Assembly (NCBI RefSeq): GCF_001570585.1
Contig: NZ_BBXF01000002.1
Location: 1,438,077-1,502,076 of the forward strand
Source of the DNA: Herbidospora daliensis
Lineage (GTDB): Bacteria; Actinomycetota; Actinomycetes; Streptosporangiales; Streptosporangiaceae
Direction: 5' to 3'
DNA length: 64,000 nt
The notes under the pieces are model-generated. The model was given only the letters and a program-made list of their open reading frames with translations, had not been told where the DNA came from and did not search any database. Position numbers and translations under genes: made by a program. This document shows, in pieces, positions 1-64,000 of this stretch (positions are counted from its first letter, which is position 1; each line of letters opens with the position of its first letter).

Positions 1-311
1 CGGGCGCGGCGTTCGAGCAGTCGCTGACGTTCACGACGGTCACCTCGACCGACGAGATCTCGGCCCTGATCGTGCGCTTCAAGACCGAGGGCGACCTGTC
101 GGCCACCGGCGCGCTGAAGCTGGCGGACGACATCGCCAAGGTCATGGTCTCGGAGGACAAGGGCCGCGAACGCGACCAGAAGAAGATCGTCAAGAAGCTG
201 AACCGCTTCGCCGAGGCGGTCGACGACCCGAAACTCGTCACCGACCCGGTGGTGAAGGCGACGTTCCACCGCGACGCCGCCAGCCTGATCGAGGCCAACC
301 GGCCTGACTAG
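1..311 (+). CDS. C-terminal end of a protein with a FIMAH-like helical domain (partial)
   Basis: The reading frame is open from the left edge to a TAG at 309-311 and has no convincing start, so the gene begins outside the window. About 100 residues are visible. The segment with ISALIVRFKTEG, then ALKLADDIAKVM and later AASLIEANRPD has the spacing of the small helical FIMAH-type domain that ends many secreted actinobacterial enzymes, where it probably helps wall or substrate attachment. The rest of the protein cannot be judged. A strong rho-independent terminator follows at 380-419. The family call rests on pattern only. Confidence 0.55.
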   Translation, partial: GAAFEQSLTFTTVTSTDEISALIVRFKTEGDLSATGALKLADDIAKVMVSEDKGRERDQKKIVKKLNRFAEAVDDPKLVTDPVVKATFHRDAASLIEANRPD

Positions 312-379
312 AAGTCCGGCGCGGCGGGCCGCCGCCGCACCGGATGCCGGGTTCCGTCACCGAGACCCGGCGGTCGGCG

Positions 380-419
380 CGTCCCCGCCGCTGAGCGATC
401 GGCGGCGGGGACGTTTTCT
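380..419 (+). terminator. Rho-independent terminator
   Basis: A perfect 12-bp stem (CGTCCCCGCCGC at 380-391 and its complement at 402-413) with a 10-nt loop is followed by TTTTCT. It ends the transcript of the partial gene and isolates it from the DUF4132 gene downstream. Confidence 0.8.
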
Positions 420-465
420 GTCGGTACCGGCTGCTTCGATGATCTTCATGTATCACCAGGAGTTC

Positions 466-2775
466 ATGAGCCACAAGGACCGGGAGGCCTACGCCCGTTT
501 CGACGAGGGCCACCTTCCCGAAGACGAACGAGACTGGCCGCTCTACGCACGCTGGACGCAGTTCCAGCTGGGCCGCCCGGTCGTCGACGAGCAGGTGCTC
601 GAACGGGTGCGCCACGTGGCCGAGCGCGACATCGACTGGAGCCTCGCCGATCTCCGCAGGCTCGTCTGGCGGGCCGGAGCCATCGGTGGGGCGGGCTTCA
701 ACCGATACAAGGAGCTCTTCCACATCCCCCTCGTGGCGGCCGCCCGCTTCGACCACCAGGAGCGTCGCGAACTCTTCGACTGGCTCGACCCGGAGTTCCG
801 GTCGCGGTACAGGGCGCCGTGGAGCCCCCATCAGGAGCAGATCCGCAGCGCCATCGGCGACCAGATCGACGCCCTGATCACCGAACCGGCCGAACACGGC
901 CCGGCCGGAGTGGTCAGGAACGAGATCTGGGCGAGCGACCCCTTCGCCCGGCTCATGGCGGAGGACTACGGCCACCGCCTGGTCGAGGTCCTGCCGCTGC
1001 TGCGCCACTGGAAGACCGCCCGCTCGACCAAGCCGAGCGCCCGATGGCTGAGGACCGCCGCCTCGATGCTCACCCCCGACGCGACCGCCCTGGTCCGTGA
1101 CCTGCTGACCCGCCTGGCGGCCCACCGGGAGCGCAACGACGAGGGCGGCTTCCTGAAGGAACGCACGATCATCCCGGTACGCGGCCTCATCTGGACCTGC
1201 CATGTGATCGAAGACCGCTGGGTGAACTCGCTGCTCACGAACGTCGGCCTGACCTGCGCCACCGGCGGCAACGGCATGGGCTCCACCTGCCGCTGCGAAC
1301 CGCTGGCCAACGCGGTCGTCGGCGTGCTCAGCCGCCGGGGCGGGCTGGGCGTGATCGTGCCGCTGGCCCGGATCCAGGCGAAGGCGCGGTCGAGATCCGT
1401 ACAGAACAATCTCACCAAGGCGCTCGCCGCGGTGGCCGACGAGACCGGACTGTCGCACGACCAGCTGCTCGACCGCACGGTGCCGACCTTCGGCCTCGAC
1501 ACCCACGGCCTGCGCGAGGAGCGGATCGACGGCCACACCGTGCGCCTGAACGTCGACGGCCCGGCGCTGACCTACGTGAACGCCGCCGGGAAGCCGGTGA
1601 AGTCGGCCCCGCAGGCGATCAGGAAAGACCCGGTCCTGGCCGACCTGAAGATCGTCCTCAAGGAGATCCGGCAGGCCCAGGCGGCCGAACGGCTCCGCCT
1701 GGAACGGGCGCTCGTCCACGAACGCGAATGGCCGTGGCACGAGGTGACGGAACACCTCCTCGACCACCCCCTCACCGGCAACTACGCCCGCACCCTGGTC
1801 TGGCAGACGGCAGCGGGAACCACGGGCCTGCCGGTCAGGACGGACACCGGCTGGGCGCTCACCACCCTCCAGGGCGACCGCCACGAGCCGACCACCCCGG
1901 TCAGGATGTGGCACCCGATCCACGCGACCGCCGACGAGGTGCGCACCTGGCGCGACCACCTCCTGGAGACCGGCGTACGCCAGCCGTTCAAGCAGGTCTT
2001 CCGCGAGCTCTACCTGGTGACCCCCGCGGAAGAGGCGACCGGTGGCTACTCCAGCCGCTTCGCCGGCCACGTCCTGCGCTACGGCCAGACCAAGACCCTG
2101 CTGCTCGACCGGGGCTGGACCGGCCTGACCCTCGGCCACTTCGGCTCCTCGGGCGACGGCGAACGGTGCACCGTGACCAGAGACCTGAAGAGCTGGCGGG
2201 CAGCCTGGGACATGCACCTGGCGTCCAGCTACTACGACGACAACGGAGGCCAGGCGTCGCTCTGCGCCACCGACCGCATCACCTTCTCGGCCGACGTGCG
2301 CGACATCCCGCCGCTGATCTTCTCGGAGCTCCTGCGCGAATGCGACCTGGCCGTAGGGGTCGCCTCGGTCGGCCGCGACGCCCAGGCGACGGGCGGCCAC
2401 GAGACCTACTGGCACTCCTACGGCTTCGGCGAACTGACCGAGAGCGCCACGACGAGGCGCGACGTCCTGACCCGCCTGCTGCCGAGACTCCACATCGCCG
2501 ACCGCGCCGAACTCACCGACCGCTTCCTGCGAGTGCGGGGCGACCTGCGGACCTACAAGATCCACCTGGGCTCGGGCAACATCCTCATGGAACCCGACGA
2601 CGCCTACCTGTGCATCGTCCCGGGCGCCGACCGCAACCAGGTCTTCCTGCCCTTCGAGGAGAACGGCGGCATGTTGTCGGTCATCCTGTCGAAGGCCCTC
2701 CTCCTGGCCGCCGACACCACCATCACCGACCCGACGATCACCCGCCAGATCAACGCGGCCAGGGTCCCGCTGTGA
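466..2775 (+). CDS. DUF4132 family protein
   Basis: Large cytoplasmic protein of about 769 residues whose C-terminal part carries the conserved DUF4132 hallmarks RTYKIHLGSGNILM, VFLPFEENGGMLSVILSKA and the DPTITRQI ending. The family includes E. coli MolR-like proteins and has no settled biochemical role. The frame is also open from ATG 439, but ATG 466 is preceded by AGGAG at 458-462 (3-nt gap, a little short) while 439 has no ribosome site, so 466 is preferred. The last codons overlap the GTG of the SUKH gene (GTGA), so the two are translationally coupled. A paralogue lies at 21691-24147 in the integration zone. Confidence 0.85.
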   Translation: MSHKDREAYARFDEGHLPEDERDWPLYARWTQFQLGRPVVDEQVLERVRHVAERDIDWSLADLRRLVWRAGAIGGAGFNRYKELFHIPLVAAARFDHQERRELFDWLDPEFRSRYRAPWSPHQEQIRSAIGDQIDALITEPAEHGPAGVVRNEIWASDPFARLMAEDYGHRLVEVLPLLRHWKTARSTKPSARWLRTAASMLTPDATALVRDLLTRLAAHRERNDEGGFLKERTIIPVRGLIWTCHVIEDRWVNSLLTNVGLTCATGGNGMGSTCRCEPLANAVVGVLSRRGGLGVIVPLARIQAKARSRSVQNNLTKALAAVADETGLSHDQLLDRTVPTFGLDTHGLREERIDGHTVRLNVDGPALTYVNAAGKPVKSAPQAIRKDPVLADLKIVLKEIRQAQAAERLRLERALVHEREWPWHEVTEHLLDHPLTGNYARTLVWQTAAGTTGLPVRTDTGWALTTLQGDRHEPTTPVRMWHPIHATADEVRTWRDHLLETGVRQPFKQVFRELYLVTPAEEATGGYSSRFAGHVLRYGQTKTLLLDRGWTGLTLGHFGSSGDGERCTVTRDLKSWRAAWDMHLASSYYDDNGGQASLCATDRITFSADVRDIPPLIFSELLRECDLAVGVASVGRDAQATGGHETYWHSYGFGELTESATTRRDVLTRLLPRLHIADRAELTDRFLRVRGDLRTYKIHLGSGNILMEPDDAYLCIVPGADRNQVFLPFEENGGMLSVILSKALLLAADTTITDPTITRQINAARVPL

Positions 2776-3281
2776 GTGGTGACTTCTCCGCGCTCGATCG
2801 CCTCACCGCACGGGTTCCCCCGCCGGCCGAGCCCCGTCGGCGCGCCCTTCCCTGGGACGATTTCTTCGCCGCCCTCGGGACCCGTCTCCCGAATGACTTC
2901 GTCGCCTTCATCGACCGTTATGGGGAATGCCAGTTCGCGAACTGGCTCGGCATCGCGGACCCGCGAAGGGACACGCCGGAGGAGTGCCGCTGGCTCGCGA
3001 GACGAATGCACGGTTACGGGTTCCTCGGGATGCCGTTGTGGCCCGAGCCCGAAGGTTTCCTGCGGTGGGGCACGACCATCGACGGCGACGAATTCGGCTG
3101 GATGACGGTCGGTGAACCGGAGAACTGGCCCGTCATGCTCGTCCTCCACGGTGGCGCGAATCTGCTTCAGGAGGAGACCATGACCGAATGGCTGGCCGGT
3201 TGGGCGTCCGGCGACCGCTATGACAACAGCGGTTTCGCGACGGGCGGCGAAGGTCACTCGCTGATGTGCGCGCCGTGGTGA
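2772..3281 (+). CDS. SMI1/KNR4 (SUKH) family protein
   Basis: 169 residues starting at GTG 2772, inside the stop of the DUF4132 gene. The order WDDFFAALGTRLPNDFVAFIDRYG, then a GFLRWGTT strand and the late W-x-x-G segment (EWLAGWASG) matches the SUKH/SMI1-KNR4 fold, which binds partner proteins and often acts as immunity protein to polymorphic toxins or as a regulator. No toxin is adjacent; the coupling with DUF4132 suggests a functional pair. The family call comes from the motif order, the role is inferred. Confidence 0.8.
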   Translation: MSGDFSALDRLTARVPPPAEPRRRALPWDDFFAALGTRLPNDFVAFIDRYGECQFANWLGIADPRRDTPEECRWLARRMHGYGFLGMPLWPEPEGFLRWGTTIDGDEFGWMTVGEPENWPVMLVLHGGANLLQEETMTEWLAGWASGDRYDNSGFATGGEGHSLMCAPW

Positions 3282-3285
3282 CCCA

Positions 3286-3525
3286 TCAACAGGTCAGCGA
3301 CTCTGGCGCTACGAGCCCGTGGTCGGCGAGGGCCTTGAGGGCTTTTTCCAGACATTCGTCGGATGAGAAGGCGTTGACACGGACGAACCAGTCGCCGTTG
3401 GTGGCGTGAAACGTCCACGGGCGGACGCCGCCGCGGTCGGCGTCCACTCTCAACAGGGCGTTGACCTCGCACTCCAGCAGCCAGTCGAGCAGGGCGATCG
3501 CATCCATCACGGCACGGTACAGCAC
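3286..3525 (-). CDS. Small hypothetical protein
   Basis: 79 codons on the minus strand, ending 4 bp from the SUKH gene, so the two are convergent. The protein is mixed alpha/beta with a TNGDWFVRV strand and a helical end (LEKALKALADHG). Starts are possible at GTG 3525 or ATG 3507; an AAGGGG lies just upstream of the first. The TNGDW-F string resembles that of the small cargo gene at 46449-46841, but overall similarity is weak. No function can be assigned. Confidence 0.5.
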   Translation of the reverse strand: MLYRAVMDAIALLDWLLECEVNALLRVDADRGGVRPWTFHATNGDWFVRVNAFSSDECLEKALKALADHGLVAPESLTC

Positions 3526-3653
3526 CCCTTGACGATCAGGCCGATACGCGGTCTTGTGGGGGGAGCGGTCTTCACAGGATCTTGACTGCGCAAGTGAGTC
3601 GTGTTGTCATCGGAATACCCTCCATTACCTGTCGGTTAGATAGGAAATTCCGC

Positions 3654-4907
3654 ATGCGCATACTCCGCCGGGCAGCGATCACCACCGCACTCCTCTTAGC
3701 CACGGCCGGCCTGCACGTCATCCAGAGCGGCGCGGCCCAAGCCGCGCTTCCGACCGCTGCCATCGCGCTCGGCGACAGCTTCGTCAGCGGCGAAGGGGCC
3801 GGCGACTACCAGCCCGTCGTGGACGCCAACGGCACCGCGCAGGGCTTCCCCGGCTGGTCGGCGGCCAACAACAACGCCTACTTCTGCCACCGCTCGGCCA
3901 ACGCCTCCCTGTTCAAGGCCAACCTCCCCGGCATCCAGGACCGCTTCAACCTGGCCTGTTCCGGCGGCCAGCCCCACGACGTCGCCAACGCCTCCAGCTC
4001 CCGCGCCAACGGCCGCACCGTCAAGTCGCAGCTCGACCAGCTGCGCGCCGTCGCGCAGACGCACGACATCGACGTCGTCCTGATCGGCCTCGGCTCGAAC
4101 AACAGCCAGTTCACCTTCGGCGACGTCGCCACGTTGTGCGCCAACCGCTTCATCGCCGACGCCTGGACCGGCTGGTGGGAGTTCTGGGCCTACCTCGGCG
4201 GAGACGTCCCGCAGGAGCCGTGCACGGTCTCCGACCTCGGCAGCCCGGCGGAGGTCGTCACGGCCACCAACGAGACCACCGCCGCCCTGCGGCAGATCCT
4301 CGACACCCTCGCCCAGGTCGACGCCGACGGCGTGCACCAGGTCGTGCTCCAGACGTACACGAACCCCCTGCCTCTGGACGTCGCCACGCAGTACCGCGAC
4401 GAAGACGGCCGCACCGACACCCGCGACAAGTTCCGCGACCTGGGTGCCGAACGGTACGCCGCCGGCTGCCCCATCCACCGCGCGAGCCTGGCCCCCGGCC
4501 ACGTCTTCTCGACGAACCTCGGCGACCTGGTCAAGAACGCGTACACCACCCTCGCCGCCGAGCGCCCGTCGGCCAACCTGCGCGTGCTCGACGTGCAGCG
4601 GGCCTTCGACGGCGCCCGCCTGTGTGAGAACCCCGGCAGCCCGTCGGGCACCCTCGCCACGCCGGTCAGGGTGATGGAGGGCCCGACCGGAACCCACGTC
4701 ACGAGCCTGTCGGGCTGGGACAAGATCCGCATCCAGCGCGCGGCCAACGCCTGCGTGAGCTACTTCCAGACCTGCCAGGAGTCGTGGCACCCGAACGCCG
4801 CCGGCCACACCGTTCTGGGCCAGTGCCTCTCGAGCGCGCTGACCGCCGCTACCCGGACGGTAGTGACGTGCGCACGGAACTCAAATGGGACTCTGACCAT
4901 CTCCTGA
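3654..4907 (+). CDS. Secreted SGNH/GDSL-family hydrolase (lipase/esterase-like)
   Basis: 417 residues. A typical Sec signal peptide (RILRR, hydrophobic TTALLLATAGL, AQAALP cleavage zone near residue 33) supports export, and ATG 3654 is chosen because it starts directly before it. Mature protein: block I GDSFVSGEG with nucleophile serine, the Gly of block II in LACSGGQ, block III LIGLGSNNSQF, and the late SWHPNAAGHTVLG carrying Asp/His-type catalytic histidine. Many Cys residues fit disulfides as in Streptomyces SGNH lipases. Likely hydrolyses esters of lipids or cell-surface polymers. It converges on and overlaps the PAP2 gene by 59 bp. Confidence 0.88.
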   Translation: MRILRRAAITTALLLATAGLHVIQSGAAQAALPTAAIALGDSFVSGEGAGDYQPVVDANGTAQGFPGWSAANNNAYFCHRSANASLFKANLPGIQDRFNLACSGGQPHDVANASSSRANGRTVKSQLDQLRAVAQTHDIDVVLIGLGSNNSQFTFGDVATLCANRFIADAWTGWWEFWAYLGGDVPQEPCTVSDLGSPAEVVTATNETTAALRQILDTLAQVDADGVHQVVLQTYTNPLPLDVATQYRDEDGRTDTRDKFRDLGAERYAAGCPIHRASLAPGHVFSTNLGDLVKNAYTTLAAERPSANLRVLDVQRAFDGARLCENPGSPSGTLATPVRVMEGPTGTHVTSLSGWDKIRIQRAANACVSYFQTCQESWHPNAAGHTVLGQCLSSALTAATRTVVTCARNSNGTLTIS

Positions 4908-5535
4908 GCCCGACCGCGACGGCGAGCAGCACGACGCTCGCCACCAGATCGAGCACGTAGTGGTTGCCGGTGACGACGACCACCACCGCCATCCCGACGG
5001 GAAACGCCCACGCCAGGATCGCCAGGCGTGGGCGTGCGGCCCAGACGGCGTAGGCGGCCCAGAGCGACCAGCCGAAATGAAGGCTGGGAAACGCGGAATA
5101 GAGGTTCGCGCCTCGCGACCCGACGATGTCGACGATTCCCGGAAGGGCGAACCGCGGCGGCGACATCGGAATCGTGAAGAAGACCACGAGGGCGAGCGCG
5201 GCCATCAGCAGAATGGTGCGGCGGGCCTGGACGTAGACGTCCCGGCGGCGCAGGAAAAGCCAGATCAGAACACCAGCCAGGACGACGTAATAGCCGCGGT
5301 AATAGACGACGGCCGGCTGGATGAGCGCCGGATGATCGACGAGCCACTGGTTGGCGGTCAATTCGACGTCCAGCCCGAGAGCGTGTTCCCACGACTGGAG
5401 AGTGAGCGCGTTCGCGGTCGCGCGCTCGGCGACGCCTTTCCCGGCGGCGGCGTGCAGCATCGAGAAGAGCAGCACCCCGACGACCAACAACGCGACTTCG
5501 CCAAAGATTTTCAGCGGGCGGGAAAGCGTGCTCAT
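4849..5535 (-). CDS. PAP2-superfamily membrane phosphatase/transferase (Aur1/Ipt1-like)
   Basis: 228 residues with about six hydrophobic segments. The C-terminal half has the PAP2 signature: a PPRFALPG loop, SAFPSLHFGWSL (catalytic His of motif 2) and GNHYVLDLVA (motif 3 His and Asp). Such enzymes remove or transfer phosphate from lipid carriers at the membrane. ATG 5535 overlaps the stop of the upstream HEAT gene (ATGA), so the genes are coupled. The 3' end overlaps the convergent SGNH gene by 59 bp. Confidence 0.85.
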   Translation of the reverse strand: MSTLSRPLKIFGEVALLVVGVLLFSMLHAAAGKGVAERATANALTLQSWEHALGLDVELTANQWLVDHPALIQPAVVYYRGYYVVLAGVLIWLFLRRRDVYVQARRTILLMAALALVVFFTIPMSPPRFALPGIVDIVGSRGANLYSAFPSLHFGWSLWAAYAVWAARPRLAILAWAFPVGMAVVVVVTGNHYVLDLVASVVLLAVAVGLRRWSESHLSSVRTSLPSG

Positions 5536-6227
5536 GCGGTTCCTGTACGCAGCAGGTCGGCGGTCCATTCCAGCAGCGACCGCGTGTATTCGTCGCCGTC
5601 GAGGCGGCGGCGGACCACCCGCTCCGCCCGGCGGTCACCCCGCCTGGCCAGGCCGTAGGCCGCCTCCGCCGCGACGACCAGGCTCGCGTCGTCGAGCCGG
5701 GCCGCCAGGGCCTCGCGAACGGCCGCGTCGTCGGCGTCGAGCCCCGCGAGGCCGGTGGTCGCGCAGTCGCGGTTGTCGTCGCCTGTTTCCCGGCTGATCC
5801 GGATGAGCGCCGCGACGGCCTCGGCGTCGTCGTGGCGCATGACCTCCGGCAGGCTCCACGCGGCGGCGTACCGGACACCGGCATCCTCATGACCGGCCGA
5901 CCGCAGCACCTCGGGGAAAGCGCTCTCGTCGCCGATGTGCCCCAGCGCGAACAACACCGAACGGAGCACCGCGGGATCGTCTTCCCGCCGCGCCATCTCC
6001 CGCAGAACAGCCAGGCGCGGGCCGGGCCGATATGCGAGCTGCGCCAGAATGTCGGCGCCGAGTTCACGTTCCTCGCTCCGCTCGCCCGCGCAGAGCCGGG
6101 CCGCCGCGTCGAAGGTCTCGGCGTCGCCGCGTTTGTGAAGTCGCGCGATCGTCTCCCACCGCTCGGCGTCGTCACGGTCGGGACGCGTGAGGGCTCTCCT
6201 GACCATTTCCTCGATCGGCGCAGTCAT
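5532..6227 (-). CDS. HEAT-repeat protein
   Basis: 231 residues made of repeated helical pairs with the HEAT/PBS pattern (LRSVLFALGHIGDESAFPEVL, GVRYAAAWSLPEVM, DASLVVAAEAAYGLARRGD). These scaffolds bind proteins or appear in phycobilisome-lyase-like adaptors; here the partner is unknown. It is the first gene of a two-gene minus-strand operon with the PAP2 gene (ATGA overlap). ATG 6227 gives a full N-terminus with no signal peptide, so the protein is cytoplasmic. Confidence 0.8.
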   Translation of the reverse strand: MTAPIEEMVRRALTRPDRDDAERWETIARLHKRGDAETFDAAARLCAGERSEERELGADILAQLAYRPGPRLAVLREMARREDDPAVLRSVLFALGHIGDESAFPEVLRSAGHEDAGVRYAAAWSLPEVMRHDDAEAVAALIRISRETGDDNRDCATTGLAGLDADDAAVREALAARLDDASLVVAAEAAYGLARRGDRRAERVVRRRLDGDEYTRSLLEWTADLLRTGTA

Positions 6228-6269
6228 ATCGGCAAGTGTGAAAAGAAGCGCCCGGCCGTGTAAAGCGGG

Positions 6270-7160
6270 TTACGCGTCGGCCAGCAACCGGTCGAGGCAA
6301 CGTTTGCCCAGATGCGACATGACCGGATTGCTTCGCACGTAGTACCAGACACACCCGATCGCCTGCACGAACGCCCACGCCTTCCCGCGCTCCCACTCCA
6401 GGTCGTCCACCCCCAGCAGTTCCCGGAAGACCTGACGCGGCCCGCTTTCGAGCAGATTCCACGCGCTCAGCAGATCGAGCGCGGGATCGGCCGCCCCGAA
6501 CCCGCCGACGTCGAGCACCCCCGTCAACCGGCCGCCGGCCACCAGCACGTTGCCGGGCAGCAGATCGCCGTGCGTCATCACATCGGCCGACCGCCGCGGC
6601 AGCACCCGCAGATCGGCCCACATCTTCCGCAACCTCGGCACGTCGAGCAGCGCCTCGCTCTGCCGCAGGCAGGTCTCCACCCATTCGTCGTGTACGTCGA
6701 TCTCCCCGCCCCGCCCGCCGCCGGAGAACGTGCGGCCCCGGGTGTCGATCGCCCGCAGGTCGGTGACCAGATCGGCCAGGTCGTGCGCGAACCCCGCCGA
6801 CTCCCCGGGATGGTCGTCACTGGCGACGACCCCGGGCAACCACGTCTGCACCGACCACGGCACCGGATAACCCGCCCCCGGCTCGCCGACCGCGACCGGC
6901 TCGGGCGTGCGGAAGCGCGTCAGCCCGGCCAGCTCCCGCGCCGCCTCGGCCTCGGCCTCAAGCCAGCGCCGCGTCGGCTCGACCCCGCCAGGAGGCTGCA
7001 GGGGGAACCGCGCGGTGTAGCGGTCGCCGATACGGAAGATGGCGTTGACGGTGCCGTGCGAGACGACGCCCGTGACGGCCAGGTCGCGCCAGTGGGGAAA
7101 CTGCTCGTCGACCAACGCGCGCACCATCCGGGGCGACACCGTCAGCTGGTTTGCCTGCAT
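6270..7160 (-). CDS. Aminoglycoside phosphotransferase (APH) family kinase
   Basis: 296 residues with the APH/choline-kinase fold. The Brenner-type catalytic loop is VMTHGDLLPGNVLV and the metal-binding segment is GVLDVGGFGAADPALDL, in which the usual D-F/W-x follows as D-V-G-G. It transfers phosphate from ATP to a small hydroxylated substrate; the substrate could be an antibiotic or a metabolite, and sequence alone cannot say. ATG 7160 is chosen because residues upstream in the same frame look non-coding. It is divergent from the epimerase gene at 7228, with a 67-bp shared promoter region. Confidence 0.85.
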   Translation of the reverse strand: MQANQLTVSPRMVRALVDEQFPHWRDLAVTGVVSHGTVNAIFRIGDRYTARFPLQPPGGVEPTRRWLEAEAEAARELAGLTRFRTPEPVAVGEPGAGYPVPWSVQTWLPGVVASDDHPGESAGFAHDLADLVTDLRAIDTRGRTFSGGGRGGEIDVHDEWVETCLRQSEALLDVPRLRKMWADLRVLPRRSADVMTHGDLLPGNVLVAGGRLTGVLDVGGFGAADPALDLLSAWNLLESGPRQVFRELLGVDDLEWERGKAWAFVQAIGCVWYYVRSNPVMSHLGKRCLDRLLADA

Positions 7161-7227
7161 CCGCACGAGCGTTCCGGCCGTCCGGCCCGTCACGCAAGGT
7201 GTTTTCCGTCCTGTTACGGTCGCAGGC

Positions 7228-8040
7228 ATGAAGATCCTGGTCGTCGGCGGCACCGGTTTCCTGGGCGCCGAACTCGTCCGGCAGGCGACGACCCTCGGCC
7301 ACGTCGTGGCCGCCACCTCCTTCACCCGCCCGGGAACCCCCGACGCCGACTGGCGCACGCTCGACGTCCGCGACCGCGCCGCCGTGCGGCGCCTGGTCGA
7401 CGACGTCGCCCCCGACGTCGTCGTGAACGCCGCCTACCGCCAGTCCGACTGGGACATCACGGCCGTGGGCGCCGCCAACGTGGCGCTCGCGACGGCGTCC
7501 GGCATCCGTCTGGTGCAGGTGTCGAGCGACGCCGTCTTCTCCGGCGCGGCGGTCACCTACGCCGAGGACGCCGTGCCCGACCCCGACAGCCCCTACGGCG
7601 CGGCCAAGGCGGCGGCGGAGGTGGTCGTCCAGGCCACCAACCCCACGGCGGTCGTCGCCCGCACCTCGCTGATCATCGGCGACGGCGGCTCGCCGCACGA
7701 AGCCCTGGTGCACACGCTGGCCGACGGCGACCGGCCCGGCATCCTGTTCACCGACGACGTGCGCTGCCCCGTCCACGTCGCCGACCTCGCGGCGGCGCTG
7801 CTGGAACTCGCGGACTCCGGCCGCGCGGGCGTCCACCACCTGGCCGGAACCGACGCGCTGAGCCGCTACGAACTCGGCCTGCTGATCGCCGCCCGAGACG
7901 GCCTCGACCCGGCGCGGCTGCCGTCGGGCACGCGGGCCGACGTCGGGCTGCCGGGGCGGCGCGACGTGCGCCTCGACTGTGCGCTGACGCGGAGACATCT
8001 GAAGACGCGGCTGCGGGGCGCCCGGGAGTTCCTGTCATGA
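7228..8040 (+). CDS. NAD(P)-dependent epimerase / RmlD-like SDR sugar-nucleotide reductase
   Basis: 270 residues. The N-terminal Rossmann motif VVGGTGFLGAEL binds the dinucleotide, VVNAAYRQSDW is the RmlD-like substrate strand, and the catalytic pair appears as SPYGAAKAAAE (YxxxK). This matches extended SDRs close to dTDP-4-dehydrorhamnose reductase. No rhamnose operon is nearby, so the substrate is open. The stop overlaps the ATG of the HIT gene (ATGA), making a two-gene operon. Confidence 0.85.
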   Translation: MKILVVGGTGFLGAELVRQATTLGHVVAATSFTRPGTPDADWRTLDVRDRAAVRRLVDDVAPDVVVNAAYRQSDWDITAVGAANVALATASGIRLVQVSSDAVFSGAAVTYAEDAVPDPDSPYGAAKAAAEVVVQATNPTAVVARTSLIIGDGGSPHEALVHTLADGDRPGILFTDDVRCPVHVADLAAALLELADSGRAGVHHLAGTDALSRYELGLLIAARDGLDPARLPSGTRADVGLPGRRDVRLDCALTRRHLKTRLRGAREFLS

Positions 8041-8453
8041 CCTGCGTGTTCTGCGCGATCGTGGGCGGCGAGGCCGAGGCGAGCGTGCCCTACGCCGACG
8101 ACCGGGTCATGGTCGTCATGGACATCGCGCCCGTCACCCCCGGGCACCTGCTGGTCATCCCGCGTGCCCACGCGGTCGGCTTCGAAGACCTCGACGAGGA
8201 CACCGGCGCGCATGTCTGGCGCATCGGCCACCGCATGGCCCGCGCGCTGCGCCGCTCCGGGTTGCGCTGCGACGGCGTGAACGTCTTCCTCGCCGACGGG
8301 GAGGCCGCCTTCCAGGAGGTCTTCCACGTCCACCTGCACGTGTTCCCCCGCTACGAGGGCGACGGCTTCCGGATCGAGGCCGACTGGAACACCAGGGAGC
8401 GGACCCTGCTCGATAGGGAAGCCGAGGCGATCAGGCGCGCTCTCCCCGGCTAG
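8037..8453 (+). CDS. HIT-family nucleotide hydrolase
   Basis: 138 residues starting with the zinc-type CVFCAIV segment and ending in the histidine triad HVHLHVFP near residue 100. HIT proteins hydrolyse or transfer nucleotides from phosphoramidate, adenylated or dinucleoside polyphosphate substrates. Length and motif spacing are normal for the family. It is coupled to the upstream epimerase by a 4-bp overlap, and it ends 4 bp into the convergent lipoprotein gene. Confidence 0.92.
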   Translation: MTCVFCAIVGGEAEASVPYADDRVMVVMDIAPVTPGHLLVIPRAHAVGFEDLDEDTGAHVWRIGHRMARALRRSGLRCDGVNVFLADGEAAFQEVFHVHLHVFPRYEGDGFRIEADWNTRERTLLDREAEAIRRALPG

Positions 8454-9184
8454 ACCTTCCGCAAGAAGGCGTCGAGGTCGGCCAGCAGCTCGGGCCCGTA
8501 CTTCGGGTCGTTGAACATCTCGCCCGCGTGCAGCAGCCCGGGATAGACGCGCAGTTCGCTGTCGCCGGTGGCCTCGTGCAGTTCCTTGGCGAGGGTCGCG
8601 GCCCCGCCGCTGGTGTCGTCTTCGGCGACGGCGTAGATCGCCGGTACGGTCAGCCTCCCGGCCGTGCCCGCCTGTCCCTCGACCCCGCCCGACAACGACA
8701 CGACCCCGGCGGCCCCCGCCTCGGGCTTCGCGGCCGCGGCCAGCGCGACCGCGCCGCCGAGCGAACCTCCGGCGTACACGACCTTCTGCGCCCCGGCTTT
8801 CCTGAGCGCGGCGGCGACGGCCGTCATCTCCCCGGCGCCGCGTTCGAGCATCGCCTCGGCCCCGACCGCGCGGGGCGCGAAGCCGTATTCGAAGACGGCG
8901 ACCCGGAACCCGCCCTTGACCAGGTGGTCGGCCCAGACGAGCCAGTCGCAGTGATAGCCCTGCATCGTGTTGGCGATCACCACGCCCACGGGCCCGTCTC
9001 CCGCGATCCCGGCGGCGAGCCCCGGAACGGGAAGCGGCGTGAACGCCACCGAAGGCCCCGCGTTGCACCCGACGAGCTCCGGTCCCGGCGAGGTGACGAC
9101 CGGGGCGGCAGCCGGGGGTTCCGCCTGCTGCCCGCACCCGGCCAGGGCGATCACGAGCACCAGGAGAAGATCACGCGCACGCAT
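8450..9184 (-). CDS. Lipoprotein alpha/beta hydrolase (dienelactone-hydrolase-like)
   Basis: 244 residues. The N-terminus has Arg, a hydrophobic core and the lipobox LAGC near residue 17, so the protein is lipid-anchored outside the membrane. ATG 9184 is chosen because it puts this signal at the N-terminus. The nucleophile elbow is YAGGSLGG, a late acid lies in AVAEDDTSGG and the histidine is in GLLHAGEMF. It probably hydrolyses an ester or lactone; the substrate is unknown. Confidence 0.85.
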   Translation of the reverse strand: MRARDLLLVLVIALAGCGQQAEPPAAAPVVTSPGPELVGCNAGPSVAFTPLPVPGLAAGIAGDGPVGVVIANTMQGYHCDWLVWADHLVKGGFRVAVFEYGFAPRAVGAEAMLERGAGEMTAVAAALRKAGAQKVVYAGGSLGGAVALAAAAKPEAGAAGVVSLSGGVEGQAGTAGRLTVPAIYAVAEDDTSGGAATLAKELHEATGDSELRVYPGLLHAGEMFNDPKYGPELLADLDAFLRKV

Positions 9185-9240
9185 GCGGCCACTATCCGCC
9201 GCGCCTTCCGGACCGTCAACGACGGCCCGGAAGGCGCGGG

Positions 9241-9627
9241 TCACGCCTGGTCGAGCAGGTGGACGCTCGGCAGATAGTCGATCTTCCAGTCCTCGTACAG
9301 GCCGATCGAACCGCACGTCAGACAGCCGAGCGCGAGGTGGATCCACTTCACGTCTCCGCTCTCCCGCAGCGAGTAGCCGACCGCGGCGGCGAAGCTCTCG
9401 TCGCCGCAGAGGCAGGCGCAGTACTGCTCGGCCTCGGCCTCGGCGTCCCAGTGCTCCGCGCTGTCGGCGATGAACTCATGCTCGCCACAGCTGAGACAGG
9501 TCCGCCGGGCGGCGCTCTCGGCGTCCAAGACCGACACCTCGAACGACCGCCCGCCGCACGGCCGGCACACGCACTCCCGCACCGCGTCGGCCGCGCACTC
9601 CCGGCGGAGGAACTCCGCGATGTCCAT
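9241..9627 (-). CDS. Small Cys-rich protein, probable zinc ribbons
   Basis: 128 residues carrying several Cys pairs: CVCRPCGG, CLSCGE, CACLCG and CLTCGS. These look like two zinc-ribbon units in an otherwise acidic cytoplasmic protein. No enzymatic motif is visible. It lies between the lipoprotein hydrolase and the F420-reductase-like gene, all on the minus strand. Function unknown. Confidence 0.7.
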   Translation of the reverse strand: MDIAEFLRRECAADAVRECVCRPCGGRSFEVSVLDAESAARRTCLSCGEHEFIADSAEHWDAEAEAEQYCACLCGDESFAAAVGYSLRESGDVKWIHLALGCLTCGSIGLYEDWKIDYLPSVHLLDQA

Positions 9628-9636
9628 CTGGCCGGG

Positions 9637-10317
9637 TCAGCGCTGGGCGGCGTCGAGCTTCGCCTGGACGGACGCGGCGTCGGTGGGCACGCCCGGCGAC
9701 TCCCAGAAGTTCTCGATGTTCCCGGCGTAGAGGCCGCCGTAGGCGGGGGCGCCCGGCTGGTAGCGCCAGCTGTCGGCGAGCTTGCCGGCGTCGACGGCGT
9801 CGTAGCCGATCAGGTCGAGGAACGTGGTCGCCGCCGCCTTCGCCTCGGCGTCGTCGCCCGCGATGGCCAGGGCGCTGCGGTCGGCCGCTCCCGAGGGCCG
9901 AGGCAGCGCGCGCAGGTGCACGTAGAAGATGTTGTTGAAGACCTTGACGACCTTGGACGTCGGCAGGTGCGCCTGCAGCAGTTCGCTCGACGTGGTCGAG
10001 CCGGCTTCGAGCTCGGGGAAGACCCCGTCGCGGTCGGGGTAGTAGTTGTTCGTGTCGAGCACGGTCTTGCCGGCGAGCGGCTCCACCGGGACCTTGCGGT
10101 AGGCGCCGAGCGGAACGCTGACGACCACGAGGTCGCCCGCCTCGGCGGCCTCGGCGGCGGTCGCCGCGCGGGCCTTGGGGCCGAGCTCCCCGACCAGTTC
10201 CGCCAGCGTCTCCGGGCCACGCGAGTTGCTCAGGACGACGTCGTAACCTGCCGCGACCGCGAGCCGGGCGACCGTGCCGCCGATGTGCCCGCTGCCGATG
10301 AATGCAACTGTTGTCAT
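9637..10317 (-). CDS. NADPH:F420 reductase-like NAD(P)-binding protein
   Basis: 226 residues. The N-terminus VAFIGSGHIGGTVARLA is a Rossmann loop, followed by SNSRGPETL for NADP phosphate recognition and VVVSVPLGAY, the usual second strand of the F420-dependent NADP reductase family. The C-terminal half (VVKVFNNIFYVHL, AIAGDDAEAK) also fits that family. It probably transfers hydride between NADPH and a flavin-type cofactor. The start at ATG 10317 leaves 60 bp to the divergent DUF1152 gene. Confidence 0.85.
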   Translation of the reverse strand: MTTVAFIGSGHIGGTVARLAVAAGYDVVLSNSRGPETLAELVGELGPKARAATAAEAAEAGDLVVVSVPLGAYRKVPVEPLAGKTVLDTNNYYPDRDGVFPELEAGSTTSSELLQAHLPTSKVVKVFNNIFYVHLRALPRPSGAADRSALAIAGDDAEAKAAATTFLDLIGYDAVDAGKLADSWRYQPGAPAYGGLYAGNIENFWESPGVPTDAASVQAKLDAAQR

Positions 10318-10377
10318 ATGAGCTGCCAACTTGCGCGTCCCGCTCCGCATTCCGGCCGACCTTGGTAGTTTCCCGGC

Positions 10378-11334
10378 GTGTTCTCCCTGACCGAACCCCC
10401 GCTCTTCGCCCGGCTCAAGCGGGCACACCGCATCCTGGTGGCCGGCGCCGGGGGAGGGTTCGACGTCTTCGCCGGGCTCCCGCTCGCCGTCGAACTGTGG
10501 ACGGCGGGCAAGGAGGTCCACCTCGCCAACCTGTCGTTCAGCCGCCTCCACGGCCTCGACCTCGACGTCTGGCTCGACGAGGACGTTGCCGAGATCGTCC
10601 CCGACACGGTCAGCCGCGACTCCTACTTCCCCGAACCCTCCCTCGCCCGCACCCTCCGCGAACACGGCCTCCCCTCCACCGTGTACGCCTTCCCGAAGGT
10701 CGGCGTCACCCCGCTGCGCACGGCCTACCGAACCCTGGCCGCCCGCCTGGACCTCGACGCCGTCGTGCTCGTCGACGGCGGCACCGACATCCTCCTCAGG
10801 GGAGACGAAGCGGGCCTGGGCACCCCCGAGGAGGACATGGCCAGCCTGGCCGCCGTCCACGGGCTCGACGTACCCGAGAAGATCGTCGTCTGCCTGGGCT
10901 TCGGCGTCGACGCCTACCACGGCGTCAACCACGTCCAGGTGCTGGAGAACCTGGCCGCCCTCGACCGCGAGGGCGCCTACCTCGGCGCCTTCTCCATCCC
11001 GCGCGCCAGCCGCGCGGCAGAGCTCTATCTGGACGCCGTCGCCCGCGCCCAGGCCGACACCCCGGACCACCCGAGCATCGTCAACGGCTCGATCGCAGCG
11101 GCCCTGACCGGCGACTTCGGCGACGTCCAGTTCACCACCCGCACCAAGGGCAGCGAGCTGTTCGTCAACCCCCTCATGAGCCTCTACTGGGCCGTGGACG
11201 CCGACGCCCTGGCCCGCCGCTCGCTTTACCTGGACCGCCTCGAAGACACCGTCCTGATGCGCCAGATCTCCAACATCATCGAGGCTTTCCGAGGGGAGAT
11301 CAGCCCCCGACCGCGCCGGACCTTCCCGCACTGA
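10378..11334 (+). CDS. DUF1152 family protein
   Basis: 318 residues from GTG 10378. The glycine-rich start ILVAGAGGGFDVFAGLPLA, the VLVDGGTDILLRGDEAGLGTPEEDM segment and CLGFGVDAYHGV are the conserved blocks of the DUF1152 family, widespread in actinobacteria and archaea and of unknown function. No signal or membrane segment. The 3' end overlaps the convergent gene by 35 bp. Confidence 0.85.
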   Translation: MFSLTEPPLFARLKRAHRILVAGAGGGFDVFAGLPLAVELWTAGKEVHLANLSFSRLHGLDLDVWLDEDVAEIVPDTVSRDSYFPEPSLARTLREHGLPSTVYAFPKVGVTPLRTAYRTLAARLDLDAVVLVDGGTDILLRGDEAGLGTPEEDMASLAAVHGLDVPEKIVVCLGFGVDAYHGVNHVQVLENLAALDREGAYLGAFSIPRASRAAELYLDAVARAQADTPDHPSIVNGSIAAALTGDFGDVQFTTRTKGSELFVNPLMSLYWAVDADALARRSLYLDRLEDTVLMRQISNIIEAFRGEISPRPRRTFPH

Positions 11335-12001
11335 CGGCGCTCCAGACCCGATGGGTCTCCAGGGCGTCGGAGAGGGCCTGCGCCACCTCGGGCGAACCGG
11401 CGGAGAAGAACGCCCGCTCCAGGATGGCCGCGGGCGCCGGTCCGGTGATCCAGCCGGCCAGGGCCGTGTACCACCCGGCGTTGTGGGCGACCCCGACGGT
11501 GTAGTGGTGCATCAGCCAGGCCATGTGCCGGGCCGCCGCCTCGGTGGTGTTCGACTCCCACGCGGCCAGGTAGGGAGCCAGGTCGAGCCCCAGGTTGCCG
11601 CCGATGATCTCGATCATCCCCATGACGTCGACCTCACGCGGATAGTGGTTCAGCGTGGCCTCCCACCAGACGCCGACGACGTCGAGGATCGTGTCCCGCT
11701 CCCGCTGTGGCCAGTCGTCCCACCGGACGCCGACCTGGACCATCAGATGGTCGGCCAGCCAGTCGTCGAACTCGTCGAGGACCAAGAGCTCCAGCAGCCG
11801 GGGCAGGAAGTAGCGGAACTCCTCCTCGTCGCCCCATGTGGACATCGCGTTGCCGGCATACGGCGCCAGCGCGGAGGCCGTGAGCACACGCAGCGGAGCC
11901 GCCCGGGTCGCCTGAACCTCCTCCGGGGTCACGCAGTGGTCGCACACGTCGATCGTGGCGGGCAGCGGGTGGCGGGAGAAGGCCGCGTAGAGGGAGTCCA
12001 C
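11300..12001 (-). CDS. Hypothetical protein
   Basis: 233 residues starting at GTG 12001. It opens with DSLYAAFSRHPLPATIDVCDHCVTPEEV, a short CDHC pair typical of a family of uncharacterised actinobacterial proteins, and continues as a helical protein rich in Trp and acidic residues (LDEFDDWLADHLM, VVGVWWEATLNHYP). No catalytic motif is recognisable. Its 3' end overlaps DUF1152 by 35 bp. Confidence 0.7.
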   Translation of the reverse strand: MDSLYAAFSRHPLPATIDVCDHCVTPEEVQATRAAPLRVLTASALAPYAGNAMSTWGDEEEFRYFLPRLLELLVLDEFDDWLADHLMVQVGVRWDDWPQRERDTILDVVGVWWEATLNHYPREVDVMGMIEIIGGNLGLDLAPYLAAWESNTTEAAARHMAWLMHHYTVGVAHNAGWYTALAGWITGPAPAAILERAFFSAGSPEVAQALSDALETHRVWSAVSAGRSGAVGG

Positions 12002-12055
12002 GGACCAGACCCTAACGAAGCAGCCGCCCGGGTCGCTGTCGTCGTTCTTGGACGA

Positions 12056-12652
12056 TCAGCGCATGAAGTCACCGTCTGACGAAATGGCGCGGGACCGCAG
12101 AATCCCGTCGATTCCCTGCAGAAACGTCTCGGACACCGCGGCCGGATCGGACAGGCAACCCGCCGCCATCGCCCCGTCTCGCAACATGACGAAATGCCGC
12201 CCGGCGAACTCGGCCGGCGTCTCCCCGATCTGCCCGAGCAACTCGGTGACGGTCTCCAGGAACCACCGCCGGTGCTCGAGAACGGCCTGGTGGACAGGGT
12301 GCTCCGGATCGGGATATTCGGCCACGGCGTTCAGGAACGCGCACCCGCGAAACCCGGGTCTCCCGATGTCGTCGGCGATCCCCCCGGCGATGAGCCGCAG
12401 CACGTCGGCCGCCGGCAGGCCGCTGCCGAGCGCCGCCCCGGCCCGATCGCGGATCGCCTGGTCGGCCTCGCGCAGATAGGCGACGACGAGCTCGTCTTTG
12501 CCGGTGAAGTGCCGATAGAGCGTCGCGCGGGTCACCTTCGCCTCGGCGACGATCCGGTCGACCCCCACGGAGTGCAGCCCCTCCATGTAGAAGAGCCGCG
12601 TGGCGGTCCCGAGCAGCCGCGACCGCGCTTCGGACACCCGAGTGTTCTTCAC
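12056..12652 (-). CDS. TetR-family transcriptional regulator
   Basis: 198 residues from GTG 12652. The N-terminal helix-turn-helix is complete (RSRLLGTATRLFYMEGLHSVGVDRIVAEAKVTRATLYRHFTGKDELV), followed by a helical ligand-binding domain. It is divergent from the membrane gene at 12754, and a pair of identical inverted 14-bp sites lies between them, so it very likely represses both itself and its neighbour. The inducer is unknown. Confidence 0.92.
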   Translation of the reverse strand: MKNTRVSEARSRLLGTATRLFYMEGLHSVGVDRIVAEAKVTRATLYRHFTGKDELVVAYLREADQAIRDRAGAALGSGLPAADVLRLIAGGIADDIGRPGFRGCAFLNAVAEYPDPEHPVHQAVLEHRRWFLETVTELLGQIGETPAEFAGRHFVMLRDGAMAAGCLSDPAAVSETFLQGIDGILRSRAISSDGDFMR

Positions 12653-12671
12653 GCTGCCGACATTAGCAGAT

Positions 12672-12685
12672 AGAACGTTCGGTCT
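12672..12685. promoter_or_regulatory. TetR operator, copy 1
   Basis: AGAACGTTCGGTCT lies 20 bp upstream of the tetR start. Its exact reverse complement occurs at 12719-12732. The last bases overlap a TTGACT -35-like hexamer at 12685-12690, so binding would block the rightward promoter. Confidence 0.7.
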
Positions 12686-12718
12686 TGACTGGCGAGCATG
12701 ACCCTGCCACGCTAAATG

Positions 12719-12732
12719 AGACCGAACGTTCT
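12719..12732. promoter_or_regulatory. TetR operator, copy 2 (inverted)
   Basis: AGACCGAACGTTCT is the exact reverse complement of the site at 12672-12685, with centres 47 bp apart. It covers the start region of the leader of the gene at 12754. Two sites facing each other across a divergent promoter fit TetR dimers controlling both genes. Confidence 0.7.
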
Positions 12733-12753
12733 CCCTCGAAAAAGGATCTCCCC

Positions 12754-13296
12754 ATGCACACGGTCCCCGCCGCCGACGTCGCCGCCTCCCTGCGCCGCCT
12801 CTACTTCGTGCGCTTCGCCTTCGCCCTCATCTGGGCCGCCCTGCTGGCCACGACCGCCGCCAGCCTCGGCCCGGTCGCCATCGCCCTGCTGGTGCTCTAC
12901 CCCCTGTTCGACGGCGTCGCCGCCGTCGTCGACGCCCGCTCGTCCAAAGACAAAGGCCCGGCACTGAGCCTGTACGCCAACATCGCCGTCAGCTGGCTCA
13001 CCGCCGCCGGCCTGGCCGTCGCCGCCTCATCGGGCATCCCCGCGGTCCTGCGCGTGTGGGGCGCCTGGGCCGTCGTGTCGGGCGTCACCCAGCTGGTCGT
13101 CGGCGTCATCCGCCGCAACCTCGACGGACACTGGCCGATGATCCTCAGCGGCGGCATCTCCGTCCTCGCCGGCAGTTCGTTCGTCCTGCAGGCGTCCCAG
13201 GAAGGAGCGTCCCTGCTCAACCTGGCCGGCTACGCCACCCTGGGCGGCCTCTTCTTCCTCGTCTCGGCCCTGCGCCTGGGCCGGGCCGCACGCTAG
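12754..13296 (+). CDS. Membrane protein of HdeD/DUF308 type
   Basis: 180 residues with six hydrophobic segments arranged as three hairpins (FAFALIWAALLATTAASLGP, VAIALLVLYPLFDGVAAVVDA, and so on), the pattern of HdeD/DUF308 proteins. ATG 12754 has AAAGGA at good distance. It sits directly behind the twin TetR operators, so it is probably derepressed by the TetR ligand; a role in stress or export is inferred only from such arrangements elsewhere. Confidence 0.75.
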   Translation: MHTVPAADVAASLRRLYFVRFAFALIWAALLATTAASLGPVAIALLVLYPLFDGVAAVVDARSSKDKGPALSLYANIAVSWLTAAGLAVAASSGIPAVLRVWGAWAVVSGVTQLVVGVIRRNLDGHWPMILSGGISVLAGSSFVLQASQEGASLLNLAGYATLGGLFFLVSALRLGRAAR

Positions 13297-13366
13297 GGCG
13301 CCTTGCGCAACCCGGGCAGGCAGGCGAAGCTCGAACCGCCGCACCTGCGTCGACGGGAGCAGGCTC

Positions 13367-14156
13367 ATGACGTACCCGATCTGCCGTTGGATCGTCGCCC
13401 TGATCCTGGTGCAATACGGCTTCGCCAAACTCTTCGGCGCCCAGTTCACCGTGCTCGCCTCCGAGCTCGACAAGCCGATGGGCACGGTCAGCGGATTCTG
13501 GCTGACCTGGTACTACTTCGGCTACTCACCCCTCTTCGGCACCCTGTTCGCCCTCCTGCAGATCGCCCTCGGCCTGGCCCTGGCCTTCCCCCGCACCGCC
13601 CTGCTCGGAGCCGCGGGCGCCGCCCCGCTGCTGGCGGGCATCTCCATCCTCAACGTCTCCTACGGCATCGCCCTCGACGCCCTGGCGGTCTCCCTGATCG
13701 GCACCGGCTGCGCCGCCTACGTGTTGTGGCGGCACCGGTCGAAACTGGCGGCGCTGTTCTGGCCCGACCACCCCGCCCCGCGCCGGACACACCTGATCCT
13801 CGTGGCACTCCTGCTGGCGGTCCCGGCGTCGTGCTCCTACTACGTGGCGAACCACAACAACCGCTTACGTGACCTCGGGCGTCTTCCAACCGCCGGGCCT
13901 CCCGGGCCCGGCCGAGCGCGTCTACTTCGAACACAACCGCGCCTACCAAATGGTCGTGCGCAGGGGTCTGACGTGGCAGACCCACCACTTCGAGGTCGAC
14001 CCGGCGACCTCGACCATCACGATCTGGCAGACGTGGCTGAGCAAGGGCGAAAAACTGCTGTCTGGACGATATGCCGTGACGGGCGATCGACTGATGATCA
14101 CCACAGATTCGACGTCCTGGGAGCTGAAACGAACACCACAGAGTTCGCCGCAGTGA
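13367..14156 (+). pseudogene. DoxX-family membrane protein, interrupted by a frameshift
   Basis: The first 165 codons (13367 to about 13865) encode a clear DoxX-like protein with four membrane segments (WIVALILVQYGFAKLFG and following). After YYVANHNN the same frame turns into Arg/Gly/Pro/Asp/His-rich text typical of a wrong frame. From about 13866 the next frame reads sensibly (FQPPGLPGPAERVYFEHNRAYQMVV, then HHFEVDPATSTITIWQTWL) to TGA 14154-14156, the soluble C-terminal domain that many actinobacterial DoxX proteins carry. A 1-nt insertion or 2-nt loss near 13855-13870, or a sequencing error, explains this. Confidence 0.65.
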
Positions 14157-14512
14157 AACAGCAGGTGATGACCGAGGCGATCCCGAGCGCCGGAGACGAC
14201 CTCGACGGCATGTCGACAGACATCGACGCCCACCTGTGGCGCTCACCTCTCATCGAAGAGGTGTCCGTTCGTCATACCGGCGACCCGAACAACCTGATCG
14301 CCGCCACGATCCGGCCGGTGCCGGGCTGCTCGGTCGCGAAACTGGCAGCGGAGCTCGAACGAATCTGGTCGACGGACCTCAGCTATTCGTACTTCGAGGC
14401 GCATGTGGTGACGACAGGCGAGCGGATGGTCCGCCTCGATGCGGTGACGCGAATCGCCGCGGACGGCTTCTACCTGACGGCCTCCATCGTCGCCGAGGCG
14501 GATCCCGTCTGA
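14153..14512 (+). CDS. Small hypothetical protein
   Basis: 119 residues starting at GTG 14153, which overlaps the stop of the DoxX C-terminal frame (GTGA), so it is coupled to that gene. The sequence is a normal soluble alpha/beta protein (SVRHTGDPNNLIAATIRPVPGCSVAKLAAELERIW, then FEAHVVTTGERMVRLDAVTRI). No motif is recognised. By chance it continues in the same frame as the first part of doxX; composition shows it is a separate gene. Confidence 0.65.
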   Translation: MKQQVMTEAIPSAGDDLDGMSTDIDAHLWRSPLIEEVSVRHTGDPNNLIAATIRPVPGCSVAKLAAELERIWSTDLSYSYFEAHVVTTGERMVRLDAVTRIAADGFYLTASIVAEADPV

Positions 14513-14555
14513 GGCGCCCAGAGTTGCCTCGACGACGTCGGCGGGAAAGTCAGCA

Positions 14556-15305
14556 GTGACTACGCTGCCGACCGTGGCCCCTTTCGATCGTGATGCGCTC
14601 ATTTCCCATTCGCTGGACTATGAGCTGGCGAAGAACCGCGTGACGCTCTTTCACCGTCACACGGCCCTGGAAGAGGCGATCGACTGGTTGCGAGCCCACG
14701 GCTACGAGATCGTCCGCATGGACGCATCAACGTGGACGACGGCGGCCGATCTCCATCGCGACTTCGCGCGCGGTTTCGACTTCCCCGACTACTACGGCGC
14801 CAACATGGCCGCTTTGAACGACTGCCTGAGCGACGTCGCGGCCGGCGCTTACGGGAGCTCACCCGACGCGACCGGGCTCGCCCTGGTGCTCACCGGCTAC
14901 GACGACTTCGCGAAGCGACACCATGAGGTCGCACAGGCGACGCTCGACGTGGTCGCCGAGAATGCCCTGTCGGCGATGAGATTCGGCCACCGCCTGTTCT
15001 GCCTGGTCCAGTCCGATGACCCCAAGCCGGTGGACGCGAGCTGGAACAGCCTTGACAGGGACGACGTTCTGGTCCGGACCCTGGCCGAACTGGTCATGGA
15101 TATGGCCTGGTTCTTCGAATCGTGCGACGACTCGGTCGTCGATCCCGATGATGCGGTGAAGCAAATGGAGTGGATATCTCACAAGCTCGGCACCCTGCCG
15201 ACCGAAGCCCGAACCAGGCTGATCGCCCTGATCGACGAAAGAGCGGAATCCGAACCCGAGCTCCGCGAGTTCCTCCAGTCCCTCGCCGAGAACAGCGGAC
15301 TCTAA
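14556..15305 (+). CDS. Barstar-domain protein
   Basis: 249 residues from GTG 14556. Residues about 45-110 (HGYEIVRMDASTWTTAADLHRDFARGF, then FPDYYGANMAALNDCLSD) follow the barstar fold: the alpha/beta unit in which the acidic loop binds and blocks a barnase-type RNase. A further 130 helical residues are added. No barnase or polymorphic toxin is adjacent, so it may be an orphan immunity gene. Confidence 0.75.
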   Translation: MTTLPTVAPFDRDALISHSLDYELAKNRVTLFHRHTALEEAIDWLRAHGYEIVRMDASTWTTAADLHRDFARGFDFPDYYGANMAALNDCLSDVAAGAYGSSPDATGLALVLTGYDDFAKRHHEVAQATLDVVAENALSAMRFGHRLFCLVQSDDPKPVDASWNSLDRDDVLVRTLAELVMDMAWFFESCDDSVVDPDDAVKQMEWISHKLGTLPTEARTRLIALIDERAESEPELREFLQSLAENSGL

Positions 15306-15309
15306 AAAC

Positions 15310-16242
15310 TCATCCGCCCTTCGAAAGCGCCGTGACCTCCCCCGACCTGGACACGTCGTACCCGCCAAGCGAAGAGACCCTGTCCCGCAAACTCGCCGTC
15401 TGCAGCGCCGCGACGAGCTGAGCAGCCGGCCCGAGCGCATTGCCGGCCACCGCGATGTCGAACTCCTCCCAGGCCAGCGGCACGAACTCCAGCCCCATGT
15501 CAGCAGCCGCCGACCGCACTCCGAGGCCGACGTCCACAGTGCCCGTGGCGACAGCCAGAGCGACCTCGAGATGCGACCCGGCCTCAGGCCCCCGAAGCCC
15601 ATCGGGGTCGTGGCCGCCCGCGAGCAGCAGCCGATCGAGCAGCAGCCGCGTCCCGGTCCCCGGACGCCGGACCGACACCCGCCGCCCCACCAGATCGCCG
15701 ATGCCGCCGATGGAGTCGCCGGGCCGCACGATCAACCCCTGCTCCCGCCGCCAGAGGTGGATCAGATGCGGATCGAGCCCCCGCAACATCCCGCGCGCGA
15801 ACGGCGCGTTGTACACCCCGGTGTGGTGCAGCAGATGAATCGCGGCCCCGTCGGCCCGGCCAAGCCGCACCGCCCCCAGCCCGGCGACGCTGCCCTCCCC
15901 GGCGAGGAGCCGCAGCCTCCCGTCCAAGACACCGGACACGAGCCCCAGGGCCGGATCGTCGCTGCCGGAAAGCGTGAAGACCGAATCACCATGCAGAAAC
16001 CGCCGAGCCGCGAGCACGGCGCCAGCAGCCACCCGGGCGCGCCGCCGATCGGCCAGCTCAAGCACCCCCGCGTCGGCCAGCTGCCGCTGCGCCCGGCTGA
16101 CCGTGGACGTCGTCGTGCCCCACTGCTGCGCGAGGTCACGCACCCCCGGCAGTTCGTCGCCGGGCTCAAGCGTCCCGGCGCTGACGCGGTGGGCGAGATC
16201 GGCGCAGATCTCCCGGTATCGAGTCACGCTTGCATACTGCAT
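15310..16242 (-). CDS. One-component regulator: GntR-type HTH plus periplasmic-binding-like domain (tungstate/molybdate type)
   Basis: 310 residues from ATG 16242; GTG 16257 in the same frame is an alternative. Residues 1-70 form a GntR winged helix (SAGTLEPGDELPGVRDLAQQWGTTTSTVSRAQRQLADAGVLEL). The rest is a substrate-binding-like domain (PGDSIGGIGDLVGRRVSVRRPGTGTRLLLDRLL) of the kind in ModE/TupR-style sensors of oxyanions. It is divergent from tupABC and probably senses the same ligand and controls the operon. Two head-to-tail TGCATAC units lie at its start. Confidence 0.8.
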   Translation of the reverse strand: MQYASVTRYREICADLAHRVSAGTLEPGDELPGVRDLAQQWGTTTSTVSRAQRQLADAGVLELADRRRARVAAGAVLAARRFLHGDSVFTLSGSDDPALGLVSGVLDGRLRLLAGEGSVAGLGAVRLGRADGAAIHLLHHTGVYNAPFARGMLRGLDPHLIHLWRREQGLIVRPGDSIGGIGDLVGRRVSVRRPGTGTRLLLDRLLLAGGHDPDGLRGPEAGSHLEVALAVATGTVDVGLGVRSAAADMGLEFVPLAWEEFDIAVAGNALGPAAQLVAALQTASLRDRVSSLGGYDVSRSGEVTALSKGG

Positions 16243-16244
16243 AC
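16231..16244. promoter_or_regulatory. Tandem TGCATAC repeats in the tup divergent region
   Basis: Two directly adjacent copies of TGCATAC (16231-16237 and 16238-16244) sit in the gap between the regulator and tupA and overlap the regulator start. They are candidates for an operator or for promoter -10 elements; nothing more can be said from one sequence. Confidence 0.35.
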
Positions 16245-16289
16245 TTGATTCTTGCACTGGTCTGTAGTACCTCAGAATGGGTCACCGTG

Positions 16290-17159
16290 ATGCGTAAAAC
16301 ACTGACTGTCTTTTCGGCCTGGATCGCGGCGGCCCTGCTGGCAGGTTGCGGGACCACCACCACCCCCACCGGAGCGGCGTCAGCACCCCCCGCAGACAAG
16401 TCCCTGATCCTGGCCACCACGACCAGCACCCAAGACAGCGGCCTGCTCGACGAACTGCTGCCCGCCTTCACCCGCGACAGCGGCTGGCAGGTCAAGACTC
16501 TGGCGGTCGGCAGCGGCCAGGCCATCGAGCTTGGACGTCGCGGCGAAGCCGACGCCCTCCTGGTGCATTCGCCCGCCGCCGAGACGGAGTTCATGGCCGA
16601 GGGCACCGCCGGCTCGCGACGACTGGTGATGCACAACGACTTCGTCCTGGTGGGCCCTAAAGACGACCCGGCCGACATAAAGGGCGCGGCCGCGTCCGAG
16701 GCGATGAAGAAGATCGCCGCAGCCGAGGCCGTGTTCGTCTCCAGAGGTGACGAGTCGGGCACGCACGCCAAGGAAGAGGGCCTCTGGACCAAGGCCGGCG
16801 TGACCCCCGGCGGATCCTGGTACCAGTCGACCGGCCAGGGCATGGGCGAGACCCTGCGGGTCGCCAGCGAGAAGGCCGGCTACACCCTCTCCGACCGCGC
16901 CACCTATCTGTCGCAGCGCGGCAGCCTGGCCCTTGACGTGCTCAGCGAGGGCGATCCGGGCCTGCTGAACGTCTACCACGTCATCGAGATGACGAAGAAG
17001 GCCGGCCAGCTGGTGCAGCCCGACGGCGCGAAGGCGTTCGCCGACTGGATCGTCGGCCCCCCGGCGCAGCAAATCATCGGCGAGTTCGGCCGCGCCAAGT
17101 TCGGCCAGCCGTTGTTCACCCCCGACGCCGGCAAGGACGAGTCGACTTTGGGCCAGTGA
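16290..17159 (+). CDS. tupA: Tungstate-type ABC transporter substrate-binding lipoprotein
   Basis: 289 residues. Signal peptide with lipobox LLAGC near residue 20 puts it on the outer face of the membrane. The mature part begins LILATTTSTQDSGLLDELLPAF, the ligand loop typical of TupA/WtpA-like binding proteins, followed by GSGQAIELGRRGEADALLVHSP and VFVSRGDESGTHAKE. The order binding protein, permease, ATPase and a divergent sensor supports tungstate (possibly molybdate) uptake. ATG 16290 is chosen because it starts the signal peptide; it is one base after the permease gap on the far side. Confidence 0.88.
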   Translation: MRKTLTVFSAWIAAALLAGCGTTTTPTGAASAPPADKSLILATTTSTQDSGLLDELLPAFTRDSGWQVKTLAVGSGQAIELGRRGEADALLVHSPAAETEFMAEGTAGSRRLVMHNDFVLVGPKDDPADIKGAAASEAMKKIAAAEAVFVSRGDESGTHAKEEGLWTKAGVTPGGSWYQSTGQGMGETLRVASEKAGYTLSDRATYLSQRGSLALDVLSEGDPGLLNVYHVIEMTKKAGQLVQPDGAKAFADWIVGPPAQQIIGEFGRAKFGQPLFTPDAGKDESTLGQ

Positions 17160-17160
17160 C

Positions 17161-17862
17161 ATGGACGTCCTGCTCAACGGTCTCGTAGACGCGGTCAGAC
17201 TGCTCCTCACCGGCGACCAGGACAGCTGGTCGATCACCGCACTGACCCTGCGAGTCTCGTTGACCGCGACCGTGATCGCCCTGCTGATCGGCGTGCCACT
17301 GGGCGCGACCATCGCCCTGGCCCGCTTCCCGGGCCGCCGCGTGGCCCTGGCCGCGGCCAACACTGGCATGGGCATGCCCCCGGTGGTGGTCGGCCTGTTC
17401 GTCACCGTCCTGCTGTGGCGCAGCGGCCCGATCGGCAGCCTCGGCCTGCTCTACACCCCCACCGCGATGGTCATCGCCCAGGCCGCGATCGCCACCCCGA
17501 TCGTGATCGCCCTGGTAGCGGCGGCCCTGCAACAGGTAGACCCGGACTTCCGCGCCCAGATGCAGGCCCTGGGCGCGACCCCGGTCAGAGCCTTCGCCGC
17601 CCTGCTGGCCGAAGCGAGACTGCCGCTGCTGGCCGCCGCGATGGCCGCGTTCGGCGCGGTGGTGAGCGAAGTGGGCGCCGCCCAGATGGTCGGCGGCAAC
17701 CTGGCCGGCCAGACGAGAGTCCTGACCACCGCGGCGGTCCTGGCCACCAGCCGGGGCCAGTTCTCGTTGGCGATCGCGTTCGGCCTGATCCTGCTCCTGA
17801 TCGCGTTCTGCGTGAACCTGTCACTCACCCTGATCCAGCAACGGCAGACGAGCCCGAGATGA
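17161..17862 (+). CDS. tupB: Tungstate-type ABC transporter permease
   Basis: 233 residues with five to six membrane helices and the EAA loop recognisable in FRAQMQALGATPVRAFAALLAEARLPLLAA, where the ATPase docks. The gene starts 1 bp after the tupA stop and its stop overlaps the tupC ATG (ATGA). Length is normal for TupB. It forms the channel for the oxyanion delivered by TupA. Confidence 0.88.
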   Translation: MDVLLNGLVDAVRLLLTGDQDSWSITALTLRVSLTATVIALLIGVPLGATIALARFPGRRVALAAANTGMGMPPVVVGLFVTVLLWRSGPIGSLGLLYTPTAMVIAQAAIATPIVIALVAAALQQVDPDFRAQMQALGATPVRAFAALLAEARLPLLAAAMAAFGAVVSEVGAAQMVGGNLAGQTRVLTTAAVLATSRGQFSLAIAFGLILLLIAFCVNLSLTLIQQRQTSPR

Positions 17863-18851
17863 GCACCGGAATCGGCTGCAGAAACCTCCGCGTGTACGCC
17901 AACCGCAGGCAGCTGCTCGAAGTCCCGGACCTGCACGTGGCGTCCGGCCGCACACTGGCCGTCCTGGGCCCGAACGGCGCGGGAAAATCGACCCTGCTCC
18001 GCGCCCTGGGCCACCTCAGCACCCACCGGGTAACCGGCGAGATCCTCCTGGACGCCCGCCCCGCGACACGAGCGGAGATGCGCGAAGCAGTGGTAGCCGT
18101 CCTCCAGAGACCGATCATGCGCCGCGGCACGGTAGCCGCCAACGTGACCACGGGCCTGCGCTTCCGCGGCCTGAGCCGCCGCGAAGCCGAGACCCGCGCG
18201 AGGCCATGGATCGAAGCCCTCGGCCTGGACGCCCTGGCCGACCGCGACGCCCGCAGCCTGTCCATCGGCGAAGCCCAGCGAGTCAGCATCACCCGAGCAT
18301 TGGCGGTCGGCCCCCGGGTGCTGCTCCTCGACGAGCCGTTCAGCGGACTCGACAACACCACCCGAGCCGACCTGCTCGCCGACCTACGCGCGGCACTGAC
18401 GGGCCAGCCGACGGCGACGATCCTGGTCACCCACGACAGGCACGAGGCCCTAGCGCTGGCCGAAGACACGGCGTTGCTGATCGACGGCCGCATCCGCCAA
18501 CACGGCCCGACGACCGAAGTCCTGGACAACCCCGGCGACGTCGATACGGCAAGACTGCTCGGCTACACCAACCTCCTCCCACCAGCTCTCACCGGCGGCC
18601 CGAACACCCTGGTAGCGCGCCCCGAACACACCCAACTCGTCCGGGACGAAACCGACGAGGCAGGGCTGGTACCCGGAACCCTCCGGCGGACGGTCGCGCT
18701 GGGCATCGCCACCCGCGTCGACGTCGACACGTCCAGCGGCCCTCTGACCTGCCTGCACCCGGGCGACCTGCTCGCCACCGAGCTTCCTCCGGTAGGCAGC
18801 GACGTCCACGTCAGGATTCGGGAGACACGGTCGCTGACGGCGCGCTCTTAG
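17859..18851 (+). CDS. tupC: Tungstate-type ABC transporter ATP-binding protein
   Basis: 330 residues. Walker A LGPNGAGKSTLL, Q-loop VVAVLQRPIM, signature SLSIGEAQRVSI (a variant of LSGGQ in which Gly-Gly is Ile-Gly), Walker B VLLLDEPFSGLD and switch VTHDRHEALALAED are all present. A C-terminal extension of about 90 residues (VARPEHTQLV to HVRIRETRSL) resembles the TOBE-like regulatory domain of molybdate/tungstate importers. It ends the operon. Confidence 0.9.
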   Translation: MSTGIGCRNLRVYANRRQLLEVPDLHVASGRTLAVLGPNGAGKSTLLRALGHLSTHRVTGEILLDARPATRAEMREAVVAVLQRPIMRRGTVAANVTTGLRFRGLSRREAETRARPWIEALGLDALADRDARSLSIGEAQRVSITRALAVGPRVLLLDEPFSGLDNTTRADLLADLRAALTGQPTATILVTHDRHEALALAEDTALLIDGRIRQHGPTTEVLDNPGDVDTARLLGYTNLLPPALTGGPNTLVARPEHTQLVRDETDEAGLVPGTLRRTVALGIATRVDVDTSSGPLTCLHPGDLLATELPPVGSDVHVRIRETRSLTARS

Positions 18852-18877
18852 AGATCAAGGCATCCTCATAGGGCGTC

Positions 18878-19473
18878 TCAGAGTGCCCGCAGATCCTTCA
18901 CCGTGAGGCTTCCAGGCATCGCCTCGTCTCCGCACCATTCCCTCGGGCGTTCAACGGAGATCGTCGCTCCGGACACGAAGAACCCGGGATCGAGGTCGCA
19001 TGTCAATCGAGTGCCTTGCGGCGCATGGGGCACGCACTCTTCCGGTACGTCGACGGGTAGTGCGGCGACCAGTCGCTGGCGCACACCTCGATGGTTGTTG
19101 AGGCCGGTGCCCACCGACTTTGACTCAGCAGGGAGTCGAAGAAACTCAACCGAGGCCGACCGCTCTCGTCAGCGACATGGTGCAGAGTTACGGTGAAGCG
19201 CAGATCACGGGTGATCTCGACCCCGACGTTCGGGTGTTCCCCCTCACCGGAATGAAGAGCGTCCATGATCACAGCGCGCAGCTGACCGACTCGGAAATAC
19301 ATCGCGGGACGATTACGAACCGAATCTTCGAAGCGCAACACCGTGAGGTGCTCGGCCCCACAAGCCCCCTCCTCACCAGTGAACAGATGTGTGTGCTCAG
19401 CATGACGTTCGTCCAAAAGCCAGAACGCCAGGGCGGGATTGCCGCGCGCGGTTGTCCACTCAACAAATCGCAT
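18878..19473 (-). pseudogene. Hypothetical protein gene with a frameshift (GyrB-like VRxRPxMY motif)
   Basis: From ATG 19473 the frame reads well (RFVEWTTARGNPALAFWLLDE, then FEDSVRNRPAMYFRVGQL, then RLSFFDSLLSQSRWAPAS) but stops at 19003. From about 19085 the neighbouring frame carries the better text (QRLVAALPVDVPEECVPHAP, then TCDLDPGFFVSGATISVERPREW) to 18878. The two parts join into one protein of about 195 residues if one base is gained or lost near 19075-19090. The VRNRPAMYF string recalls the start of GyrB-type ATPases, but no other GHKL motif is clear. Confidence 0.5.
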
Positions 19474-19550
19474 CAGCATCACGCCAGCCCGACGGAGAAG
19501 GCCAGTCCCTTCGCTATCCGCAGCGCATGCGAAGGGAGGGACCCAATACC

Positions 19551-19949
19551 GTGAGGGTGGTGCGAGTCGAGCAATGTGCATCCTTGCGAATCATCGACAG
19601 CGGGCTGGATCTTGCCCAGATCTCCGAGCTGCTGGGCATCTGGCCCCCACAAAGCGCTTCATCCGACGACTGGAAGCTCGAATCCTCCGCGGGCGACTCC
19701 GCGGTCTCCCTCGAGACACAGATCAACGAGATCGTCACCCCCCTGCTCGGCCAAGCGGACAAGATCAGAGAGTTGGTCGATCGAGGGGCCAAGGTGGAGC
19801 TCTTTCTCACCCGAAGCCTGCTCGGACCTGGAGTGGGACATCTGTGCTTCATGCTCGACGTATCCGTGATCAAATTCCTGGCCGAGGTCGACGCATCGGT
19901 GTGGTTCGACGAATACGACGAGACCAGCGCAGACGATAGACCCAAGTAG
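19551..19949 (+). CDS. DUF4279 family protein
   Basis: 132 residues from GTG 19551; a GGGAGGG lies about 11 bp upstream, and ATG 19527 is a possible alternative. The sequence SLRIIDSGLDLAQISELLGIWP, then DDWKLESSAGDSAVSLETQINEIVTPL and a closing beta strand (ASVWFDEYDET) fits the DUF4279 family, small cytoplasmic proteins often found near toxin or immunity genes. No function is known. Confidence 0.75.
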   Translation: MRVVRVEQCASLRIIDSGLDLAQISELLGIWPPQSASSDDWKLESSAGDSAVSLETQINEIVTPLLGQADKIRELVDRGAKVELFLTRSLLGPGVGHLCFMLDVSVIKFLAEVDASVWFDEYDETSADDRPK

Positions 19950-20274
19950 AGATCTAAGGCGGGTTCAGCCCACATACGCTGCCCTCCGCTTAGGTCGGGG
20001 TTGTATGCATGGAGCTAATCGGCCTCCCACATTGCAAGCCACTGGCTGATCGTCAAGGGCCGGCCCCGGCCATAAACGGAGGCTGTAGATGCCAATTTCC
20101 TCAAGTTCGAGTAGGGATACATCTCCGCTCACCACCGCAGATCCTGGCAGCAACCGCTGAGGTTCAGGCTGGAGAGCCAGGTCTGCGCGCCAGAATGACG
20201 GGCACCAGATGCTCAACCCGCTGGTGGGACGTCCGCCTTCTTGTTGGTGGGCAGCGGTGCTGCAATTATTGATC
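19950..20274. other. Intergenic stretch, nothing recognised
   Basis: 325 bp. The minus strand holds a weak open frame with some ordered-looking text (RLLPGSAVVSGDVSLLELEEIG) but no start signal or family match, so it may be a gene remnant. No RNA gene or repeat seen. Confidence 0.4.
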
Positions 20275-20664
20275 ATGCGATATTTCAGCTCGACAGGCTG
20301 GATGGCGATCTTCTCAGGAACGGAGACCGAGGTCGGACGTGCGCGACCGGTGGAAGCCTGGGATCCGACTACGGGGGTGGCGCTTGTCGTGAACCCCCAA
20401 CGAGGTGCGCTGCGTCCTGTCACCGAGTGGTCTGACTTCTCTCATTTAGAACGAGGAGAGCGTGTCGTAGGGACCATTCCAGGAGGCGGATGGCGAGCTC
20501 ACTGGAACGACGGGTACGACGGCACTCCGGAGACCGAGGCGGTACTTGCGTGGCTTATCCACGCTAATGGTCGAGCCACTCCCATTAGCGTCAGCCGCGA
20601 TGGCGCCGTTGATACAGCAGAGTCGGCTGATCGTATTCTCGCCCCCGGACAGGACCTGGACTGA
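20275..20664 (+). CDS. Hypothetical protein
   Basis: 129 residues from ATG 20275. The protein is soluble, begins MRYFSSTGWMAIFSGTETEV, and has a conserved-looking middle (ALVVNPQRGALRPVTEWSDF) and C-terminal HWNDGYDGTPETEAVLAWLIHANGRATPI. I recognise no family. Codon use is a little less GC-biased than the genes upstream. Confidence 0.6.
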   Translation: MRYFSSTGWMAIFSGTETEVGRARPVEAWDPTTGVALVVNPQRGALRPVTEWSDFSHLERGERVVGTIPGGGWRAHWNDGYDGTPETEAVLAWLIHANGRATPISVSRDGAVDTAESADRILAPGQDLD

Positions 20665-20864
20665 GTCGGTAGCAGGAAGAAATGATCGCCCGCGTTGTCC
20701 GCTTGGGGATCATCCACTGATTTCGAGAAAACAGGGGGGACTGACTACGAGTTCCGTGAAAGGACCGCGGCTGCCCGCCTGATCTGGCACAGGAACTCAC
20801 TCGTCGACCAGGACCCGGCGAACATCCAGCCCTCGGTCCAAGATCCAGCGACGAGGATGGGGAC

Positions 20865-21254
20865 ATGACGCACTACAGCAGGCTCTACAAGGTCGTGATC
20901 GATGTGCCCGAGGGCGATCACGACAAGGAACTGACGTTCTGGCAGGAGGCGACCGGTCAGACGCTGACTCCGTTCGAGCGGTACCCGGAGTACCACGGCG
21001 CCTTCTTGCCCGGCGACGTCTTCGCCATGCTCATTCAGCGAATCGGGACAGGCCCTGCGCGCGTCCATCTCGACATACATACCGACGACCTGGAGGCGGA
21101 GACCGCGCGTCTGGAGGCCCTCGGCGCTCGACCCCTGCGGCTGGTGAACGACCATTGGCGGGTCATGGAGGATCCCGCCGGGCTGCCCTTCTGCATCATC
21201 CCCCAGCCCGTGGGCTCTCTGAACGACGACAACGCTCAACGCTGGGACAGCTGA
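20865..21254 (+). CDS. VOC (glyoxalase/bleomycin-resistance) family protein
   Basis: 129 residues. The pattern YSRLYKVVIDVPEGDHDKELTFWQEATG, the LPGDVFAMLIQRIGTGPARVHLDIHTDD strand pair and VMEDPAGLPFCIIP is the paired beta-alpha-beta-beta-beta fold of VOC proteins. The His in VHLDIH and Glu in VMEDPAG are in the usual metal-ligand places. Role unknown: dioxygenase, isomerase or resistance protein are all possible. Confidence 0.88.
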   Translation: MTHYSRLYKVVIDVPEGDHDKELTFWQEATGQTLTPFERYPEYHGAFLPGDVFAMLIQRIGTGPARVHLDIHTDDLEAETARLEALGARPLRLVNDHWRVMEDPAGLPFCIIPQPVGSLNDDNAQRWDS

Positions 21255-21690
21255 CATCGCCTGACACCGGAACGGATGCGCGCACACCGTTCTGGCGGCG
21301 AAGAACGCCTCGTGTTCACTACCTGGGCGGTCAGTCGGCGGCTCGAAGCCGGACCGGATGGCCGATCAAGCCGTTCATCCGCCCCGTCCGCTGATCCACG
21401 AAACTGATGGCGCGTTCATGGCACTCCAATAGCTTTCACGGAATCAAAGCCAAGCCTGCGAACCCATCGGACGACCTATCGAACCCGCGCTGTCAGCCTG
21501 AGAGGCGCAGCCATCACGGGGACCGCATCTCGGATCGCCTGGTCAACGGAGTTCTCAGGCCGGACGTGAAAGACCGTGACCAACTCCGGAGGCCAGATGG
21601 CCTTCGCTGGGCGAGGTCGCCGCGTGGCCCCGGCTCAGGTCATGCCCGCCGATGCGAATCTCGTCCAGGCCTGCCACCGTCGGCCGTGTC
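21255..21690. other. Intergenic stretch holding an att remnant
   Basis: 436 bp without a credible gene. It contains the 20-bp tRNA-derived remnant at 21478-21497 and no other feature I can name. It probably marks the left limit of the integration zone. Confidence 0.4.
21478..21497. repeat. Possible decayed attachment-site remnant
   Basis: ATCGAACCCGCGCTGTCAGC is an exact 20-bp match to the inner part of the 42-bp att core found at 28080, 47239 and 62258, in the same orientation, and the next seven bases match at most positions. The flanks to the left do not match. A chance match of this length is unlikely, so an old att site is the best reading. Confidence 0.5.
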
Positions 21691-24147
21691 TCATCCAGTG
21701 AGCTGGCGGGTGATGGACGGGTCGGTGATGGCGGTGTCGTCGGCGAGCAGGAACGCCTTGGACAGGATGACCGACAGCATGCCGCCCTCCTCCTCGAAGG
21801 GCAGGAAGACCCGGTCGCCGGTGCCGCTGGGGACGATGCACAGGTAGGCGTCGTTGGGTTCCATCAGGATGTTGCCCGACCCCAAGTGGATCTTGTAGGT
21901 CCGCAGGTCTCCGCGCACACGCAGGAACCGGTCGGTCAGCTCCGACTGATCGGCGATCTTCAACCGGGGCAGGAGACGGGCCAGCGCGTCGCGCCGGGTG
22001 CGGGCGGTCTCGGTCAGATCGCCGAAGCCGTAGGACTGCCAGTAGTCGCCTTGTCCCTCAGGGTTGAGGCCGGTGGAGGTCACACCGACGGCCAGGTCGG
22101 CGTCGCGTAGCGCCTCCGACAGGGGCAGGCGATCGACCTGGGCCAGCGGGACCACGGATCCACGGTCGTCGGTGAAACGAAGATCCCCGCTGACGCAGAT
22201 GGAGACGGGGCCGACGTTGTCCCGCTCGGCGGACTCCTCGTCCAGGTGGAACCCCCAATGCGCGGTGAGCCCACCGGGCAGTTCCTTGGCGGCGTCGGCC
22301 TGGTCGGAGCCGTACTCCCAGCCCCAGTGGCCCAGGGACATCCCGGTCCAGCCGCGCTCGGTCAGCAGGGCTTTGGCTTGGCCGTAGCGGAGCAGATGAC
22401 CGGTGAAGCGGCGCGAGTGGTCAGACGTCCGCTCCTCGGCCGGGGTGAGTAGGTAGACCTCGCGGAAGGCCTGTTTGAACGGCTGGCGCAGGCCTGTCTC
22501 GATCAGGTGGTCGCGCCAGGTGCGGACCTCGTCCACCGTGTGGGAGATGGGGTGCCAGAGGCGAATTGTCGTGTCCGGCTCGGGTTGGATCCGGTGTCCC
22601 GCCGGATCGGTCAGCTCCCAGACGCCGTCGACCTGGACAGGAAGCCCCGATGGTCCTTCGAGGATTTCCCAGATCAGGGATCTGCCGTAGTGACCGGTGA
22701 CCGGATGGTCGAGGTAGAACGCGCACACCTCGTGCCAGCGCCACTCGCGTTCGGTGGCCAGCGCCCGCTCGATGCGGAAGCGTTCGGCGGGTAGCGCCTT
22801 CTTCAGTTCCTTGGCGGTGGCCCTGAGCTCAGCCAGCAGTTCCTTGTGCTCCTCGCGGACGGCCTTGGGGATCGTCTTGCGTATCGCGCCGAGAGGGCCG
22901 ACGAAGTCCACGGCCCCGTCGATGCTCAGCCGCAGGCCGTGCTCGGTGCGGGTGCCGTCGGGCCCCAGGCCGAACGTGGGGACGGTGCGTTCCAGCAGTT
23001 GCTCAGCGGACAGGCCGATCTGTGCGGCAACCGCGTCCAGGGTTCTGGTCACCCCGGCCAGGATCGTCTTCTTGCGAACCTTGGCCTGCACCCGTGCCAG
23101 TTGGCCGACCACCTCCAGGCCGCCGCGCCGGGCCAGCACCCCGACCGCGGCGTTGGCCAGCAGTTCGCTGCGGGAGTTGGCCCCCGACCCGCCGATCCCG
23201 GTGCCGGCGGCCACGGCGACATCGCCCAGCAACGCCGTCACCCATGGCTCGTCGATCAGCTCGCAGGTCCACACCATGCCTCGCAGCGGTACGGCGGTGC
23301 GCTCGTGCAGGTAGACGACCTCGGTCCACTCGTAATCGTCGTGCCGGCGCCGGATGACGCTCTCACGGTAGGCCGGTACACGGCTGAGCACGTCCTTGAT
23401 CAGAGCCGTGGCCTCCGGCGTCAGCAGGGCCGCGGTCCGGTTGAGCCAGGCGGCGGTGGGCTTGGCGGAGGTGGCGTTGGTCCAGTGCCGTAGTAGGGGA
23501 AGTACGTCCGCGGCGCCGAGGCGATCGGCGTACTCCTCGCGTAGCAGCACGGCGAACTCGTCATGGGTGGTGAGAAGGCTCTTCGCCGCGGTGGTGGAGT
23601 CGGCGGCCGAATACTCGATCAGCGCGTTGTCGAGGAAGCGTTTGGCGGACCATTTCGCGGTCCACTTGTTTCCGTTCAGCTTGGCGTGTGCCCGGCGCAG
23701 GTCCTCCAGGTACGGCTCACGCTCGGCAGCGGGCAGCCGTTTGAGGGCGGCGACGGGAACCTTGAACATCTCCTCGCGCTGCTGCCCATTGCCCAGTGAG
23801 GTCGCGGCTGTCTGCCACAGCAACTTGATCTCCGCCGGAGTCCAGCCGAGTTTGCGGCGCGCGACCGCCGGTGGAACGGTCGTCAGGATCCAGCAGTATC
23901 CGGGCCCGTTACGGCTCTGCCAAAGGATATGCATGCGCAATTGCGCCCAGATGCCCATGGCCCGCCACTCGGTGTCGCCCCACTCCTGGGCCAGTTTCCC
24001 CATGGGAGTGTCAACCAGCGCCGGCTGCGGCCACACATAGTCGTACGCGTAAACCGCATCCAGCTGCGCGAAGACGTCGAGAACGGTCTGGTCCAGGCCG
24101 TCCAGCCAACCGCGGTGCGCGGCGGGGAGCTCGTCGATGACACCCAC
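21691..24147 (-). CDS. DUF4132 family protein (paralogue)
   Basis: 818 residues from GTG 24147, with GGAGG 5 bp upstream. The C-terminal blocks RTYKIHLGSGNILM, VFLPFEEEGGMLSVILSKAF and DPSITRQL match the paralogue at 466-2775 closely, while the N-terminal 250 residues differ and are longer. It starts 1 bp after the stop of the 120-residue gene upstream, so the two are an operon. Position in block C suggests it came with an element. Function of DUF4132 is unknown. Confidence 0.85.
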   Translation of the reverse strand: MGVIDELPAAHRGWLDGLDQTVLDVFAQLDAVYAYDYVWPQPALVDTPMGKLAQEWGDTEWRAMGIWAQLRMHILWQSRNGPGYCWILTTVPPAVARRKLGWTPAEIKLLWQTAATSLGNGQQREEMFKVPVAALKRLPAAEREPYLEDLRRAHAKLNGNKWTAKWSAKRFLDNALIEYSAADSTTAAKSLLTTHDEFAVLLREEYADRLGAADVLPLLRHWTNATSAKPTAAWLNRTAALLTPEATALIKDVLSRVPAYRESVIRRRHDDYEWTEVVYLHERTAVPLRGMVWTCELIDEPWVTALLGDVAVAAGTGIGGSGANSRSELLANAAVGVLARRGGLEVVGQLARVQAKVRKKTILAGVTRTLDAVAAQIGLSAEQLLERTVPTFGLGPDGTRTEHGLRLSIDGAVDFVGPLGAIRKTIPKAVREEHKELLAELRATAKELKKALPAERFRIERALATEREWRWHEVCAFYLDHPVTGHYGRSLIWEILEGPSGLPVQVDGVWELTDPAGHRIQPEPDTTIRLWHPISHTVDEVRTWRDHLIETGLRQPFKQAFREVYLLTPAEERTSDHSRRFTGHLLRYGQAKALLTERGWTGMSLGHWGWEYGSDQADAAKELPGGLTAHWGFHLDEESAERDNVGPVSICVSGDLRFTDDRGSVVPLAQVDRLPLSEALRDADLAVGVTSTGLNPEGQGDYWQSYGFGDLTETARTRRDALARLLPRLKIADQSELTDRFLRVRGDLRTYKIHLGSGNILMEPNDAYLCIVPSGTGDRVFLPFEEEGGMLSVILSKAFLLADDTAITDPSITRQLTG

Positions 24148-24148
24148 G

Positions 24149-24511
24149 TCAGCCTCCGACCAGGGGGACGAGCTTGATGAAGGACACGACCGGCTCGAAG
24201 GCCAGGTCGACCTCGGTGTTCACGTCCTCGATCTGCCGGTCGCCCACCGGCAGGAATCCGTAGCGAGTGAAGGCGGCGTCGGTCTGCTTCTCCCAGCCGA
24301 GCCTGGGGGCGGTGCGCATCCGGTAGCTGTTCAGGCCGGCCCCGGTGTTGGCGGGCTTGACCAGGTTACGGCAGTGGTGGGATGGGGCGGTGTTGTGGCA
24401 GACCACCTCCTGGCTCACGCGGGCCGAGATCCGCTCGGGCATATCGGGCAGGGGACGTTCCTCCAATGCCCGACCCGTCGCGGTCTCGTCGCGAAAGGTG
24501 ACCAGCGCCAT
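24149..24511 (-). CDS. Hypothetical protein, operon partner of DUF4132
   Basis: 120 residues from ATG 24511 with AGGG 8 bp upstream. It is soluble, with a Cys/His-containing middle (VVCHNTAPSHHCRNLVKPANTG) and the conserved-looking C-terminus FTRYGFLPVGDRQIEDVNTEVDL. No family recognised. It ends 1 bp before the DUF4132 start, so the products are probably needed together. Confidence 0.6.
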   Translation of the reverse strand: MALVTFRDETATGRALEERPLPDMPERISARVSQEVVCHNTAPSHHCRNLVKPANTGAGLNSYRMRTAPRLGWEKQTDAAFTRYGFLPVGDRQIEDVNTEVDLAFEPVVSFIKLVPLVGG

Positions 24512-24746
24512 TGCTACATCCCTTGATCGTCGGGGGGTGACAGTGCCATCTATAGCAACGCAGTCCGACAGAAAGACACTCAGGCCACCACGTCCGGCAT
24601 CCGCCGGAGGAGGTGGCGCTCCGTGCTCTTGACGGTCCCGGTGAGCGCACGTGCGTGCACGAGAGTTCGCTGTGCACTGTCGTACTCGGTCCGTGTCTTC
24701 GGCCCGCATGGGTTGTGCTGCCAGCAGGTTCAGGGGAGGCGGTGGC

Positions 24747-24880
24747 GTGCCGACTTATGGCGGGTCCGTTCCGCAATCGGAAATGCGCGTAGGTGGATGG
24801 CCCGAGCCTCTGCTGTCCGGGACCGGCGCCCACACCGCATGCCCGGGCGGCAGAGGACCGATTGCGGCGGCGCGCCGCGG
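24747..24880 (+). repeat. Dispersed repeat R, copy 1
   Basis: GC-rich unit of about 140 bp that recurs at 38138, 44335 and 51272, always in the same orientation. It begins GTGCCGACTTATGG here and contains the common piece GGGACCGGCGCCCAC and the palindrome GCGGCGCGCCGC. This is the most diverged copy. It lies just past the 3' end of the inositol-phosphatase remnant. Confidence 0.6.
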
Positions 24881-24904
24881 GGTGCTGTTCGGCAAGTTGG
24901 CCGC

Positions 24905-25271
24905 TTAGCTCCGTCGCGCCTGGTCGATCAGGCCCATGAGGTCAGCCACGAGCTTGGGCGCTGCGGCGATGGTCGCGCTTGAAGCCATCGTGTGAGGGCT
25001 GCCGTCGATTTCTACAACTGCCGCTCCAGCTTCGCGAGCGGCGGCGGTGTCCCATGGCTTGTTGGAGAGCATGATGCATGCGTCCGTCTTCCCGGCGGCA
25101 ACCCACGCCAGATCGACAGCGGCGGACCCGTACATCCGTACTCGCTGAACTCTCGTGGCGAGGTGGTAGTTGAGCGGAATACGGAGCCGGTTCTTCTCCT
25201 CGGCGTCGGCTTCGACGGCGTAGTCCCCAATGGCCACGATCGCGGCGTCAAGGGCGTCCGTTCTGCTGGCG
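24905..25271 (-). pseudogene. Truncated inositol-monophosphatase family gene
   Basis: The text DALDAAIVAIGDYAVEADAEEK, then RVRMYGSAAVDLAWVAAGKTDACIMLSN and the C-terminus is almost identical, also in DNA, to the intact gene at 44510-45307. Homology stops at about 25271, so the N-terminal half with the catalytic metal site is missing, and four residues (GVAI) are deleted after PWDTAA. It cannot be an active phosphatase. Confidence 0.85.
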
Positions 25272-25394
25272 GGAGGATGTCGGCGATCTCCGCGCCGAAG
25301 TGGCTGCGTCTGCCTCGATCGCCACACGCTTTACCCCTATACGCCACGGCCGACCCTGCGATACGGGGTCCACGCGGGCTGGTACAAATACGGC

Positions 25395-25691
25395 ATGAGC
25401 GAACTCGCCGGCTATCCTCCACGGCCGAACGTGCGGCCGGCCCGGCGGGTCTACAGTCGGACCTACCGTGTGTGGGCCTACGTGCTCCTGTGGACGCCGA
25501 TCGCGATCACGGTGGTCGGTATCATCCTCGGCCTGGGGCTGTTCGCAGCCGCTGATGCCGACCCGACGCACGGTTCGTCCGCGCTCGGCTATATCGGCCT
25601 CTTCGTGTGGGGTGGGCTCGCGGTCCTGTCGCCGGTCCTGCTCGGGTCGTTCATCGCCGGGCTGGTCATGCTGATCCGCGCCCGCAGCTGA
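25395..25691 (+). CDS. Small membrane protein
   Basis: 98 residues from ATG 25395. A basic N-terminus (PPRPNVRPARRVYSRTYRV) is followed by two strong membrane helices (WAYVLLWTPIAITVVGIILGLGLFA and GYIGLFVWGGLAVLSPVLLGSFIAGLVMLI). No family recognised; perhaps an element accessory gene. Confidence 0.6.
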   Translation: MSELAGYPPRPNVRPARRVYSRTYRVWAYVLLWTPIAITVVGIILGLGLFAAADADPTHGSSALGYIGLFVWGGLAVLSPVLLGSFIAGLVMLIRARS

Positions 25692-25795
25692 AGCCGAGGC
25701 CGGCTGCCTGGACGATGTCATCGCCACGCCGACGGTCACCGTCTCGGCGGAAGACTTAACCCGGCTCGAAGAGCCGATCGGCGAGGGCGGGCAGG

Positions 25796-26341
25796 TCATC
25801 CTGCCCTGAGGTCCGGCCGTGGCCGGCCGTTGTGACGCAGCTGGAGCCGACGCCGCGGATGTGAGCGCAGCACCGGGTGGAGGTTCCAGCCCTGCTCCGA
25901 GGCGACGCGTAGGGCGTAACCGGCACCGGCGCCCCGGAAGTAGTGTGCGCCGAGCTCCAGATCGCGGTGGTACTCGCGACGGTGGTGGGAGGTCTCCACG
26001 CGCCGGGTCTGCTTCTCGATGCGCCGGTCCACGCGCGCTTGGTAGTACGCCGTGTCGCCCTCCCGCACCAGAGCCACCGGGGTCACGCACCAGAGCGGGA
26101 CGAACGGTATCCGGCCTAACGTGGCGTCCAGTATTCGTATCGCGCGGTTCTCGGTACGCGGCACCATGTCGACGATCAGCTGGACCACCGGCGCTACGCA
26201 GTGGAAGCAGATCGCGAGGACGACCCACACCACCCACCACAGCGGCAGAAACACCAGGGTCAGGGGGAGAAGCAGCAGCCAGCGCAGTGCCCCATGGCGG
26301 ACGGGAAACGGCCCCCAGGACGGGTCGTCGGAGTCATGCAC
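25796..26341 (-). CDS. Hypothetical membrane protein
   Basis: 181 residues from GTG 26341. One long hydrophobic region (LRWLLLLPLTLVFLPLWWVVWVVLAICFHCV) and a second shorter one are followed by a charged tail with GAHYFRGAGAGYALRVASEQGW. The last 25 residues are Arg-rich and may reflect a lost stop. No family recognised. Confidence 0.45.
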   Translation of the reverse strand: MHDSDDPSWGPFPVRHGALRWLLLLPLTLVFLPLWWVVWVVLAICFHCVAPVVQLIVDMVPRTENRAIRILDATLGRIPFVPLWCVTPVALVREGDTAYYQARVDRRIEKQTRRVETSHHRREYHRDLELGAHYFRGAGAGYALRVASEQGWNLHPVLRSHPRRRLQLRHNGRPRPDLRAG

Positions 26342-26967
26342 GGACGGTGTTTCCTCTCGGCTTCGCCATCGCTCGACGGTGCGCCCGTGAGCCTACGCCG
26401 AGGGCCGACCGACCCGCACGAAACGGCGGACCGTGCTGGCATCAGCCAGAGTCCGGCCGGCGTCTCTCACCATGACCGAACGCCGAGATCGGAAAGGTCG
26501 AGGAACAAGGATCGGTGTGGCGGTGACGGTCCACTGGTCCGGACAGCGTCTCGTTTACTGGTCAGTGGTTAGACCGGTTGTTACGACGTTCTTGGACCGG
26601 CTGGATCCTGGTGAACTGTCGGACTTATTCGCAGCGGGTGGCCCCCGTCGAGACATGGTTTCAGGGAGGCGGCGAGTGGATGGCTGCCTGAATGGCACCT
26701 CCGGCTGCACTTGGCGGTAGCTCCCCGCCGGTCTTCGGGCCCTCCAGGCAGACCGACCGTGCCCCAGCTTCGCCGAGTGGAGCGACGCGTGGGTGTGGGC
26801 CGAGCCGTACCGGTGATGTGGACGAACGGTCACTGGTTCCGCTGGCAATCCGGCTGGAGGTCAAGGACGGGTCGGCTGGTCTACCCCTTCGCTCTGTCGG
26901 CAACTATCTGACAACTGGTCACGAGTCAGTGGGTGCGAGCCATTTGGGTAGTGGACGAGGTCTTGAC
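26342..26967. other. Stretch with a degraded copy of the block-A cargo gene
   Basis: 626 bp. At about 26810-26911 the plus strand reads VMWTNGHWFRWQSGWRSRTGRLVYPF and then stops; this matches the middle of the gene at 46449-46841 (VVWTNGDWFRWQSGRTSNSGRPVYAL). The N-terminal half is not in frame and the C-terminus is missing, so this is a pseudogene remnant. No other gene is supported. Confidence 0.55.
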
Positions 26968-27335
26968 TTAGCGCAGAGGTAGTGCTCGGACGCGGATTCC
27001 GGAGGTGGTGAACGCGGCGACTGCACCCGCCTGAAGATGCGGTTCGAGAACGTCGAGATTGGCGACGATGATGTTGACCAGGTCTGGTGCTCGAAGCTCC
27101 AGTAGTTCCCGCACCAGAATGACTGATGGCTTTGCCGCGCGGGTCTGGGCCAACAGCGCTCCGAAGTCGGTATCGGCTGAGATGATGACGCGGTCCTGGG
27201 CCACCGCGAGTGCCATGACCGTGACGTCTGGCGCACTCGTTGCTCCGAGATCACGGACGTGAACCGAATCGTGCTCGGCCTTGGTCAGCAGTTCGGCCAC
27301 GCGAGGTGAGAGGTTTCGTCGATCAGGAACTTCAC
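26968..27335 (-). pseudogene. DUF5615 (PIN-like) toxin gene with a one-base frameshift
   Basis: The gene should start at GTG 27335, overlapping the stop of the DUF433 gene (GTGA), with VKFLIDE. The body of the protein, NLSPRVAELLTKAEHDSVHVRDLG and later RVIISADTDFGALL, is in the next frame. Adding one base after GACGA near 27315 would join VKFLIDE to NLSPRV, the normal DUF5615 start with its catalytic Asp. The toxin RNase is therefore probably inactive, unless this is a sequencing error. Confidence 0.75.
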
Positions 27336-27562
27336 GCTGGCTCGCGGAGGCGGTAGAAGTGGACGTTGGTGGACGCCGCCGCATACTCAAGAGCTTGTTT
27401 GATGTCTTCGCGTTCCAGGTCAGGGTACTCGGCAAGGATCTCATCGAACGCCCATCCCGCGGCGACCAGTCGCACCACGGTCTCAACACTGATACGCAGA
27501 CCCCGGACTGTGGGCTTGCCCTCGAGTTTGTCGGGCTCGACGCTGATCCGGTCGAAGTTCAT
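27332..27562 (-). CDS. DUF433 antitoxin-like protein
   Basis: 76 residues from ATG 27562, with AGGGGAG 6 bp upstream. FDRISVEPDKLEGKPTVRGLRISVETVVRLVAAGW and DEILAEYPDLEREDIKQALEYAA are the standard DUF433 text: a small winged-helix protein that neutralises and autoregulates DUF5615 toxins. The paired toxin follows with a 4-bp overlap but is frameshifted. Confidence 0.88.
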   Translation of the reverse strand: MNFDRISVEPDKLEGKPTVRGLRISVETVVRLVAAGWAFDEILAEYPDLEREDIKQALEYAAASTNVHFYRLREPA

Positions 27563-27793
27563 GATGTCTCCCCTCTGCTTTGATACTGCCAGGCTGATCG
27601 TGGGGGAGCGACTGAGATGCGTCGGGAGGACCAGCAAAGTCCGGCCCCGATCTTCCGATCGACCGCCAGGACGCGCGTCAATGCTGGCCGACCGGATCAC
27701 GCCTTCAGCCCTGCAAGCGACTAGATAACCCATGAGGTATGACCGGATCCGGCAGATATCACTACGTCGGCATAGTGGTCTGGTGGCTGGAAC

Positions 27794-28026
27794 GGGTCGA
27801 GTGGCAGACCAGGCGGAGCCGTAACGGAAGAAAGTTTTGAGCGAGCGAAGCGAGCAGCATCCCGAGCGAAGCGAGGCCTTGCCAGGGAACGCGAGGGGCG
27901 GAGCCCTTCGCCAGGAGCGAGAGCGACCCGGAGCGAAGCGACGACGGGGACGCGATAGCGGACCAGGGGGAGCGCGAGGGGGCGCAAGCCCTCTCGTATC
28001 GGGGGTCTGAGGGTCGCCCCCCAGAC
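27794..28026. repeat. Right-end repeat F, copy 1
   Basis: About 230 bp, closely similar to 47000-47229. It is full of short GAGCGAAGCGAGC-type units, contains a GCGAGGGGGCG hairpin half and ends in GGGTCGCCCCCCAGA. Both copies lie immediately left of a 42-bp att core, so the repeat marks the downstream side of a tRNA-Gly gene or the right end of an element family. Confidence 0.75.
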
Positions 28027-28079
28027 AACACAAAGCGAGCCCCGCCGAAGGTGGGTAACCACCGAGCAGGGCTCGTCGC

Positions 28080-28121
28080 GAGCGGGTGACGGGAATCGAA
28101 CCCGCGCTGTCAGCTTGGGAA
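28080..28121. repeat. att core, copy 1 (left end of block A)
   Basis: A 42-bp sequence identical to 47239-47280 and to 62258-62299. The last lies in the intact tRNA-Gly and covers its T arm, variable loop and part of the anticodon arm plus 1 bp outside. Here the 5' half of the tRNA is missing, so this is not a tRNA gene but a displaced 3' end left by site-specific integration. Confidence 0.9.
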
Positions 28122-28494
28122 TTGTAGGAAACATGCCTCGTGACGGCTGTGACCTGTGGCTGGGGCCGGTCATGAGCGGCCGTGAGTGCCCTTGTCTTAC
28201 CGAGATTAATGGCACGCTAATGGCACGGCGATCAGCCAGCGATCTGGTGCTTCTCGCGCGATGCGCACCCTCTGCCCGCCTGATCACCTTGCGGCCGATC
28301 CGCCCTAAGGGAAGCGGGTCAGGGCCACGGGGGAACCTCGGATGGGAGACGCAACGGGCACACCTCCTGTCTGACCAGTGAGCCTGCGCATCCAATCGGC
28401 TCGACGCGAGGCTCTCCTAGCGCAACCTCAAGTGAGAGGCGGGCTGCATCGAATGCGGACATGGAGAATATGACTAGATGGTTATAATCGTGGC
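28122..28494. other. Left terminal region of block A
   Basis: 373 bp without a gene. It carries the paired arm-type repeat at 28209-28228. No other structure was identified. Confidence 0.5.
28209..28228. promoter_or_regulatory. Candidate integrase arm-type sites (block A)
   Basis: AATGGCACGCTAATGGCACG contains two TGGCACG units 11 bp apart, 87 bp from the att core. The ends of block B have the same unit with the same 11-bp spacing. Confidence 0.5.
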
Positions 28495-28875
28495 ATGAGC
28501 TGGGAGGTTAGCCTTCATCCGGAGGTCGAGGCGTGGTATCTCACCATATGCGCAACCGATCCAGAGACTGCAGACCTGATCAAGGACGCGATCGATCAGC
28601 TCGCAGAGGAAGGCCCGACGGCGCGCCGTCCTCTGGTCGACCGGGTGCAGGGCAGCCAGTACCACAACATGAAGGAACTGCGTCCGCCCTCATCAGGGAC
28701 GAGCGAGATCCGGATGCTGTTCTGCTTCGATCCGGCAAGGGAAGCGATCTTTCTGGTAGCTGGCGACAAAGCCGGCAGTTGGAATCGCTGGTATCGGGAA
28801 GCGATACCACTGGCTGATGAACGATTTGCCCAGCACCTGATCACGCTCAACCAAGAAGAGCAGGAGGAGCGATGA
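28495..28875 (+). CDS. RelE/HigB-type (Gp49-like) toxin
   Basis: 126 residues. The order WEVSLHPEVEAWYLTICATDPETADLIKDAIDQLAEEGPTARRPLVDRVQGSQYHNMKELRP, then EIRMLFCFDPAREAIFLVAGDKAG, is the phage-derived Gp49/HigB branch of the RelE superfamily, ribosome-dependent mRNA interferases. It precedes its antitoxin (toxin-first order typical of HigBA) with an ATGA overlap. Confidence 0.9.
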   Translation: MSWEVSLHPEVEAWYLTICATDPETADLIKDAIDQLAEEGPTARRPLVDRVQGSQYHNMKELRPPSSGTSEIRMLFCFDPAREAIFLVAGDKAGSWNRWYREAIPLADERFAQHLITLNQEEQEER

Positions 28876-29204
28876 GCACTCGGTACAGCAAGTGGTCGGA
28901 TGTCAAGGCCAAGGCGGCCGCGCTCGACCCGCGAGACGAGACGGAACGTGCTGCGGGGGAAGCCGTCGCGCGTGAGCGCCGCGAAGCGTACGTCCGCGGA
29001 TTCCAGCTCGCCGAGATCCGTCAGGCCGCCGGTGTCACCCAGGCTGAACTCGCCGACACCTTGGGAGTAAGTCAAGCTCGTATCTCCAAGATCGAGCATG
29101 GCGAGGTATCCGGCATTGACGTCGTACGAGAGTACATCGCTGCACTTGGGGGCCATTTGGATCTCGTGGCTACGCTCGGCGACCGAACCTGGAAAGTCGC
29201 TTGA
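28872..29204 (+). CDS. XRE-type HTH antitoxin
   Basis: 110 residues, overlapping the toxin by 4 bp. The helix-turn-helix is RQAAGVTQAELADTLGVSQARISKIEHGEVSGIDVVREYIAALGGHLDLVATLG, the usual HigA-like form; residues 1-45 probably wrap the toxin. It should repress the operon together with the toxin. Confidence 0.9.
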   Translation: MSTRYSKWSDVKAKAAALDPRDETERAAGEAVARERREAYVRGFQLAEIRQAAGVTQAELADTLGVSQARISKIEHGEVSGIDVVREYIAALGGHLDLVATLGDRTWKVA

Positions 29205-29260
29205 GAAAGGCACGCCGATTCGCGGCCAAGGGGGTTCGCCCCTGAATGTGGACACCGTTC

Positions 29261-29575
29261 TCAGGCTGCGGTAGCGATGCTACCTGCGGTCTTCTCGTAG
29301 CTGACCGGTGACATCTGGCCGAGCGCGGAGTGTCGGCGGCGGGTGTTATAGCGGGTGATCCATCGGAACACCGCCAGGCGGGCGTCACGGGCGCAGGCCC
29401 ATCGGGGAGAGCCCCGCAGTGTCTCGCGCTTGAGTGTGGCGTTGAAGGACTCGGCAGCGGCGTTGTCCGCGCTCGTGCCGACCGCGCCCCGGGAACGGGT
29501 GACGTGCAGGCGCCGGCAGGCCTCCTCGAACTCGCGGCTGCAGTACTGCCCGGGTTCAAGGGGTCGTTGCAACAC
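29261..29575 (-). pseudogene. IS3-family transposase fragment
   Basis: Only the C-terminal part of an IS3 OrfB integrase core is present: GQYCSREFEEACRRLHVTRSRGAVGTSADNAAAESFNATLKRETL, with the final Glu of the DDE triad, then WITRYNTRRRHSALGQMSPVSYE. The first two catalytic Asp residues and OrfA are missing and no terminal inverted repeats are seen, so it is an inert remnant at the edge of the helicase operon. Confidence 0.85.
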
Positions 29576-29677
29576 CTCATCAGTAGAGGATGTTGTGGCG
29601 CAAGGACGGGCGCGGGCGGCGATTCTGGAGTCGCTTTGCTTGACTTAGGTGCCAACCGGTCGTGTTCTTGCTGAGGG

Positions 29678-30781
29678 CTAGACAGGCAGAATCTGTCGGA
29701 CGACGGTCCGCTGCGGTATGCCGTGGAACATCCGCGGTTCCTGGTGGCCGGAATAGCAGATGTAGAGTTCTCCGCGCGTCCTCGTGACGAGCACGTAGTA
29801 CTTCATCTTCAAATCGGCGCCGGATGGATCGTCCGTGTCGAGATGCGCATCCGGGACGATCACAGTGTCGAAATCCAGGCCCTTGACGCTCGCCCGATTC
29901 ACCAGTCGGAGACCCGGACGATCTGGGTCGATTTTCCGGTACCGCGCGTCTTCCGCGGCACTGACATAGATCTGGGGTCCCAGGCCGGGGCTCACCCGCT
30001 CGATCTCCGCCAGCAACTCGCGCTGCTCACGGCTGTGCTTGACTACCACTCCGATTGTGCGCGTGCGATGGGTCCCGGCATAGCGGGCGAGCCAGCGCGC
30101 GAATGGACGACGCGCTTCCGGGCGCCGCAGCAGCACCGGAACCGGCCCGTCCAGCTGCGGCAGCGGCGGCTGGTGCAGCCCCGGGTAGAAGTGGCGGGCG
30201 AGTTCCGCGACCGGGCGGGGATTCCTCAGATTGGTGCTGATCTCCAGCCGTCCGCACCCGCCGAGAGCCTTCTCGATTTCATTAAGCGTGGATTGGGTAC
30301 TGGTGATCCGCTGGCACTCGTCGGCGAACGCCACCACGTTCATTCGGAGAACTCTGCACAGGCCGAAGAACTCCTGCGGGAGGTCCTGCGCTTCGTCGAC
30401 GACGAGAACATGTCCTCGTCGTCCGGTGTCGTGCAGGGCCGCAGACATCAAGCGGGTCCAGTCGAAGGCGCCGATCCTTGCTCCGCCGAGTGGCGAGCCG
30501 GTGGCCTCCCAGTACCAGGCGTGCACCCAGCCGTGAAAGGTCATGATCGGCAACGACACGCCGAGTTGCGCACCGCCGCCAGTCAGATGCTGTCCGAGTA
30601 GCTTCGAATGCGCGATCAGCGTCACGGGACGGCCGACGATCTCCAGCGCGGCGGCGTGGTGGATCGCGAGCAGGCTCTTGCCGGACCCGGGTGGTCCACT
30701 GACCAGGTGATGGCCGGGCTTGGCGAGTTGGTCCAGCACGTGGCGCTGCTCAGGGTGCAGGTCGAGATAGCCGATGGTCAC
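29678..30781 (-). CDS. SF1 (UvrD/DEAD-like) helicase/ATPase, third gene of drmA-drmB operon
   Basis: 367 residues from GTG 30781, overlapping the drmB stop (GTGA). Walker A GPPGSGKS at 29-36, Walker B VLVVDEAQDL near 129, motif III-like AFADECQRIT, and late SVKGLDFDTVIVPD and VTRTRGELYICYSG (motifs V and VI). It is shorter than UvrD and lacks 2B and nuclease domains. It is the last gene of the operon, so it likely works with DrmA and DrmB. It is not one of the standard DISARM components, and its task is unknown. Confidence 0.8.
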   Translation of the reverse strand: MTIGYLDLHPEQRHVLDQLAKPGHHLVSGPPGSGKSLLAIHHAAALEIVGRPVTLIAHSKLLGQHLTGGGAQLGVSLPIMTFHGWVHAWYWEATGSPLGGARIGAFDWTRLMSAALHDTGRRGHVLVVDEAQDLPQEFFGLCRVLRMNVVAFADECQRITSTQSTLNEIEKALGGCGRLEISTNLRNPRPVAELARHFYPGLHQPPLPQLDGPVPVLLRRPEARRPFARWLARYAGTHRTRTIGVVVKHSREQRELLAEIERVSPGLGPQIYVSAAEDARYRKIDPDRPGLRLVNRASVKGLDFDTVIVPDAHLDTDDPSGADLKMKYYVLVTRTRGELYICYSGHQEPRMFHGIPQRTVVRQILPV

Positions 30782-32631
30782 CACGCACCGACCCGGTGCG
30801 CCGCCTCTTCCCGAGCCGACTGGACAACGGGCTCGAAGAACCCCGGAACCCCTGAGCCGCCGACCACCATCACCCGGTCGAGCAGGATGTTGCCCACCTC
30901 GCAACTGGTCTCGGGGATGAGCGCGCAGGCGTGGCACGCCGCCCGGTTCAGATTGCCGTACCCTTGGCCGCCGTGCTCCGAGCACAGCGGGTCGGCCGAG
31001 CACCAGGCGGCCTGTTCCAAGAGCCGTAGCAGAAGCTCGGGAAGCAGGTCGGGTTCGCCCTGACGCGCGAGACCGCCCAGGGTGCCCTCCGCATCGCCGG
31101 AGGCGGTGTAGACGAGCAGTCCGTACTGGTGATCATCGCCCTCCACAGAACGCGCGTACACCCGCTCGCGCAGTGACGCGGCGCTGTACCCGGCCTCGAA
31201 GGACAGTTGCCGGACGAGAAGATGCCCCAGTGTGTGCAGCAGAGGGAGCCGGGGCAGCAGCCGGGGACCGGCGAAGGCTTCGATCCGGTCCCGCTGGAAC
31301 GACTTTGCCAGGTCTGCCTGCATTCCCGCGGTGCGGGTGCGAACTTGCGGAAGGGCCTCCCACTGCCTGAGCAGTTCCTCGCTCAGCGTCAGGAAAATCC
31401 CTTCGCCGAACACCTCGATGGCAGGCAGCCAGCGTCGGCGTCCCGATGGGTCCACCGGAATTATCCGGCCCTCCGGGGAGACCCGGCTGAAACCCTGGAG
31501 CGCACGGACCTCACGGATTCGTTCGGCCACGACGACCCGCGAAATCCTCGCCTGCAGCTCAGTCCACGGAAGCTCTCGTGACGAGCCCAGGTTGACCTCG
31601 CGGGTGACGAAATGGGCGCTGCGCGCGGGTTTGGTTGCGGTGAAGGCGGCCCACTCGCCCCTGCTGAGATCGGGCCCCTCCCCGGTGGGCGCTGCCTCGG
31701 GGCTGGCGGCCTGCCCGGTTTCCTCCTCCACCAGCCGTTTGACGAGCGATGGGTCGGCCTCGGTCACCTCCGCGATGAGCACAATGAGGCCGTCCGCTCC
31801 TGGTGCGTCGGGCGACTGGCACAGCATGCCGAAGTATGGGTGCTCCCGAATCCGCCGCGTTGCCTCGTCGTCGGCCACCACGGGCGCTGCGGGGGCTGGA
31901 ATGTCGAGTGCTGAATGGACGACGGGATAGTAGACGTTGCCTGCCGTCCGCTGCACGATCTGGATTTGCTCCCCGCAGTCCTTCCGTTCGCTGAACCGTT
32001 CCCAGGGATTGCGCCCGCAGCAGCGCATCTTCTGCGTGCCCAGGATGTCGAGCAGGTCTCTCTGGGCCGCCGCGCACTCCTCGTGCCGGCATCGCACCGT
32101 CAGCGCCTCAAGCCCGGTGGCGTTCTCTCCTGCCTCGAAGCTCAGCGCTGTCGGCCCTGGGCATCTGTCGCGTTCCTCGGGCGTGAGCTGGGAGTGCGCC
32201 CAGTACCACCAGTCGACGTCCCCCAGGTGCCCGGCCTCGCAGATCTGGACGAACCGCATCGGGGTGAGTTTGTGCCGCGGACTACAGAAGGCGCAGTAAG
32301 GCGGATGCCCGAACTTCTCGTCCTGGATCCGCCAGTGCGTCATCCGACGGCACGATCCGCAGAAGAGCCAGGCCGGGAAGCGGATAAACGCCGGCCCCGA
32401 CGCGTCGGGGACGTCGTAGTCCGCAACCGGTGCTTGCAATGGCGCCCACAGGCCCGTGACCTTCAGCTTCCGCTCCAGCCGGGGCGCGTGGATCCGTTCC
32501 AGGTTCCGTGGCGACGGCCAGTCGGCGATGCCGGCTGCGACGAATGATTCGCCCTGGACGTCGAACACCGCGCCCACCCCGAAAGGTACGACCGTCTGTG
32601 CCTGCCGGACGCGTAGCTTGCGGCTGCTCAT
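30778..32631 (-). CDS. drmB: DrmB-like DUF1998 protein
   Basis: 617 residues from ATG 32631 (ATGA overlap with drmA). It starts RKLRVRQAQTVVPFGVGAVFDVQGESFV, the normal DrmB opening, and has Cys/His clusters near 94-130 (CGSCRR, CAFC, CEAGHLGD) and a C-terminal DUF1998 part with LLHTLGHLLVRQLSFEAGYS and the Cys-rich CSEHGGQGYGNLNRAACHAC. In DISARM, DrmB partners the DrmA helicase to form the core that recognises and blocks incoming phage DNA. The family call is secure; a defence role here is inferred. Confidence 0.87.
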   Translation of the reverse strand: MSSRKLRVRQAQTVVPFGVGAVFDVQGESFVAAGIADWPSPRNLERIHAPRLERKLKVTGLWAPLQAPVADYDVPDASGPAFIRFPAWLFCGSCRRMTHWRIQDEKFGHPPYCAFCSPRHKLTPMRFVQICEAGHLGDVDWWYWAHSQLTPEERDRCPGPTALSFEAGENATGLEALTVRCRHEECAAAQRDLLDILGTQKMRCCGRNPWERFSERKDCGEQIQIVQRTAGNVYYPVVHSALDIPAPAAPVVADDEATRRIREHPYFGMLCQSPDAPGADGLIVLIAEVTEADPSLVKRLVEEETGQAASPEAAPTGEGPDLSRGEWAAFTATKPARSAHFVTREVNLGSSRELPWTELQARISRVVVAERIREVRALQGFSRVSPEGRIIPVDPSGRRRWLPAIEVFGEGIFLTLSEELLRQWEALPQVRTRTAGMQADLAKSFQRDRIEAFAGPRLLPRLPLLHTLGHLLVRQLSFEAGYSAASLRERVYARSVEGDDHQYGLLVYTASGDAEGTLGGLARQGEPDLLPELLLRLLEQAAWCSADPLCSEHGGQGYGNLNRAACHACALIPETSCEVGNILLDRVMVVGGSGVPGFFEPVVQSAREEAAHRVGAW

Positions 32632-35600
32632 TCCCCGGCCCCCTTCACGACGACCTGGCATTCACGGTCGACGCTACGCATGGAATGCTGCGTCTCCCAC
32701 ATGCCGCCGGGCCGGTCGAAGTTCTTGAGCAGGCTCGCCTGCGCCTTTCCCGCGGGTTTGTAGTACAGGCGTTTGCCCGCCTGCCTCGCATGCTCCGCCG
32801 CGTCCAGCCAGGCCCGGCGGAGTCCGTCGAGGTCGGCCCGCACCTCGCCGGCGGCGGACGGGTCCGCCTTGGCCGCCCAGCGGACCAGCCGGGACGTGGC
32901 CTCGGCCAGTTCGCCGGCGTGGTGGAGAACGTCGCCGGCTTGATCGTCCGCCGACAGCCCGAGGCCGTGCCGGACAAGGATCACCAGCGCGGCGTGCAGC
33001 GCCCGGCGGCGGGACGGGATCGACCACGGGGTCACGCTGGTCGGCTCGACATGCTGGTAGAGCGCCTTGTGGAACGTGCCGAACGTCTCGTAGTGCGAGC
33101 GGTCACGTGACCGGGTCGCATTGAGGAAGGTGACCACGAGCCCGGGGACGCCGTGCCGCCCGACACGGCTGCTCGCCTGGATGTACTCTGCTGTCGCCTT
33201 CGGCTGGCCGAGCATCAGCATCAGCGCAAGCCGCTTCACGTCCACTCCGACCGAAAGCATGTTGGTGCAGACGACCATGGAGACGCTGTCAGGATCCTCA
33301 AAACTCAGCTCGAGGCGGTCCAGCAGTTTGGGCTGCTCGGATCTGTCGAGGTTGCTGGACAGTTCCTCCACCTGCCGTTCTGTCAGTTCACGACGGCGTC
33401 CGGGCGAGCCGAGGCCGCGCAGGTGCGCGGGGATCTCGTCACCGGCGGCAGTACGGGTCCGGCCAAGCTCTCGCATGCTGTGGTGGTAGGCGACGAGCGT
33501 CCAGTAGTCGTCGCGGTGCTCCTCGGGCAGCTCCATGGGCGCGTGCAACATAGCGGCCGCCGTCACCGCCGTTGCGCGGCCCGCGGTGTGGCCCTGTGCC
33601 ATGACGCCGACGTACTTCCTCCCAGGGACGGTGTCATCCGGTTCGGCAAAGTAGGAGTAGCGGGCGTCCAGGCCCGCCGAGGGGAACAGCTGAACGCTGC
33701 GACCGTACAGCGCGCGGATCTGCTCGCTCGCGCGCCGGATAGTGGCGGTGGACGCGACGACCTTCGGCCCGCAGGCTCCATTCCACGAGCACAGTTCGAG
33801 CACGGCTGCCTCGTACAGACCCACGGTGGTTCCGAGCGGGCCGGTGAGCAGGTGCAGCTCGTCCTGGATTACCAAGGAGGGGGGCAGGTAATCACCGCCG
33901 AACAGCCGTCCCGCGTCGGGCTCCCAGGCCAGCCGGGCGAACTTGTCCACGGTCCCGAGGACGAATGTCGGCGGGTCCGCATAGAGGTGCTCGTCGACCA
34001 CCGCCACCGGCAGCCGTTCATGAAAGCGGCATTCCTTCCTGGGGCACAGGAAGCGGAAGGACGTCTCGGTCGTCCGCACTCCGTAGTCACCGATGTCGGG
34101 GGACTTGGCGGTGGGCATGATCTGCGTGCCGCACCAGGGGCAGCGGTCGAGGATGAACACGTCTTTCGGCCTGGCGGCCTCGCGCTGCTGCCGGAACATC
34201 TCGTGCGCTTCGGCGTACTTGTTGGGGGTGGTGCCGCCGCCGACCCACAGCCCGATGCTGAACGGGCCGCCCGGAATCACCGGGTCCTCCTTTAGGCGGA
34301 GGTACTCCAAGGCGCAGACGGTGGTCGCGGCACGCTGGAACTGCTGCGTCGTCAGCAGGCTCAGCGTGTATCGGCTGAGCACGGCGGTTCCGCCGCCGTC
34401 GTCTCCATGCCGCAGCCTGCGCAGGATCATCTCGAAGGCGGCCAGAAAGAGGTACGCCTCCGTCTTACCGCCGCCTGTGGGGAACCAGAGCAGGTCCACC
34501 ACCTCGCGGTCAGGGTGGGACTCGTCGATCAGCCCGCAGACCGACAGCAGGAAGAACCCGAGCTGGAACGGGTGCCATGCCGCGTCGGGCGAGGGATCCG
34601 GATCTAGCGTGACGGCCTCGGAACGCGGACGGCGCCGTCCCCCGAGGTCCCGCGCCGAGTGCCGCATCTGGAGCGCCATCACCCGGTTGGCCAACCGGAA
34701 GGCACGAAGTGCATGGCCGGAGGAGTCGGCGAACAGCGCGTCGGCCCCGAGTTCCATCCTGCGAACAGCGGTGTCCAGCCTGTCAATGATGCGTTCCGCC
34801 GCTTCCCGCGCTCCCTGAGGTACGTCGACCGTGCGCTGCTCCTGGCACCAATTCCGATAGCCGCCGATGAAGTCCATGATTTCCGTGTGCAGCAAGGGCT
34901 CCGCCACGTTCGGATCACACAGGTGTGCGAGCTTCAGCACGGGTAGCCTGGACGGCCCGGTCGGCCTGATGGCCGGCACCTCGGCCTCCGGCATCATCTG
35001 GGTGCGGAGCCCGCCTACCCGGCCGTCCTCGGCGACCTCGTCCACCGCGCAGCTGTGGCCGACGGCGCGAGTCACTACATGCCGGTACTGCAGGCGCAGC
35101 TCCTGCTCTTCCAGGTCGCGGCTGGTCAGCCGGACGCTCGGGTACTGCAGCAACTCACCGTCGACCGGCCTGACCTCCAGTGAGACCTGAAAGAGCATGT
35201 CGTCCCATTGGGACCCGTGGTCCCCCATGGCCTTCTTGGTGTTGACCAGCGCGACGGTCACCAGCCGGTTGCCCGCGAACGAACGCCACCGCAGGCGTAT
35301 CTGCGCACGGTTGTCCCAGATGTCCCTCTCGACCTCTCCGGCCTTAAAAGGCTCCTCGAAGTCCTCCAGCGGGACGCGCTGCCACTTCCTGACCTTGCCC
35401 CGCCGCGTCTCGTAGCGGGCGCCTCGGCAGATCAGCTTCAGCTCTTCAGCGCCGGTGTAGAAGGAGATCCCCATCGAAGATGGCAGCCAGGCGTTGGCGT
35501 CCGGGACGGTGTCGCCCGCGAAGCGCGTCTCCTCGGACGGATCCTCAAGAGCGCTGTCCGGCTCGGTGACCTCGGCACCTTTGGTCAAGCTCTGCTGCCG

Positions 35601-35735
35601 GTCAGTGTCCTGTGGGTAAAGCGTGCCCATGAGGTAACGCCGGTTGGGTGGTTCCTCGATTAGCTCTGTGGCTTCCCCGGCCGGCCCGACCAATTGCTGA
35701 CGGAGGTACCCCATTAGCTCCTCGCGTGGCAACAT
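32628..35735 (-). CDS. drmA: DrmA-like DISARM helicase
   Basis: 1035 residues from ATG 35735, chosen because GGAGG lies 5 bp upstream; ATG 35753 has no ribosome site. Helicase motifs: WFPTGGGKTEAYLFLAAFE near 415 (Walker A), VIQDELHLLTGPLG near 625 (DEAH-like), MVVCTNMLSVGVDVKRL and IQASSRVGRHG near 855 (motif VI). A four-Cys zinc module (CPWCGT to CPRKEC) sits near 540-565. This is the DrmA architecture. It is first in the operon drmA-drmB-SF1 and is divergent from a sigma factor. No drmC, drmD, drmE or adjacent methylase gene is found. Confidence 0.87.
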   Translation of the reverse strand: MLPREELMGYLRQQLVGPAGEATELIEEPPNRRYLMGTLYPQDTDRQQSLTKGAEVTEPDSALEDPSEETRFAGDTVPDANAWLPSSMGISFYTGAEELKLICRGARYETRRGKVRKWQRVPLEDFEEPFKAGEVERDIWDNRAQIRLRWRSFAGNRLVTVALVNTKKAMGDHGSQWDDMLFQVSLEVRPVDGELLQYPSVRLTSRDLEEQELRLQYRHVVTRAVGHSCAVDEVAEDGRVGGLRTQMMPEAEVPAIRPTGPSRLPVLKLAHLCDPNVAEPLLHTEIMDFIGGYRNWCQEQRTVDVPQGAREAAERIIDRLDTAVRRMELGADALFADSSGHALRAFRLANRVMALQMRHSARDLGGRRRPRSEAVTLDPDPSPDAAWHPFQLGFFLLSVCGLIDESHPDREVVDLLWFPTGGGKTEAYLFLAAFEMILRRLRHGDDGGGTAVLSRYTLSLLTTQQFQRAATTVCALEYLRLKEDPVIPGGPFSIGLWVGGGTTPNKYAEAHEMFRQQREAARPKDVFILDRCPWCGTQIMPTAKSPDIGDYGVRTTETSFRFLCPRKECRFHERLPVAVVDEHLYADPPTFVLGTVDKFARLAWEPDAGRLFGGDYLPPSLVIQDELHLLTGPLGTTVGLYEAAVLELCSWNGACGPKVVASTATIRRASEQIRALYGRSVQLFPSAGLDARYSYFAEPDDTVPGRKYVGVMAQGHTAGRATAVTAAAMLHAPMELPEEHRDDYWTLVAYHHSMRELGRTRTAAGDEIPAHLRGLGSPGRRRELTERQVEELSSNLDRSEQPKLLDRLELSFEDPDSVSMVVCTNMLSVGVDVKRLALMLMLGQPKATAEYIQASSRVGRHGVPGLVVTFLNATRSRDRSHYETFGTFHKALYQHVEPTSVTPWSIPSRRRALHAALVILVRHGLGLSADDQAGDVLHHAGELAEATSRLVRWAAKADPSAAGEVRADLDGLRRAWLDAAEHARQAGKRLYYKPAGKAQASLLKNFDRPGGMWETQHSMRSVDRECQVVVKGAGE

Positions 35736-35795
35736 CCGCCCCTCCCGCTCCATCCGGACACCCGCGATGCTAACAACGCTCAAGGACACAGACGC

Positions 35796-35825
35796 TTGGC
35801 GCGAAAACTTGGTTGTCTTTATTGT
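35796..35825 (+). promoter_or_regulatory. Candidate promoter of the sigma-factor gene
   Basis: TTGGCG at 35796-35801 and TATTGT at 35820-35825 are 18 bp apart. Transcription would begin near 35832, giving an almost leaderless message for ATG 35835 or a short leader for ATG 35853. Confidence 0.35.
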
Positions 35826-35834
35826 CGGTGGCTT

Positions 35835-37280
35835 ATGGGAACGTTTTTTAGTATGACCGTTGACACGCCCTTGGCACGCCCGGACGAGCCGGGCCTCCAC
35901 CGAGTCGTGGCACGCGTCCTGAGGCAGCTCAGAAGCAGCGCCGTGAACGGCGCCGTGCCCGCCGGAGTCTTCGAGGATGCCGCCGAGCAGATGAGGCTGG
36001 CCCCGGAAGCGCGGGAGCGCGTCGTGGCGGCGCTGGCCGATATGGGCCTTAGGGTCGTCATCACCAGGCCTCTTGTGACAGTCACGCCGTCCGAGCGGTT
36101 GGATCGTGCGCTCGCGCTGGTCCGCCGGCACATCCCCACTGGCCATGTCACGCGAGAGCAACTGAGCTGTTTCGGCAGACTGGCCGGGCTGGATGCCGAA
36201 GAGATCGCGTCACTCCCCGAGCGCGCGAGGACGGCCGGCATCGTCGTTCTGCATGACGAACCGGTTTCCACATGGGCAGAATCATCCCCCACTCCCGGAC
36301 GTGAGCCCGAGTCCGCCCCTGAGTTCACCGGCACGACGGACGACTTCACGAGTGCCGTCGCCGCGGCCCGGCGCCTCATCAGCGACGACCGGTTCCGCGC
36401 CCACCCCGGCAAGCACCTGCTCAGCGCGACCGAGGAGAGGGGCCTGAGCATCCTGCTGCGCGGCGGCGTCGACCGTGCGGGGGTCGAACCGACCGACGAG
36501 GAACTCTCCGCATCGCCCACCGATGACATTCGCAGGGTCGCCCGCAACACCTTCGTCCTGCACAACATGCGGCTGGTGTACAGCGTCATCCTGAGCTACC
36601 TGGGGAAGGGGCTCGAGGAAGAAGACCTCGCCCAGCACGGAATCCTTGGCCTCATCCGCGCCGCCCGGAAGTTCGACCCACGCAAGGGCCACAAGTTCTC
36701 CACCTACGCCACCTGGTGGATCAGGCAGTCAGTCACCCGGGCGATCGCCGACGAGGGCGCGGCCATCCGCATCCCCGTTCACATGCACGAGAAGATGCGC
36801 ATGGTTGCGGCCGCGGAGTCAGCATTGCGCCGGGCCGGCAGGTCCGCCACCGCGGTTGATGTGGCGCTGGCCACCGGTCTGGAGGTCCGAGTGGTGGAGG
36901 AGGTGCGCACCCTTAGTAAGGTCACCGACTCCCTGGACCGAATCGTTGGGGATGGGGTCCACCTGGGCGATCTCCTGTCCCTTCCCGACACCACGCCGGG
37001 GCCGGAGGAAAGGCTGCAGGAGATGCTCTCGGAGCAGGCCGTCGAGGAGTGGCTAGCCTCTCTCTCGGAGAAAGAAGCAGACATCCTCCGCAGGCGCCTG
37101 GGTCTCAACGTTGACGAACCCCAGACCCTTGAGCAGATCGGCCGCTACTATGGCGTGACCCGTGAGCGCATCCGGCAAATAGAGGTAAAGGCCCTGAAGC
37201 GGATCCGCGAGCAACTTCCCCAGGAAATCCGCAAGCAACTTTCCACGCAGCTTAGCAAGCGTCCCAAGAAAAAGGCATAG
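35835..37280 (+). CDS. Sigma-70 family factor, divergent from drmA
   Basis: 481 residues from ATG 35835; ATG 35853 is an alternative. Regions 2 to 4 are complete: DLAQHGILGLIRAARKFDPRKGHKFSTYATWWIRQSVTRAIADE (264-307, region 2), a region 3 helix and TLEQIGRYYGVTRERIRQIEVKALKRIRE (430-459, region 4), close to the primary-sigma type. In place of a normal acidic N-terminus there are two tandem helical units (AVPAGVFEDAAEQMRLAPE and GHVTREQLSCFGRLAGLD) that look like duplicated region 1.1. An accessory primary-like sigma factor inside a defence island is unusual. Confidence 0.88.
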   Translation: MGTFFSMTVDTPLARPDEPGLHRVVARVLRQLRSSAVNGAVPAGVFEDAAEQMRLAPEARERVVAALADMGLRVVITRPLVTVTPSERLDRALALVRRHIPTGHVTREQLSCFGRLAGLDAEEIASLPERARTAGIVVLHDEPVSTWAESSPTPGREPESAPEFTGTTDDFTSAVAAARRLISDDRFRAHPGKHLLSATEERGLSILLRGGVDRAGVEPTDEELSASPTDDIRRVARNTFVLHNMRLVYSVILSYLGKGLEEEDLAQHGILGLIRAARKFDPRKGHKFSTYATWWIRQSVTRAIADEGAAIRIPVHMHEKMRMVAAAESALRRAGRSATAVDVALATGLEVRVVEEVRTLSKVTDSLDRIVGDGVHLGDLLSLPDTTPGPEERLQEMLSEQAVEEWLASLSEKEADILRRRLGLNVDEPQTLEQIGRYYGVTRERIRQIEVKALKRIREQLPQEIRKQLSTQLSKRPKKKA

Positions 37281-37309
37281 AAGAGCCCGTGGTAGATATA
37301 CGTAACCCG

Positions 37310-37830
37310 TCAATAGGGGTACAAATCATTCCGGCGCGAAGGCCGCACGGCTCCGGCGTAGTCGCTGCAGGACATCGGTGCGATCTGTACGTGACTGCCG
37401 GTGTGCGGAGCGTGGACCATCTTCCCCTTGCCGATGTAGAGGCCCATATGGTGGATCGTGTCGGGATTCGGGGGTCGTAAGCAAAGAAGACCAGGTCGCC
37501 TGATTGGAGCTGCGAGCGGTCGACGTGCTTGCCTGAGTGTCACTGGGGGCCGGTGGAAGATCCGATGCTGACTCCCGCCTTGCTCCACGCTTACTCGGTG
37601 AGGCCGCTGCAGTCGAAACCCTTGGTCCCGGCGCCCCAGCCAGTGCCGAAGCTCGGCTCGCTGGGCCCGCCGCCACCCCAGGAGTAGGGCATGCCAATCA
37701 CGCGTAGCGCGGCTCTGACCGCGATCACACCTCGCCCAGCAGGGCTCTCGATCAGCTCGTTGTCCAGAGCGTGCATGGATTTCACGAGAGTTTCAGAGGC
37801 CACGCCAGCTACTTTGCCGATGGCTTCCAA
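37310..37830 (-). pseudogene. NlpC/P60 peptidase gene, broken
   Basis: From 37830 the frame gives an intact N-terminal part with the catalytic cysteine: RAALRVIGMPYSWGGGGPSEP, then KGFDCSGLTE and a stop at 37591. The C-terminal part follows in other frames: a DLVFF-like segment, HHMGLYIGKGKMVHAPHTGSHVQIAP with the catalytic His, to 37310. At least one stop and one or two shifts separate them. Such cell-wall peptidases serve conjugative elements, so this may be the remains of block A's transfer module. Confidence 0.8.
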
Positions 37831-38435
37831 CCTGATTCGACCTTCGTCGTTGACCTCGGTCCAATGGTCGAGTATCTAAATTCCAGCGTGTCAGAGATCT
37901 GCTCGTCAAACGGCTCCGCCTGGCTGGCCACCAGACCCACATCTGACGACCCGAACAGAGGTACAGGTCCCGACCGGGCTCGTTTCTGCGTTCCCGAGTG
38001 ACCAGAACGTGGAGATCACACGACGCCCGATGAGCCGGGGCTGAGGGAACGAAGCCACGGATCGTCGATCGCCCCCCACCATCAACGGCGGCCAACCATC
38101 ATCAGGCGATCGTGAGGGTGAATCCGGCACGGCGGCGGTGCGCCGCAGAGGATCGGTGAGATCGTTCGGCAACGGCGGATACGCGGGTCGGTGGACGGTC
38201 CGGGCCGCTGTCGTACGGGACCGGCGCCCACGCCGCACGCCCGGGGGGCAGGCGGCAGAGGGCCGCTTGGACGAGCTGTTCCCGGCGACCCACGGCGCAG
38301 GCAAAGGCGCGGCCTTCGTTCGCGGCGCCCCGCTCAACTAACGAGGATATCGGCAGCTCAAGTCCGTCAGGGCACAACAATGCTGTTCACGGGAATACGC
38401 AACACGGCCAGACGAATCGACCCCTGAGTAGCCGA
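37831..38435. other. Intergenic stretch with repeat R copy 2
   Basis: 605 bp with no convincing gene. The only structure seen is the dispersed repeat at about 38138-38282. Confidence 0.5.
38138..38282 (+). repeat. Dispersed repeat R, copy 2
   Basis: Same unit as at 24747, 44335 and 51272, sharing GTTCGGCAACGGCGG, GGTCGGTGGACGGTCC and ACGGGACCGGCGCCCACGCC. It lies downstream of the 3' end of the membrane-protein gene at 38436. Confidence 0.65.
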
Positions 38436-39056
38436 TTATGCTGCCTTCACAAGGATTTGCCGCTGGACGTCAAGATGGCGACGCAGGACAACAATGACGT
38501 TCCCTGAAGCCGCGGCCTTCCACGGAAGCTCGTCCAGTTCATTGGAATATGCTCCGAAAAGCTTCTGCGTGTGATCAATAACCAGATGAAATAGCAATTC
38601 CCACAGATCGGCAGGAAAGTTAACGGCGACGCTAGTGTCGTTAGAGTACGCTATCACAGCATCCAAATCGGAAATAAGCCGACTGATAATGCTTGGGTCC
38701 AGGCTCCCTTTGCGACCTGCATCCAGGTATCTGCACAGAGAGGCGTTGAGGCTAGCAACACACTCCGCCACTTCAGACTTGCCAGCCTGTTTCCGCTTCT
38801 TCAGAACGACAAGCGCAGTTGCGCCCACGGTTAAGGTGCCCAGAACAGTGGCCACGACGACGCCTCGGGCTTTCAGTACCGCTGAAGCACTCCCTAATAC
38901 CTCCTGGTTGTTCTCAGCGTTGGGTGCTTCCTTCAAAAGCGTAACAATTCTCCCACTAAGGGCATTACGAACCACTCCTCCGATTAGGATAAACTTCCCG
39001 CTCGTTATACCTTCCGCAATCTTTGCAGGCACTTCGAGTTTTGGCTGGACAATCAC
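38436..39056 (-). CDS. Hypothetical protein with one membrane segment, next to nurA
   Basis: 206 residues. A short N-terminal part is followed by one hydrophobic helix (GVVVATVLGTLTVGATALVVL) and then a helical cytoplasmic or external domain (ISRLISDLDAVIAYSNDTSVAVNFPADLWELLFHLVIDHTQKLFGAY). It starts 44 bp after the nurA stop on the same strand. GC content is visibly lower than in chromosomal genes. No family is recognised; its place suggests a component or effector of the HerA-NurA group. Confidence 0.65.
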   Translation of the reverse strand: MIVQPKLEVPAKIAEGITSGKFILIGGVVRNALSGRIVTLLKEAPNAENNQEVLGSASAVLKARGVVVATVLGTLTVGATALVVLKKRKQAGKSEVAECVASLNASLCRYLDAGRKGSLDPSIISRLISDLDAVIAYSNDTSVAVNFPADLWELLFHLVIDHTQKLFGAYSNELDELPWKAAASGNVIVVLRRHLDVQRQILVKAA

Positions 39057-39099
39057 TGCTTGTCTCCGCTGCTGTTCCTATTACTCCCGGACACTCCGC

Positions 39100-40554
39100 T
39101 CACCGCTGGCCGTACCGCTGCGGCTTGAAGCGGCTCAGGCTAATGCTGTCTTGGGGCATCCCAAGGCTTTGCTGAGCGAGCAGTGTCAAGACGCTCCTTC
39201 CCGTACCCAATGGAAGGGATGAGGCAGAATGGGCCAACGCGACGGGGATGACCGCGTTGGGATACAGTCTGGTCTGCAGAAGATCTAGCGTCTCCAGGGT
39301 AACTCGGAGCGTGGGGTAGGACGCGTAGTCTTCGGCCGCCAATCGCTTGAACGAACCGTTGAACAATGGTTGCGGCTTCTCGTACGGCCGGCCCCCGGGC
39401 ACCCGCGGTACCGTAACCACAAGCATCTCTCCGGTGGTGGTCTTGTAGAAGAATCTTCGCCCGTAGAACTCGTCTTTTCCATAGAAATGGTCGGGACGTT
39501 CGTTGTTGATGTACTCATTTATGTAGGGGGTGTCGAGCATCATCACATGGCCATTGGGAATATGGCTGTGAATCGCATGCGCATGGTCGGCGAAATTCCC
39601 GCGCTTTTCAATGCCGACGAGTAGAGGTGGTGCGAGATCACGGGCTTCGAGGTCAGCGCAGAGTTGCTCCCAGTACCTCAGGAACCCGGACTTCATGGGG
39701 GCGGTCGCGCCATACACGGCCAGGGGGCCGTCCGTTATGAAAAGGCCCTGCGACAGCCGGTAAGGGCTGTGCCGATAGAATCCGTCGATGTATGAGACGA
39801 GGAGAAGTCTCTCCGCGATATTCATTGAGAGGTTCAGAGTGCGGATATTCTCCCCATCTTTAGTGTATTCCTCGTAAATGCGAAGTACGTCGGTCGCATG
39901 CAAGGAAGCTCCGCACAGCGGTTCGCTGCAAGTGCCGCCTTTAATTGTAACCGTTTGTGAGGGCATCCCAACCGAGTCGCAGTTCGGACACTTGCTGAGT
40001 GTGAGTTCAGTGGCGGCCCTTCCAGGCCGGCCATGGATCGTCATCAGCGCGTCGGCAAGCGTGAACTTCGGGCCGAAGTCGGAGATGCCAGCCTCGGCGA
40101 ACGCGCGGGCGAACTCCATCCGCCATGTATCTACGCCGGTCGTCCCCTTGAGGTAGACGTTGGATCCAGGCAGGACGCTATTAACCGTCTGGGTAATCTG
40201 CGCCTTCTCCAGCTCCCGAGCATCTACCAAACCAGTCTGATTTGCATGGAGAAACCGCACGATATCCACATAGACGCCTGCGATTTGCATGAAGCCGACC
40301 CTGACGGAGGGATATCCAGCACGCGCCTCCACCTCCTGGTTGGAACCGTCGAACGCGATCGTGAATGACGGGTCGGGGCGCTGATCTCTAGGGAGGTCAT
40401 CGAGTGGGGTAAGTCGCTTCGTGATGTGGGCGGGTGCCTCATCACCGACTTCCAGCGATGGTGTCTCCCATCGCTTCATCGCTTCGACGATCGCCGGGCT
40501 TAGCGCAGTCGGCACGTGGCCGATCCGCGAGGCTCGTTCCTCTGGGTAAGGCAT
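39100..40554 (-). CDS. nurA: NurA-type nuclease
   Basis: 484 residues. NurA blocks are recognisable: FTIAFDGSNQEV (metal-binding Asp at 69), LFITDGPLAVYG near 270, GIEKRGNFADHA with the catalytic-region Lys, and the C-terminal PVALAHSASSLPLGTG. An unusual zinc-ribbon insert (CPNCDSVG to CSEPLCG, about 190-217) is added. NurA is a 5'-3' nuclease that works inside a ring of HerA; herA is directly upstream with a 14-bp gap. The family call is by motif and context. Confidence 0.82.
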   Translation of the reverse strand: MPYPEERASRIGHVPTALSPAIVEAMKRWETPSLEVGDEAPAHITKRLTPLDDLPRDQRPDPSFTIAFDGSNQEVEARAGYPSVRVGFMQIAGVYVDIVRFLHANQTGLVDARELEKAQITQTVNSVLPGSNVYLKGTTGVDTWRMEFARAFAEAGISDFGPKFTLADALMTIHGRPGRAATELTLSKCPNCDSVGMPSQTVTIKGGTCSEPLCGASLHATDVLRIYEEYTKDGENIRTLNLSMNIAERLLLVSYIDGFYRHSPYRLSQGLFITDGPLAVYGATAPMKSGFLRYWEQLCADLEARDLAPPLLVGIEKRGNFADHAHAIHSHIPNGHVMMLDTPYINEYINNERPDHFYGKDEFYGRRFFYKTTTGEMLVVTVPRVPGGRPYEKPQPLFNGSFKRLAAEDYASYPTLRVTLETLDLLQTRLYPNAVIPVALAHSASSLPLGTGRSVLTLLAQQSLGMPQDSISLSRFKPQRYGQR

Positions 40555-40568
40555 TCGGATTTACCTCA

Positions 40569-42674
40569 CTACTGCGGGTCGACGGCGGGGAGACCTGCGG
40601 CATCGCGTGCCCGGTTTATCATCCCATGGTCAAACTTGGCGATCTGTACCGGAACGATGTACTTGCCAGAGAAGGTTTTCATCCGCGCGTAGCCCCGGTC
40701 CTCGATCTTGCGCAGCCCGTCGGCGAAGACCGCGAAGTCGTAGTAGTGGGACAACTCTTTAGTTTCGTTGTCAGAGTTCAGGTGTGCCACGATCCAGTTC
40801 GAGGTGTTCGAAAGAATACGCTTGTCGACGCTGGTGACCTCTTGTGTGGCGTACACGAGGCCCATGCCGTACTTCGCCGCTTCCTTGGCCAGCCTGACCC
40901 ATGGATCATCCTGAACGGTCGACTTTCGAGCTTTGTCGCGATCGAAGAGATTGTGCGCTTCCTCTACGACGATTTGAATTGGGACGTTCGGCTGATTTTC
41001 ACGGAACCGCTTGTTGGCCTTGTCGATAAGCCGGAAGACAAGTCGCTCTGAAAGCATCTTCGTCACATGATCCGAGCCGATGGACAGGTCGACGATGACG
41101 AGGCGTCCAGCGACCAGGTCGTCCCATACGCGGTCCGCCAGATCCCCCTTACTGGAAGGATCATGAAAGTCGACAAGCGTTTTAACCCGGTTGAGGACGA
41201 CGGTGCCAACATTAGCGTCGTAGGCAGCGAGAATAGCCATGAATGCATCGCAGTTCTGCCAACTGCCTAGATCGAGTCGCTGATATTGAGGGGGGATTTG
41301 GCCTGCCACCACTTCCCCGATGCGCTCTGATAGCCACCTAAGCACCTGGTGGGCAGCGAAGGGTGAATCAACTACGCACAGCCCTTGTGTGGGTTTCACC
41401 AACCGAATCTGCCCTGGCCTGTCGGCCTCTAATGCCTCTCGAAGTATCTTATTCATCTTAAACAAGATGCTGAAACCTCGCTGGGGGCCGTTAAATCCAG
41501 CCTTTGCGAGCATGGCGTAAAAGGCCAGTTGACCTCGCTGTGCATCGTCACGGGCACCGAAATACTCGCTATCTCCAGCCGATCCGGCAGGATAGTCGGT
41601 GCGGTCCGGGTCCAGAATTTTAGCTGCCTTGAAGGCATTCGCGTAAGCCGCACTCACATCCGAGAGCGAGTCCTGGATCAGGCCCCAGATCATGGAAAGT
41701 TCATCGGTATCGTAGAAATTGACTGCCAGGGGGAACTCCTGGTCGTCGTGAGGGTTCGGCTTCATCTTGTAGATGTGCACTAGGTCGGAGCCGAGGCCGA
41801 GGAGACGGAGTCCCGTCTTGTCTTGCTCGTTGACGTTGGCGTACTCGCCCTGAGGATCAAAGATCAGCTGACCGATCCGCGTGTTGGTACGTGCAGCGTG
41901 CTCGAAGACGGCAGTGCAGATCGTTTTATTGGTATTGGATTTACCGACGCGTGTCATGCCGAGTACGGCCGTCTTTCGCGAAATGAAGTCCGTGACACGG
42001 ACATTGACAGGCGCCTTGTCCATTTTTGCGTCCGCTGCTCGACGGCGGGTTGAAGCGAAGCGGACCACACCAAGGTCGATGAGGTCTGGTTGCTTGTTCT
42101 CCTGGATCTCTTCCTCGGTCCTTTCAGGGTAGGAGGCGATAAAGGAAAGGATGTCCGCGGAGGGAAGGTAGACGAAGTAGCGAGCGCCGGAGTAGACGTT
42201 GTCGATGTCGGCACCCCACTGGATGAAGGGCTTGCGGGCGACTGTCTCACCGTAGAAGGTGCCGAGGACATCGCACTCGAAGGCGGACATCTGAATCTGG
42301 TTCGACGTCAGGTTGTCGACGATCTTCTCAGGTCGCTGCTCGCGGATATCCGCATCACGCATGGCTGCGAGTCGCGTGGCGACCAACTCGCTCTCGTTCG
42401 GGAGGCTGGCGGTCCCCCGCACGCGCAGCAGGATGACTTCATCCTCGTCGAGGGGAGCCTTCGTCTCCTGGGTGGGGACGGTAGCGGCCGCCAGCAGGAA
42501 GCCGTTGCGCGGCACTCCGCCGGCTTCCCGCTTAACGAAGTCGTCCGTGATGACGATCGCTCGGTCATAGTCGAGGTGATAGATACCGCCGAGCCTTTTT
42601 GCCCCACCGAGGAGCACGGTCAGTGGGTTGCCACCCACGTTCGCCGCCCCGGCGATGCCAGACAGTTCGCTCAC
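40569..42674 (-). CDS. herA: HerA-type hexameric ATPase (DUF87)
   Basis: 701 residues from GTG 42674, chosen because AAGGAG lies 6 bp upstream; ATG 42698 in frame is weaker. N-terminal HAS-barrel-like strand region, then Walker A AVLGMTRVGKSNTNKTI near 240, IFDPQGEYANV, Walker B IQIVVEEAHNLF near 573, and ATQEVTSVDKRILSNTSNWIVAHLNS with sensor and arginine-finger features. It translocates on DNA and feeds NurA. Both genes, the membrane protein and a D12 methylase share a strand. Confidence 0.9.
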   Translation of the reverse strand: MSELSGIAGAANVGGNPLTVLLGGAKRLGGIYHLDYDRAIVITDDFVKREAGGVPRNGFLLAAATVPTQETKAPLDEDEVILLRVRGTASLPNESELVATRLAAMRDADIREQRPEKIVDNLTSNQIQMSAFECDVLGTFYGETVARKPFIQWGADIDNVYSGARYFVYLPSADILSFIASYPERTEEEIQENKQPDLIDLGVVRFASTRRRAADAKMDKAPVNVRVTDFISRKTAVLGMTRVGKSNTNKTICTAVFEHAARTNTRIGQLIFDPQGEYANVNEQDKTGLRLLGLGSDLVHIYKMKPNPHDDQEFPLAVNFYDTDELSMIWGLIQDSLSDVSAAYANAFKAAKILDPDRTDYPAGSAGDSEYFGARDDAQRGQLAFYAMLAKAGFNGPQRGFSILFKMNKILREALEADRPGQIRLVKPTQGLCVVDSPFAAHQVLRWLSERIGEVVAGQIPPQYQRLDLGSWQNCDAFMAILAAYDANVGTVVLNRVKTLVDFHDPSSKGDLADRVWDDLVAGRLVIVDLSIGSDHVTKMLSERLVFRLIDKANKRFRENQPNVPIQIVVEEAHNLFDRDKARKSTVQDDPWVRLAKEAAKYGMGLVYATQEVTSVDKRILSNTSNWIVAHLNSDNETKELSHYYDFAVFADGLRKIEDRGYARMKTFSGKYIVPVQIAKFDHGMINRARDAAGLPAVDPQ

Positions 42675-42821
42675 GTGCTGCTCCTTTGCAGTCGCCATGC
42701 CCTGCCTTGGAAGGCGGCGGTGACCATCACCGCGAGGGTATGACCCTCTTTGTACCAAGGAGGTACGACGAAATTAGGCGCAGCATCAAACCCGAGCTTA
42801 AATCGTTCCGATTTGATCCAT

Positions 42822-43835
42822 TTAATACGATTGGTCCGATTCCTCGGGTGGGCCGAGGAGTCGGTACCGGTCCGATGGCGGGATCGTGGGAAGGTTCGTG
42901 ACAAGAAGCTCGTCCCGAACCTTCCGGGTTACAGAACCGGCGGCGGTATACCGGTGAGGGATATGCAACACAGCTTCCCCCGGTCGTCCGCTGTAGAGAT
43001 GTCGGATAGTTGAGTTGTCGTCATAGGACAGCAGCCAGCCGTACCATGCCTCGCTGGTGAGTGCTGCGGCCAGCTCCGCGTGCTCGGTGCTCTCGAAGGA
43101 CCACTCATACAACCATGGGGCCTTCTCAACGTACGGCGGATCCAGGTATACGACGACCTCGCCAGGCTCAAGAATCCCGAACTTGGACCGCAGGTCTTGT
43201 AGCGCCTTCCGCCAGTCAGCCTGCCAGACATCGAGCAGGCGCCCAGTTGACGCCAGGTCCGCTACGCCTTCGATTCGGCGGGTGAGCCCTTTCAATCCGA
43301 AACGGCAATCGATCTTGTATTCGGATTTCTGGGTGCGTCCGCCGATCGGTCCCGCCCGGCCATGGAGGATGCCAGAAAAGGTAGTCCGGTTAAGAAATAG
43401 GCACTTCAAGGCCCTCTCACGCCTACCTCGCGGATTCGCAGCACGCCACCAGTCCCATCGCGCGACGGTAATCGATTCCTCATGCATCGCATCGATAAGC
43501 CATCGTGAATCGAAGGCCGCTGTTCTCCAGAACGCCGCGATCAAGGGGTCGACGTCGGCAAGGATTCCGTGCTCAACCACGCCACTTCCTAGAAGTCGTA
43601 ACGTGGTGGTTGCCCCTCCACAGAATGGCTCGAGAAGCAGACGCGGCGGCGGAATATTTGCGTTGATCAACAGTTCGATGACTGGAACAAGTTGACGTTT
43701 AGCCCCGGGGTAGCGAAGTGGGCTGATCACCGAATTGCGGAATAACCCATCGTCCACGAGGGCGCCAGGCTTATCGAGGACTGCTTCAGACGACCACGGT
43801 TTTCGACGTGCTGGCCTCTTCTTCGCGTTCCCCAT
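42822..43835 (-). CDS. D12-class DNA adenine N6-methyltransferase
   Basis: 337 residues from ATG 43835 (ATG 43838 is adjacent). Motifs: SPLRYPGAKRQL (42-46, AdoMet), LLLEPFCGGATTTLRL (69-73) and VVYLDPPYVEKAPWLYEW near 230 (catalytic DPPY). This is the Dam/D12 arrangement. It lies 148 bp upstream of herA on the same strand. No standard restriction gene is adjacent, so it may mark self DNA for the HerA-NurA nuclease, or be an orphan methylase. Recognition site unknown. Confidence 0.88.
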   Translation of the reverse strand: MGNAKKRPARRKPWSSEAVLDKPGALVDDGLFRNSVISPLRYPGAKRQLVPVIELLINANIPPPRLLLEPFCGGATTTLRLLGSGVVEHGILADVDPLIAAFWRTAAFDSRWLIDAMHEESITVARWDWWRAANPRGRRERALKCLFLNRTTFSGILHGRAGPIGGRTQKSEYKIDCRFGLKGLTRRIEGVADLASTGRLLDVWQADWRKALQDLRSKFGILEPGEVVVYLDPPYVEKAPWLYEWSFESTEHAELAAALTSEAWYGWLLSYDDNSTIRHLYSGRPGEAVLHIPHRYTAAGSVTRKVRDELLVTNLPTIPPSDRYRLLGPPEESDQSY

Positions 43836-43838
43836 CAT

Positions 43839-44509
43839 TCTTCCAGTTTCCCGATCGCCTCGGATGCGACAACGACGAGCACCAACCGTATCTGGAACCC
43901 CATCAAGATCGAAACCATACGGGACAGCCAAACTACTACACGCAGTTGCATATAGTGCACATTCCGTCGCCACCCCGGCTTCCCAGAATGGGCACGATTT
44001 GGCCGCCAGCCGCCTCCGAGTGTCCGAAATGTCAGAAGCTGATCATCTCTGCATGTACATGACTCGTCAATGAGTCGATCACCAAGGAGCCACGGAAACG
44101 GGGTGTGTCATCCCTGTTGACCCACCCACTCCCTCATCGCCTTTACGGCACCGCCCAGCAGGAGGCCACGGGTATGTCAACTCTAAGAGTTGTCCGCACC
44201 ATCCGGGCAGAGGCCGCCAGATCGCAGCGAGCACACATGCCGCACCAAGAGGAGGCCCTGCAACCGGGGCCCCGACGAACATCGGACAGCGGGGCCGCAG
44301 GGGTTGCAGCGAAAACGCGGCGGCGTGCCGACGTACGGTGAGTTCGTTCGGCAACGGCGGGTGCGTCGGTCGGTGGACGGCCCGGGCCGCTGTCGTCCGG
44401 GACCGGCCCCCAGGCCGCAACCCGAGGCGGCGAGCGGTGGAGGGCCGGGTACGGCGGCGCGGCGCGCCGCCGCTTGATACCTAACGGTGCTATTCGGCAA
44501 GTCGGACGC
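43839..44509. other. Intergenic stretch with repeat R copy 3
   Basis: 671 bp with no supported gene. The right part holds the dispersed repeat at 44335-44475; the left part is lower in GC and shows nothing recognisable. Confidence 0.5.
44335..44475 (+). repeat. Dispersed repeat R, copy 3
   Basis: Starts GTGCCGACGTACGGTGAG and ends in the palindromic GGCGCGGCGCGCCGCC. The unit could encode a peptide of about 47 residues (EFVRQRRVRRSVDGPGRC and on); the same frame is open in copies 2 and 4, but DNA conservation is as good as peptide conservation. Confidence 0.65.
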
Positions 44510-45307
44510 TTAACTCTGCTGCGCCCGCTCGATCAGTCCCATTAGGTCAGCCACAAGCTTGGGCGCTGCGGCGATGGTCACGCTTGAAACCATCGTGTGA
44601 GGGCTGCCATCAATGTTCACGACAGCCGCCCCCGCTTCGCGAGCAATTGCCACGCCAGCGGCGGTATCCCATGGCTTGTTGGAGAGCATGATGCAGGCGT
44701 CCGTCTTGCCGGCGGCAACCCACGCCAGATCGACAGCGGCGGACCCGTACATCCGTACGCGCTGAACTCTCGTGGCGAGGTGGTAGTTGAGCGGAATACG
44801 GAGCCGGTTCTTCTCCTCGGCGTCGGCTTCGACGGCGTAGTCCCCAATGGCCACGATCGCGGCGTCAAGGGCGTCCGTTCTGCTGGCGTGAATCGCTTCG
44901 CCATTGCAGGAGGCTCCAGCACCTTCGGCCGCCGCGTAGGTCATGCCGAGAAAGGGGAGGTCAATGATGCCGAGCACAGACCGATGTCCCTTGACGAGCC
45001 CAAGCGAGATCCCACACAGAGGAATTCCGTGCATGAAGTTGGCAGTCCCGTCGATGGGGTCGAGCACCCACGTGAGCCCCTCGCGGTTACCTGTGAGTCC
45101 CTCCTCCTCGCCGAGAAATCCCACTCCAGGGGTCTCCCGGGCAAGGAACTCGCGGAGCTCCTGTTCAATGGCGTAGTCAGCTTCGGTGACCATGTCGCGG
45201 TCACCTTTGGACGTGACGACTCCGGGCTGTGCCGTGGTGAAGATCTGTCGTGCGATGGTGACGGCCTGCTCTGCTAGCGGCAGTAGCTCGCGGGCGTCGA
45301 TGGTCAT
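44510..45307 (-). CDS. Inositol-monophosphatase family phosphatase
   Basis: 265 residues from ATG 45307, overlapping the stop of the DUF5919 gene (ATGA). Metal and catalytic motifs are complete: FLGEEEGLTG, WVLDPIDGTANFMHG and the late CIMLSNKPWDTAAGVAIAREAG. It hydrolyses a phosphate ester of inositol, a nucleotide or a sugar; the substrate is not evident. A truncated, nearly identical copy lies at 24905-25271, showing that this operon has been duplicated. Confidence 0.9.
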   Translation of the reverse strand: MTIDARELLPLAEQAVTIARQIFTTAQPGVVTSKGDRDMVTEADYAIEQELREFLARETPGVGFLGEEEGLTGNREGLTWVLDPIDGTANFMHGIPLCGISLGLVKGHRSVLGIIDLPFLGMTYAAAEGAGASCNGEAIHASRTDALDAAIVAIGDYAVEADAEEKNRLRIPLNYHLATRVQRVRMYGSAAVDLAWVAAGKTDACIMLSNKPWDTAAGVAIAREAGAAVVNIDGSPHTMVSSVTIAAAPKLVADLMGLIERAQQS

Positions 45308-46143
45308 ACAGGTTTGCTCCGCTCCCACAATGAACTGAAGACCTGGGCGAAGACGGGATACAGCCCGCCCTCGGTGGCGTCGTTGGTCATGACGAGCGTG
45401 GGCGAGTCGACACCCCGGAAAGCCGGAAGGTACGGCTGCACGACGCACGTCTTCCCGTCCACGATCAAGATGTTGAATCGGATCGTCTCGTCATAGACGC
45501 AGATCTCAAGCCGCTCGGCGGTGGCGTCGCCAAGATGGGCCTTGAGCCTCGTAAGGATACTGATGTTCAGGGCCGTGAGCACCTGCAATGTCGCGTCGGT
45601 GTATTGCTCTTCGGCCTCGCGGGCCTTGATGGCGGCTCCCTTGGGGTCAAGGAACAGGCACCGAATCCGAGGGCCCTCGTCGAGTAATCGCTTGAGCTGG
45701 TGATCGGGGTAGCTCTGGCAGATCACGTTCAGCGAAAGGCCGGCGGCGTCGATCGACTGCGCGTTGTCGAACAAAGCCGATGGCGGGTGCGCGGCCGTGA
45801 AGGCAGACCGGCTGCTGTAGACGGCGGTCAGATCCGCCATAGCGCCCGCCGCAAGCACGGGTGGGACAAGGACCTCAGGACGCGGTGCGACCTCGGCGGA
45901 GAACAATTCGGCAGCCGTCGTGCCAGGGAACATCGCCTCAAGGACACGGCAGTGATCGGCGTAAGGAAGCCCCTTCAGTTCTCCGGTCAACCACCGGTTG
46001 AGCTGCGCCCGGCTCGGCCACTTGCCAATGAGACAGGGGTCCACCTGCCGGGCCGCCTTGTCGTACTCCCGGCAGAAGGTCGTGTAACTCTGCCAGTGCC
46101 GCTGCCGTAAGAGGGTCCGCAACATGATCGCTTGCTCGGTCAT
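45304..46143 (-). CDS. DUF5919 family regulator-like protein
   Basis: 279 residues. An N-terminal HTH-like region (IMLRTLLRQRHWQSYTTFCREYDKAA, WPSRAQLNRWLTGELKGLPYADHCRVLEAMF) is followed by an alpha/beta domain with LSLNVICQSYPDHQLKRLLDEGPRIRCLFLDPKG and ICVYDETIRFNILIVDGKTCVVQPYLP, which fits the DUF5919 (phospholipase-D-fold-like) domain. It is first in an operon with the phosphatase and may control it or sense the same ligand. Confidence 0.8.
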   Translation of the reverse strand: MTEQAIMLRTLLRQRHWQSYTTFCREYDKAARQVDPCLIGKWPSRAQLNRWLTGELKGLPYADHCRVLEAMFPGTTAAELFSAEVAPRPEVLVPPVLAAGAMADLTAVYSSRSAFTAAHPPSALFDNAQSIDAAGLSLNVICQSYPDHQLKRLLDEGPRIRCLFLDPKGAAIKAREAEEQYTDATLQVLTALNISILTRLKAHLGDATAERLEICVYDETIRFNILIVDGKTCVVQPYLPAFRGVDSPTLVMTNDATEGGLYPVFAQVFSSLWERSKPV

Positions 46144-46317
46144 GGTTCACACCCCGGAGGTTGGAAGCCTGCCATCGCTCAGGTTAACCAGGGTGATGAG
46201 GTAAGAGGCAGCGAAGAGGAGACACAACGAGACGGAGTGCGTTGAAACGAGAATTCCGCGCGGTCGAGACGTGACATGACCTGGCGGAATCGTCGAGTCA
46301 TGGTCGAACTGTGTGAA

Positions 46318-46452
46318 ATGTGTTTCGGGCGCGGGTGGAAGTACATGAGCCCACGGCGCGTCGTCGCCGCAACCGGGTCCGACACGTCGACCCCGGCGCG
46401 TGTGAAGGCCGAGTGCCTCGGTTGCGTGGGCACCGGAGGCGCGCAGTCATGA
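46318..46452 (+). CDS. 44-residue CxxCxG zinc-finger-like peptide
   Basis: ATG 46318 opens a 44-codon frame ending AECLGCVGTGGAQS, a CxxCxGxG motif as in DnaJ zinc fingers. Its TGA overlaps the ATG of the next gene. The same arrangement, a small CxxCxGxG protein overlapping a downstream gene, occurs at 54976-55161 in block B, which supports it as a real gene. Confidence 0.45.
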   Translation: MCFGRGWKYMSPRRVVAATGSDTSTPARVKAECLGCVGTGGAQS

Positions 46453-46841
46453 GGACCGACCGCATCGAAGATGTGATCCTCGGCGTCGCCGTTCCTCTGC
46501 GGGCGGTGTCCGACGCCCACCAGGCCATCACGCTCCTTCGCCTCGAACTGCGCACCGTCCATGACCTCATGGGTGATTGCCACGTCGGTGACGGCGTGGC
46601 CCTGTTGTCGGTCTGTTACGGCCTGGTGGTGTGGACGAACGGAGACTGGTTCCGCTGGCAGTCCGGCAGGACGTCGAACTCGGGCCGACCGGTCTACGCC
46701 CTCAGCCCGGCCGCCGACTACGTCACCGCCGCCCGAAGAGTCGCCCTGAGACACGGGCAGCTTCAGCAGGACCCTCCGCCGCCACAACCGCGGAACCCGA
46801 CTGTGACGGCGCCACACGGCAACTCCGGGACGCTCGCTTGA
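46449..46841 (+). CDS. Small cargo protein with WTNGDWFRWQSG motif
   Basis: 130 residues from ATG 46449. The conserved core is GLVVWTNGDWFRWQSGRTSNSGRPVYAL with helices on both sides; the C-terminus is Pro/Gln-rich. A broken copy lies at about 26810-26911, and a distant counterpart in the same position relative to a tiny zinc-finger gene lies at 55158-55442. No function known; it looks like a standing accessory gene of this element family. Confidence 0.65.
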   Translation: MRTDRIEDVILGVAVPLRAVSDAHQAITLLRLELRTVHDLMGDCHVGDGVALLSVCYGLVVWTNGDWFRWQSGRTSNSGRPVYALSPAADYVTAARRVALRHGQLQQDPPPPQPRNPTVTAPHGNSGTLA

Positions 46842-46999
46842 TCGACAAGCGGCCTATACGTCGAGCCCTGCCAGTAGGGCAGTGTCGTCGGAATTCGGAC
46901 TCAATCGGTCAACGACCACATCACCGCTGCTGGGTGGAGGGACAAGAGCGAATCGGGTAGCAGTTCCGCAGACGTGACCCGCCGGACGGGCGGCCAGAG

Positions 47000-47229
47000 T
47001 CGGTCGGGTGGCTGGCCAGGCGAAGCCGTAACGGAAAATGCATTTACGAGCGAAGCGAGCAGCAATCCGAGCGAAGCGAGGCCTGTCCAGGGAGCGCGAG
47101 GGGCGGAGCCCTTCGCAAGGAGCGCAGCGACCCCGGAGCGAGAGCGACGGCATGGACGCGATAGCGGCCGGGGGGAGGCGAGGGGGCGAAGCCCCTTCGT
47201 AGCGGGGGTCTGGGGGTCGCCCCCCAGAG
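47000..47229. repeat. Right-end repeat F, copy 2
   Basis: Closely similar to 27794-28026 over about 230 bp, including AGCCGTAACGG, the GAGCGAAGCGAGC units and the GGGTCGCCCCCCAGA end. It abuts the att core at 47239. Confidence 0.75.
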
Positions 47230-47238
47230 TGTCCATGA

Positions 47239-47280
47239 GAGCGGGTGACGGGAATCGAACCCGCGCTGTCAGCTTGGGAA
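47239..47280. repeat. att core, copy 2 (attL of block B)
   Basis: Exact 42-bp copy of 62258-62299. It is the displaced 3' end of tRNA-Gly produced when block B inserted, and is also the right limit of block A. Confidence 0.92.
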
Positions 47281-47384
47281 CCGGTTACTGATCAAGCGGC
47301 GCTGACCTGCGGAAACGCGAGTGGAGGTCAGACCTGGTCATCTGGCTGTGAGTACCCGTGAGTGACCCGCCGTAGCTCGTCGTA

Positions 47385-47403
47385 CTGGCACGGATCTGGC
47401 ACG
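47385..47403. promoter_or_regulatory. Integrase arm-type sites, left
   Basis: CTGGCACGGATCTGGCACG is repeated exactly at 62165-62183 near the other end of the element, in the same orientation. Each copy holds two TGGCACG units 11 bp apart, as expected for arm-binding sites of a tyrosine integrase. Confidence 0.6.
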
Positions 47404-47519
47404 CCGTACGACTAAAACTCTCCGAGAGACAGGCGAGCGAACCTATGCAAAAACTTATCGACGGCGCGAAGCGTCACACATCATGAACAGCATGTGATCC
47501 ATAGGAGAAGAGGTCGGCC

Positions 47520-50500
47520 ATGTCCCAACCGCTCGAACCTAGTGATCCGTACCGCATGGACGAGTACTGGCTGGCTGGCCGCCTGGGAGCTGGTGGGCAG
47601 GGTGTGGTTTACGACGCCTACGACGACGACGGCACCCGTGTGGCGATCAAGGTCCTGCACGTCGCCCACGACACCGGCCAACTGAGCCGCCTCGCCAAGG
47701 AGGTCAATGCCGCCCAGCGGGTTACCTCGTTTTGTACCGCAAGGATCTTAGACGTGCATCTGGATGGCCCCCGTCCCTATCTCGTCAGCGAGTTCATTGA
47801 TGGCCCGAGCCTGGCACACGCGGTGGACGGGGGCCGCCGCTTCGGTGGCGACCAGCTTCACCGATTGGCAATCGGAATCGCCACCGCGCTGACGGCGATC
47901 CACCGGTCCGGTGTGATCCACCGCGATCTCAAGCCCGACAACCTGCTGCTAGGGCCTGACGGCCCCCGGTTGATCGACTTCGGTATCGCCCGCACAGCCG
48001 AGATGTCCCTGACTCCCACCGGTTCGGCCATTGGCACCCCGCGTTACATGGCGCCAGAGGTCTTCCGCGGTGAGCGCGCCGGCGCTGCGGCCGACGTGTT
48101 CGCCTGGGGCGCGATCCTCGTGTTCGCCGCGACCGGGGAGCACGCCTTCCGGGGAGATTCGGTCGCCACCATCGCCCATCGGGTGTTGACTTATGAGCCT
48201 GACCTGACGGTTCTGCCAGAGAGCCTGCGGCCATTGGTGGGTGGGGCCTTAGCCAAGGACCCGGCTGATCGCCCTGAGGCAGCCACGCTGTTGGCAGCGC
48301 TGGTCGGCGGTTCGGGCGTTTCCGGCGACCTGATGGCGGCGGCAAGCGCCCAGGCAGAATTGGTGGAGCGCGGGGGATCAGGTGATCCGGCCCTGGGCAC
48401 CGTCGCCGAAGACCTGCACGTTCGTCTGACACCTGAGGAGCGGGGCCTGGTCCCGGGGGTGTTTCTCAGGCTGGTCGCGCTCACCGACGGTGGGGATCTG
48501 GGCCCACGTACGGCACTGGTGGAGGAGGTGCTGGACCGGGTACCCGCCGAGGAGGAGCGGGCGGTGCGGCGCGTGCTAGAAGTCTTCGACCCGATCGTGG
48601 TCTGCGCCGACGGGCGTGTCGTCCTGGCGCGGCCTGCGGTGCTGCGAGCCTGGCCGCGCCTGCGCGCCTGGGTAGTGGAGGCCCGGGACGGACTGGTGAT
48701 GCATCAGCGCATTCGCCAGACCGCCCGTGCCTGGGCCGAGCACGGGCGCCGGCCCGCCGACGCGTTGAGCGGGCGGCTGTTGCAGGAAGCGCTGGTGTGG
48801 GCGGCTGCCGGGCACCGGTATCTGCGGCTCAACCGTCTGGAGCGTGAGCTGCTGGACGCCAGCACCGTTGCCCAAGCTCGCGCCATTCGGCGCCGTCAGA
48901 TGGTCACCGGGGTGCTGACGGTGTTGCTACTGGTGTCCATGGGAGCCACGGGGCTCGCGGTACGGGCCCAGAGGGACGCCGACGAGCAGCGGGATCTGGC
49001 TCTGTCCCGTCAGCTCGTAGCGCAGAGCGAACTCGCTGCTGACGACCCTCGACTGTCGGCGCTGCTGGCGGTGGCCGCCTGGCGCGTCAAGGAGACGCCG
49101 GAGGCTCGGGTTGCCATGCTCACCATGCTGGGCAGGCCCGTTCGTGCGATTCTCGCCGGCCACACTGACTTGGTCTCCTCGGTGATCTTCAGTCCCGACG
49201 GGCGCACCCTGGCTACCGGAAGCGGCGACAATACGGTGCGGCTATGGGACACCCAGACACGCAAAACTATCGGCACTCCCCTCATCGGCCACTCTGACGC
49301 TGTCACTGCGGTGGCGTTCAGTCCGGACGGGCGCACTCTGGCTACCGGAAGCTGGGACAGCACGGTGCGGCTATGGGATACCCAGACACGTAAACCCATC
49401 GACACTCTCACCGGCCACACCGGCGGCGTTGAGTCGGTGGCTTTCAGTCCGGACGGGCGCATCCTGGCTACCGGAAGCAGCGACAGCACGGTGCGGCTAT
49501 GGGATACCCAGACACGCAAACCCATAGACACCCTCACCGGCCACACCGGCCCGGTCTTCTCGGTGGCTTTCAGTCCGGACGGGCGCACCCTGGCTACCGG
49601 GGGCTATGACAGCACGGTGTGGCTATGGGATACCCAGACACGTAAACCCATCGGCACCCCCCTCACCGGCCACACCCGTCGCGTCCTCTCGGTGGTCTTC
49701 AGTCCGGACGGGCGCACTCTGGCTACCGGAAGCTGGGACAGTACGGTGCGGCTATGGGAGACTCAGACACGTAAACCCATCGGCACCCCCCTCACCGGTC
49801 ACACCGGCCTTGTCACCTCGGTGGCCTTCAGTCCGGACGGGCGCATCCTGGCCAGCGGGAGCAACGATGACACCGTACGGCGATGGGATATAACGGCCCA
49901 TAAACAAATCGGTAGCCCCCTTGGCCACACTGACGCCGTCGAGTCGGTGGCCTTCAGTCCAGACGGGCGCACCCTGGCTACTGGAAGCTGGGCCAGTACG
50001 GTGCGGCTATGGGACTCCCAGACACTAAGACCAATAGACACTCTCACCGGCCACGCCAACTTTGTCCTCTCGGTGGCGTTCAGTTCGGACGGGCGCACCC
50101 TGGCTACTGGAAGCTGGGACAGCACGGTGCGGCTATGGGACACCCAGACACGGGAACCTATAGAGACCTTCACCGGCCACACCGACCCGATCGAGTCGGT
50201 GGCATTCAGTTCGGACGGGCGCACCCTGGCTACCGGAAGCGCCGACAGGACGGTGCGGCTATGGGACACCCAGACACGCAAACCCATCGACACTCTCACC
50301 ACCCACACTGACGCTGTCTCCTCGGTGGCGTTCAGTCCGGACGGGCGCACCCTGGCTACCGGAAGCTGGGACAGCACGGTGCGGCTATGGGACACCCAGA
50401 CACGCAAACTCATCGGCACCCCCCTTGATCACGACACCGGTCGTGTCCTCTCGGTGGCGTTCAGTCCGGACGGGCGCACCCTGGCTACCGGAAGCGGCGA

Positions 50501-51014
50501 CAATACGGTGCGGCTATGGGACACCCAGACGCGCAAAATCATTAGCACCCTCACCGGCCACACCGGCGGCGTTGAGTCGGTGGCTTTCAGTCCGGACGGG
50601 CGCACCCTGGCTACCGGGAGCATCGACAAGACGGTGCGGCTATGGGACACCCAGACACGCAAACCCAGCGGCACCCCCCTTGGCCACACCGACAGTGTCG
50701 AGTCGGTGGCCTTCAGTCCGGACGGGCGCATCCTGGCTGTCGGAAGCGACGACAGCGCGGTACGACTATGGGAGACCCAGACACGCAAACCAATCGGAAT
50801 AATAGGCCACACCGACCGGATCGAGTCGGTGGCCTTCAGTCCGGACGGACGCATCCTGGTTACCGGGAGCGACGACAGCGCGGTACGGCTATGGGATACC
50901 AGTTCTCCAGTTGATCTTCCCAGAGTAATCTGTGGTATCGCGGGAAGTTCTATGAGCCTTGAGGAGTGGAAATTCTACGCACCTGAAATGGCCTTTCAGG
51001 ATGTTTGCCATTAA
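47520..51014 (+). CDS. Ser/Thr protein kinase with membrane helix and 14 WD40 repeats
   Basis: 1164 residues from ATG 47520. Kinase domain 1-270: GRLGAGGQGVVY, VAIKVL, VIHRDLKPDNLL near 133, LIDFGIA near 152, GTPRYMAPEVF. A helical nSTAND-like part (280-455) leads to one membrane helix (about 457-481). Then 14 WD40 units (about 543-1127) with FSPDGRTLATGSWDSTVRLWD, enough for two seven-blade propellers, and the tail EEWKFYAPEMAFQDVC. The units are also nearly identical in DNA. It probably senses a ligand with the propellers and signals by phosphorylation; as element cargo it may have a defence role. Confidence 0.9.
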   Translation: MSQPLEPSDPYRMDEYWLAGRLGAGGQGVVYDAYDDDGTRVAIKVLHVAHDTGQLSRLAKEVNAAQRVTSFCTARILDVHLDGPRPYLVSEFIDGPSLAHAVDGGRRFGGDQLHRLAIGIATALTAIHRSGVIHRDLKPDNLLLGPDGPRLIDFGIARTAEMSLTPTGSAIGTPRYMAPEVFRGERAGAAADVFAWGAILVFAATGEHAFRGDSVATIAHRVLTYEPDLTVLPESLRPLVGGALAKDPADRPEAATLLAALVGGSGVSGDLMAAASAQAELVERGGSGDPALGTVAEDLHVRLTPEERGLVPGVFLRLVALTDGGDLGPRTALVEEVLDRVPAEEERAVRRVLEVFDPIVVCADGRVVLARPAVLRAWPRLRAWVVEARDGLVMHQRIRQTARAWAEHGRRPADALSGRLLQEALVWAAAGHRYLRLNRLERELLDASTVAQARAIRRRQMVTGVLTVLLLVSMGATGLAVRAQRDADEQRDLALSRQLVAQSELAADDPRLSALLAVAAWRVKETPEARVAMLTMLGRPVRAILAGHTDLVSSVIFSPDGRTLATGSGDNTVRLWDTQTRKTIGTPLIGHSDAVTAVAFSPDGRTLATGSWDSTVRLWDTQTRKPIDTLTGHTGGVESVAFSPDGRILATGSSDSTVRLWDTQTRKPIDTLTGHTGPVFSVAFSPDGRTLATGGYDSTVWLWDTQTRKPIGTPLTGHTRRVLSVVFSPDGRTLATGSWDSTVRLWETQTRKPIGTPLTGHTGLVTSVAFSPDGRILASGSNDDTVRRWDITAHKQIGSPLGHTDAVESVAFSPDGRTLATGSWASTVRLWDSQTLRPIDTLTGHANFVLSVAFSSDGRTLATGSWDSTVRLWDTQTREPIETFTGHTDPIESVAFSSDGRTLATGSADRTVRLWDTQTRKPIDTLTTHTDAVSSVAFSPDGRTLATGSWDSTVRLWDTQTRKLIGTPLDHDTGRVLSVAFSPDGRTLATGSGDNTVRLWDTQTRKIISTLTGHTGGVESVAFSPDGRTLATGSIDKTVRLWDTQTRKPSGTPLGHTDSVESVAFSPDGRILAVGSDDSAVRLWETQTRKPIGIIGHTDRIESVAFSPDGRILVTGSDDSAVRLWDTSSPVDLPRVICGIAGSSMSLEEWKFYAPEMAFQDVCH
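49180..50900 (+). repeat. Tandem WD40-coding DNA repeats
   Basis: Fourteen units of about 123-129 bp in frame. Long stretches such as CAGTCCGGACGGGCGCAC and GGTGCGGCTATGGGACAC recur almost without change, including synonymous positions, which shows recent amplification or gene conversion inside the gene. Confidence 0.9.
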
Positions 51015-51800
51015 GCCGCTCATAGCGCGGAACGATCCGGCCCTGGCTATACCCGACCTAGGGAATGCGGAACGAGATGCGATGTTATTCGGTGGCAAGT
51101 GGACCCGTACCGCAGGGCCGTCAGGCCCGAGGAGCGGAAGCCGCGCGGCAGAGTATTTGATCATGATCGGGCAGCTTGGATGTGACCGGCCGACTCTGTC
51201 GCCGCCCAGGCACCCTGAGCTACCAATGCGACAATAAAGGGACCCCGGCGGCATGCATCCGGTAAGGCGGCGCGTCGCTGGCCTCGGTGAGTACGTTCGG
51301 CAACGGCGCTTGCGTCGGTCGGTCGACGGCCCGTGCTGCCGCCGGCCGGGACCGGCCCCCAGGCCGCAGCCCGGGCGGCGGGCGGTGGAGGGCCGGTTAC
51401 GGCGGCGCGGCGCGCCGCCGTCTTGATCCCCACAAGAACAATTCGGCAATCAACCGCAGTGCTGCCTTGTCGTGTCCCGCGACATGCTTGGAACTTTAGT
51501 CCCACCATATGAACCAGGCGAGGCAAGGTAGAGGCACTGCGTAACCGTCGACGACAATCGCTTTGCAGGATGCAGACAGCGTCAGCTAGCACCCCCAGCC
51601 TGGGAAATAAGTATATAGAGCTGACCTATGCCGGAGTCGCCGACGCCTTTGGGTGTATTCGAAACGCCAATATGATTGCTTGCATCGGATGGTCGAGTGC
51701 ACTCAATTGGGCATGAATCGACGCTACCGCTCCTGAAGTATTTCCTTCTTAGTTCTACGCCCAAAGACAATAATGAAATGATGTATGATCACGGGCCCGA
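51015..51800. other. Intergenic stretch with repeat R copy 4
   Basis: 786 bp between two convergent genes. It contains the dispersed repeat at 51272-51430; the right half is AT-richer. No gene is supported. Confidence 0.5.
51272..51430 (+). repeat. Dispersed repeat R, copy 4
   Basis: Shares CGTTCGGCAACGGCG, GCGTCGGTCGGTCGACGG and CCGGGACCGGCCCCCAGGCC with copy 3 and ends in the same GGCGCGCCGCC palindrome. It lies between convergent gene ends. Confidence 0.65.
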
Positions 51801-53465
51801 CTAGCGCTCGGAAAGGAATCGCTTCAGTCGCGGAATTCCGCTCAGTATATTTCCCCAGTAAATTCTGCCATCATTTTCTAGCGCTTTGAAGCGCTCTTCC
51901 GGGAATCGCCAGCCTCTCCCCGGTGGGGGATAGATTTCATTGCCGTCCGGTCTTGTTATCGCGTAGTGATTGTCGCTACGTGCTATAGGGCTCGTTATGT
52001 CCACGGCAAGCCAAGGGCCTCGCGGGTCGTTATCGCGGTTGGTGTATCGGGGATCTGAAATAGTTATGTCGATCCCCAATTCCGCTAGCATGCGCGTCAG
52101 GTCGGCGCCGCCCACGATTTCAATACCCTCGGCTGTGGCAATTTCTCTTGCGGACCGCGTAAATTCTGACGTGCTGAAGAATAGCGCGCCGCCAAAGCCG
52201 CCGCTTCGAAGAACTCCCACTAACTCATAGACCTGCCTTGTGGAGCTGGGGCCGAGGCTGCGCTTGGTTTGAACGATGATCTTTTTGCTGGGATCTTCGG
52301 GGCTGGCCGCGATGAAGTCGTAACCTCTATCTCCTACGCCTATATCCATCCTTTCGGCGTGATAGCCCATTCGAACCAATAGGTAGTGAATCAGGCGCTC
52401 GAATGTAGTTGAATCTAGTTCGAGTATGTTCAGTGGAGCCTTGGCGTTGGCGAAGATTTCGGGCAGTAGGGAGTCGATATCTTCGTCAAATTCTCCTAGA
52501 TCCTTAATCGCTTCATTCGAGACCTTAGAGGAAAGATGTTCCTTTGTCCCTGCGATGAACTCTTTGAGTGTAACTAGCAAGAGGTCGGCTCCTGCTATAT
52601 CGCGCATCTCTTGGGTTAATTCCGGTAGCGGACCTTTAGGTCTCTTCTTTGCATCCAGCTCCCACCAATCGGCCTTCAGGTCTTGAGTAATAAGAAGAAT
52701 TAGCCGCTCACCGGTAGGGATCTGAGATGCCATATCCAAGGTCTGGCGCCATAGAATAAAATCACCGGCGGCGCGCAGCTGACTTCCTTTATTTGCGTCA
52801 AGAAACCCGGGTGGAATCTCATTCGGGAACCGAAAAGAATGCGCCTCCTCTACAAGTAGGCGAAGCTCGCTTGATGAGTATCCTTGGCCAATCCTTCCAG
52901 CCAAAAGATCATCGATTCTGGATAGTAGGGGATCTACCTGCCGCAGATCCTTTGGATGCAGATCATATTCGGCCTCTAGAGTGCGAAATTCATCAATTGC
53001 CGAATCGATCACTCCCTCAAGAGTTGCAAGGAGGTCTTCTCGTCCCAGGCCAATCTCCTCGCGCTTCCATTCTCTTGTTGCTCCCGTCCGTTCGCGTAAT
53101 AACTGAAGCTTCTCAAGGGCTTCCTCAATAACATGGACAGCATCGACTGTGGCACTTTTTAATAGCTGGCCTGTGCGCTTAAGGGTCGACATCCTTTCCT
53201 CTACGACGCGCCTACGGTTACGGCTGAACTCGATGGCGGCCTGATGGGGGATCCAAAGTCGACTTCTTACATGACTGAAAGCGTCAAGGATTTGATCTCG
53301 GGAATTGGGATTAAGTTGATATAGGTCCAAGAGGACGTTAGCGTCGAGGACTATCACTGCATCTCGATAGAATTGCTCCTGCGCTACATGGCTGTTAGTC
53401 AGCCATGCAGAGAAATCGATGGTAAGGCGCCGCCCTGTCCCAGATGAGTTCCCTGCTTCGCTCAT
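51801..53465 (-). CDS. PIN-like (DUF4935) and Mrr-type nuclease fusion
   Basis: 554 residues from ATG 53465; TTG 53486 is in frame. Residues 35-320: PIN-like domain with AVIVLDANVLLDLY (Asp 41), helical insert and LLITQDLKADWW. Residues about 360-430: Mrr-like endonuclease with FERLIHYLLVRMGYHAERM, GVGDRGYDFIAA and KIIVQTKRS, the D...QxK site. Residues about 470-540 (DNDPRGPWLAVD, EIYPPPGRGWRFPEERF, DGRIYWG) match a segment otherwise seen in type III Mod methylases. GC is clearly lower than in neighbours. Likely a single-protein nuclease defence gene; that is inference. Confidence 0.75.
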   Translation of the reverse strand: MSEAGNSSGTGRRLTIDFSAWLTNSHVAQEQFYRDAVIVLDANVLLDLYQLNPNSRDQILDAFSHVRSRLWIPHQAAIEFSRNRRRVVEERMSTLKRTGQLLKSATVDAVHVIEEALEKLQLLRERTGATREWKREEIGLGREDLLATLEGVIDSAIDEFRTLEAEYDLHPKDLRQVDPLLSRIDDLLAGRIGQGYSSSELRLLVEEAHSFRFPNEIPPGFLDANKGSQLRAAGDFILWRQTLDMASQIPTGERLILLITQDLKADWWELDAKKRPKGPLPELTQEMRDIAGADLLLVTLKEFIAGTKEHLSSKVSNEAIKDLGEFDEDIDSLLPEIFANAKAPLNILELDSTTFERLIHYLLVRMGYHAERMDIGVGDRGYDFIAASPEDPSKKIIVQTKRSLGPSSTRQVYELVGVLRSGGFGGALFFSTSEFTRSAREIATAEGIEIVGGADLTRMLAELGIDITISDPRYTNRDNDPRGPWLAVDITSPIARSDNHYAITRPDGNEIYPPPGRGWRFPEERFKALENDGRIYWGNILSGIPRLKRFLSER

Positions 53466-53551
53466 AGGGTTATCGTAATCGAACAAGTGGGGCTTGTATG
53501 TAGCGCTTTAAATCGTTACGCGGTCTGCTGTTGGTTACTAGAGCCTGCGCC

Positions 53552-54808
53552 TTACTTGCTGCTGCGCAAGTCCATCAGACGCTCGCGAAACTCCAACGTG
53601 GCTGCCTCCTTGCGGTACTTCTGCCTGAGCAGCCGATCGAGGTCCTCGGCGCGGTTGATGAGGTCCGTAAGCGACTTCCGATCGATGTCGAGCGCCATTG
53701 CGCCATGTTCTGTCGCGGCGTCAAGATCGCCACGTCGTGCGTGGACGATTCCGAGGTCGATATGTGCATCGGCAACTCGCATAGGTGCGTTCGAGCTGCC
53801 GTCCGGACGTGTGTGCATCTGGATCGTTTCTCGCGCATGCTCCTCAGCGCGATCATCGTCCGCGAGCCACGTGTAGCAGGTGGCCGCGTAGAAGATCCAC
53901 TTGGCGTGGTCGAACACGAAGTGATGGTCAGGGTTCTCAGGCATCGCGAGCGTGGACAGGACGTTCGCGCCTCGGGTGAGCGCGCGGTCTGCTTCCCGTC
54001 GGTCGCCGATGCGGGCCAATCCGCGGGCTTCCTGCAAGGTGAGCTGAACCATCGCGCTGCTGCTGCCGGCTACTGCCTGGCCCATGCGGGCCGACTTCAC
54101 GACGTCCTCAAACCGGCCTTCTACCAGGGCGAACCAGGCCGACATCTCATGTGCCCATCCCATAAGTTCGCCGTGGCCAACCTGGCGGCCCATTTCGTAG
54201 GCGGCCCGTCGCGCCGTCTCGGCCTCCTCCCGCTCTCCCAGGTCGTAATGCACACACCCGAGAAGAGCGGTCAACCAGCCGGTGATGACGAGCACTTCGC
54301 GGTGCTGGTCGAAGGTGAGACGTCCCCGAAGAAGCTGGGTGACCTGCGCAAGACGCTTCTGAGTGCGGTCGCGCAAAGTGGCGGCGGGCACGACGGGATA
54401 GGCGCGGCAGAGGAGGTCGACGGCCTCGGCCAGAGCTTCCAATGTCCCAGCTCCGACGTCGGATGCCTGGAGTTGCTGAGCCAGTTCCATGGTCCCGTAC
54501 AAGTCTGCTTCGGCACGGAGTGCGTCAACAGGCATCACGCGCGCCTCCACCAACCGGCTTCGCCCGCTCTGCGAGAACCCCAGCCGTTCGGGTGAGAGCC
54601 CTGTCGCCTGCTCAAGGGCGAGCCGCAACGGGGTGCGCGGCCATGAGACCTCGCCCGCCTCCCACCGCCGAATGCGTTCCTCGTCGACCGCGAGACGTTC
54701 CCTAATCCCGGTCGGCGTTTGGTTGATGAGCTGGGCCAATTCGGCGCGAGTCAGGCGATGCTCGTTCCGCCATGCGCGTAGTTGCACGTTCGGGATGTGG
54801 TCGGGCAT
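53552..54808 (-). CDS. XRE-family regulator with TPR-like domain
   Basis: 418 residues from ATG 54808, with GGAGG and AAGG upstream. An N-terminal HTH (LRAWRNEHRLTRAELAQLINQTPTG, then DEERIRRWEAGEVSWPRTPLRLALEQATGL) is followed by about 300 helical residues with TPR-like repeats. This is the large actinobacterial Cro/CI-TPR type, common in AICEs and near small zinc-finger genes, and presumably a regulator that reads a protein or peptide signal. Confidence 0.85.
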   Translation of the reverse strand: MPDHIPNVQLRAWRNEHRLTRAELAQLINQTPTGIRERLAVDEERIRRWEAGEVSWPRTPLRLALEQATGLSPERLGFSQSGRSRLVEARVMPVDALRAEADLYGTMELAQQLQASDVGAGTLEALAEAVDLLCRAYPVVPAATLRDRTQKRLAQVTQLLRGRLTFDQHREVLVITGWLTALLGCVHYDLGEREEAETARRAAYEMGRQVGHGELMGWAHEMSAWFALVEGRFEDVVKSARMGQAVAGSSSAMVQLTLQEARGLARIGDRREADRALTRGANVLSTLAMPENPDHHFVFDHAKWIFYAATCYTWLADDDRAEEHARETIQMHTRPDGSSNAPMRVADAHIDLGIVHARRGDLDAATEHGAMALDIDRKSLTDLINRAEDLDRLLRQKYRKEAATLEFRERLMDLRSSK

Positions 54809-54975
54809 CCGGTGCCTTCCTCCCAAGCGGAGGTGCATGAGGGGGGTAAGAGGGGCGCGTTCGGGGGTACTGCGTTCAGTCGCTGGCCGGTGGACTTGTC
54901 ATCAAGCAACCACGGTACGTCACAGCGGCCTCCCCGAAAGAGCGGGTGTGCCGGATCAATGAGGAGTTGGCGACG

Positions 54976-55161
54976 GTGACCCGGCCAATCGAGTTCAGTC
55001 AGGCATTTCCATGCTCCGCCTGTCGGGGCCGTGGCGCAAAGCTGCGGGTGTCACGGCGGGAACTGCTGGTCGGGCCGGTGGATGAGGAGCGCGACGGGAG
55101 CGGAGAGCGGATGTGTCTGGACTGCCTCGGAAGCGGCCGGGCCGAAAGGAGCGCGAGATGA
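54976..55161 (+). CDS. Small protein with two CxxCxGxG motifs
   Basis: 61 residues from GTG 54976, with GAGGAG 9 bp upstream; GTG 54946 is in frame. FPCSACRGRG and MCLDCLGSG form a DnaJ-type zinc-finger pair. The TGA overlaps the ATG of the next gene. It is divergent from the XRE-TPR regulator. The same pair structure exists at 46318-46841. Confidence 0.65.
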   Translation: MTRPIEFSQAFPCSACRGRGAKLRVSRRELLVGPVDEERDGSGERMCLDCLGSGRAERSAR

Positions 55162-55442
55162 ACCCCAACATGGCGGAAGCGCTGGAAGAGACCGACCAGC
55201 CGGAGAACGAGAACTACCTGATTCTGCTGGCCGGTCAGTTGACGGAGATCGCGATCAAGGCGGTACTGCGGGAGGAGAACCGGATGGTGCTGGTGTATCC
55301 GCCGCACGGGCCGGGGCTACCGGTCGCGGTCTTCATCGGCTACGGCGGCGCGTGCTTCTCCTGGAATAACGCCGAGAAGCGCCACCCGGTCACGGACATC
55401 AAGGGCGCGGCCGAAGCCCTCAAGGCATTCGTGACCCGGTAG
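55158..55442 (+). CDS. Small hypothetical protein
   Basis: 94 residues from ATG 55158, coupled to the zinc-finger gene by ATGA. YLILLAGQLTEIAIKAVLREENRMVLVYPPHGPGLPVAVFIGYGGACFSWNN is followed by DIKGAAEALKAFVTR. It sits where the WTNG protein sits in block A and has a similar strand-Trp pattern, but the sequence match is weak. Function unknown. Confidence 0.65.
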   Translation: MNPNMAEALEETDQPENENYLILLAGQLTEIAIKAVLREENRMVLVYPPHGPGLPVAVFIGYGGACFSWNNAEKRHPVTDIKGAAEALKAFVTR

Positions 55443-55516
55443 AGCGGGCACGGCTGGGCGGTCGCGTCGGATCGAGGGAGCTGACGTTGGCAATGGCTCG
55501 TCCGGTCCGTGTCTGG

Positions 55517-55562
55517 CCCGGCAGGTGGAGGGACTCCGTGGCTCCCACCTGCCGGGTCTTCT
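55517..55562 (+). terminator. Hairpin terminator
   Basis: A 12-bp perfect stem (CCCGGCAGGTGG at 55517-55528 and its complement at 55545-55556) is followed by TCTTCT. It ends the two-gene operon before the GntR gene. Confidence 0.7.
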
Positions 55563-55620
55563 GCGTTATGCGGGTTCAGGCGGCGGCATGGACAGTGGTC
55601 TACCGCCGGGATACTCTCAA

Positions 55621-55640
55621 ACTTGGTAAAACAACCTGTC
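55621..55640. promoter_or_regulatory. Candidate GntR/KorSA-type operator upstream of its own gene
   Basis: ACTTGGTAAAACAACCTGTC shares ACTTG, TA and CCTGTC with a sequence at 56459-56481 upstream of the Pra-like gene. In pSAM2 the GntR protein KorSA represses both itself and pra, so two related sites in these places are expected. Confidence 0.4.
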
Positions 55641-55658
55641 GGGTGATGGACGGTCGAG

Positions 55659-56390
55659 ATGTCGCTAGAGTCCGTTCCGCCGAAGTATGCGCAACTTGTG
55701 CAGAACCTTCAGCGGCGCATCGAGTCGGGCGAGTACGCCCCGGGCTCGACCCTGCCCAGCGAGAACGAACTCATGAAGGAGTTCGCCGTCTCGCGGCCCA
55801 CCGTGGTCGCGGCTCTGCGGATCATGAAGGATCAGGGCTGGATCGACTCCCAGCAGGGCAAGGGCCGCTTCGTTCTCGGACGTCCGGCGCTCGCCTCCCT
55901 GGAGGGCTCTCGACCGGGCCGGGCCTACCTCACCACAGCGGAGAGCCTGACTGCGGGCGAGATCATCGAGTCGGCTGCCGTTGCCGTCCCGAATCGACTG
56001 GCCGCCCTCCTCGACGTCGACCCCAACACCCGCGCCTTTGTCCGCCGTCGACTGGTCAGCCGAGACGGTGAGCCGACAGAGATCGTCTCGGTGTGGGTGT
56101 CGCTGGAGTTGTCCGAGGGGACCGACCTGACCAGCGCCACACCCCTGACCGAAGGGATCCGCGCCCACCTGGAGAGCCGGAAGGGTGTCCGGTTCGATCA
56201 CGTGGTGGAGCAGGTGACGGCCCGGATGCCGACCACGGCAGAGGTGAAGCAGCTCGGCATGCCCAAGGGTGTGCCGCTCTTGGTCGTGTACGGGGCGGTG
56301 CGCGATGCGTCGGGGCGTCCGCTGGCGGCCGTTGAGGTGCTGTTGCCGGCCGACCGCCACGAGCTGGAAGACGCCTATCCGATCGGCTAG
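55659..56390 (+). CDS. GntR/HutC-type regulator (KorSA-like)
   Basis: 243 residues. Winged helix YAQLVQNLQRRIESGEYAPGSTLPSENELMKEFAVSRPTVVAALRIMKDQGWIDSQQGKGRFV, then a UTRA ligand-binding domain (FVRRRLVSRDGEPTEIVSVWVSLEL to LPADRHELEDAYP). Its place just before the Pra-like gene equals that of KorSA in pSAM2, where it keeps the element silent. A hairpin terminator follows. Confidence 0.88.
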   Translation: MSLESVPPKYAQLVQNLQRRIESGEYAPGSTLPSENELMKEFAVSRPTVVAALRIMKDQGWIDSQQGKGRFVLGRPALASLEGSRPGRAYLTTAESLTAGEIIESAAVAVPNRLAALLDVDPNTRAFVRRRLVSRDGEPTEIVSVWVSLELSEGTDLTSATPLTEGIRAHLESRKGVRFDHVVEQVTARMPTTAEVKQLGMPKGVPLLVVYGAVRDASGRPLAAVEVLLPADRHELEDAYPIG

Positions 56391-56406
56391 CCGATTGCTA
56401 CTCAAC

Positions 56407-56442
56407 GAGCCCGCCTAGTTACTTGACGTAGCAGGCGGGCTC
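56407..56442 (+). terminator. Hairpin terminator after the GntR gene
   Basis: GAGCCCGCCT at 56407-56416 pairs fully with 56433-56442 and is followed by a pyrimidine run (TCCTT). It separates regulator and activator transcripts. Confidence 0.75.
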
Positions 56443-56458
56443 TCCTTATGCTCGCATC

Positions 56459-56481
56459 ACTTGATAGGTTAAGTGCCTGTC
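56459..56481. promoter_or_regulatory. Candidate GntR operator upstream of the Pra-like gene
   Basis: The stretch begins ACTTGATAGGTTAAGT, an imperfect palindrome, and ends CCTGTC like the site at 55621. It lies 19-41 bp before the ATG at 56500. Confidence 0.4.
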
Positions 56482-56499
56482 AGTCAACAGGAGGCATCC

Positions 56500-56931
56500 A
56501 TGGCATTGCAGGGACCCATCCCGGTCACCTTCGCGCAGGTCTTCCCGCATGGCTGCTACGTCGTCGGCGAGGTCGAGCCGGTCAAGGACTTCGACGCCTC
56601 GACCAACGGCCGCTTCGTCCAGACCCGCGACAAGAAGAGCGGCGAACTCGTGTGGCAGGTCGCGGTGCTCGACGCCGACCCCGAGGTCAAGCCCGCCCAG
56701 AAGACGGTGTCCGTCAAGATCCTCGCCCCGGTCCAGCCCGTGCCCCCGGCGCCCATGCCGGGCCTGCCGTTCACCCCGGTCGAGTTCGACGGCATGGCGG
56801 TCACCGCCTACGTCAACGGCGCGGGCCGTCTGGCCTGGTCGATCAAGGTCCGCGAGATGTACGCCCCTCGCCCGCTGGCCACCTCGGGCGCTGGCAAGTC
56901 GGCCGCCAACGGCAAGGAGAACGCGGCATGA
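56500..56931 (+). CDS. Pra-like activator of AICE replication, integration and excision
   Basis: 143 residues from ATG 56500, with AGGAGG 5 bp upstream. LQGPIPVTFAQVFPHGCYVVGEVEPVKDFDASTNGRFVQTRDKKSGELVWQVAVLDADPEV is the typical text of proteins annotated as plasmid replication, integration and excision activators in AICEs. It should switch on the downstream rep-xis-int block when the GntR protein lets go. It overlaps the next gene (ATGA). Confidence 0.82.
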   Translation: MALQGPIPVTFAQVFPHGCYVVGEVEPVKDFDASTNGRFVQTRDKKSGELVWQVAVLDADPEVKPAQKTVSVKILAPVQPVPPAPMPGLPFTPVEFDGMAVTAYVNGAGRLAWSIKVREMYAPRPLATSGAGKSAANGKENAA

Positions 56932-57254
56932 GCGAGGGCTACGGCGCTGCGACCATCATGATCCACCCCGGCCGTGAAGCCAGCGTGAGCGCGTCGATCT
57001 GCGCAGGTGCGAACGTCAACGTCCGCTACTTCGCTGGCCGCGACGGCAACCCGGGGTTCATCGCCATCGATCAGGACCGCGTCAGCCTCAAGATCGCCCT
57101 GCCCTCGGTGAACTCCGAGCCGGGTGTCGACTTCCTCCGCGAGCTGGCGAAGGCCGTGACGAGCCTGCTGGCCGAGACGCAGGGTTCGCCCGCTCAGCTT
57201 CCGCTGCCCGAACTCGACGACGGTCCGGACACCGGCGAGCCGAAAGCGGCCTGA
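56928..57254 (+). CDS. Small hypothetical AICE protein
   Basis: 108 residues, ATG 56928 overlapping the previous stop. TIMIHPGREASVSASICAGANVNVRYFAGRDGNPGFIAIDQDRVSLKIALPS is beta-rich, with a helical end. Genes of this sort sit between the activator and FtsK in many AICEs; no function is known. Confidence 0.7.
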   Translation: MSEGYGAATIMIHPGREASVSASICAGANVNVRYFAGRDGNPGFIAIDQDRVSLKIALPSVNSEPGVDFLRELAKAVTSLLAETQGSPAQLPLPELDDGPDTGEPKAA

Positions 57255-57316
57255 CCTCGGTGGGGCGGCTGGAGCTTGGACCCTCCGGCCGCCCCGGTTC
57301 TCCCAGCCCACTGCAT

Positions 57317-58795
57317 ATGTTCCGAGAGGACTCCAACCTAGTGTTTCGCAAGCTCCCGGGGGATGAGGCACGCAACCTCGTCACCACCACCCCCGACACG
57401 AAGATCGTGTTCAAGCCGGTCGTGGTCAACACCCCGGCCTTCCTCGCCATCGGCCTGTGGCTGATCCGCCTCGTCGTCGGCCTGGTCCGGCTGATCTGGC
57501 GGCACCCGATCGCGGTCGGCATCGTCGGCAGCCTGGCCGCGCTCGCGGTCTTGGTAGATTGGCGCGGCAGCGTCTTCTTGGTCGGCCTGACCCTGCCCGT
57601 CCTCGCAAGCTGGGCTGTGATCCACCGCCCGTCGTTCTCCTCCTGGATCGGCTGGCCGCTGCTGGCCTCCTGGCGACGCTTCTGGATCTACCGGCGGCAC
57701 TGGCAACCGGTCATGGTCGTCTCCGGACTCGGCCGCCACCTGCACGGCCGGGACTACCTGCCCCGGGTCGTCAACGTCGCCTGCACACCGTGGGCCGATC
57801 TGGTCGTCGTCCGCATGCTCAAGGGCCAATGCCTGGAGGACTGGACCAAGCGCGCCGACCACCTGGCCCAGGGCTTCGGCGCGACCAGCTCCCGCGTCAC
57901 CCTGCACGCTCCCGGCGTCGTGCTGCTGGTCATGCCTCGCCGGGATCCTCTCGCCGACCCCATCCCCGCCCTACCGCTCCCCGACCACACCGACAAACCT
58001 CCGATCGATGTCGAGCCGGTTCAGGTCGGCGAACGTGAGGACGGCCTGCCCTACCGGCTGAAGGTCCATGGGACACACGTTCTCGTCGCCGGGGCGACCG
58101 GGGCCGGCAAGGGCTCGTGGATCTGGTCGGTCATCCGGGGTCTGCTCTCTGCGATGACCTCGGGCCTGGTGGAGGTCTGGGCGCTGGACCCCAAGCGCAT
58201 GGAACTGTCCCTCGGCAAGGACCTCTTCCGGGGCAAGTACGCCGCCACCCCGGAGGAGTGCGCCGACCTGCTGGAGACGGCCGTGGCGCAGATGCAGCAG
58301 CGTGCCGACAAGTACGCCGGTGTCCGGCGCACCCACACCGCCACGACAGATGAGCCGTTCGTCCTGGTGGTCGTCGACGAAGTGGCGTTCCTGACCGCCT
58401 ATCAGTCCGACAAGCACCTCAAGCAGCGCATCACCGCTGCTCTGGCCACACTCACCACCCAAGGTCGGGCGGTCGGCTTCGGCGTCCTGGCGGCGCTTCA
58501 GGACCCGCGCAAAGAGGTCATGAACATCCGCAACCTGTTCCCCGACAAGATCGCGCTCCGACTGGATGAGTCCGAACAGGTCGACATGGTCCTCGGCGAC
58601 GGTGCACGCGGCCGGGGAGCGCTAGCCGACCTCATCTCACCCAACCCGGCCCAAGGCGCGGGCATCGGCTACGTCCGGCTGGAGTCCTCCCCAGACCCGA
58701 TCCGCGTCCGCGCCACCTACGTCTCTGACGACGACATCCGCGCCATGGTCGCCCACCTGTGGACCGCCACCGCCGATGAGACGAGGGCCGCGTGA
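57317..58795 (+). CDS. FtsK/SpoIIIE-type DNA translocase (TraSA-like)
   Basis: 492 residues from ATG 57317; GTG 57341 with AGAGGA upstream is an alternative. Two membrane segments (about 37-105) are followed by the motor domain: Walker A LVAGATGAGKGSWIW near 258, VWALDPKRMELSLG, Walker B VLVVVDEVAFLT and LAALQDPRKEVMNIRN. In pSAM2, TraSA alone moves double-stranded DNA between hyphae. The gene is coupled to the next by GTGA. Confidence 0.92.
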   Translation: MFREDSNLVFRKLPGDEARNLVTTTPDTKIVFKPVVVNTPAFLAIGLWLIRLVVGLVRLIWRHPIAVGIVGSLAALAVLVDWRGSVFLVGLTLPVLASWAVIHRPSFSSWIGWPLLASWRRFWIYRRHWQPVMVVSGLGRHLHGRDYLPRVVNVACTPWADLVVVRMLKGQCLEDWTKRADHLAQGFGATSSRVTLHAPGVVLLVMPRRDPLADPIPALPLPDHTDKPPIDVEPVQVGEREDGLPYRLKVHGTHVLVAGATGAGKGSWIWSVIRGLLSAMTSGLVEVWALDPKRMELSLGKDLFRGKYAATPEECADLLETAVAQMQQRADKYAGVRRTHTATTDEPFVLVVVDEVAFLTAYQSDKHLKQRITAALATLTTQGRAVGFGVLAALQDPRKEVMNIRNLFPDKIALRLDESEQVDMVLGDGARGRGALADLISPNPAQGAGIGYVRLESSPDPIRVRATYVSDDDIRAMVAHLWTATADETRAA

Positions 58796-58980
58796 GGCTC
58801 ACACTGACCGGCACCCGCACCGAGATCACCCGCGTCCCCGAACAGATCGTCTTCGCCCGGCTGACCCCCTCGGGGGTGGTGCGCTTCCTGCACCTGGCCG
58901 ACGTCCAGATCAGCACCCAGCCGTACACGGGCCTCGTCCGCCTGACCGCCGACCTCGTCGAGGGAGACGCCAATGGCTGA
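58792..58980 (+). CDS. Small hypothetical AICE protein
   Basis: 62 residues from GTG 58792, overlapping the FtsK stop. RLTLTGTRTEITRVPEQIVFARLTPSGVVRF and following text is a short beta-rich protein. It overlaps the next gene by 8 bp. Position between ftsK and rep is common for tiny AICE genes; role unknown. Confidence 0.65.
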   Translation: MRLTLTGTRTEITRVPEQIVFARLTPSGVVRFLHLADVQISTQPYTGLVRLTADLVEGDANG

Positions 58981-59122
58981 ACTGGCTCGCGCCCTGGATG
59001 ACCTGACCTGCGCGTCCTGCGGCACCACCGACTGCCTGTGGATCTATCCCGTCCGGGGCGTCGTCGAGTGCCGCGAGTGCGGGACCAAGGCCGTCGTGAT
59101 CCTCGACGCCCTCGACCAGTAG
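58973..59122 (+). CDS. 49-residue zinc-ribbon protein
   Basis: ATG 58973, with GGGAGA upstream, opens a 49-codon gene ending at TAG 59120-59122. It has CASCGTTDCLW and ECRECGTKAV, giving two CxxC pairs of a zinc ribbon. The stop lies within the AGGAGG that serves the rep gene. It belongs to the rep operon; it may bind DNA or the initiator. Confidence 0.65.
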   Translation: MAELARALDDLTCASCGTTDCLWIYPVRGVVECRECGTKAVVILDALDQ

Positions 59123-59130
59123 GAGGTGCC

Positions 59131-60741
59131 TTGACCAACCCGAACGACCGGCACACCCCGCGCGCCATCAAGCAGACGATGCCCCTGGCGCACGAGGTGG
59201 TCGAGGCTCTCGCGATCGACAACGGCGTGTGCATCCGCCCGGTGGGGCTGCGCCGGATGGATCTGAAGACCGGGATCAGCGACATCATCAACGCGCCGTG
59301 CGGGGCGACCCTTGAGGCCAAGTGCCCTCCGTGCGCCAAGCGGAACCGCGCTCTGCGAAAGGCCCAGTGCCGCGAGGGCTGGCACCTGACGACCGAACCG
59401 GCCATCACCCCGGATGAACCGAACGACTATCAACGGCACCTGGTGGAGTGGCGCGCCGACGCCCAGGCCCTCCGCGACGAACTCGAATCCGCGGGGCTTC
59501 CTACCGATGACTATGACCAGGCCATCGCCGAACTCGACATCGAGATCAACGCCGCTGGAGTGCGCGGGAACGTCCTCGGCCGGACCGCTTCCAAGCGCTC
59601 CCGCTCAACTCGTCGACGGCAGGACGCTCCCGACCTTCCGAAGCGGGCCATGACGGCGACCACGCTGGGCCGCACCTACGAAAGCCCGGACGGCCGCAGC
59701 TACCGACCCTCGATGTTCATCACGCTCACGCTCGACTCCTATGGCCGGGTCAACAACGGCGTCCCGGTCGACCCGGCCACCTACGACTATGTGAAGGCGG
59801 CCCGGGATGCTCTCCACTTCTCGAAGCTGATCGACCGGTTCGTGCAGAACCTTCGCCGCGTCGCGGGCTATGACGTCCAGTACTTCGCCACGGTCGAGAT
59901 GCAAAAGCGTCTGGCACCGCACCTGCACATGGCCATGCGGGGCAGCATGTCCCGCGCCGACATCCGCGCCGTTGTTGCGGCGACCTATCACCAAGTGTGG
60001 TGGCCCTCCTGCGACACGATCCGCTTCGAGGGCGGGCATCTGCCGGTCTGGGATGAGAAGGCCGGCTACCTCGACCCCGCTACCGGCGAGATCCTCCCCA
60101 CCTGGGATGAGGCCCTCGACGAGCTCGACGCCGATCCCGACGCCCAACCGCTCCATGTCGTCCGCTTCGGTCCTCAGATCGACGCCCAGGGCATCCTCTC
60201 GGGCACCCCGGACGCAGACCAGGCGATCCGCTACCTGTCCAAGTACCTGACCAAGTCACTCGGTCAGGCCGCCGACTCCCAAGCAGCCCGGGACCACGCG
60301 GCCCGCCTCGCTGATGTCCTGCGGTACGAACCCTGCACCCCGACCTGCCCGAACTGGCTCCGCTATGGCGTCCAGCCCAAGAACGCCAAGCCGGGCATGA
60401 TCCCCGGCCGATGCAGGGGCAAGGCCCACCGTCCCGAACACCTCGGCTACGGCGGGCGCCGCGTCCTGGTCTCCCGCAAGTGGTCGAACAAGACCCTTAG
60501 CGAGCACAAGGCCGACCGCCGGACCTGGGTCCTGGAGGCCCTCGGCGTCGCTGACGAACCCGCCAACGCTGGCCGCTACGTCTGGTCCCCGGTCAAGGCT
60601 GGCGACCCCGACCTACCTCCGATCCGGGTCCGGCTGCTGCGCTCCATCCGCGAACGCCTCCGCTGGCGAGCCCACATGAACCAACTCCAAGCCGCAGCGA
60701 ACGGCCTAGATCTTTCGGCAACCACGGGGAGGGCGGCATGA
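59131..60741 (+). CDS. RepSA-like replication initiator
   Basis: 536 residues from TTG 59131, with AGGAGG 4 bp upstream. After a Cys-rich start (CGATLEAKCPPCAKRNRALRKAQC) come rolling-circle initiator motifs: FITLTLDSYG, the HxH-type motif APHLHMAMRG near 270, and the tyrosine motif YLSKYLTKSLG near 370. This is the pSAM2 RepSA family that lets the excised element replicate as a plasmid. Its stop overlaps the xis ATG. Confidence 0.9.
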   Translation: MTNPNDRHTPRAIKQTMPLAHEVVEALAIDNGVCIRPVGLRRMDLKTGISDIINAPCGATLEAKCPPCAKRNRALRKAQCREGWHLTTEPAITPDEPNDYQRHLVEWRADAQALRDELESAGLPTDDYDQAIAELDIEINAAGVRGNVLGRTASKRSRSTRRRQDAPDLPKRAMTATTLGRTYESPDGRSYRPSMFITLTLDSYGRVNNGVPVDPATYDYVKAARDALHFSKLIDRFVQNLRRVAGYDVQYFATVEMQKRLAPHLHMAMRGSMSRADIRAVVAATYHQVWWPSCDTIRFEGGHLPVWDEKAGYLDPATGEILPTWDEALDELDADPDAQPLHVVRFGPQIDAQGILSGTPDADQAIRYLSKYLTKSLGQAADSQAARDHAARLADVLRYEPCTPTCPNWLRYGVQPKNAKPGMIPGRCRGKAHRPEHLGYGGRRVLVSRKWSNKTLSEHKADRRTWVLEALGVADEPANAGRYVWSPVKAGDPDLPPIRVRLLRSIRERLRWRAHMNQLQAAANGLDLSATTGRAA

Positions 60742-60977
60742 GGCGACAGAGCAAGGCGGATGACCCCAACGCCATCAGGGACAACCTCCTGACCGTCGAC
60801 CAGGTGGCCGCTCGTCTCAACACCTCGACCCGCTTCCCCCGGCGGCTCATCGCAGAGCGCCGGATCACGTTCGTCCGCATCGGGCGGAGCGTGCGCATCC
60901 CTGAATCGGCCCTAGAAGAGTTCATCCGGGCCGGACTCGTCGAACCGATCGCAACCCGGAAGGGAAGGGCTGCCTGA
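60738..60977 (+). CDS. xis: Excisionase (Xis), MerR-like HTH
   Basis: 79 residues. LLTVDQVAARLNTSTRFPRRLIAERRITFVRIGRSVRIPESALEEFI is the winged-helix fold of AICE and phage excisionases, which bend DNA and direct the integrase to excise. It overlaps rep (ATGA) and int by 1 bp, so the three are one unit. Confidence 0.9.
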   Translation: MRRQSKADDPNAIRDNLLTVDQVAARLNTSTRFPRRLIAERRITFVRIGRSVRIPESALEEFIRAGLVEPIATRKGRAA

Positions 60978-62146
60978 TGGGCGGCAACAACAAGGGATCT
61001 CGTCGCCGTTTCGGTGCCGTCCGCAAGCTGCCTTCGGGCCGCTTCCAGGCTCGCTATCAGGGTCCGGACGGACAGGAGTACACGGCGCCGCAGACCTTCG
61101 CGACCAAGACCGACGCCGAGAAATGGCTGTCCAAGGCCGAAGCGGAAGTACTCCAGCAGGAGTGGACCAACCCCGACGCCGGGAAGGTCCTCTTCAGCGA
61201 CTACGCGGCCACCTGGCTCACTGAGAGGACGCTTCGGCCCAAGACGGAACAGCTCTACGAGGGGTTGCTGCGGCTGCACATCAACCCGACCTTCGGCGAG
61301 TGCATGCTCACGGAGATCACGTCCCGTCAGGTCCGCGTCTGGCACACCGGCCTGACCAAGCACGGCCTCGGCGCATCGACGATCGCCAAGGCGTACCGCC
61401 TCCTTCGCGGCATCCTCAACACCGCCGTCGACGACGAGCTGATTAAGAAGAACCCTTGCAAGATCAAGAAGGCGGGTGTCGAGCGCCCGGAAGAGCGCCC
61501 CGTCCTCACCGTGCCCGAGGTCTTCAGGCTGGCGGACGCGATGCCTCCCTGCTTCCGCGCCCTGGTGCTCCTCGCCACGTTCGGCAGCATGCGTTGGGGC
61601 GAGCTGGCCGCCCTCCGGAAGAACCACCTCGACCTCGACGCCCGAACGGTCCGCATCGCGGTCGCTGTCTCCGAGATGAAGACCGGCGAACTGCTCACCG
61701 GCCCGCCCAAGTCGGACGCCGGAACCCGCACGGTCAACCTCCCTGAGGTCATCACGGGGGAACTGGCGTGGCACGTCCAACGGTTCAGCGAGAAAAGGCA
61801 CGACGGCCTGGTCTTCGTCGGTGAGAAGGGCGCGCAACTGCGCCGGAGCAACTTCTCGCGGGTGTGGGCGAAGGCACTCAAGAAGGCCGGCCTTCCGAAG
61901 ATTCACATTCATGACCTCCGCCACACCGGCAACACCCTGGCAGCGCTCACGGGCGCCACCCTGAAAGAGCTCATGGCACGCATGGGCCACGCAAGCACCA
62001 AGGCCGCAGTGATCTACCTCCACGGCTCCAAGGAGCGTGACCGCGAGATCGCCGATGGCCTCGGCAAGATCGTGGAGAAGGGCCTCAGGCCCAAGGGTGA
62101 GGAAGGCGACGACGGCTCAGCGGGAGTGCTCGTCCCGACCGCCTGA
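60977..62146 (+). CDS. int: Tyrosine integrase of block B
   Basis: 389 residues. N-terminal arm-binding domain (SGRFQARYQGPDGQEYTAPQTFATKTDAEKWL), SAM-like core-binding domain, then catalytic residues: Arg in GSMRWGELAAL, HDLRHTGNTLAA (His-x-x-Arg), MGHAS (His) and AVIYLHG (Tyr). It is 111 bp from the tRNA-Gly att site and recombines the 42-bp core. By its position it could also recombine the core at 28080. Confidence 0.93.
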   Translation: MGGNNKGSRRRFGAVRKLPSGRFQARYQGPDGQEYTAPQTFATKTDAEKWLSKAEAEVLQQEWTNPDAGKVLFSDYAATWLTERTLRPKTEQLYEGLLRLHINPTFGECMLTEITSRQVRVWHTGLTKHGLGASTIAKAYRLLRGILNTAVDDELIKKNPCKIKKAGVERPEERPVLTVPEVFRLADAMPPCFRALVLLATFGSMRWGELAALRKNHLDLDARTVRIAVAVSEMKTGELLTGPPKSDAGTRTVNLPEVITGELAWHVQRFSEKRHDGLVFVGEKGAQLRRSNFSRVWAKALKKAGLPKIHIHDLRHTGNTLAALTGATLKELMARMGHASTKAAVIYLHGSKERDREIADGLGKIVEKGLRPKGEEGDDGSAGVLVPTA

Positions 62147-62164
62147 CCAGCAAGATCACTTGTT

Positions 62165-62183
62165 CTGGCACGGATCTGGCACG
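62165..62183. promoter_or_regulatory. Integrase arm-type sites, right
   Basis: CTGGCACGGATCTGGCACG, exact copy of 47385-47403, 75 bp from the att core. Confidence 0.6.
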
Positions 62184-62211
62184 ACGGCGAGAATCAGCCC
62201 AGAAATAGATC

Positions 62212-62249
62212 AAGGCCCGGGTCGGAAAATATCTTCTGACCTGGGCCTT
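62212..62249. terminator. Bidirectional hairpin terminator between int and tRNA-Gly
   Basis: AAGGCCCGGGTC at 62212-62223 pairs with 62238-62249 (one G-T pair). The flanking AT-rich bases let it end both int and the minus-strand tRNA transcript. Confidence 0.7.
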
Positions 62250-62257
62250 CGTCGTAA

Positions 62258-62299
62258 GAGCGGGTGACGGGAATCGAACCCGCGCTGTCAGCTTGGGAA
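62258..62299. repeat. att core, copy 3 (attR of block B, inside tRNA-Gly)
   Basis: The 42-bp core that recurs at 28080 and 47239. It starts 1 bp outside the tRNA 3' end and runs through the T arm and variable loop into the anticodon arm, so insertion leaves the tRNA intact. Confidence 0.92.
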
Positions 62300-62329
62300 G
62301 CTGATGTTCTGCCATTGAACTACACCCGC
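62259..62329 (-). tRNA. tRNA-Gly (anticodon CCC)
   Basis: 71 nt. Acceptor GCGGGTG pairs with CACCCGC; D stem GTTC/GAAC; anticodon stem TCAGC/GCTGA with loop TTCCCAA giving CCC; T arm GCGGG-TTCGATT-CCCGT. No CCA is encoded. It reads GGG codons and is the integration target of the element family. Confidence 0.97.
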
Positions 62330-62396
62330 AAGGTGCTCCGCCTACTCTACATGATCCACGCCAAGCCCATCCCCCCATTCCCACTACCCTGTCGTC

Positions 62397-62972
62397 GTGC
62401 TGCTTTCAGATCGCGACATCAAAGCCGAGGTGGACAGGGGCAGAGTCACCCTCACCCCCTACGACCCCGACATGGTCCAACCCTCCAGCATCGACGTCCG
62501 GCTCGACCGGATGTTCCGGGTCTTCGAGAACCACCGTTACCCGCACATCGACCCGTCGTGTGAGCAGCCCGACCTGACCAGGCTCGTCGAACCGGACAAG
62601 GACGAGCCCTTCATCCTCCACCCCGGTGAGTTCGTCCTCGCGAGCACCTACGAGGTCATCAAGCTCCCCGACGACATAGCCAGCCGCCTCGAAGGCAAGT
62701 CGAGCCTCGGCAGGCTGGGGCTGCTGACCCACTCCACGGCCGGCTTCATCGATCCCGGGTTCGAGGGTCATGTCACCCTTGAGCTCAGCAACGTCGCCAC
62801 GTTGCCCATCAAGTTGTGGCCCGGGATGAAGATCGGTCAGCTGTGCCTGTTCCGGCTGAGCAGCCCCGCCGAGCATCCGTATGGGTCGGCCGCGTACGGT
62901 TCGAGGTACCAGGGTCAGCGTGGGCCGACGCCGTCGCGGTCTTTCCTCAACTTCCATCGCACCAAGATCTAA
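62397..62972 (+). CDS. dcd: dCTP deaminase
   Basis: 191 residues from GTG 62397. [69 protein letters not shown] (catalytic Ser, Arg and Glu region) and [12 protein letters not shown] are textbook Dcd. It deaminates dCTP to dUTP for dTMP synthesis; some actinobacterial forms are bifunctional and give dUMP directly. Chromosomal gene just outside the element, divergent from the tRNA. Confidence 0.95.
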
Positions 62973-63107
62973 AAAACGAGCAAAGAACCATATGTGTCAG
63001 GGGAAGCGCGTTGGGCAACCATTAGGTGACATCTACCTTAAGTTCACGTTCTGCCTGGTTGCCTCTACTCTTCTCTGCGGACAGTCCCCGCACATCTGGA
63101 GATCCAC

Positions 63108-63725
63108 GTGCGTCTGCGTCTCACGCCCCGTGAGGACAGTTACTACGACTTGTTCGCCGACTCGGCGAACAACCTCGTCACAGCGTCACGGCTGCTGGTC
63201 GAGATCATCAGTGACGGTTCCGACCGTGAGGCTCTCGCTGAGAAGATGCGCGCGTGTGAGCACGCGGGCGACGAGCGTACTCACGCGATTCTGAACCGGT
63301 TGAACGAGAGCTTCATCACACCGTTCGACCGGGAGGACATCTACAAGCTCGCCTCCAACCTCGATGACGTCATGGACTTCATGGAGGCGGCGGCCGATCT
63401 GATCGTGCTCTACCAGATCGACCACCTGCCGAAGGAAGTCGTGCGGCAGGTCGAGGTGCTCGAACGCGCGGCCGAGCTGACCGCCGAGGCGATGCCGAGG
63501 CTGCGGTCGCTCAACAACATGAACGAGTACTGGATCGAGATCAACCGTCTCGAGAACCAGGCCGACCAGGTCTACCGGCGGCTGCTGGCCAAGCTCTTCT
63601 CCGGCGAGTACGACGCCCTGACCGTCCTCAAGATGAAAGAGGTCATCGACCAGCTCGAGTCCGCCGCTGACGCGTTCGAGCACGTCGCCAACACGGTCGA
63701 GTCGATTGCGGTCAAGGAAAGTTAA
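63108..63725 (+). CDS. DUF47 (PhoU-like) phosphate-transport accessory protein
   Basis: 205 residues from GTG 63108. RLRLTPREDSYYDLFADSANNLVTASRLL, TPFDREDIYKLASNLDDVMDFMEAAADLIVLY and the long helices that follow are the DUF47/PhoU-like four-helix fold. Such proteins regulate the adjacent Pit permease, whose gene begins immediately after the stop. Confidence 0.93.
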   Translation: MRLRLTPREDSYYDLFADSANNLVTASRLLVEIISDGSDREALAEKMRACEHAGDERTHAILNRLNESFITPFDREDIYKLASNLDDVMDFMEAAADLIVLYQIDHLPKEVVRQVEVLERAAELTAEAMPRLRSLNNMNEYWIEINRLENQADQVYRRLLAKLFSGEYDALTVLKMKEVIDQLESAADAFEHVANTVESIAVKES

Positions 63726-64000
63726 GTGGAGCTTGCGCTCGTCATCAGTGTGGTCGTCATCGCACTGGTCTTCGACTACACGAACGGCTTCCACGACGCC
63801 GCGAACGCGATCGCGACCTCGGTCTCGACGCGGGCGCTGACGCCGCGGGCCGCGCTGCTGATGGCCGCCGTGATGAACTTCATCGGCGCCCATCTGGGGG
63901 AGCAGGTCGCGAAGACGGTCGGCAGCGGCATCATCGAGCCGCCTGAAGGCAGTCACGGTCTGGTCATCGTGGGGGCCGGCCTCGTCGGGGCCATCACGTG
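63726..64000 (+). CDS. Pit-type inorganic phosphate transporter (partial)
   Basis: GTG 63726 follows the DUF47 stop directly. The visible 91 residues begin with membrane helix ELALVISVVVIALVFDYTNGFHDAANAIATSVSTRAL, the conserved PiT signature GFHDAANAIATSVSTRAL, and continue into a second helix and GEQVAKTVGSGII. The gene runs off the right edge. Confidence 0.93.
   Translation, partial: MELALVISVVVIALVFDYTNGFHDAANAIATSVSTRALTPRAALLMAAVMNFIGAHLGEQVAKTVGSGIIEPPEGSHGLVIVGAGLVGAIT

Follow-up and report, generated by a model that had tools for sequence, protein, structure and literature searches.

A DISARM-related DrmA-DrmB-SF1 operon with a linked sigma factor gene and a predicted DNA-damage-type promoter in Herbidospora daliensis

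Why should a DISARM-type helicase operon be accompanied by a sigma factor gene? The question is raised by a locus of Herbidospora daliensis, found in a stretch of 64,000 nucleotides that was analysed as a whole (the window). A minus-strand DrmA-DrmB-SF1 operon with overlapping genes lies there next to a divergent primary-type sigma gene, 117 bp away. The layout agrees with a preliminary description of the locus in its gene positions. The features are as follows.

29678..30784, minus strand: minimal SF1 helicase-like ATPase of 368 aa, overlapping the drmB stop
30778..32631, minus strand: drmB, MZB/DUF1998 protein, a separate gene overlapping the drmA stop
32628..35735, minus strand: drmA, YprA-family SF2 helicase; ATG 35735 is the preferred start, 35753 an alternative; stop at 32628
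35736..35852, no strand: divergent drmA/sigma intergenic region, 117 bp
35822..35844, plus strand: predicted promoter of the PafBC (RecA-NDp) type, TTGTCGGTG-N8-GAACGT, ending 8 nt 5' of the sigma ATG
35853..37280, plus strand: sigma factor gene, 475 aa, with two region-1.1-like units, an altered region 1.2, regions 2-4 and primary-type motifs

The drmA start at 35735 was chosen over 35753 because locus L027 has its first ATG in another frame; the sigma start at ATG 35853 was chosen over TTG 35796 because it gives a promoter spacing common to the relatives. DrmA scored 876 bits with the NCBIfam model DISARM_DrmAS, below its cut-off of 950, and 680 bits with the PADLOC DrmA model, and it matched the solved DrmA structure 7s9v with an E-value of 4e-145. 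DrmB scored 401 bits with the NCBIfam DrmB model (NF038324), above the cut-off of 240. The third product has the SF1 motifs, and its matches to AAA_30, GajB and HelD/HelR-type proteins were all weak. An identity with HelD/HelR, an RNA-polymerase motor, is not claimed: the NCBIfam E-value is about 0.001-0.005, GajB and others match weakly too, and none of the solved structures was related at E 0.001. The genes overlap by ATGA (DrmA/DrmB) and GTGGTGA (DrmB/SF1), which is consistent with translational coupling of all three, including that of SF1 to drmB proposed earlier.

The absence of drmC, drmD/E and a linked methylase, also described before, was borne out within the scans made. PLDc_2 gave three matches in the whole genome (E 0.001) and none inside the window, and the 11 window proteins scanned with PADLOC gave no match to drmD or drmE. 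Among the window proteins scanned there was no linked drmMI or drmMII; the only methylase is a D12 methylase (42822-43973) behind HerA, 7 kb from drmA and outside the operon, which matches PD-Lambda-5_B. No nuclease linked to the system was found in the window. HerA, the D12 methylase and a kinase are the defence-type neighbours within it. A second DISARM is present in the same genome on contig C1, with DrmA above the cut-off, DrmB and an adjoining PLD gene.

The recurrence of the four genes was analysed in other genomes. An SF1 search of 197 genomes of the class gave six matches including its own, and all six genomes carry DrmA, DrmB, SF1 and a sigma match; a scan of genome contigs with SF1 found just two close relatives. 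DrmA searches covered 396 genomes of the phylum sampled by family (29 with a match), 343 of genus g25 (89) and 249 of the order (44). All sampled genomes are Actinomycetota, and g25 is probably Streptomyces. Every DrmA place above 700 bits was fetched, together with 29 of the 87 lower-scoring ones (39-45% identity) and one more fetched earlier. The resulting 115 DrmA loci were scanned with models built from the first matches, with a reach of about 8 kb or less on each side. The DrmA tree (FastTree, 114 rows) has long branches, and its deep joins fall under FastTree warnings; it omits L026 (the same as L020) and L025 (no DrmA), and contains L027 and L183 as identical DNA entered twice.

The window falls in a clade of 47 rows, and 45 of these have SF1 downstream and a sigma factor of the same subfamily. 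The two sigma-less rows, L113 and L159, are short contigs (3.1 and 6.0 kb) that end there. After merging L027/L183 the sigma factor is present at 44 of 46 distinct loci. Outside the clade are 67 rows: L024 has a sigma factor fused to SF1, L080 an ordinary sigma factor, L076 SF1 without sigma (DrmA-DrmB-SF1, with no sigma of this subfamily across 47 kb), and 64 have neither. The label 'no sigma' is weak for seven of these outside loci because less than 5 kb lies on one side of DrmA, as in L137 (0.6 kb upstream), L083 (2.2 kb) and L069 (2.9 kb). The sigma factor of L080, beside a distant DrmA, was not counted; its region 1.2 and region 2 are like those of ordinary primary-type sigmas. The joint presence of sigma and SF1 changes 4 times on the tree, versus 36 on average in shuffles. 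Recurrence of the four-gene set, which the preliminary description had proposed to look for, is thus well above chance. Its distribution is patchy (37/343 genomes of g25 and 9/249 of the order), and all four genes are also found, under RefSeq names, on plasmid p1 of Streptomyces fungicidicus (NZ_CP023408.1). A plain DISARM with missing parts was rejected because the clade members consistently carry SF1 and sigma; an ordinary neighbouring sigma factor was rejected on the clade linkage and the subfamily specificity.

Four gene arrangements occur (ARRANGEMENTS; 45 clade rows counted), and the sigma linkage persists through all of them. The sigma gene is divergent near drmA, as in the window, in 11 rows including L146 (10 distinct); in 14 rows it lies upstream in the same orientation and its sigma domain is followed by a long extension; it is directly upstream on the same strand in 12 rows; and divergent with one gene between in 8 rows, where a NERD-helicase was found in both loci scanned (L171, L189). 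Pairwise distances of the four proteins at 44 loci are correlated with r of 0.86-0.98 overall, as high as in none of 999 permutations; the values are 0.90 for sigma-SF1, 0.86 for sigma-DrmA, 0.89 for sigma-DrmB and 0.97 for SF1-DrmA.

A profile of the sigma subfamily was built from the altered region 1.2 and region 2 (alignment A1) and run on 296 genomes, with at most 13 candidates scored in each. The system is present in each of the four genomes that matched at 181-223 bits; the next best score was 136 bits. At a loose limit 287 of the 296 genomes match, because housekeeping sigmas match the profile too. None of the four subfamily copies found lies apart from the system. The N-terminal 226 aa of the sigma factor matched in 5 of 197 genomes. 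One genome, G158, has a related sigma gene divergent to genes for a UvrD-like helicase, an unknown protein and a C5 methylase, with no DrmAB in 18.7 kb. Neither SF1 nor the first 266 aa of the sigma factor had a match in phage records. Taken together, the comparisons indicate that DrmA, DrmB, SF1 and sigma are almost certainly one evolutionary unit.

SF1 as the third gene also occurs outside Actinomycetota. Plasmid P4 of Deinococcus gobiensis and two Photobacterium plasmids carry DrmA-DrmB-SF1 followed by a gene of unknown family, with no such sigma gene in the stretches read. In this place after SF1, Deinococcus, L076 and L189 carry genes homologous to one another; the Photobacterium genes, one per plasmid, match only each other. 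This fourth gene (X) of the sigma-less operons had no Pfam or PADLOC match. Since these plasmids and L076 have DrmA-DrmB-SF1 without sigma, the sigma factor is not essential to the core; since L189 has both gene X and sigma, sigma seems to have joined the core later.

The sigma factor itself shows an unusual build. By Pfam, regions 2 and 4 are above the cut-off and region 3 is below it. The best NCBIfam model is MzaA (238 bits versus a cut-off of 800), with the RpoD C-terminal domain close behind (214); the MzaA match covers the C-terminal half, and the N-terminus is unmatched. Two tandem units make up the N-terminus. Profile comparison gave a 95.8% probability for unit 1 versus unit 2, and 73% and 84% for the units versus housekeeping region 1.1; 11 of 12 control comparisons were below 7%, and the remaining one (unit 2 versus region 3) reached 40%. 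Pfam detected no region 1.1 at E 0.1. The profile comparison agrees with the earlier view of a primary-type sigma factor with two region-1.1-like units. Regions 2.3-2.4 (KFSTYATWWIRQ) and 4.2 (VTRERIRQIE) retain the motifs found in the sigma factors of the host, and the first half of region 1.2 is altered. The motifs of regions 2.3-2.4 and 4.2 contact the -10 and -35 DNA. In region 2, the sigmas of the system mostly have HN..LV and H/Y/W-G, where the housekeeping equivalents are EANLRLV and QEG. The sigmas of L022 and L160 stop before region 4. The C-terminal extensions of the same-strand group resemble coiled coils by eye. The extension in the L023/L171 group has stretches, judged by eye, that we take to resemble GHKL boxes; Pfam gives only an HTH for L023, and L171 has a PADLOC match to PDC-M33A.

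On the deep branch L024, SF1 and sigma form a single open frame of 1003 codons, the one case of its kind. Walker A and B are intact in 47 of 48 SF1 sequences; the one exception is L024, where the lysine of Walker A and the glutamate of Walker B have been lost. An AIPR protein matching MzaE comes after the fused gene. This deeper fusion branch and the clade linkage support the proposal that the locus encodes a DISARM-related system not characterised before and served by its own sigma factor.

The region upstream of the sigma gene was also compared. The PafBC consensus is given as tTGTCRgtg-8 nt-TannnT and is LexA-independent (PMC5656591). The test pattern TTGTCRGTG-N8-TANNNT is present before the sigma gene of the window with one -10 mismatch, as the box begins with G and not T. 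The window-type loci share TTGTCRGTG-N8-NANNNT at a leaderless spacing, 6-8 nt before the start. All nine distinct loci (the window, L020, L021, L027 and L184-L188) score 7-9 of the 9 upstream positions. L146, of the same arrangement, is borderline with 6 of 9, and the remaining sigma loci have 5 or less or no site; the PafBC-type promoter is confined to the adjacent-divergent group. The long frames of the same loci, taken with a GC3 filter that excluded some sigma genes, have 18,549 start codons, of which 17 reach a score of 7 (5 sigma, 12 not) and 6 reach 8 (4 sigma). A scan of 35600-36000 gave no textbook promoter or terminator.

The window's genome has 32 copies of the motif and 2 of the reversed pattern. 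A start codon lies 6-8 nt downstream at 13 of the 30 motif loci examined, including sbcD, uvrB, a WYL regulator and the sigma gene; the uvrA start is 43 nt from the motif. Exact TANNNT sites number 28, 31 and 43 in three g25 genomes (reversed control 0, 0 and 1), and 1, 1 and 6 in three genomes of the window's family (0, 0 and 1). Because exact sites are rare in this family, the assignments at L184, L185 and L188 depend on imperfect matches. At 25 g25 loci the sigma promoter has a GTTGAC-N3-GTMAAC dyad with a TANNNT box (several are imperfect, and that of L160 is broken); the 8 loci with an intervening gene have neither the PafBC-type site nor the dyad. A tight dyad pattern had no match in four genomes and missed the known sites too, and is uninformative on a regulon. 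The promoter pattern suggests that the sigma gene is likely to be under DNA-damage control in the window's lineage. The earlier idea that the sigma factor switches the system on upon infection stands in part: the PafBC-type promoter favours it, but this promoter drives the sigma gene, and a sigma-specific drmA promoter is hypothetical.

These data might be explained by a four-protein DISARM derivative in which a DrmA-DrmB core is accompanied by a minimal SF1 ATPase and by a sigma factor dedicated to the system. We lean slightly towards this explanation as a whole. Its parts are of different strength: the system is very probably one of defence, the sigma factor probably acts through RNA polymerase, and a physical coupling of SF1 and sigma is somewhat favoured. 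DrmAB is reported to be autoinhibited and to bind and load on ssDNA with a 5' overhang (PMC9142583), and PafBC to be activated by ssDNA (PMC11804915). DrmA-DrmB would serve as the ssDNA-loading helicase core. Phage entry or replication would expose ssDNA or damage DNA, and PafBC, activated by ssDNA, would turn on the sigma gene; such a loop is plausible because DrmAB and PafBC both respond to ssDNA. The doubled region-1.1 units might keep the free sigma factor off DNA, and the holoenzyme would read housekeeping-type promoters. SF1 would then bind sigma, so that SF1, and DrmAB via SF1, might be coupled to RNA polymerase. The coupling would either keep up transcription of the operon while the host sigma factor is hijacked, or bring the helicases to transcribed phage DNA. 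We infer this role of sigma from the one fusion found, in which SF1 is dead, from the other extensions, and from promoter motifs without special specificity.

Alternatively, the sigma factor could be only a dedicated regulator, induced by damage, which serves to transcribe drmA-drmB-SF1 (and its own gene) without being involved in the defence reaction. Its position in the 45 clade loci, divergent from drmA or upstream on the same strand, would suit such a role, as would the PafBC-type promoter of the window's arrangement and the region 2.4 and 4.2 motifs like those of the host primary-type sigmas. However, with the recognition motifs of the housekeeping sigma it would have no special promoter choice; moreover, the fusion to a dead SF1, the long C-terminal extensions and the loss of region 4 at two loci favour a structural role. 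Regulation alone is less likely. It is doubtful that sigma is a targeting subunit, which would bring RNA polymerase to promoters of incoming DNA, so that a tethered SF1-DrmAB enters at the transcription bubble and foreign DNA is recognised by being transcribed. If true, such promoter-guided immunity would be a way of targeting that we know from no described system.

The four proteins might also serve DNA-damage tolerance instead of acting against phages, with DrmAB-SF1 processing ssDNA and sigma sustaining transcription under damage. The PafBC-type promoter is common to uvrA, uvrB and sbcD of the same genome, and the YprA family is reported to include repair helicases (PMC12458937); however, DrmA and DrmB match DISARM families far better than MrfA/YprA, and the defence-type neighbours, the patchy spread (37/343, 9/249) and the plasmid copy make this reading improbable. 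That sigma simply travels along with its neighbours and has no functional tie to them, as its lack from the core on plasmids of other phyla might suggest, is hardly credible: it is contradicted by the 45/47 linkage with two contig ends, the four arrangements, the fusion, the correlated distances and the lack of a stray copy among the four found, and the related DrmAB-less sigma of G158 adjoins another defence-like operon.

The preferred explanation, with sigma and SF1 coupled to a DrmAB core, bears on how DISARM-type cores select a target and recruit an effector. A DISARM relative with its own sigma factor behind a DNA-damage-type promoter suggests a defence wired into transcription. Because the clade appears to have SF1 and sigma where DISARM has DrmC and the methylase, and includes a deeper relative with a natural fusion of the two, RNA polymerase emerges as a candidate partner of a defence helicase, and the PafBC-type promoter makes ssDNA-triggered immunity directly testable. 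What is new here is the predicted PafBC-type promoter at the sigma gene, and the SF1-sigma fusion with the loss of ATPase motifs in SF1. A search of the open-access literature by titles and the beginnings of abstracts, with subscription papers and most preprints outside its scope, gave no paper on the four-gene set.

Compared with known systems, DISARM (drmABC with drmD/drmMI or drmE/drmMII) shares DrmA and DrmB, which are homologous over most of their length, and has separate helicase and DUF1998 genes; whereas the window locus, in which no drmC, drmD/E or linked methylase was found, has SF1 and sigma instead. ARMADA, BRIGADE, TALON, Druantia and Dpd also have a YprA-type helicase core, and ARMADA Type II is described as adding a GajB-like helicase (PMC12458937). 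Their partners differ from those of the window system, being BrxHII/PglX-like in ARMADA, deazaguanine genes in BRIGADE, and NERD and TBP in TALON; in the main text of that article 'sigma' occurs only within Sigma-Aldrich (PMC12458937). WYL-regulated control (PafBC; CapW, SiwR) is likewise tied to DNA damage or infection; whereas in the window the gene behind the promoter is that of the system's own sigma factor. MZA (mzaABCDE) is reported as a validated defence system containing a sigma factor (PMC9523054). The C-terminal half of the window sigma matches best to MzaA models, and an MzaE-like AIPR was seen in L024 only; whereas the score stays at 238 of the 800 bits of the MzaA cut-off, the N-terminus is unmatched, and PADLOC found no MzaB-E partner among the 11 window proteins scanned. 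To our knowledge, MZA is without DrmAB. Together with MZA, the present locus gives a hint that sigma factors used in defence may form a broader class.

The DrmA-DrmB-SF1 operon and its divergent sigma gene are surrounded in the window by several further genes, which include the following:

28495-29575, a Gp49-like toxin / HTH antitoxin pair followed by an integrase-core (rve) fragment, adjoining the SF1 gene
38436-39056, a 206-aa protein that weakly matches JukB
39100-43973, a HerA-type ATPase, a 484-aa partner and a D12 methylase
47520-51014, a protein that joins a Ser/Thr kinase to numerous WD40 repeats and matches PD-T4-6 kinase models
51801-54838, a PIN_8 + Mrr_cat protein and an adjoining TPR protein

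The genes at 39100-43973 probably form a second defence cluster. The D12 methylase of this cluster matches PD-Lambda-5_B, and the 484-aa partner was assigned to no family, being NurA-like by position only. A stretch 38% identical to the 206-aa protein was also found at 16836-17201 of L076, a DrmA-DrmB-SF1 locus that shows no sigma gene of this type across 47 kb. Elsewhere in the same genome (L059, contig C1, about 533000-539600), there is a DISARM composed of DrmA, DrmB and an adjoining PLD gene; its DrmA scores above the family cut-off.

In the genus g25, probably Streptomyces, a GTTGAC-N3-GTMAAC dyad upstream of the sigma gene occupies the -35 place of its promoter (L022, L145, L147, L149-L158, L160-L170 and L177), and it is imperfect in several of these loci. 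The PafBC-type motif, a DNA-damage promoter element, is also present in the window's genome 14 nt ahead of the start of a Cas3 HD gene (L261).

Sigma genes were also found in other settings. In L025, a locus with no DrmA or DrmB across 18.7 kb, the interval 1652-10145 holds a related sigma gene and, divergent to it, genes that encode a UvrD-like helicase, an unknown protein of 915 aa and a C5 methylase; this set is possibly another sigma-containing defence system. In L024 (9528-16220), genes for an AIPR/MzaE-type protein and a C5 methylase lie downstream of the single SF1-sigma fusion gene. In L080, a sigma gene (6055-7935) lies immediately upstream of a distant DrmA relative; this sigma is of the ordinary primary type, and it differs from the subfamily linked to DrmA-DrmB-SF1.
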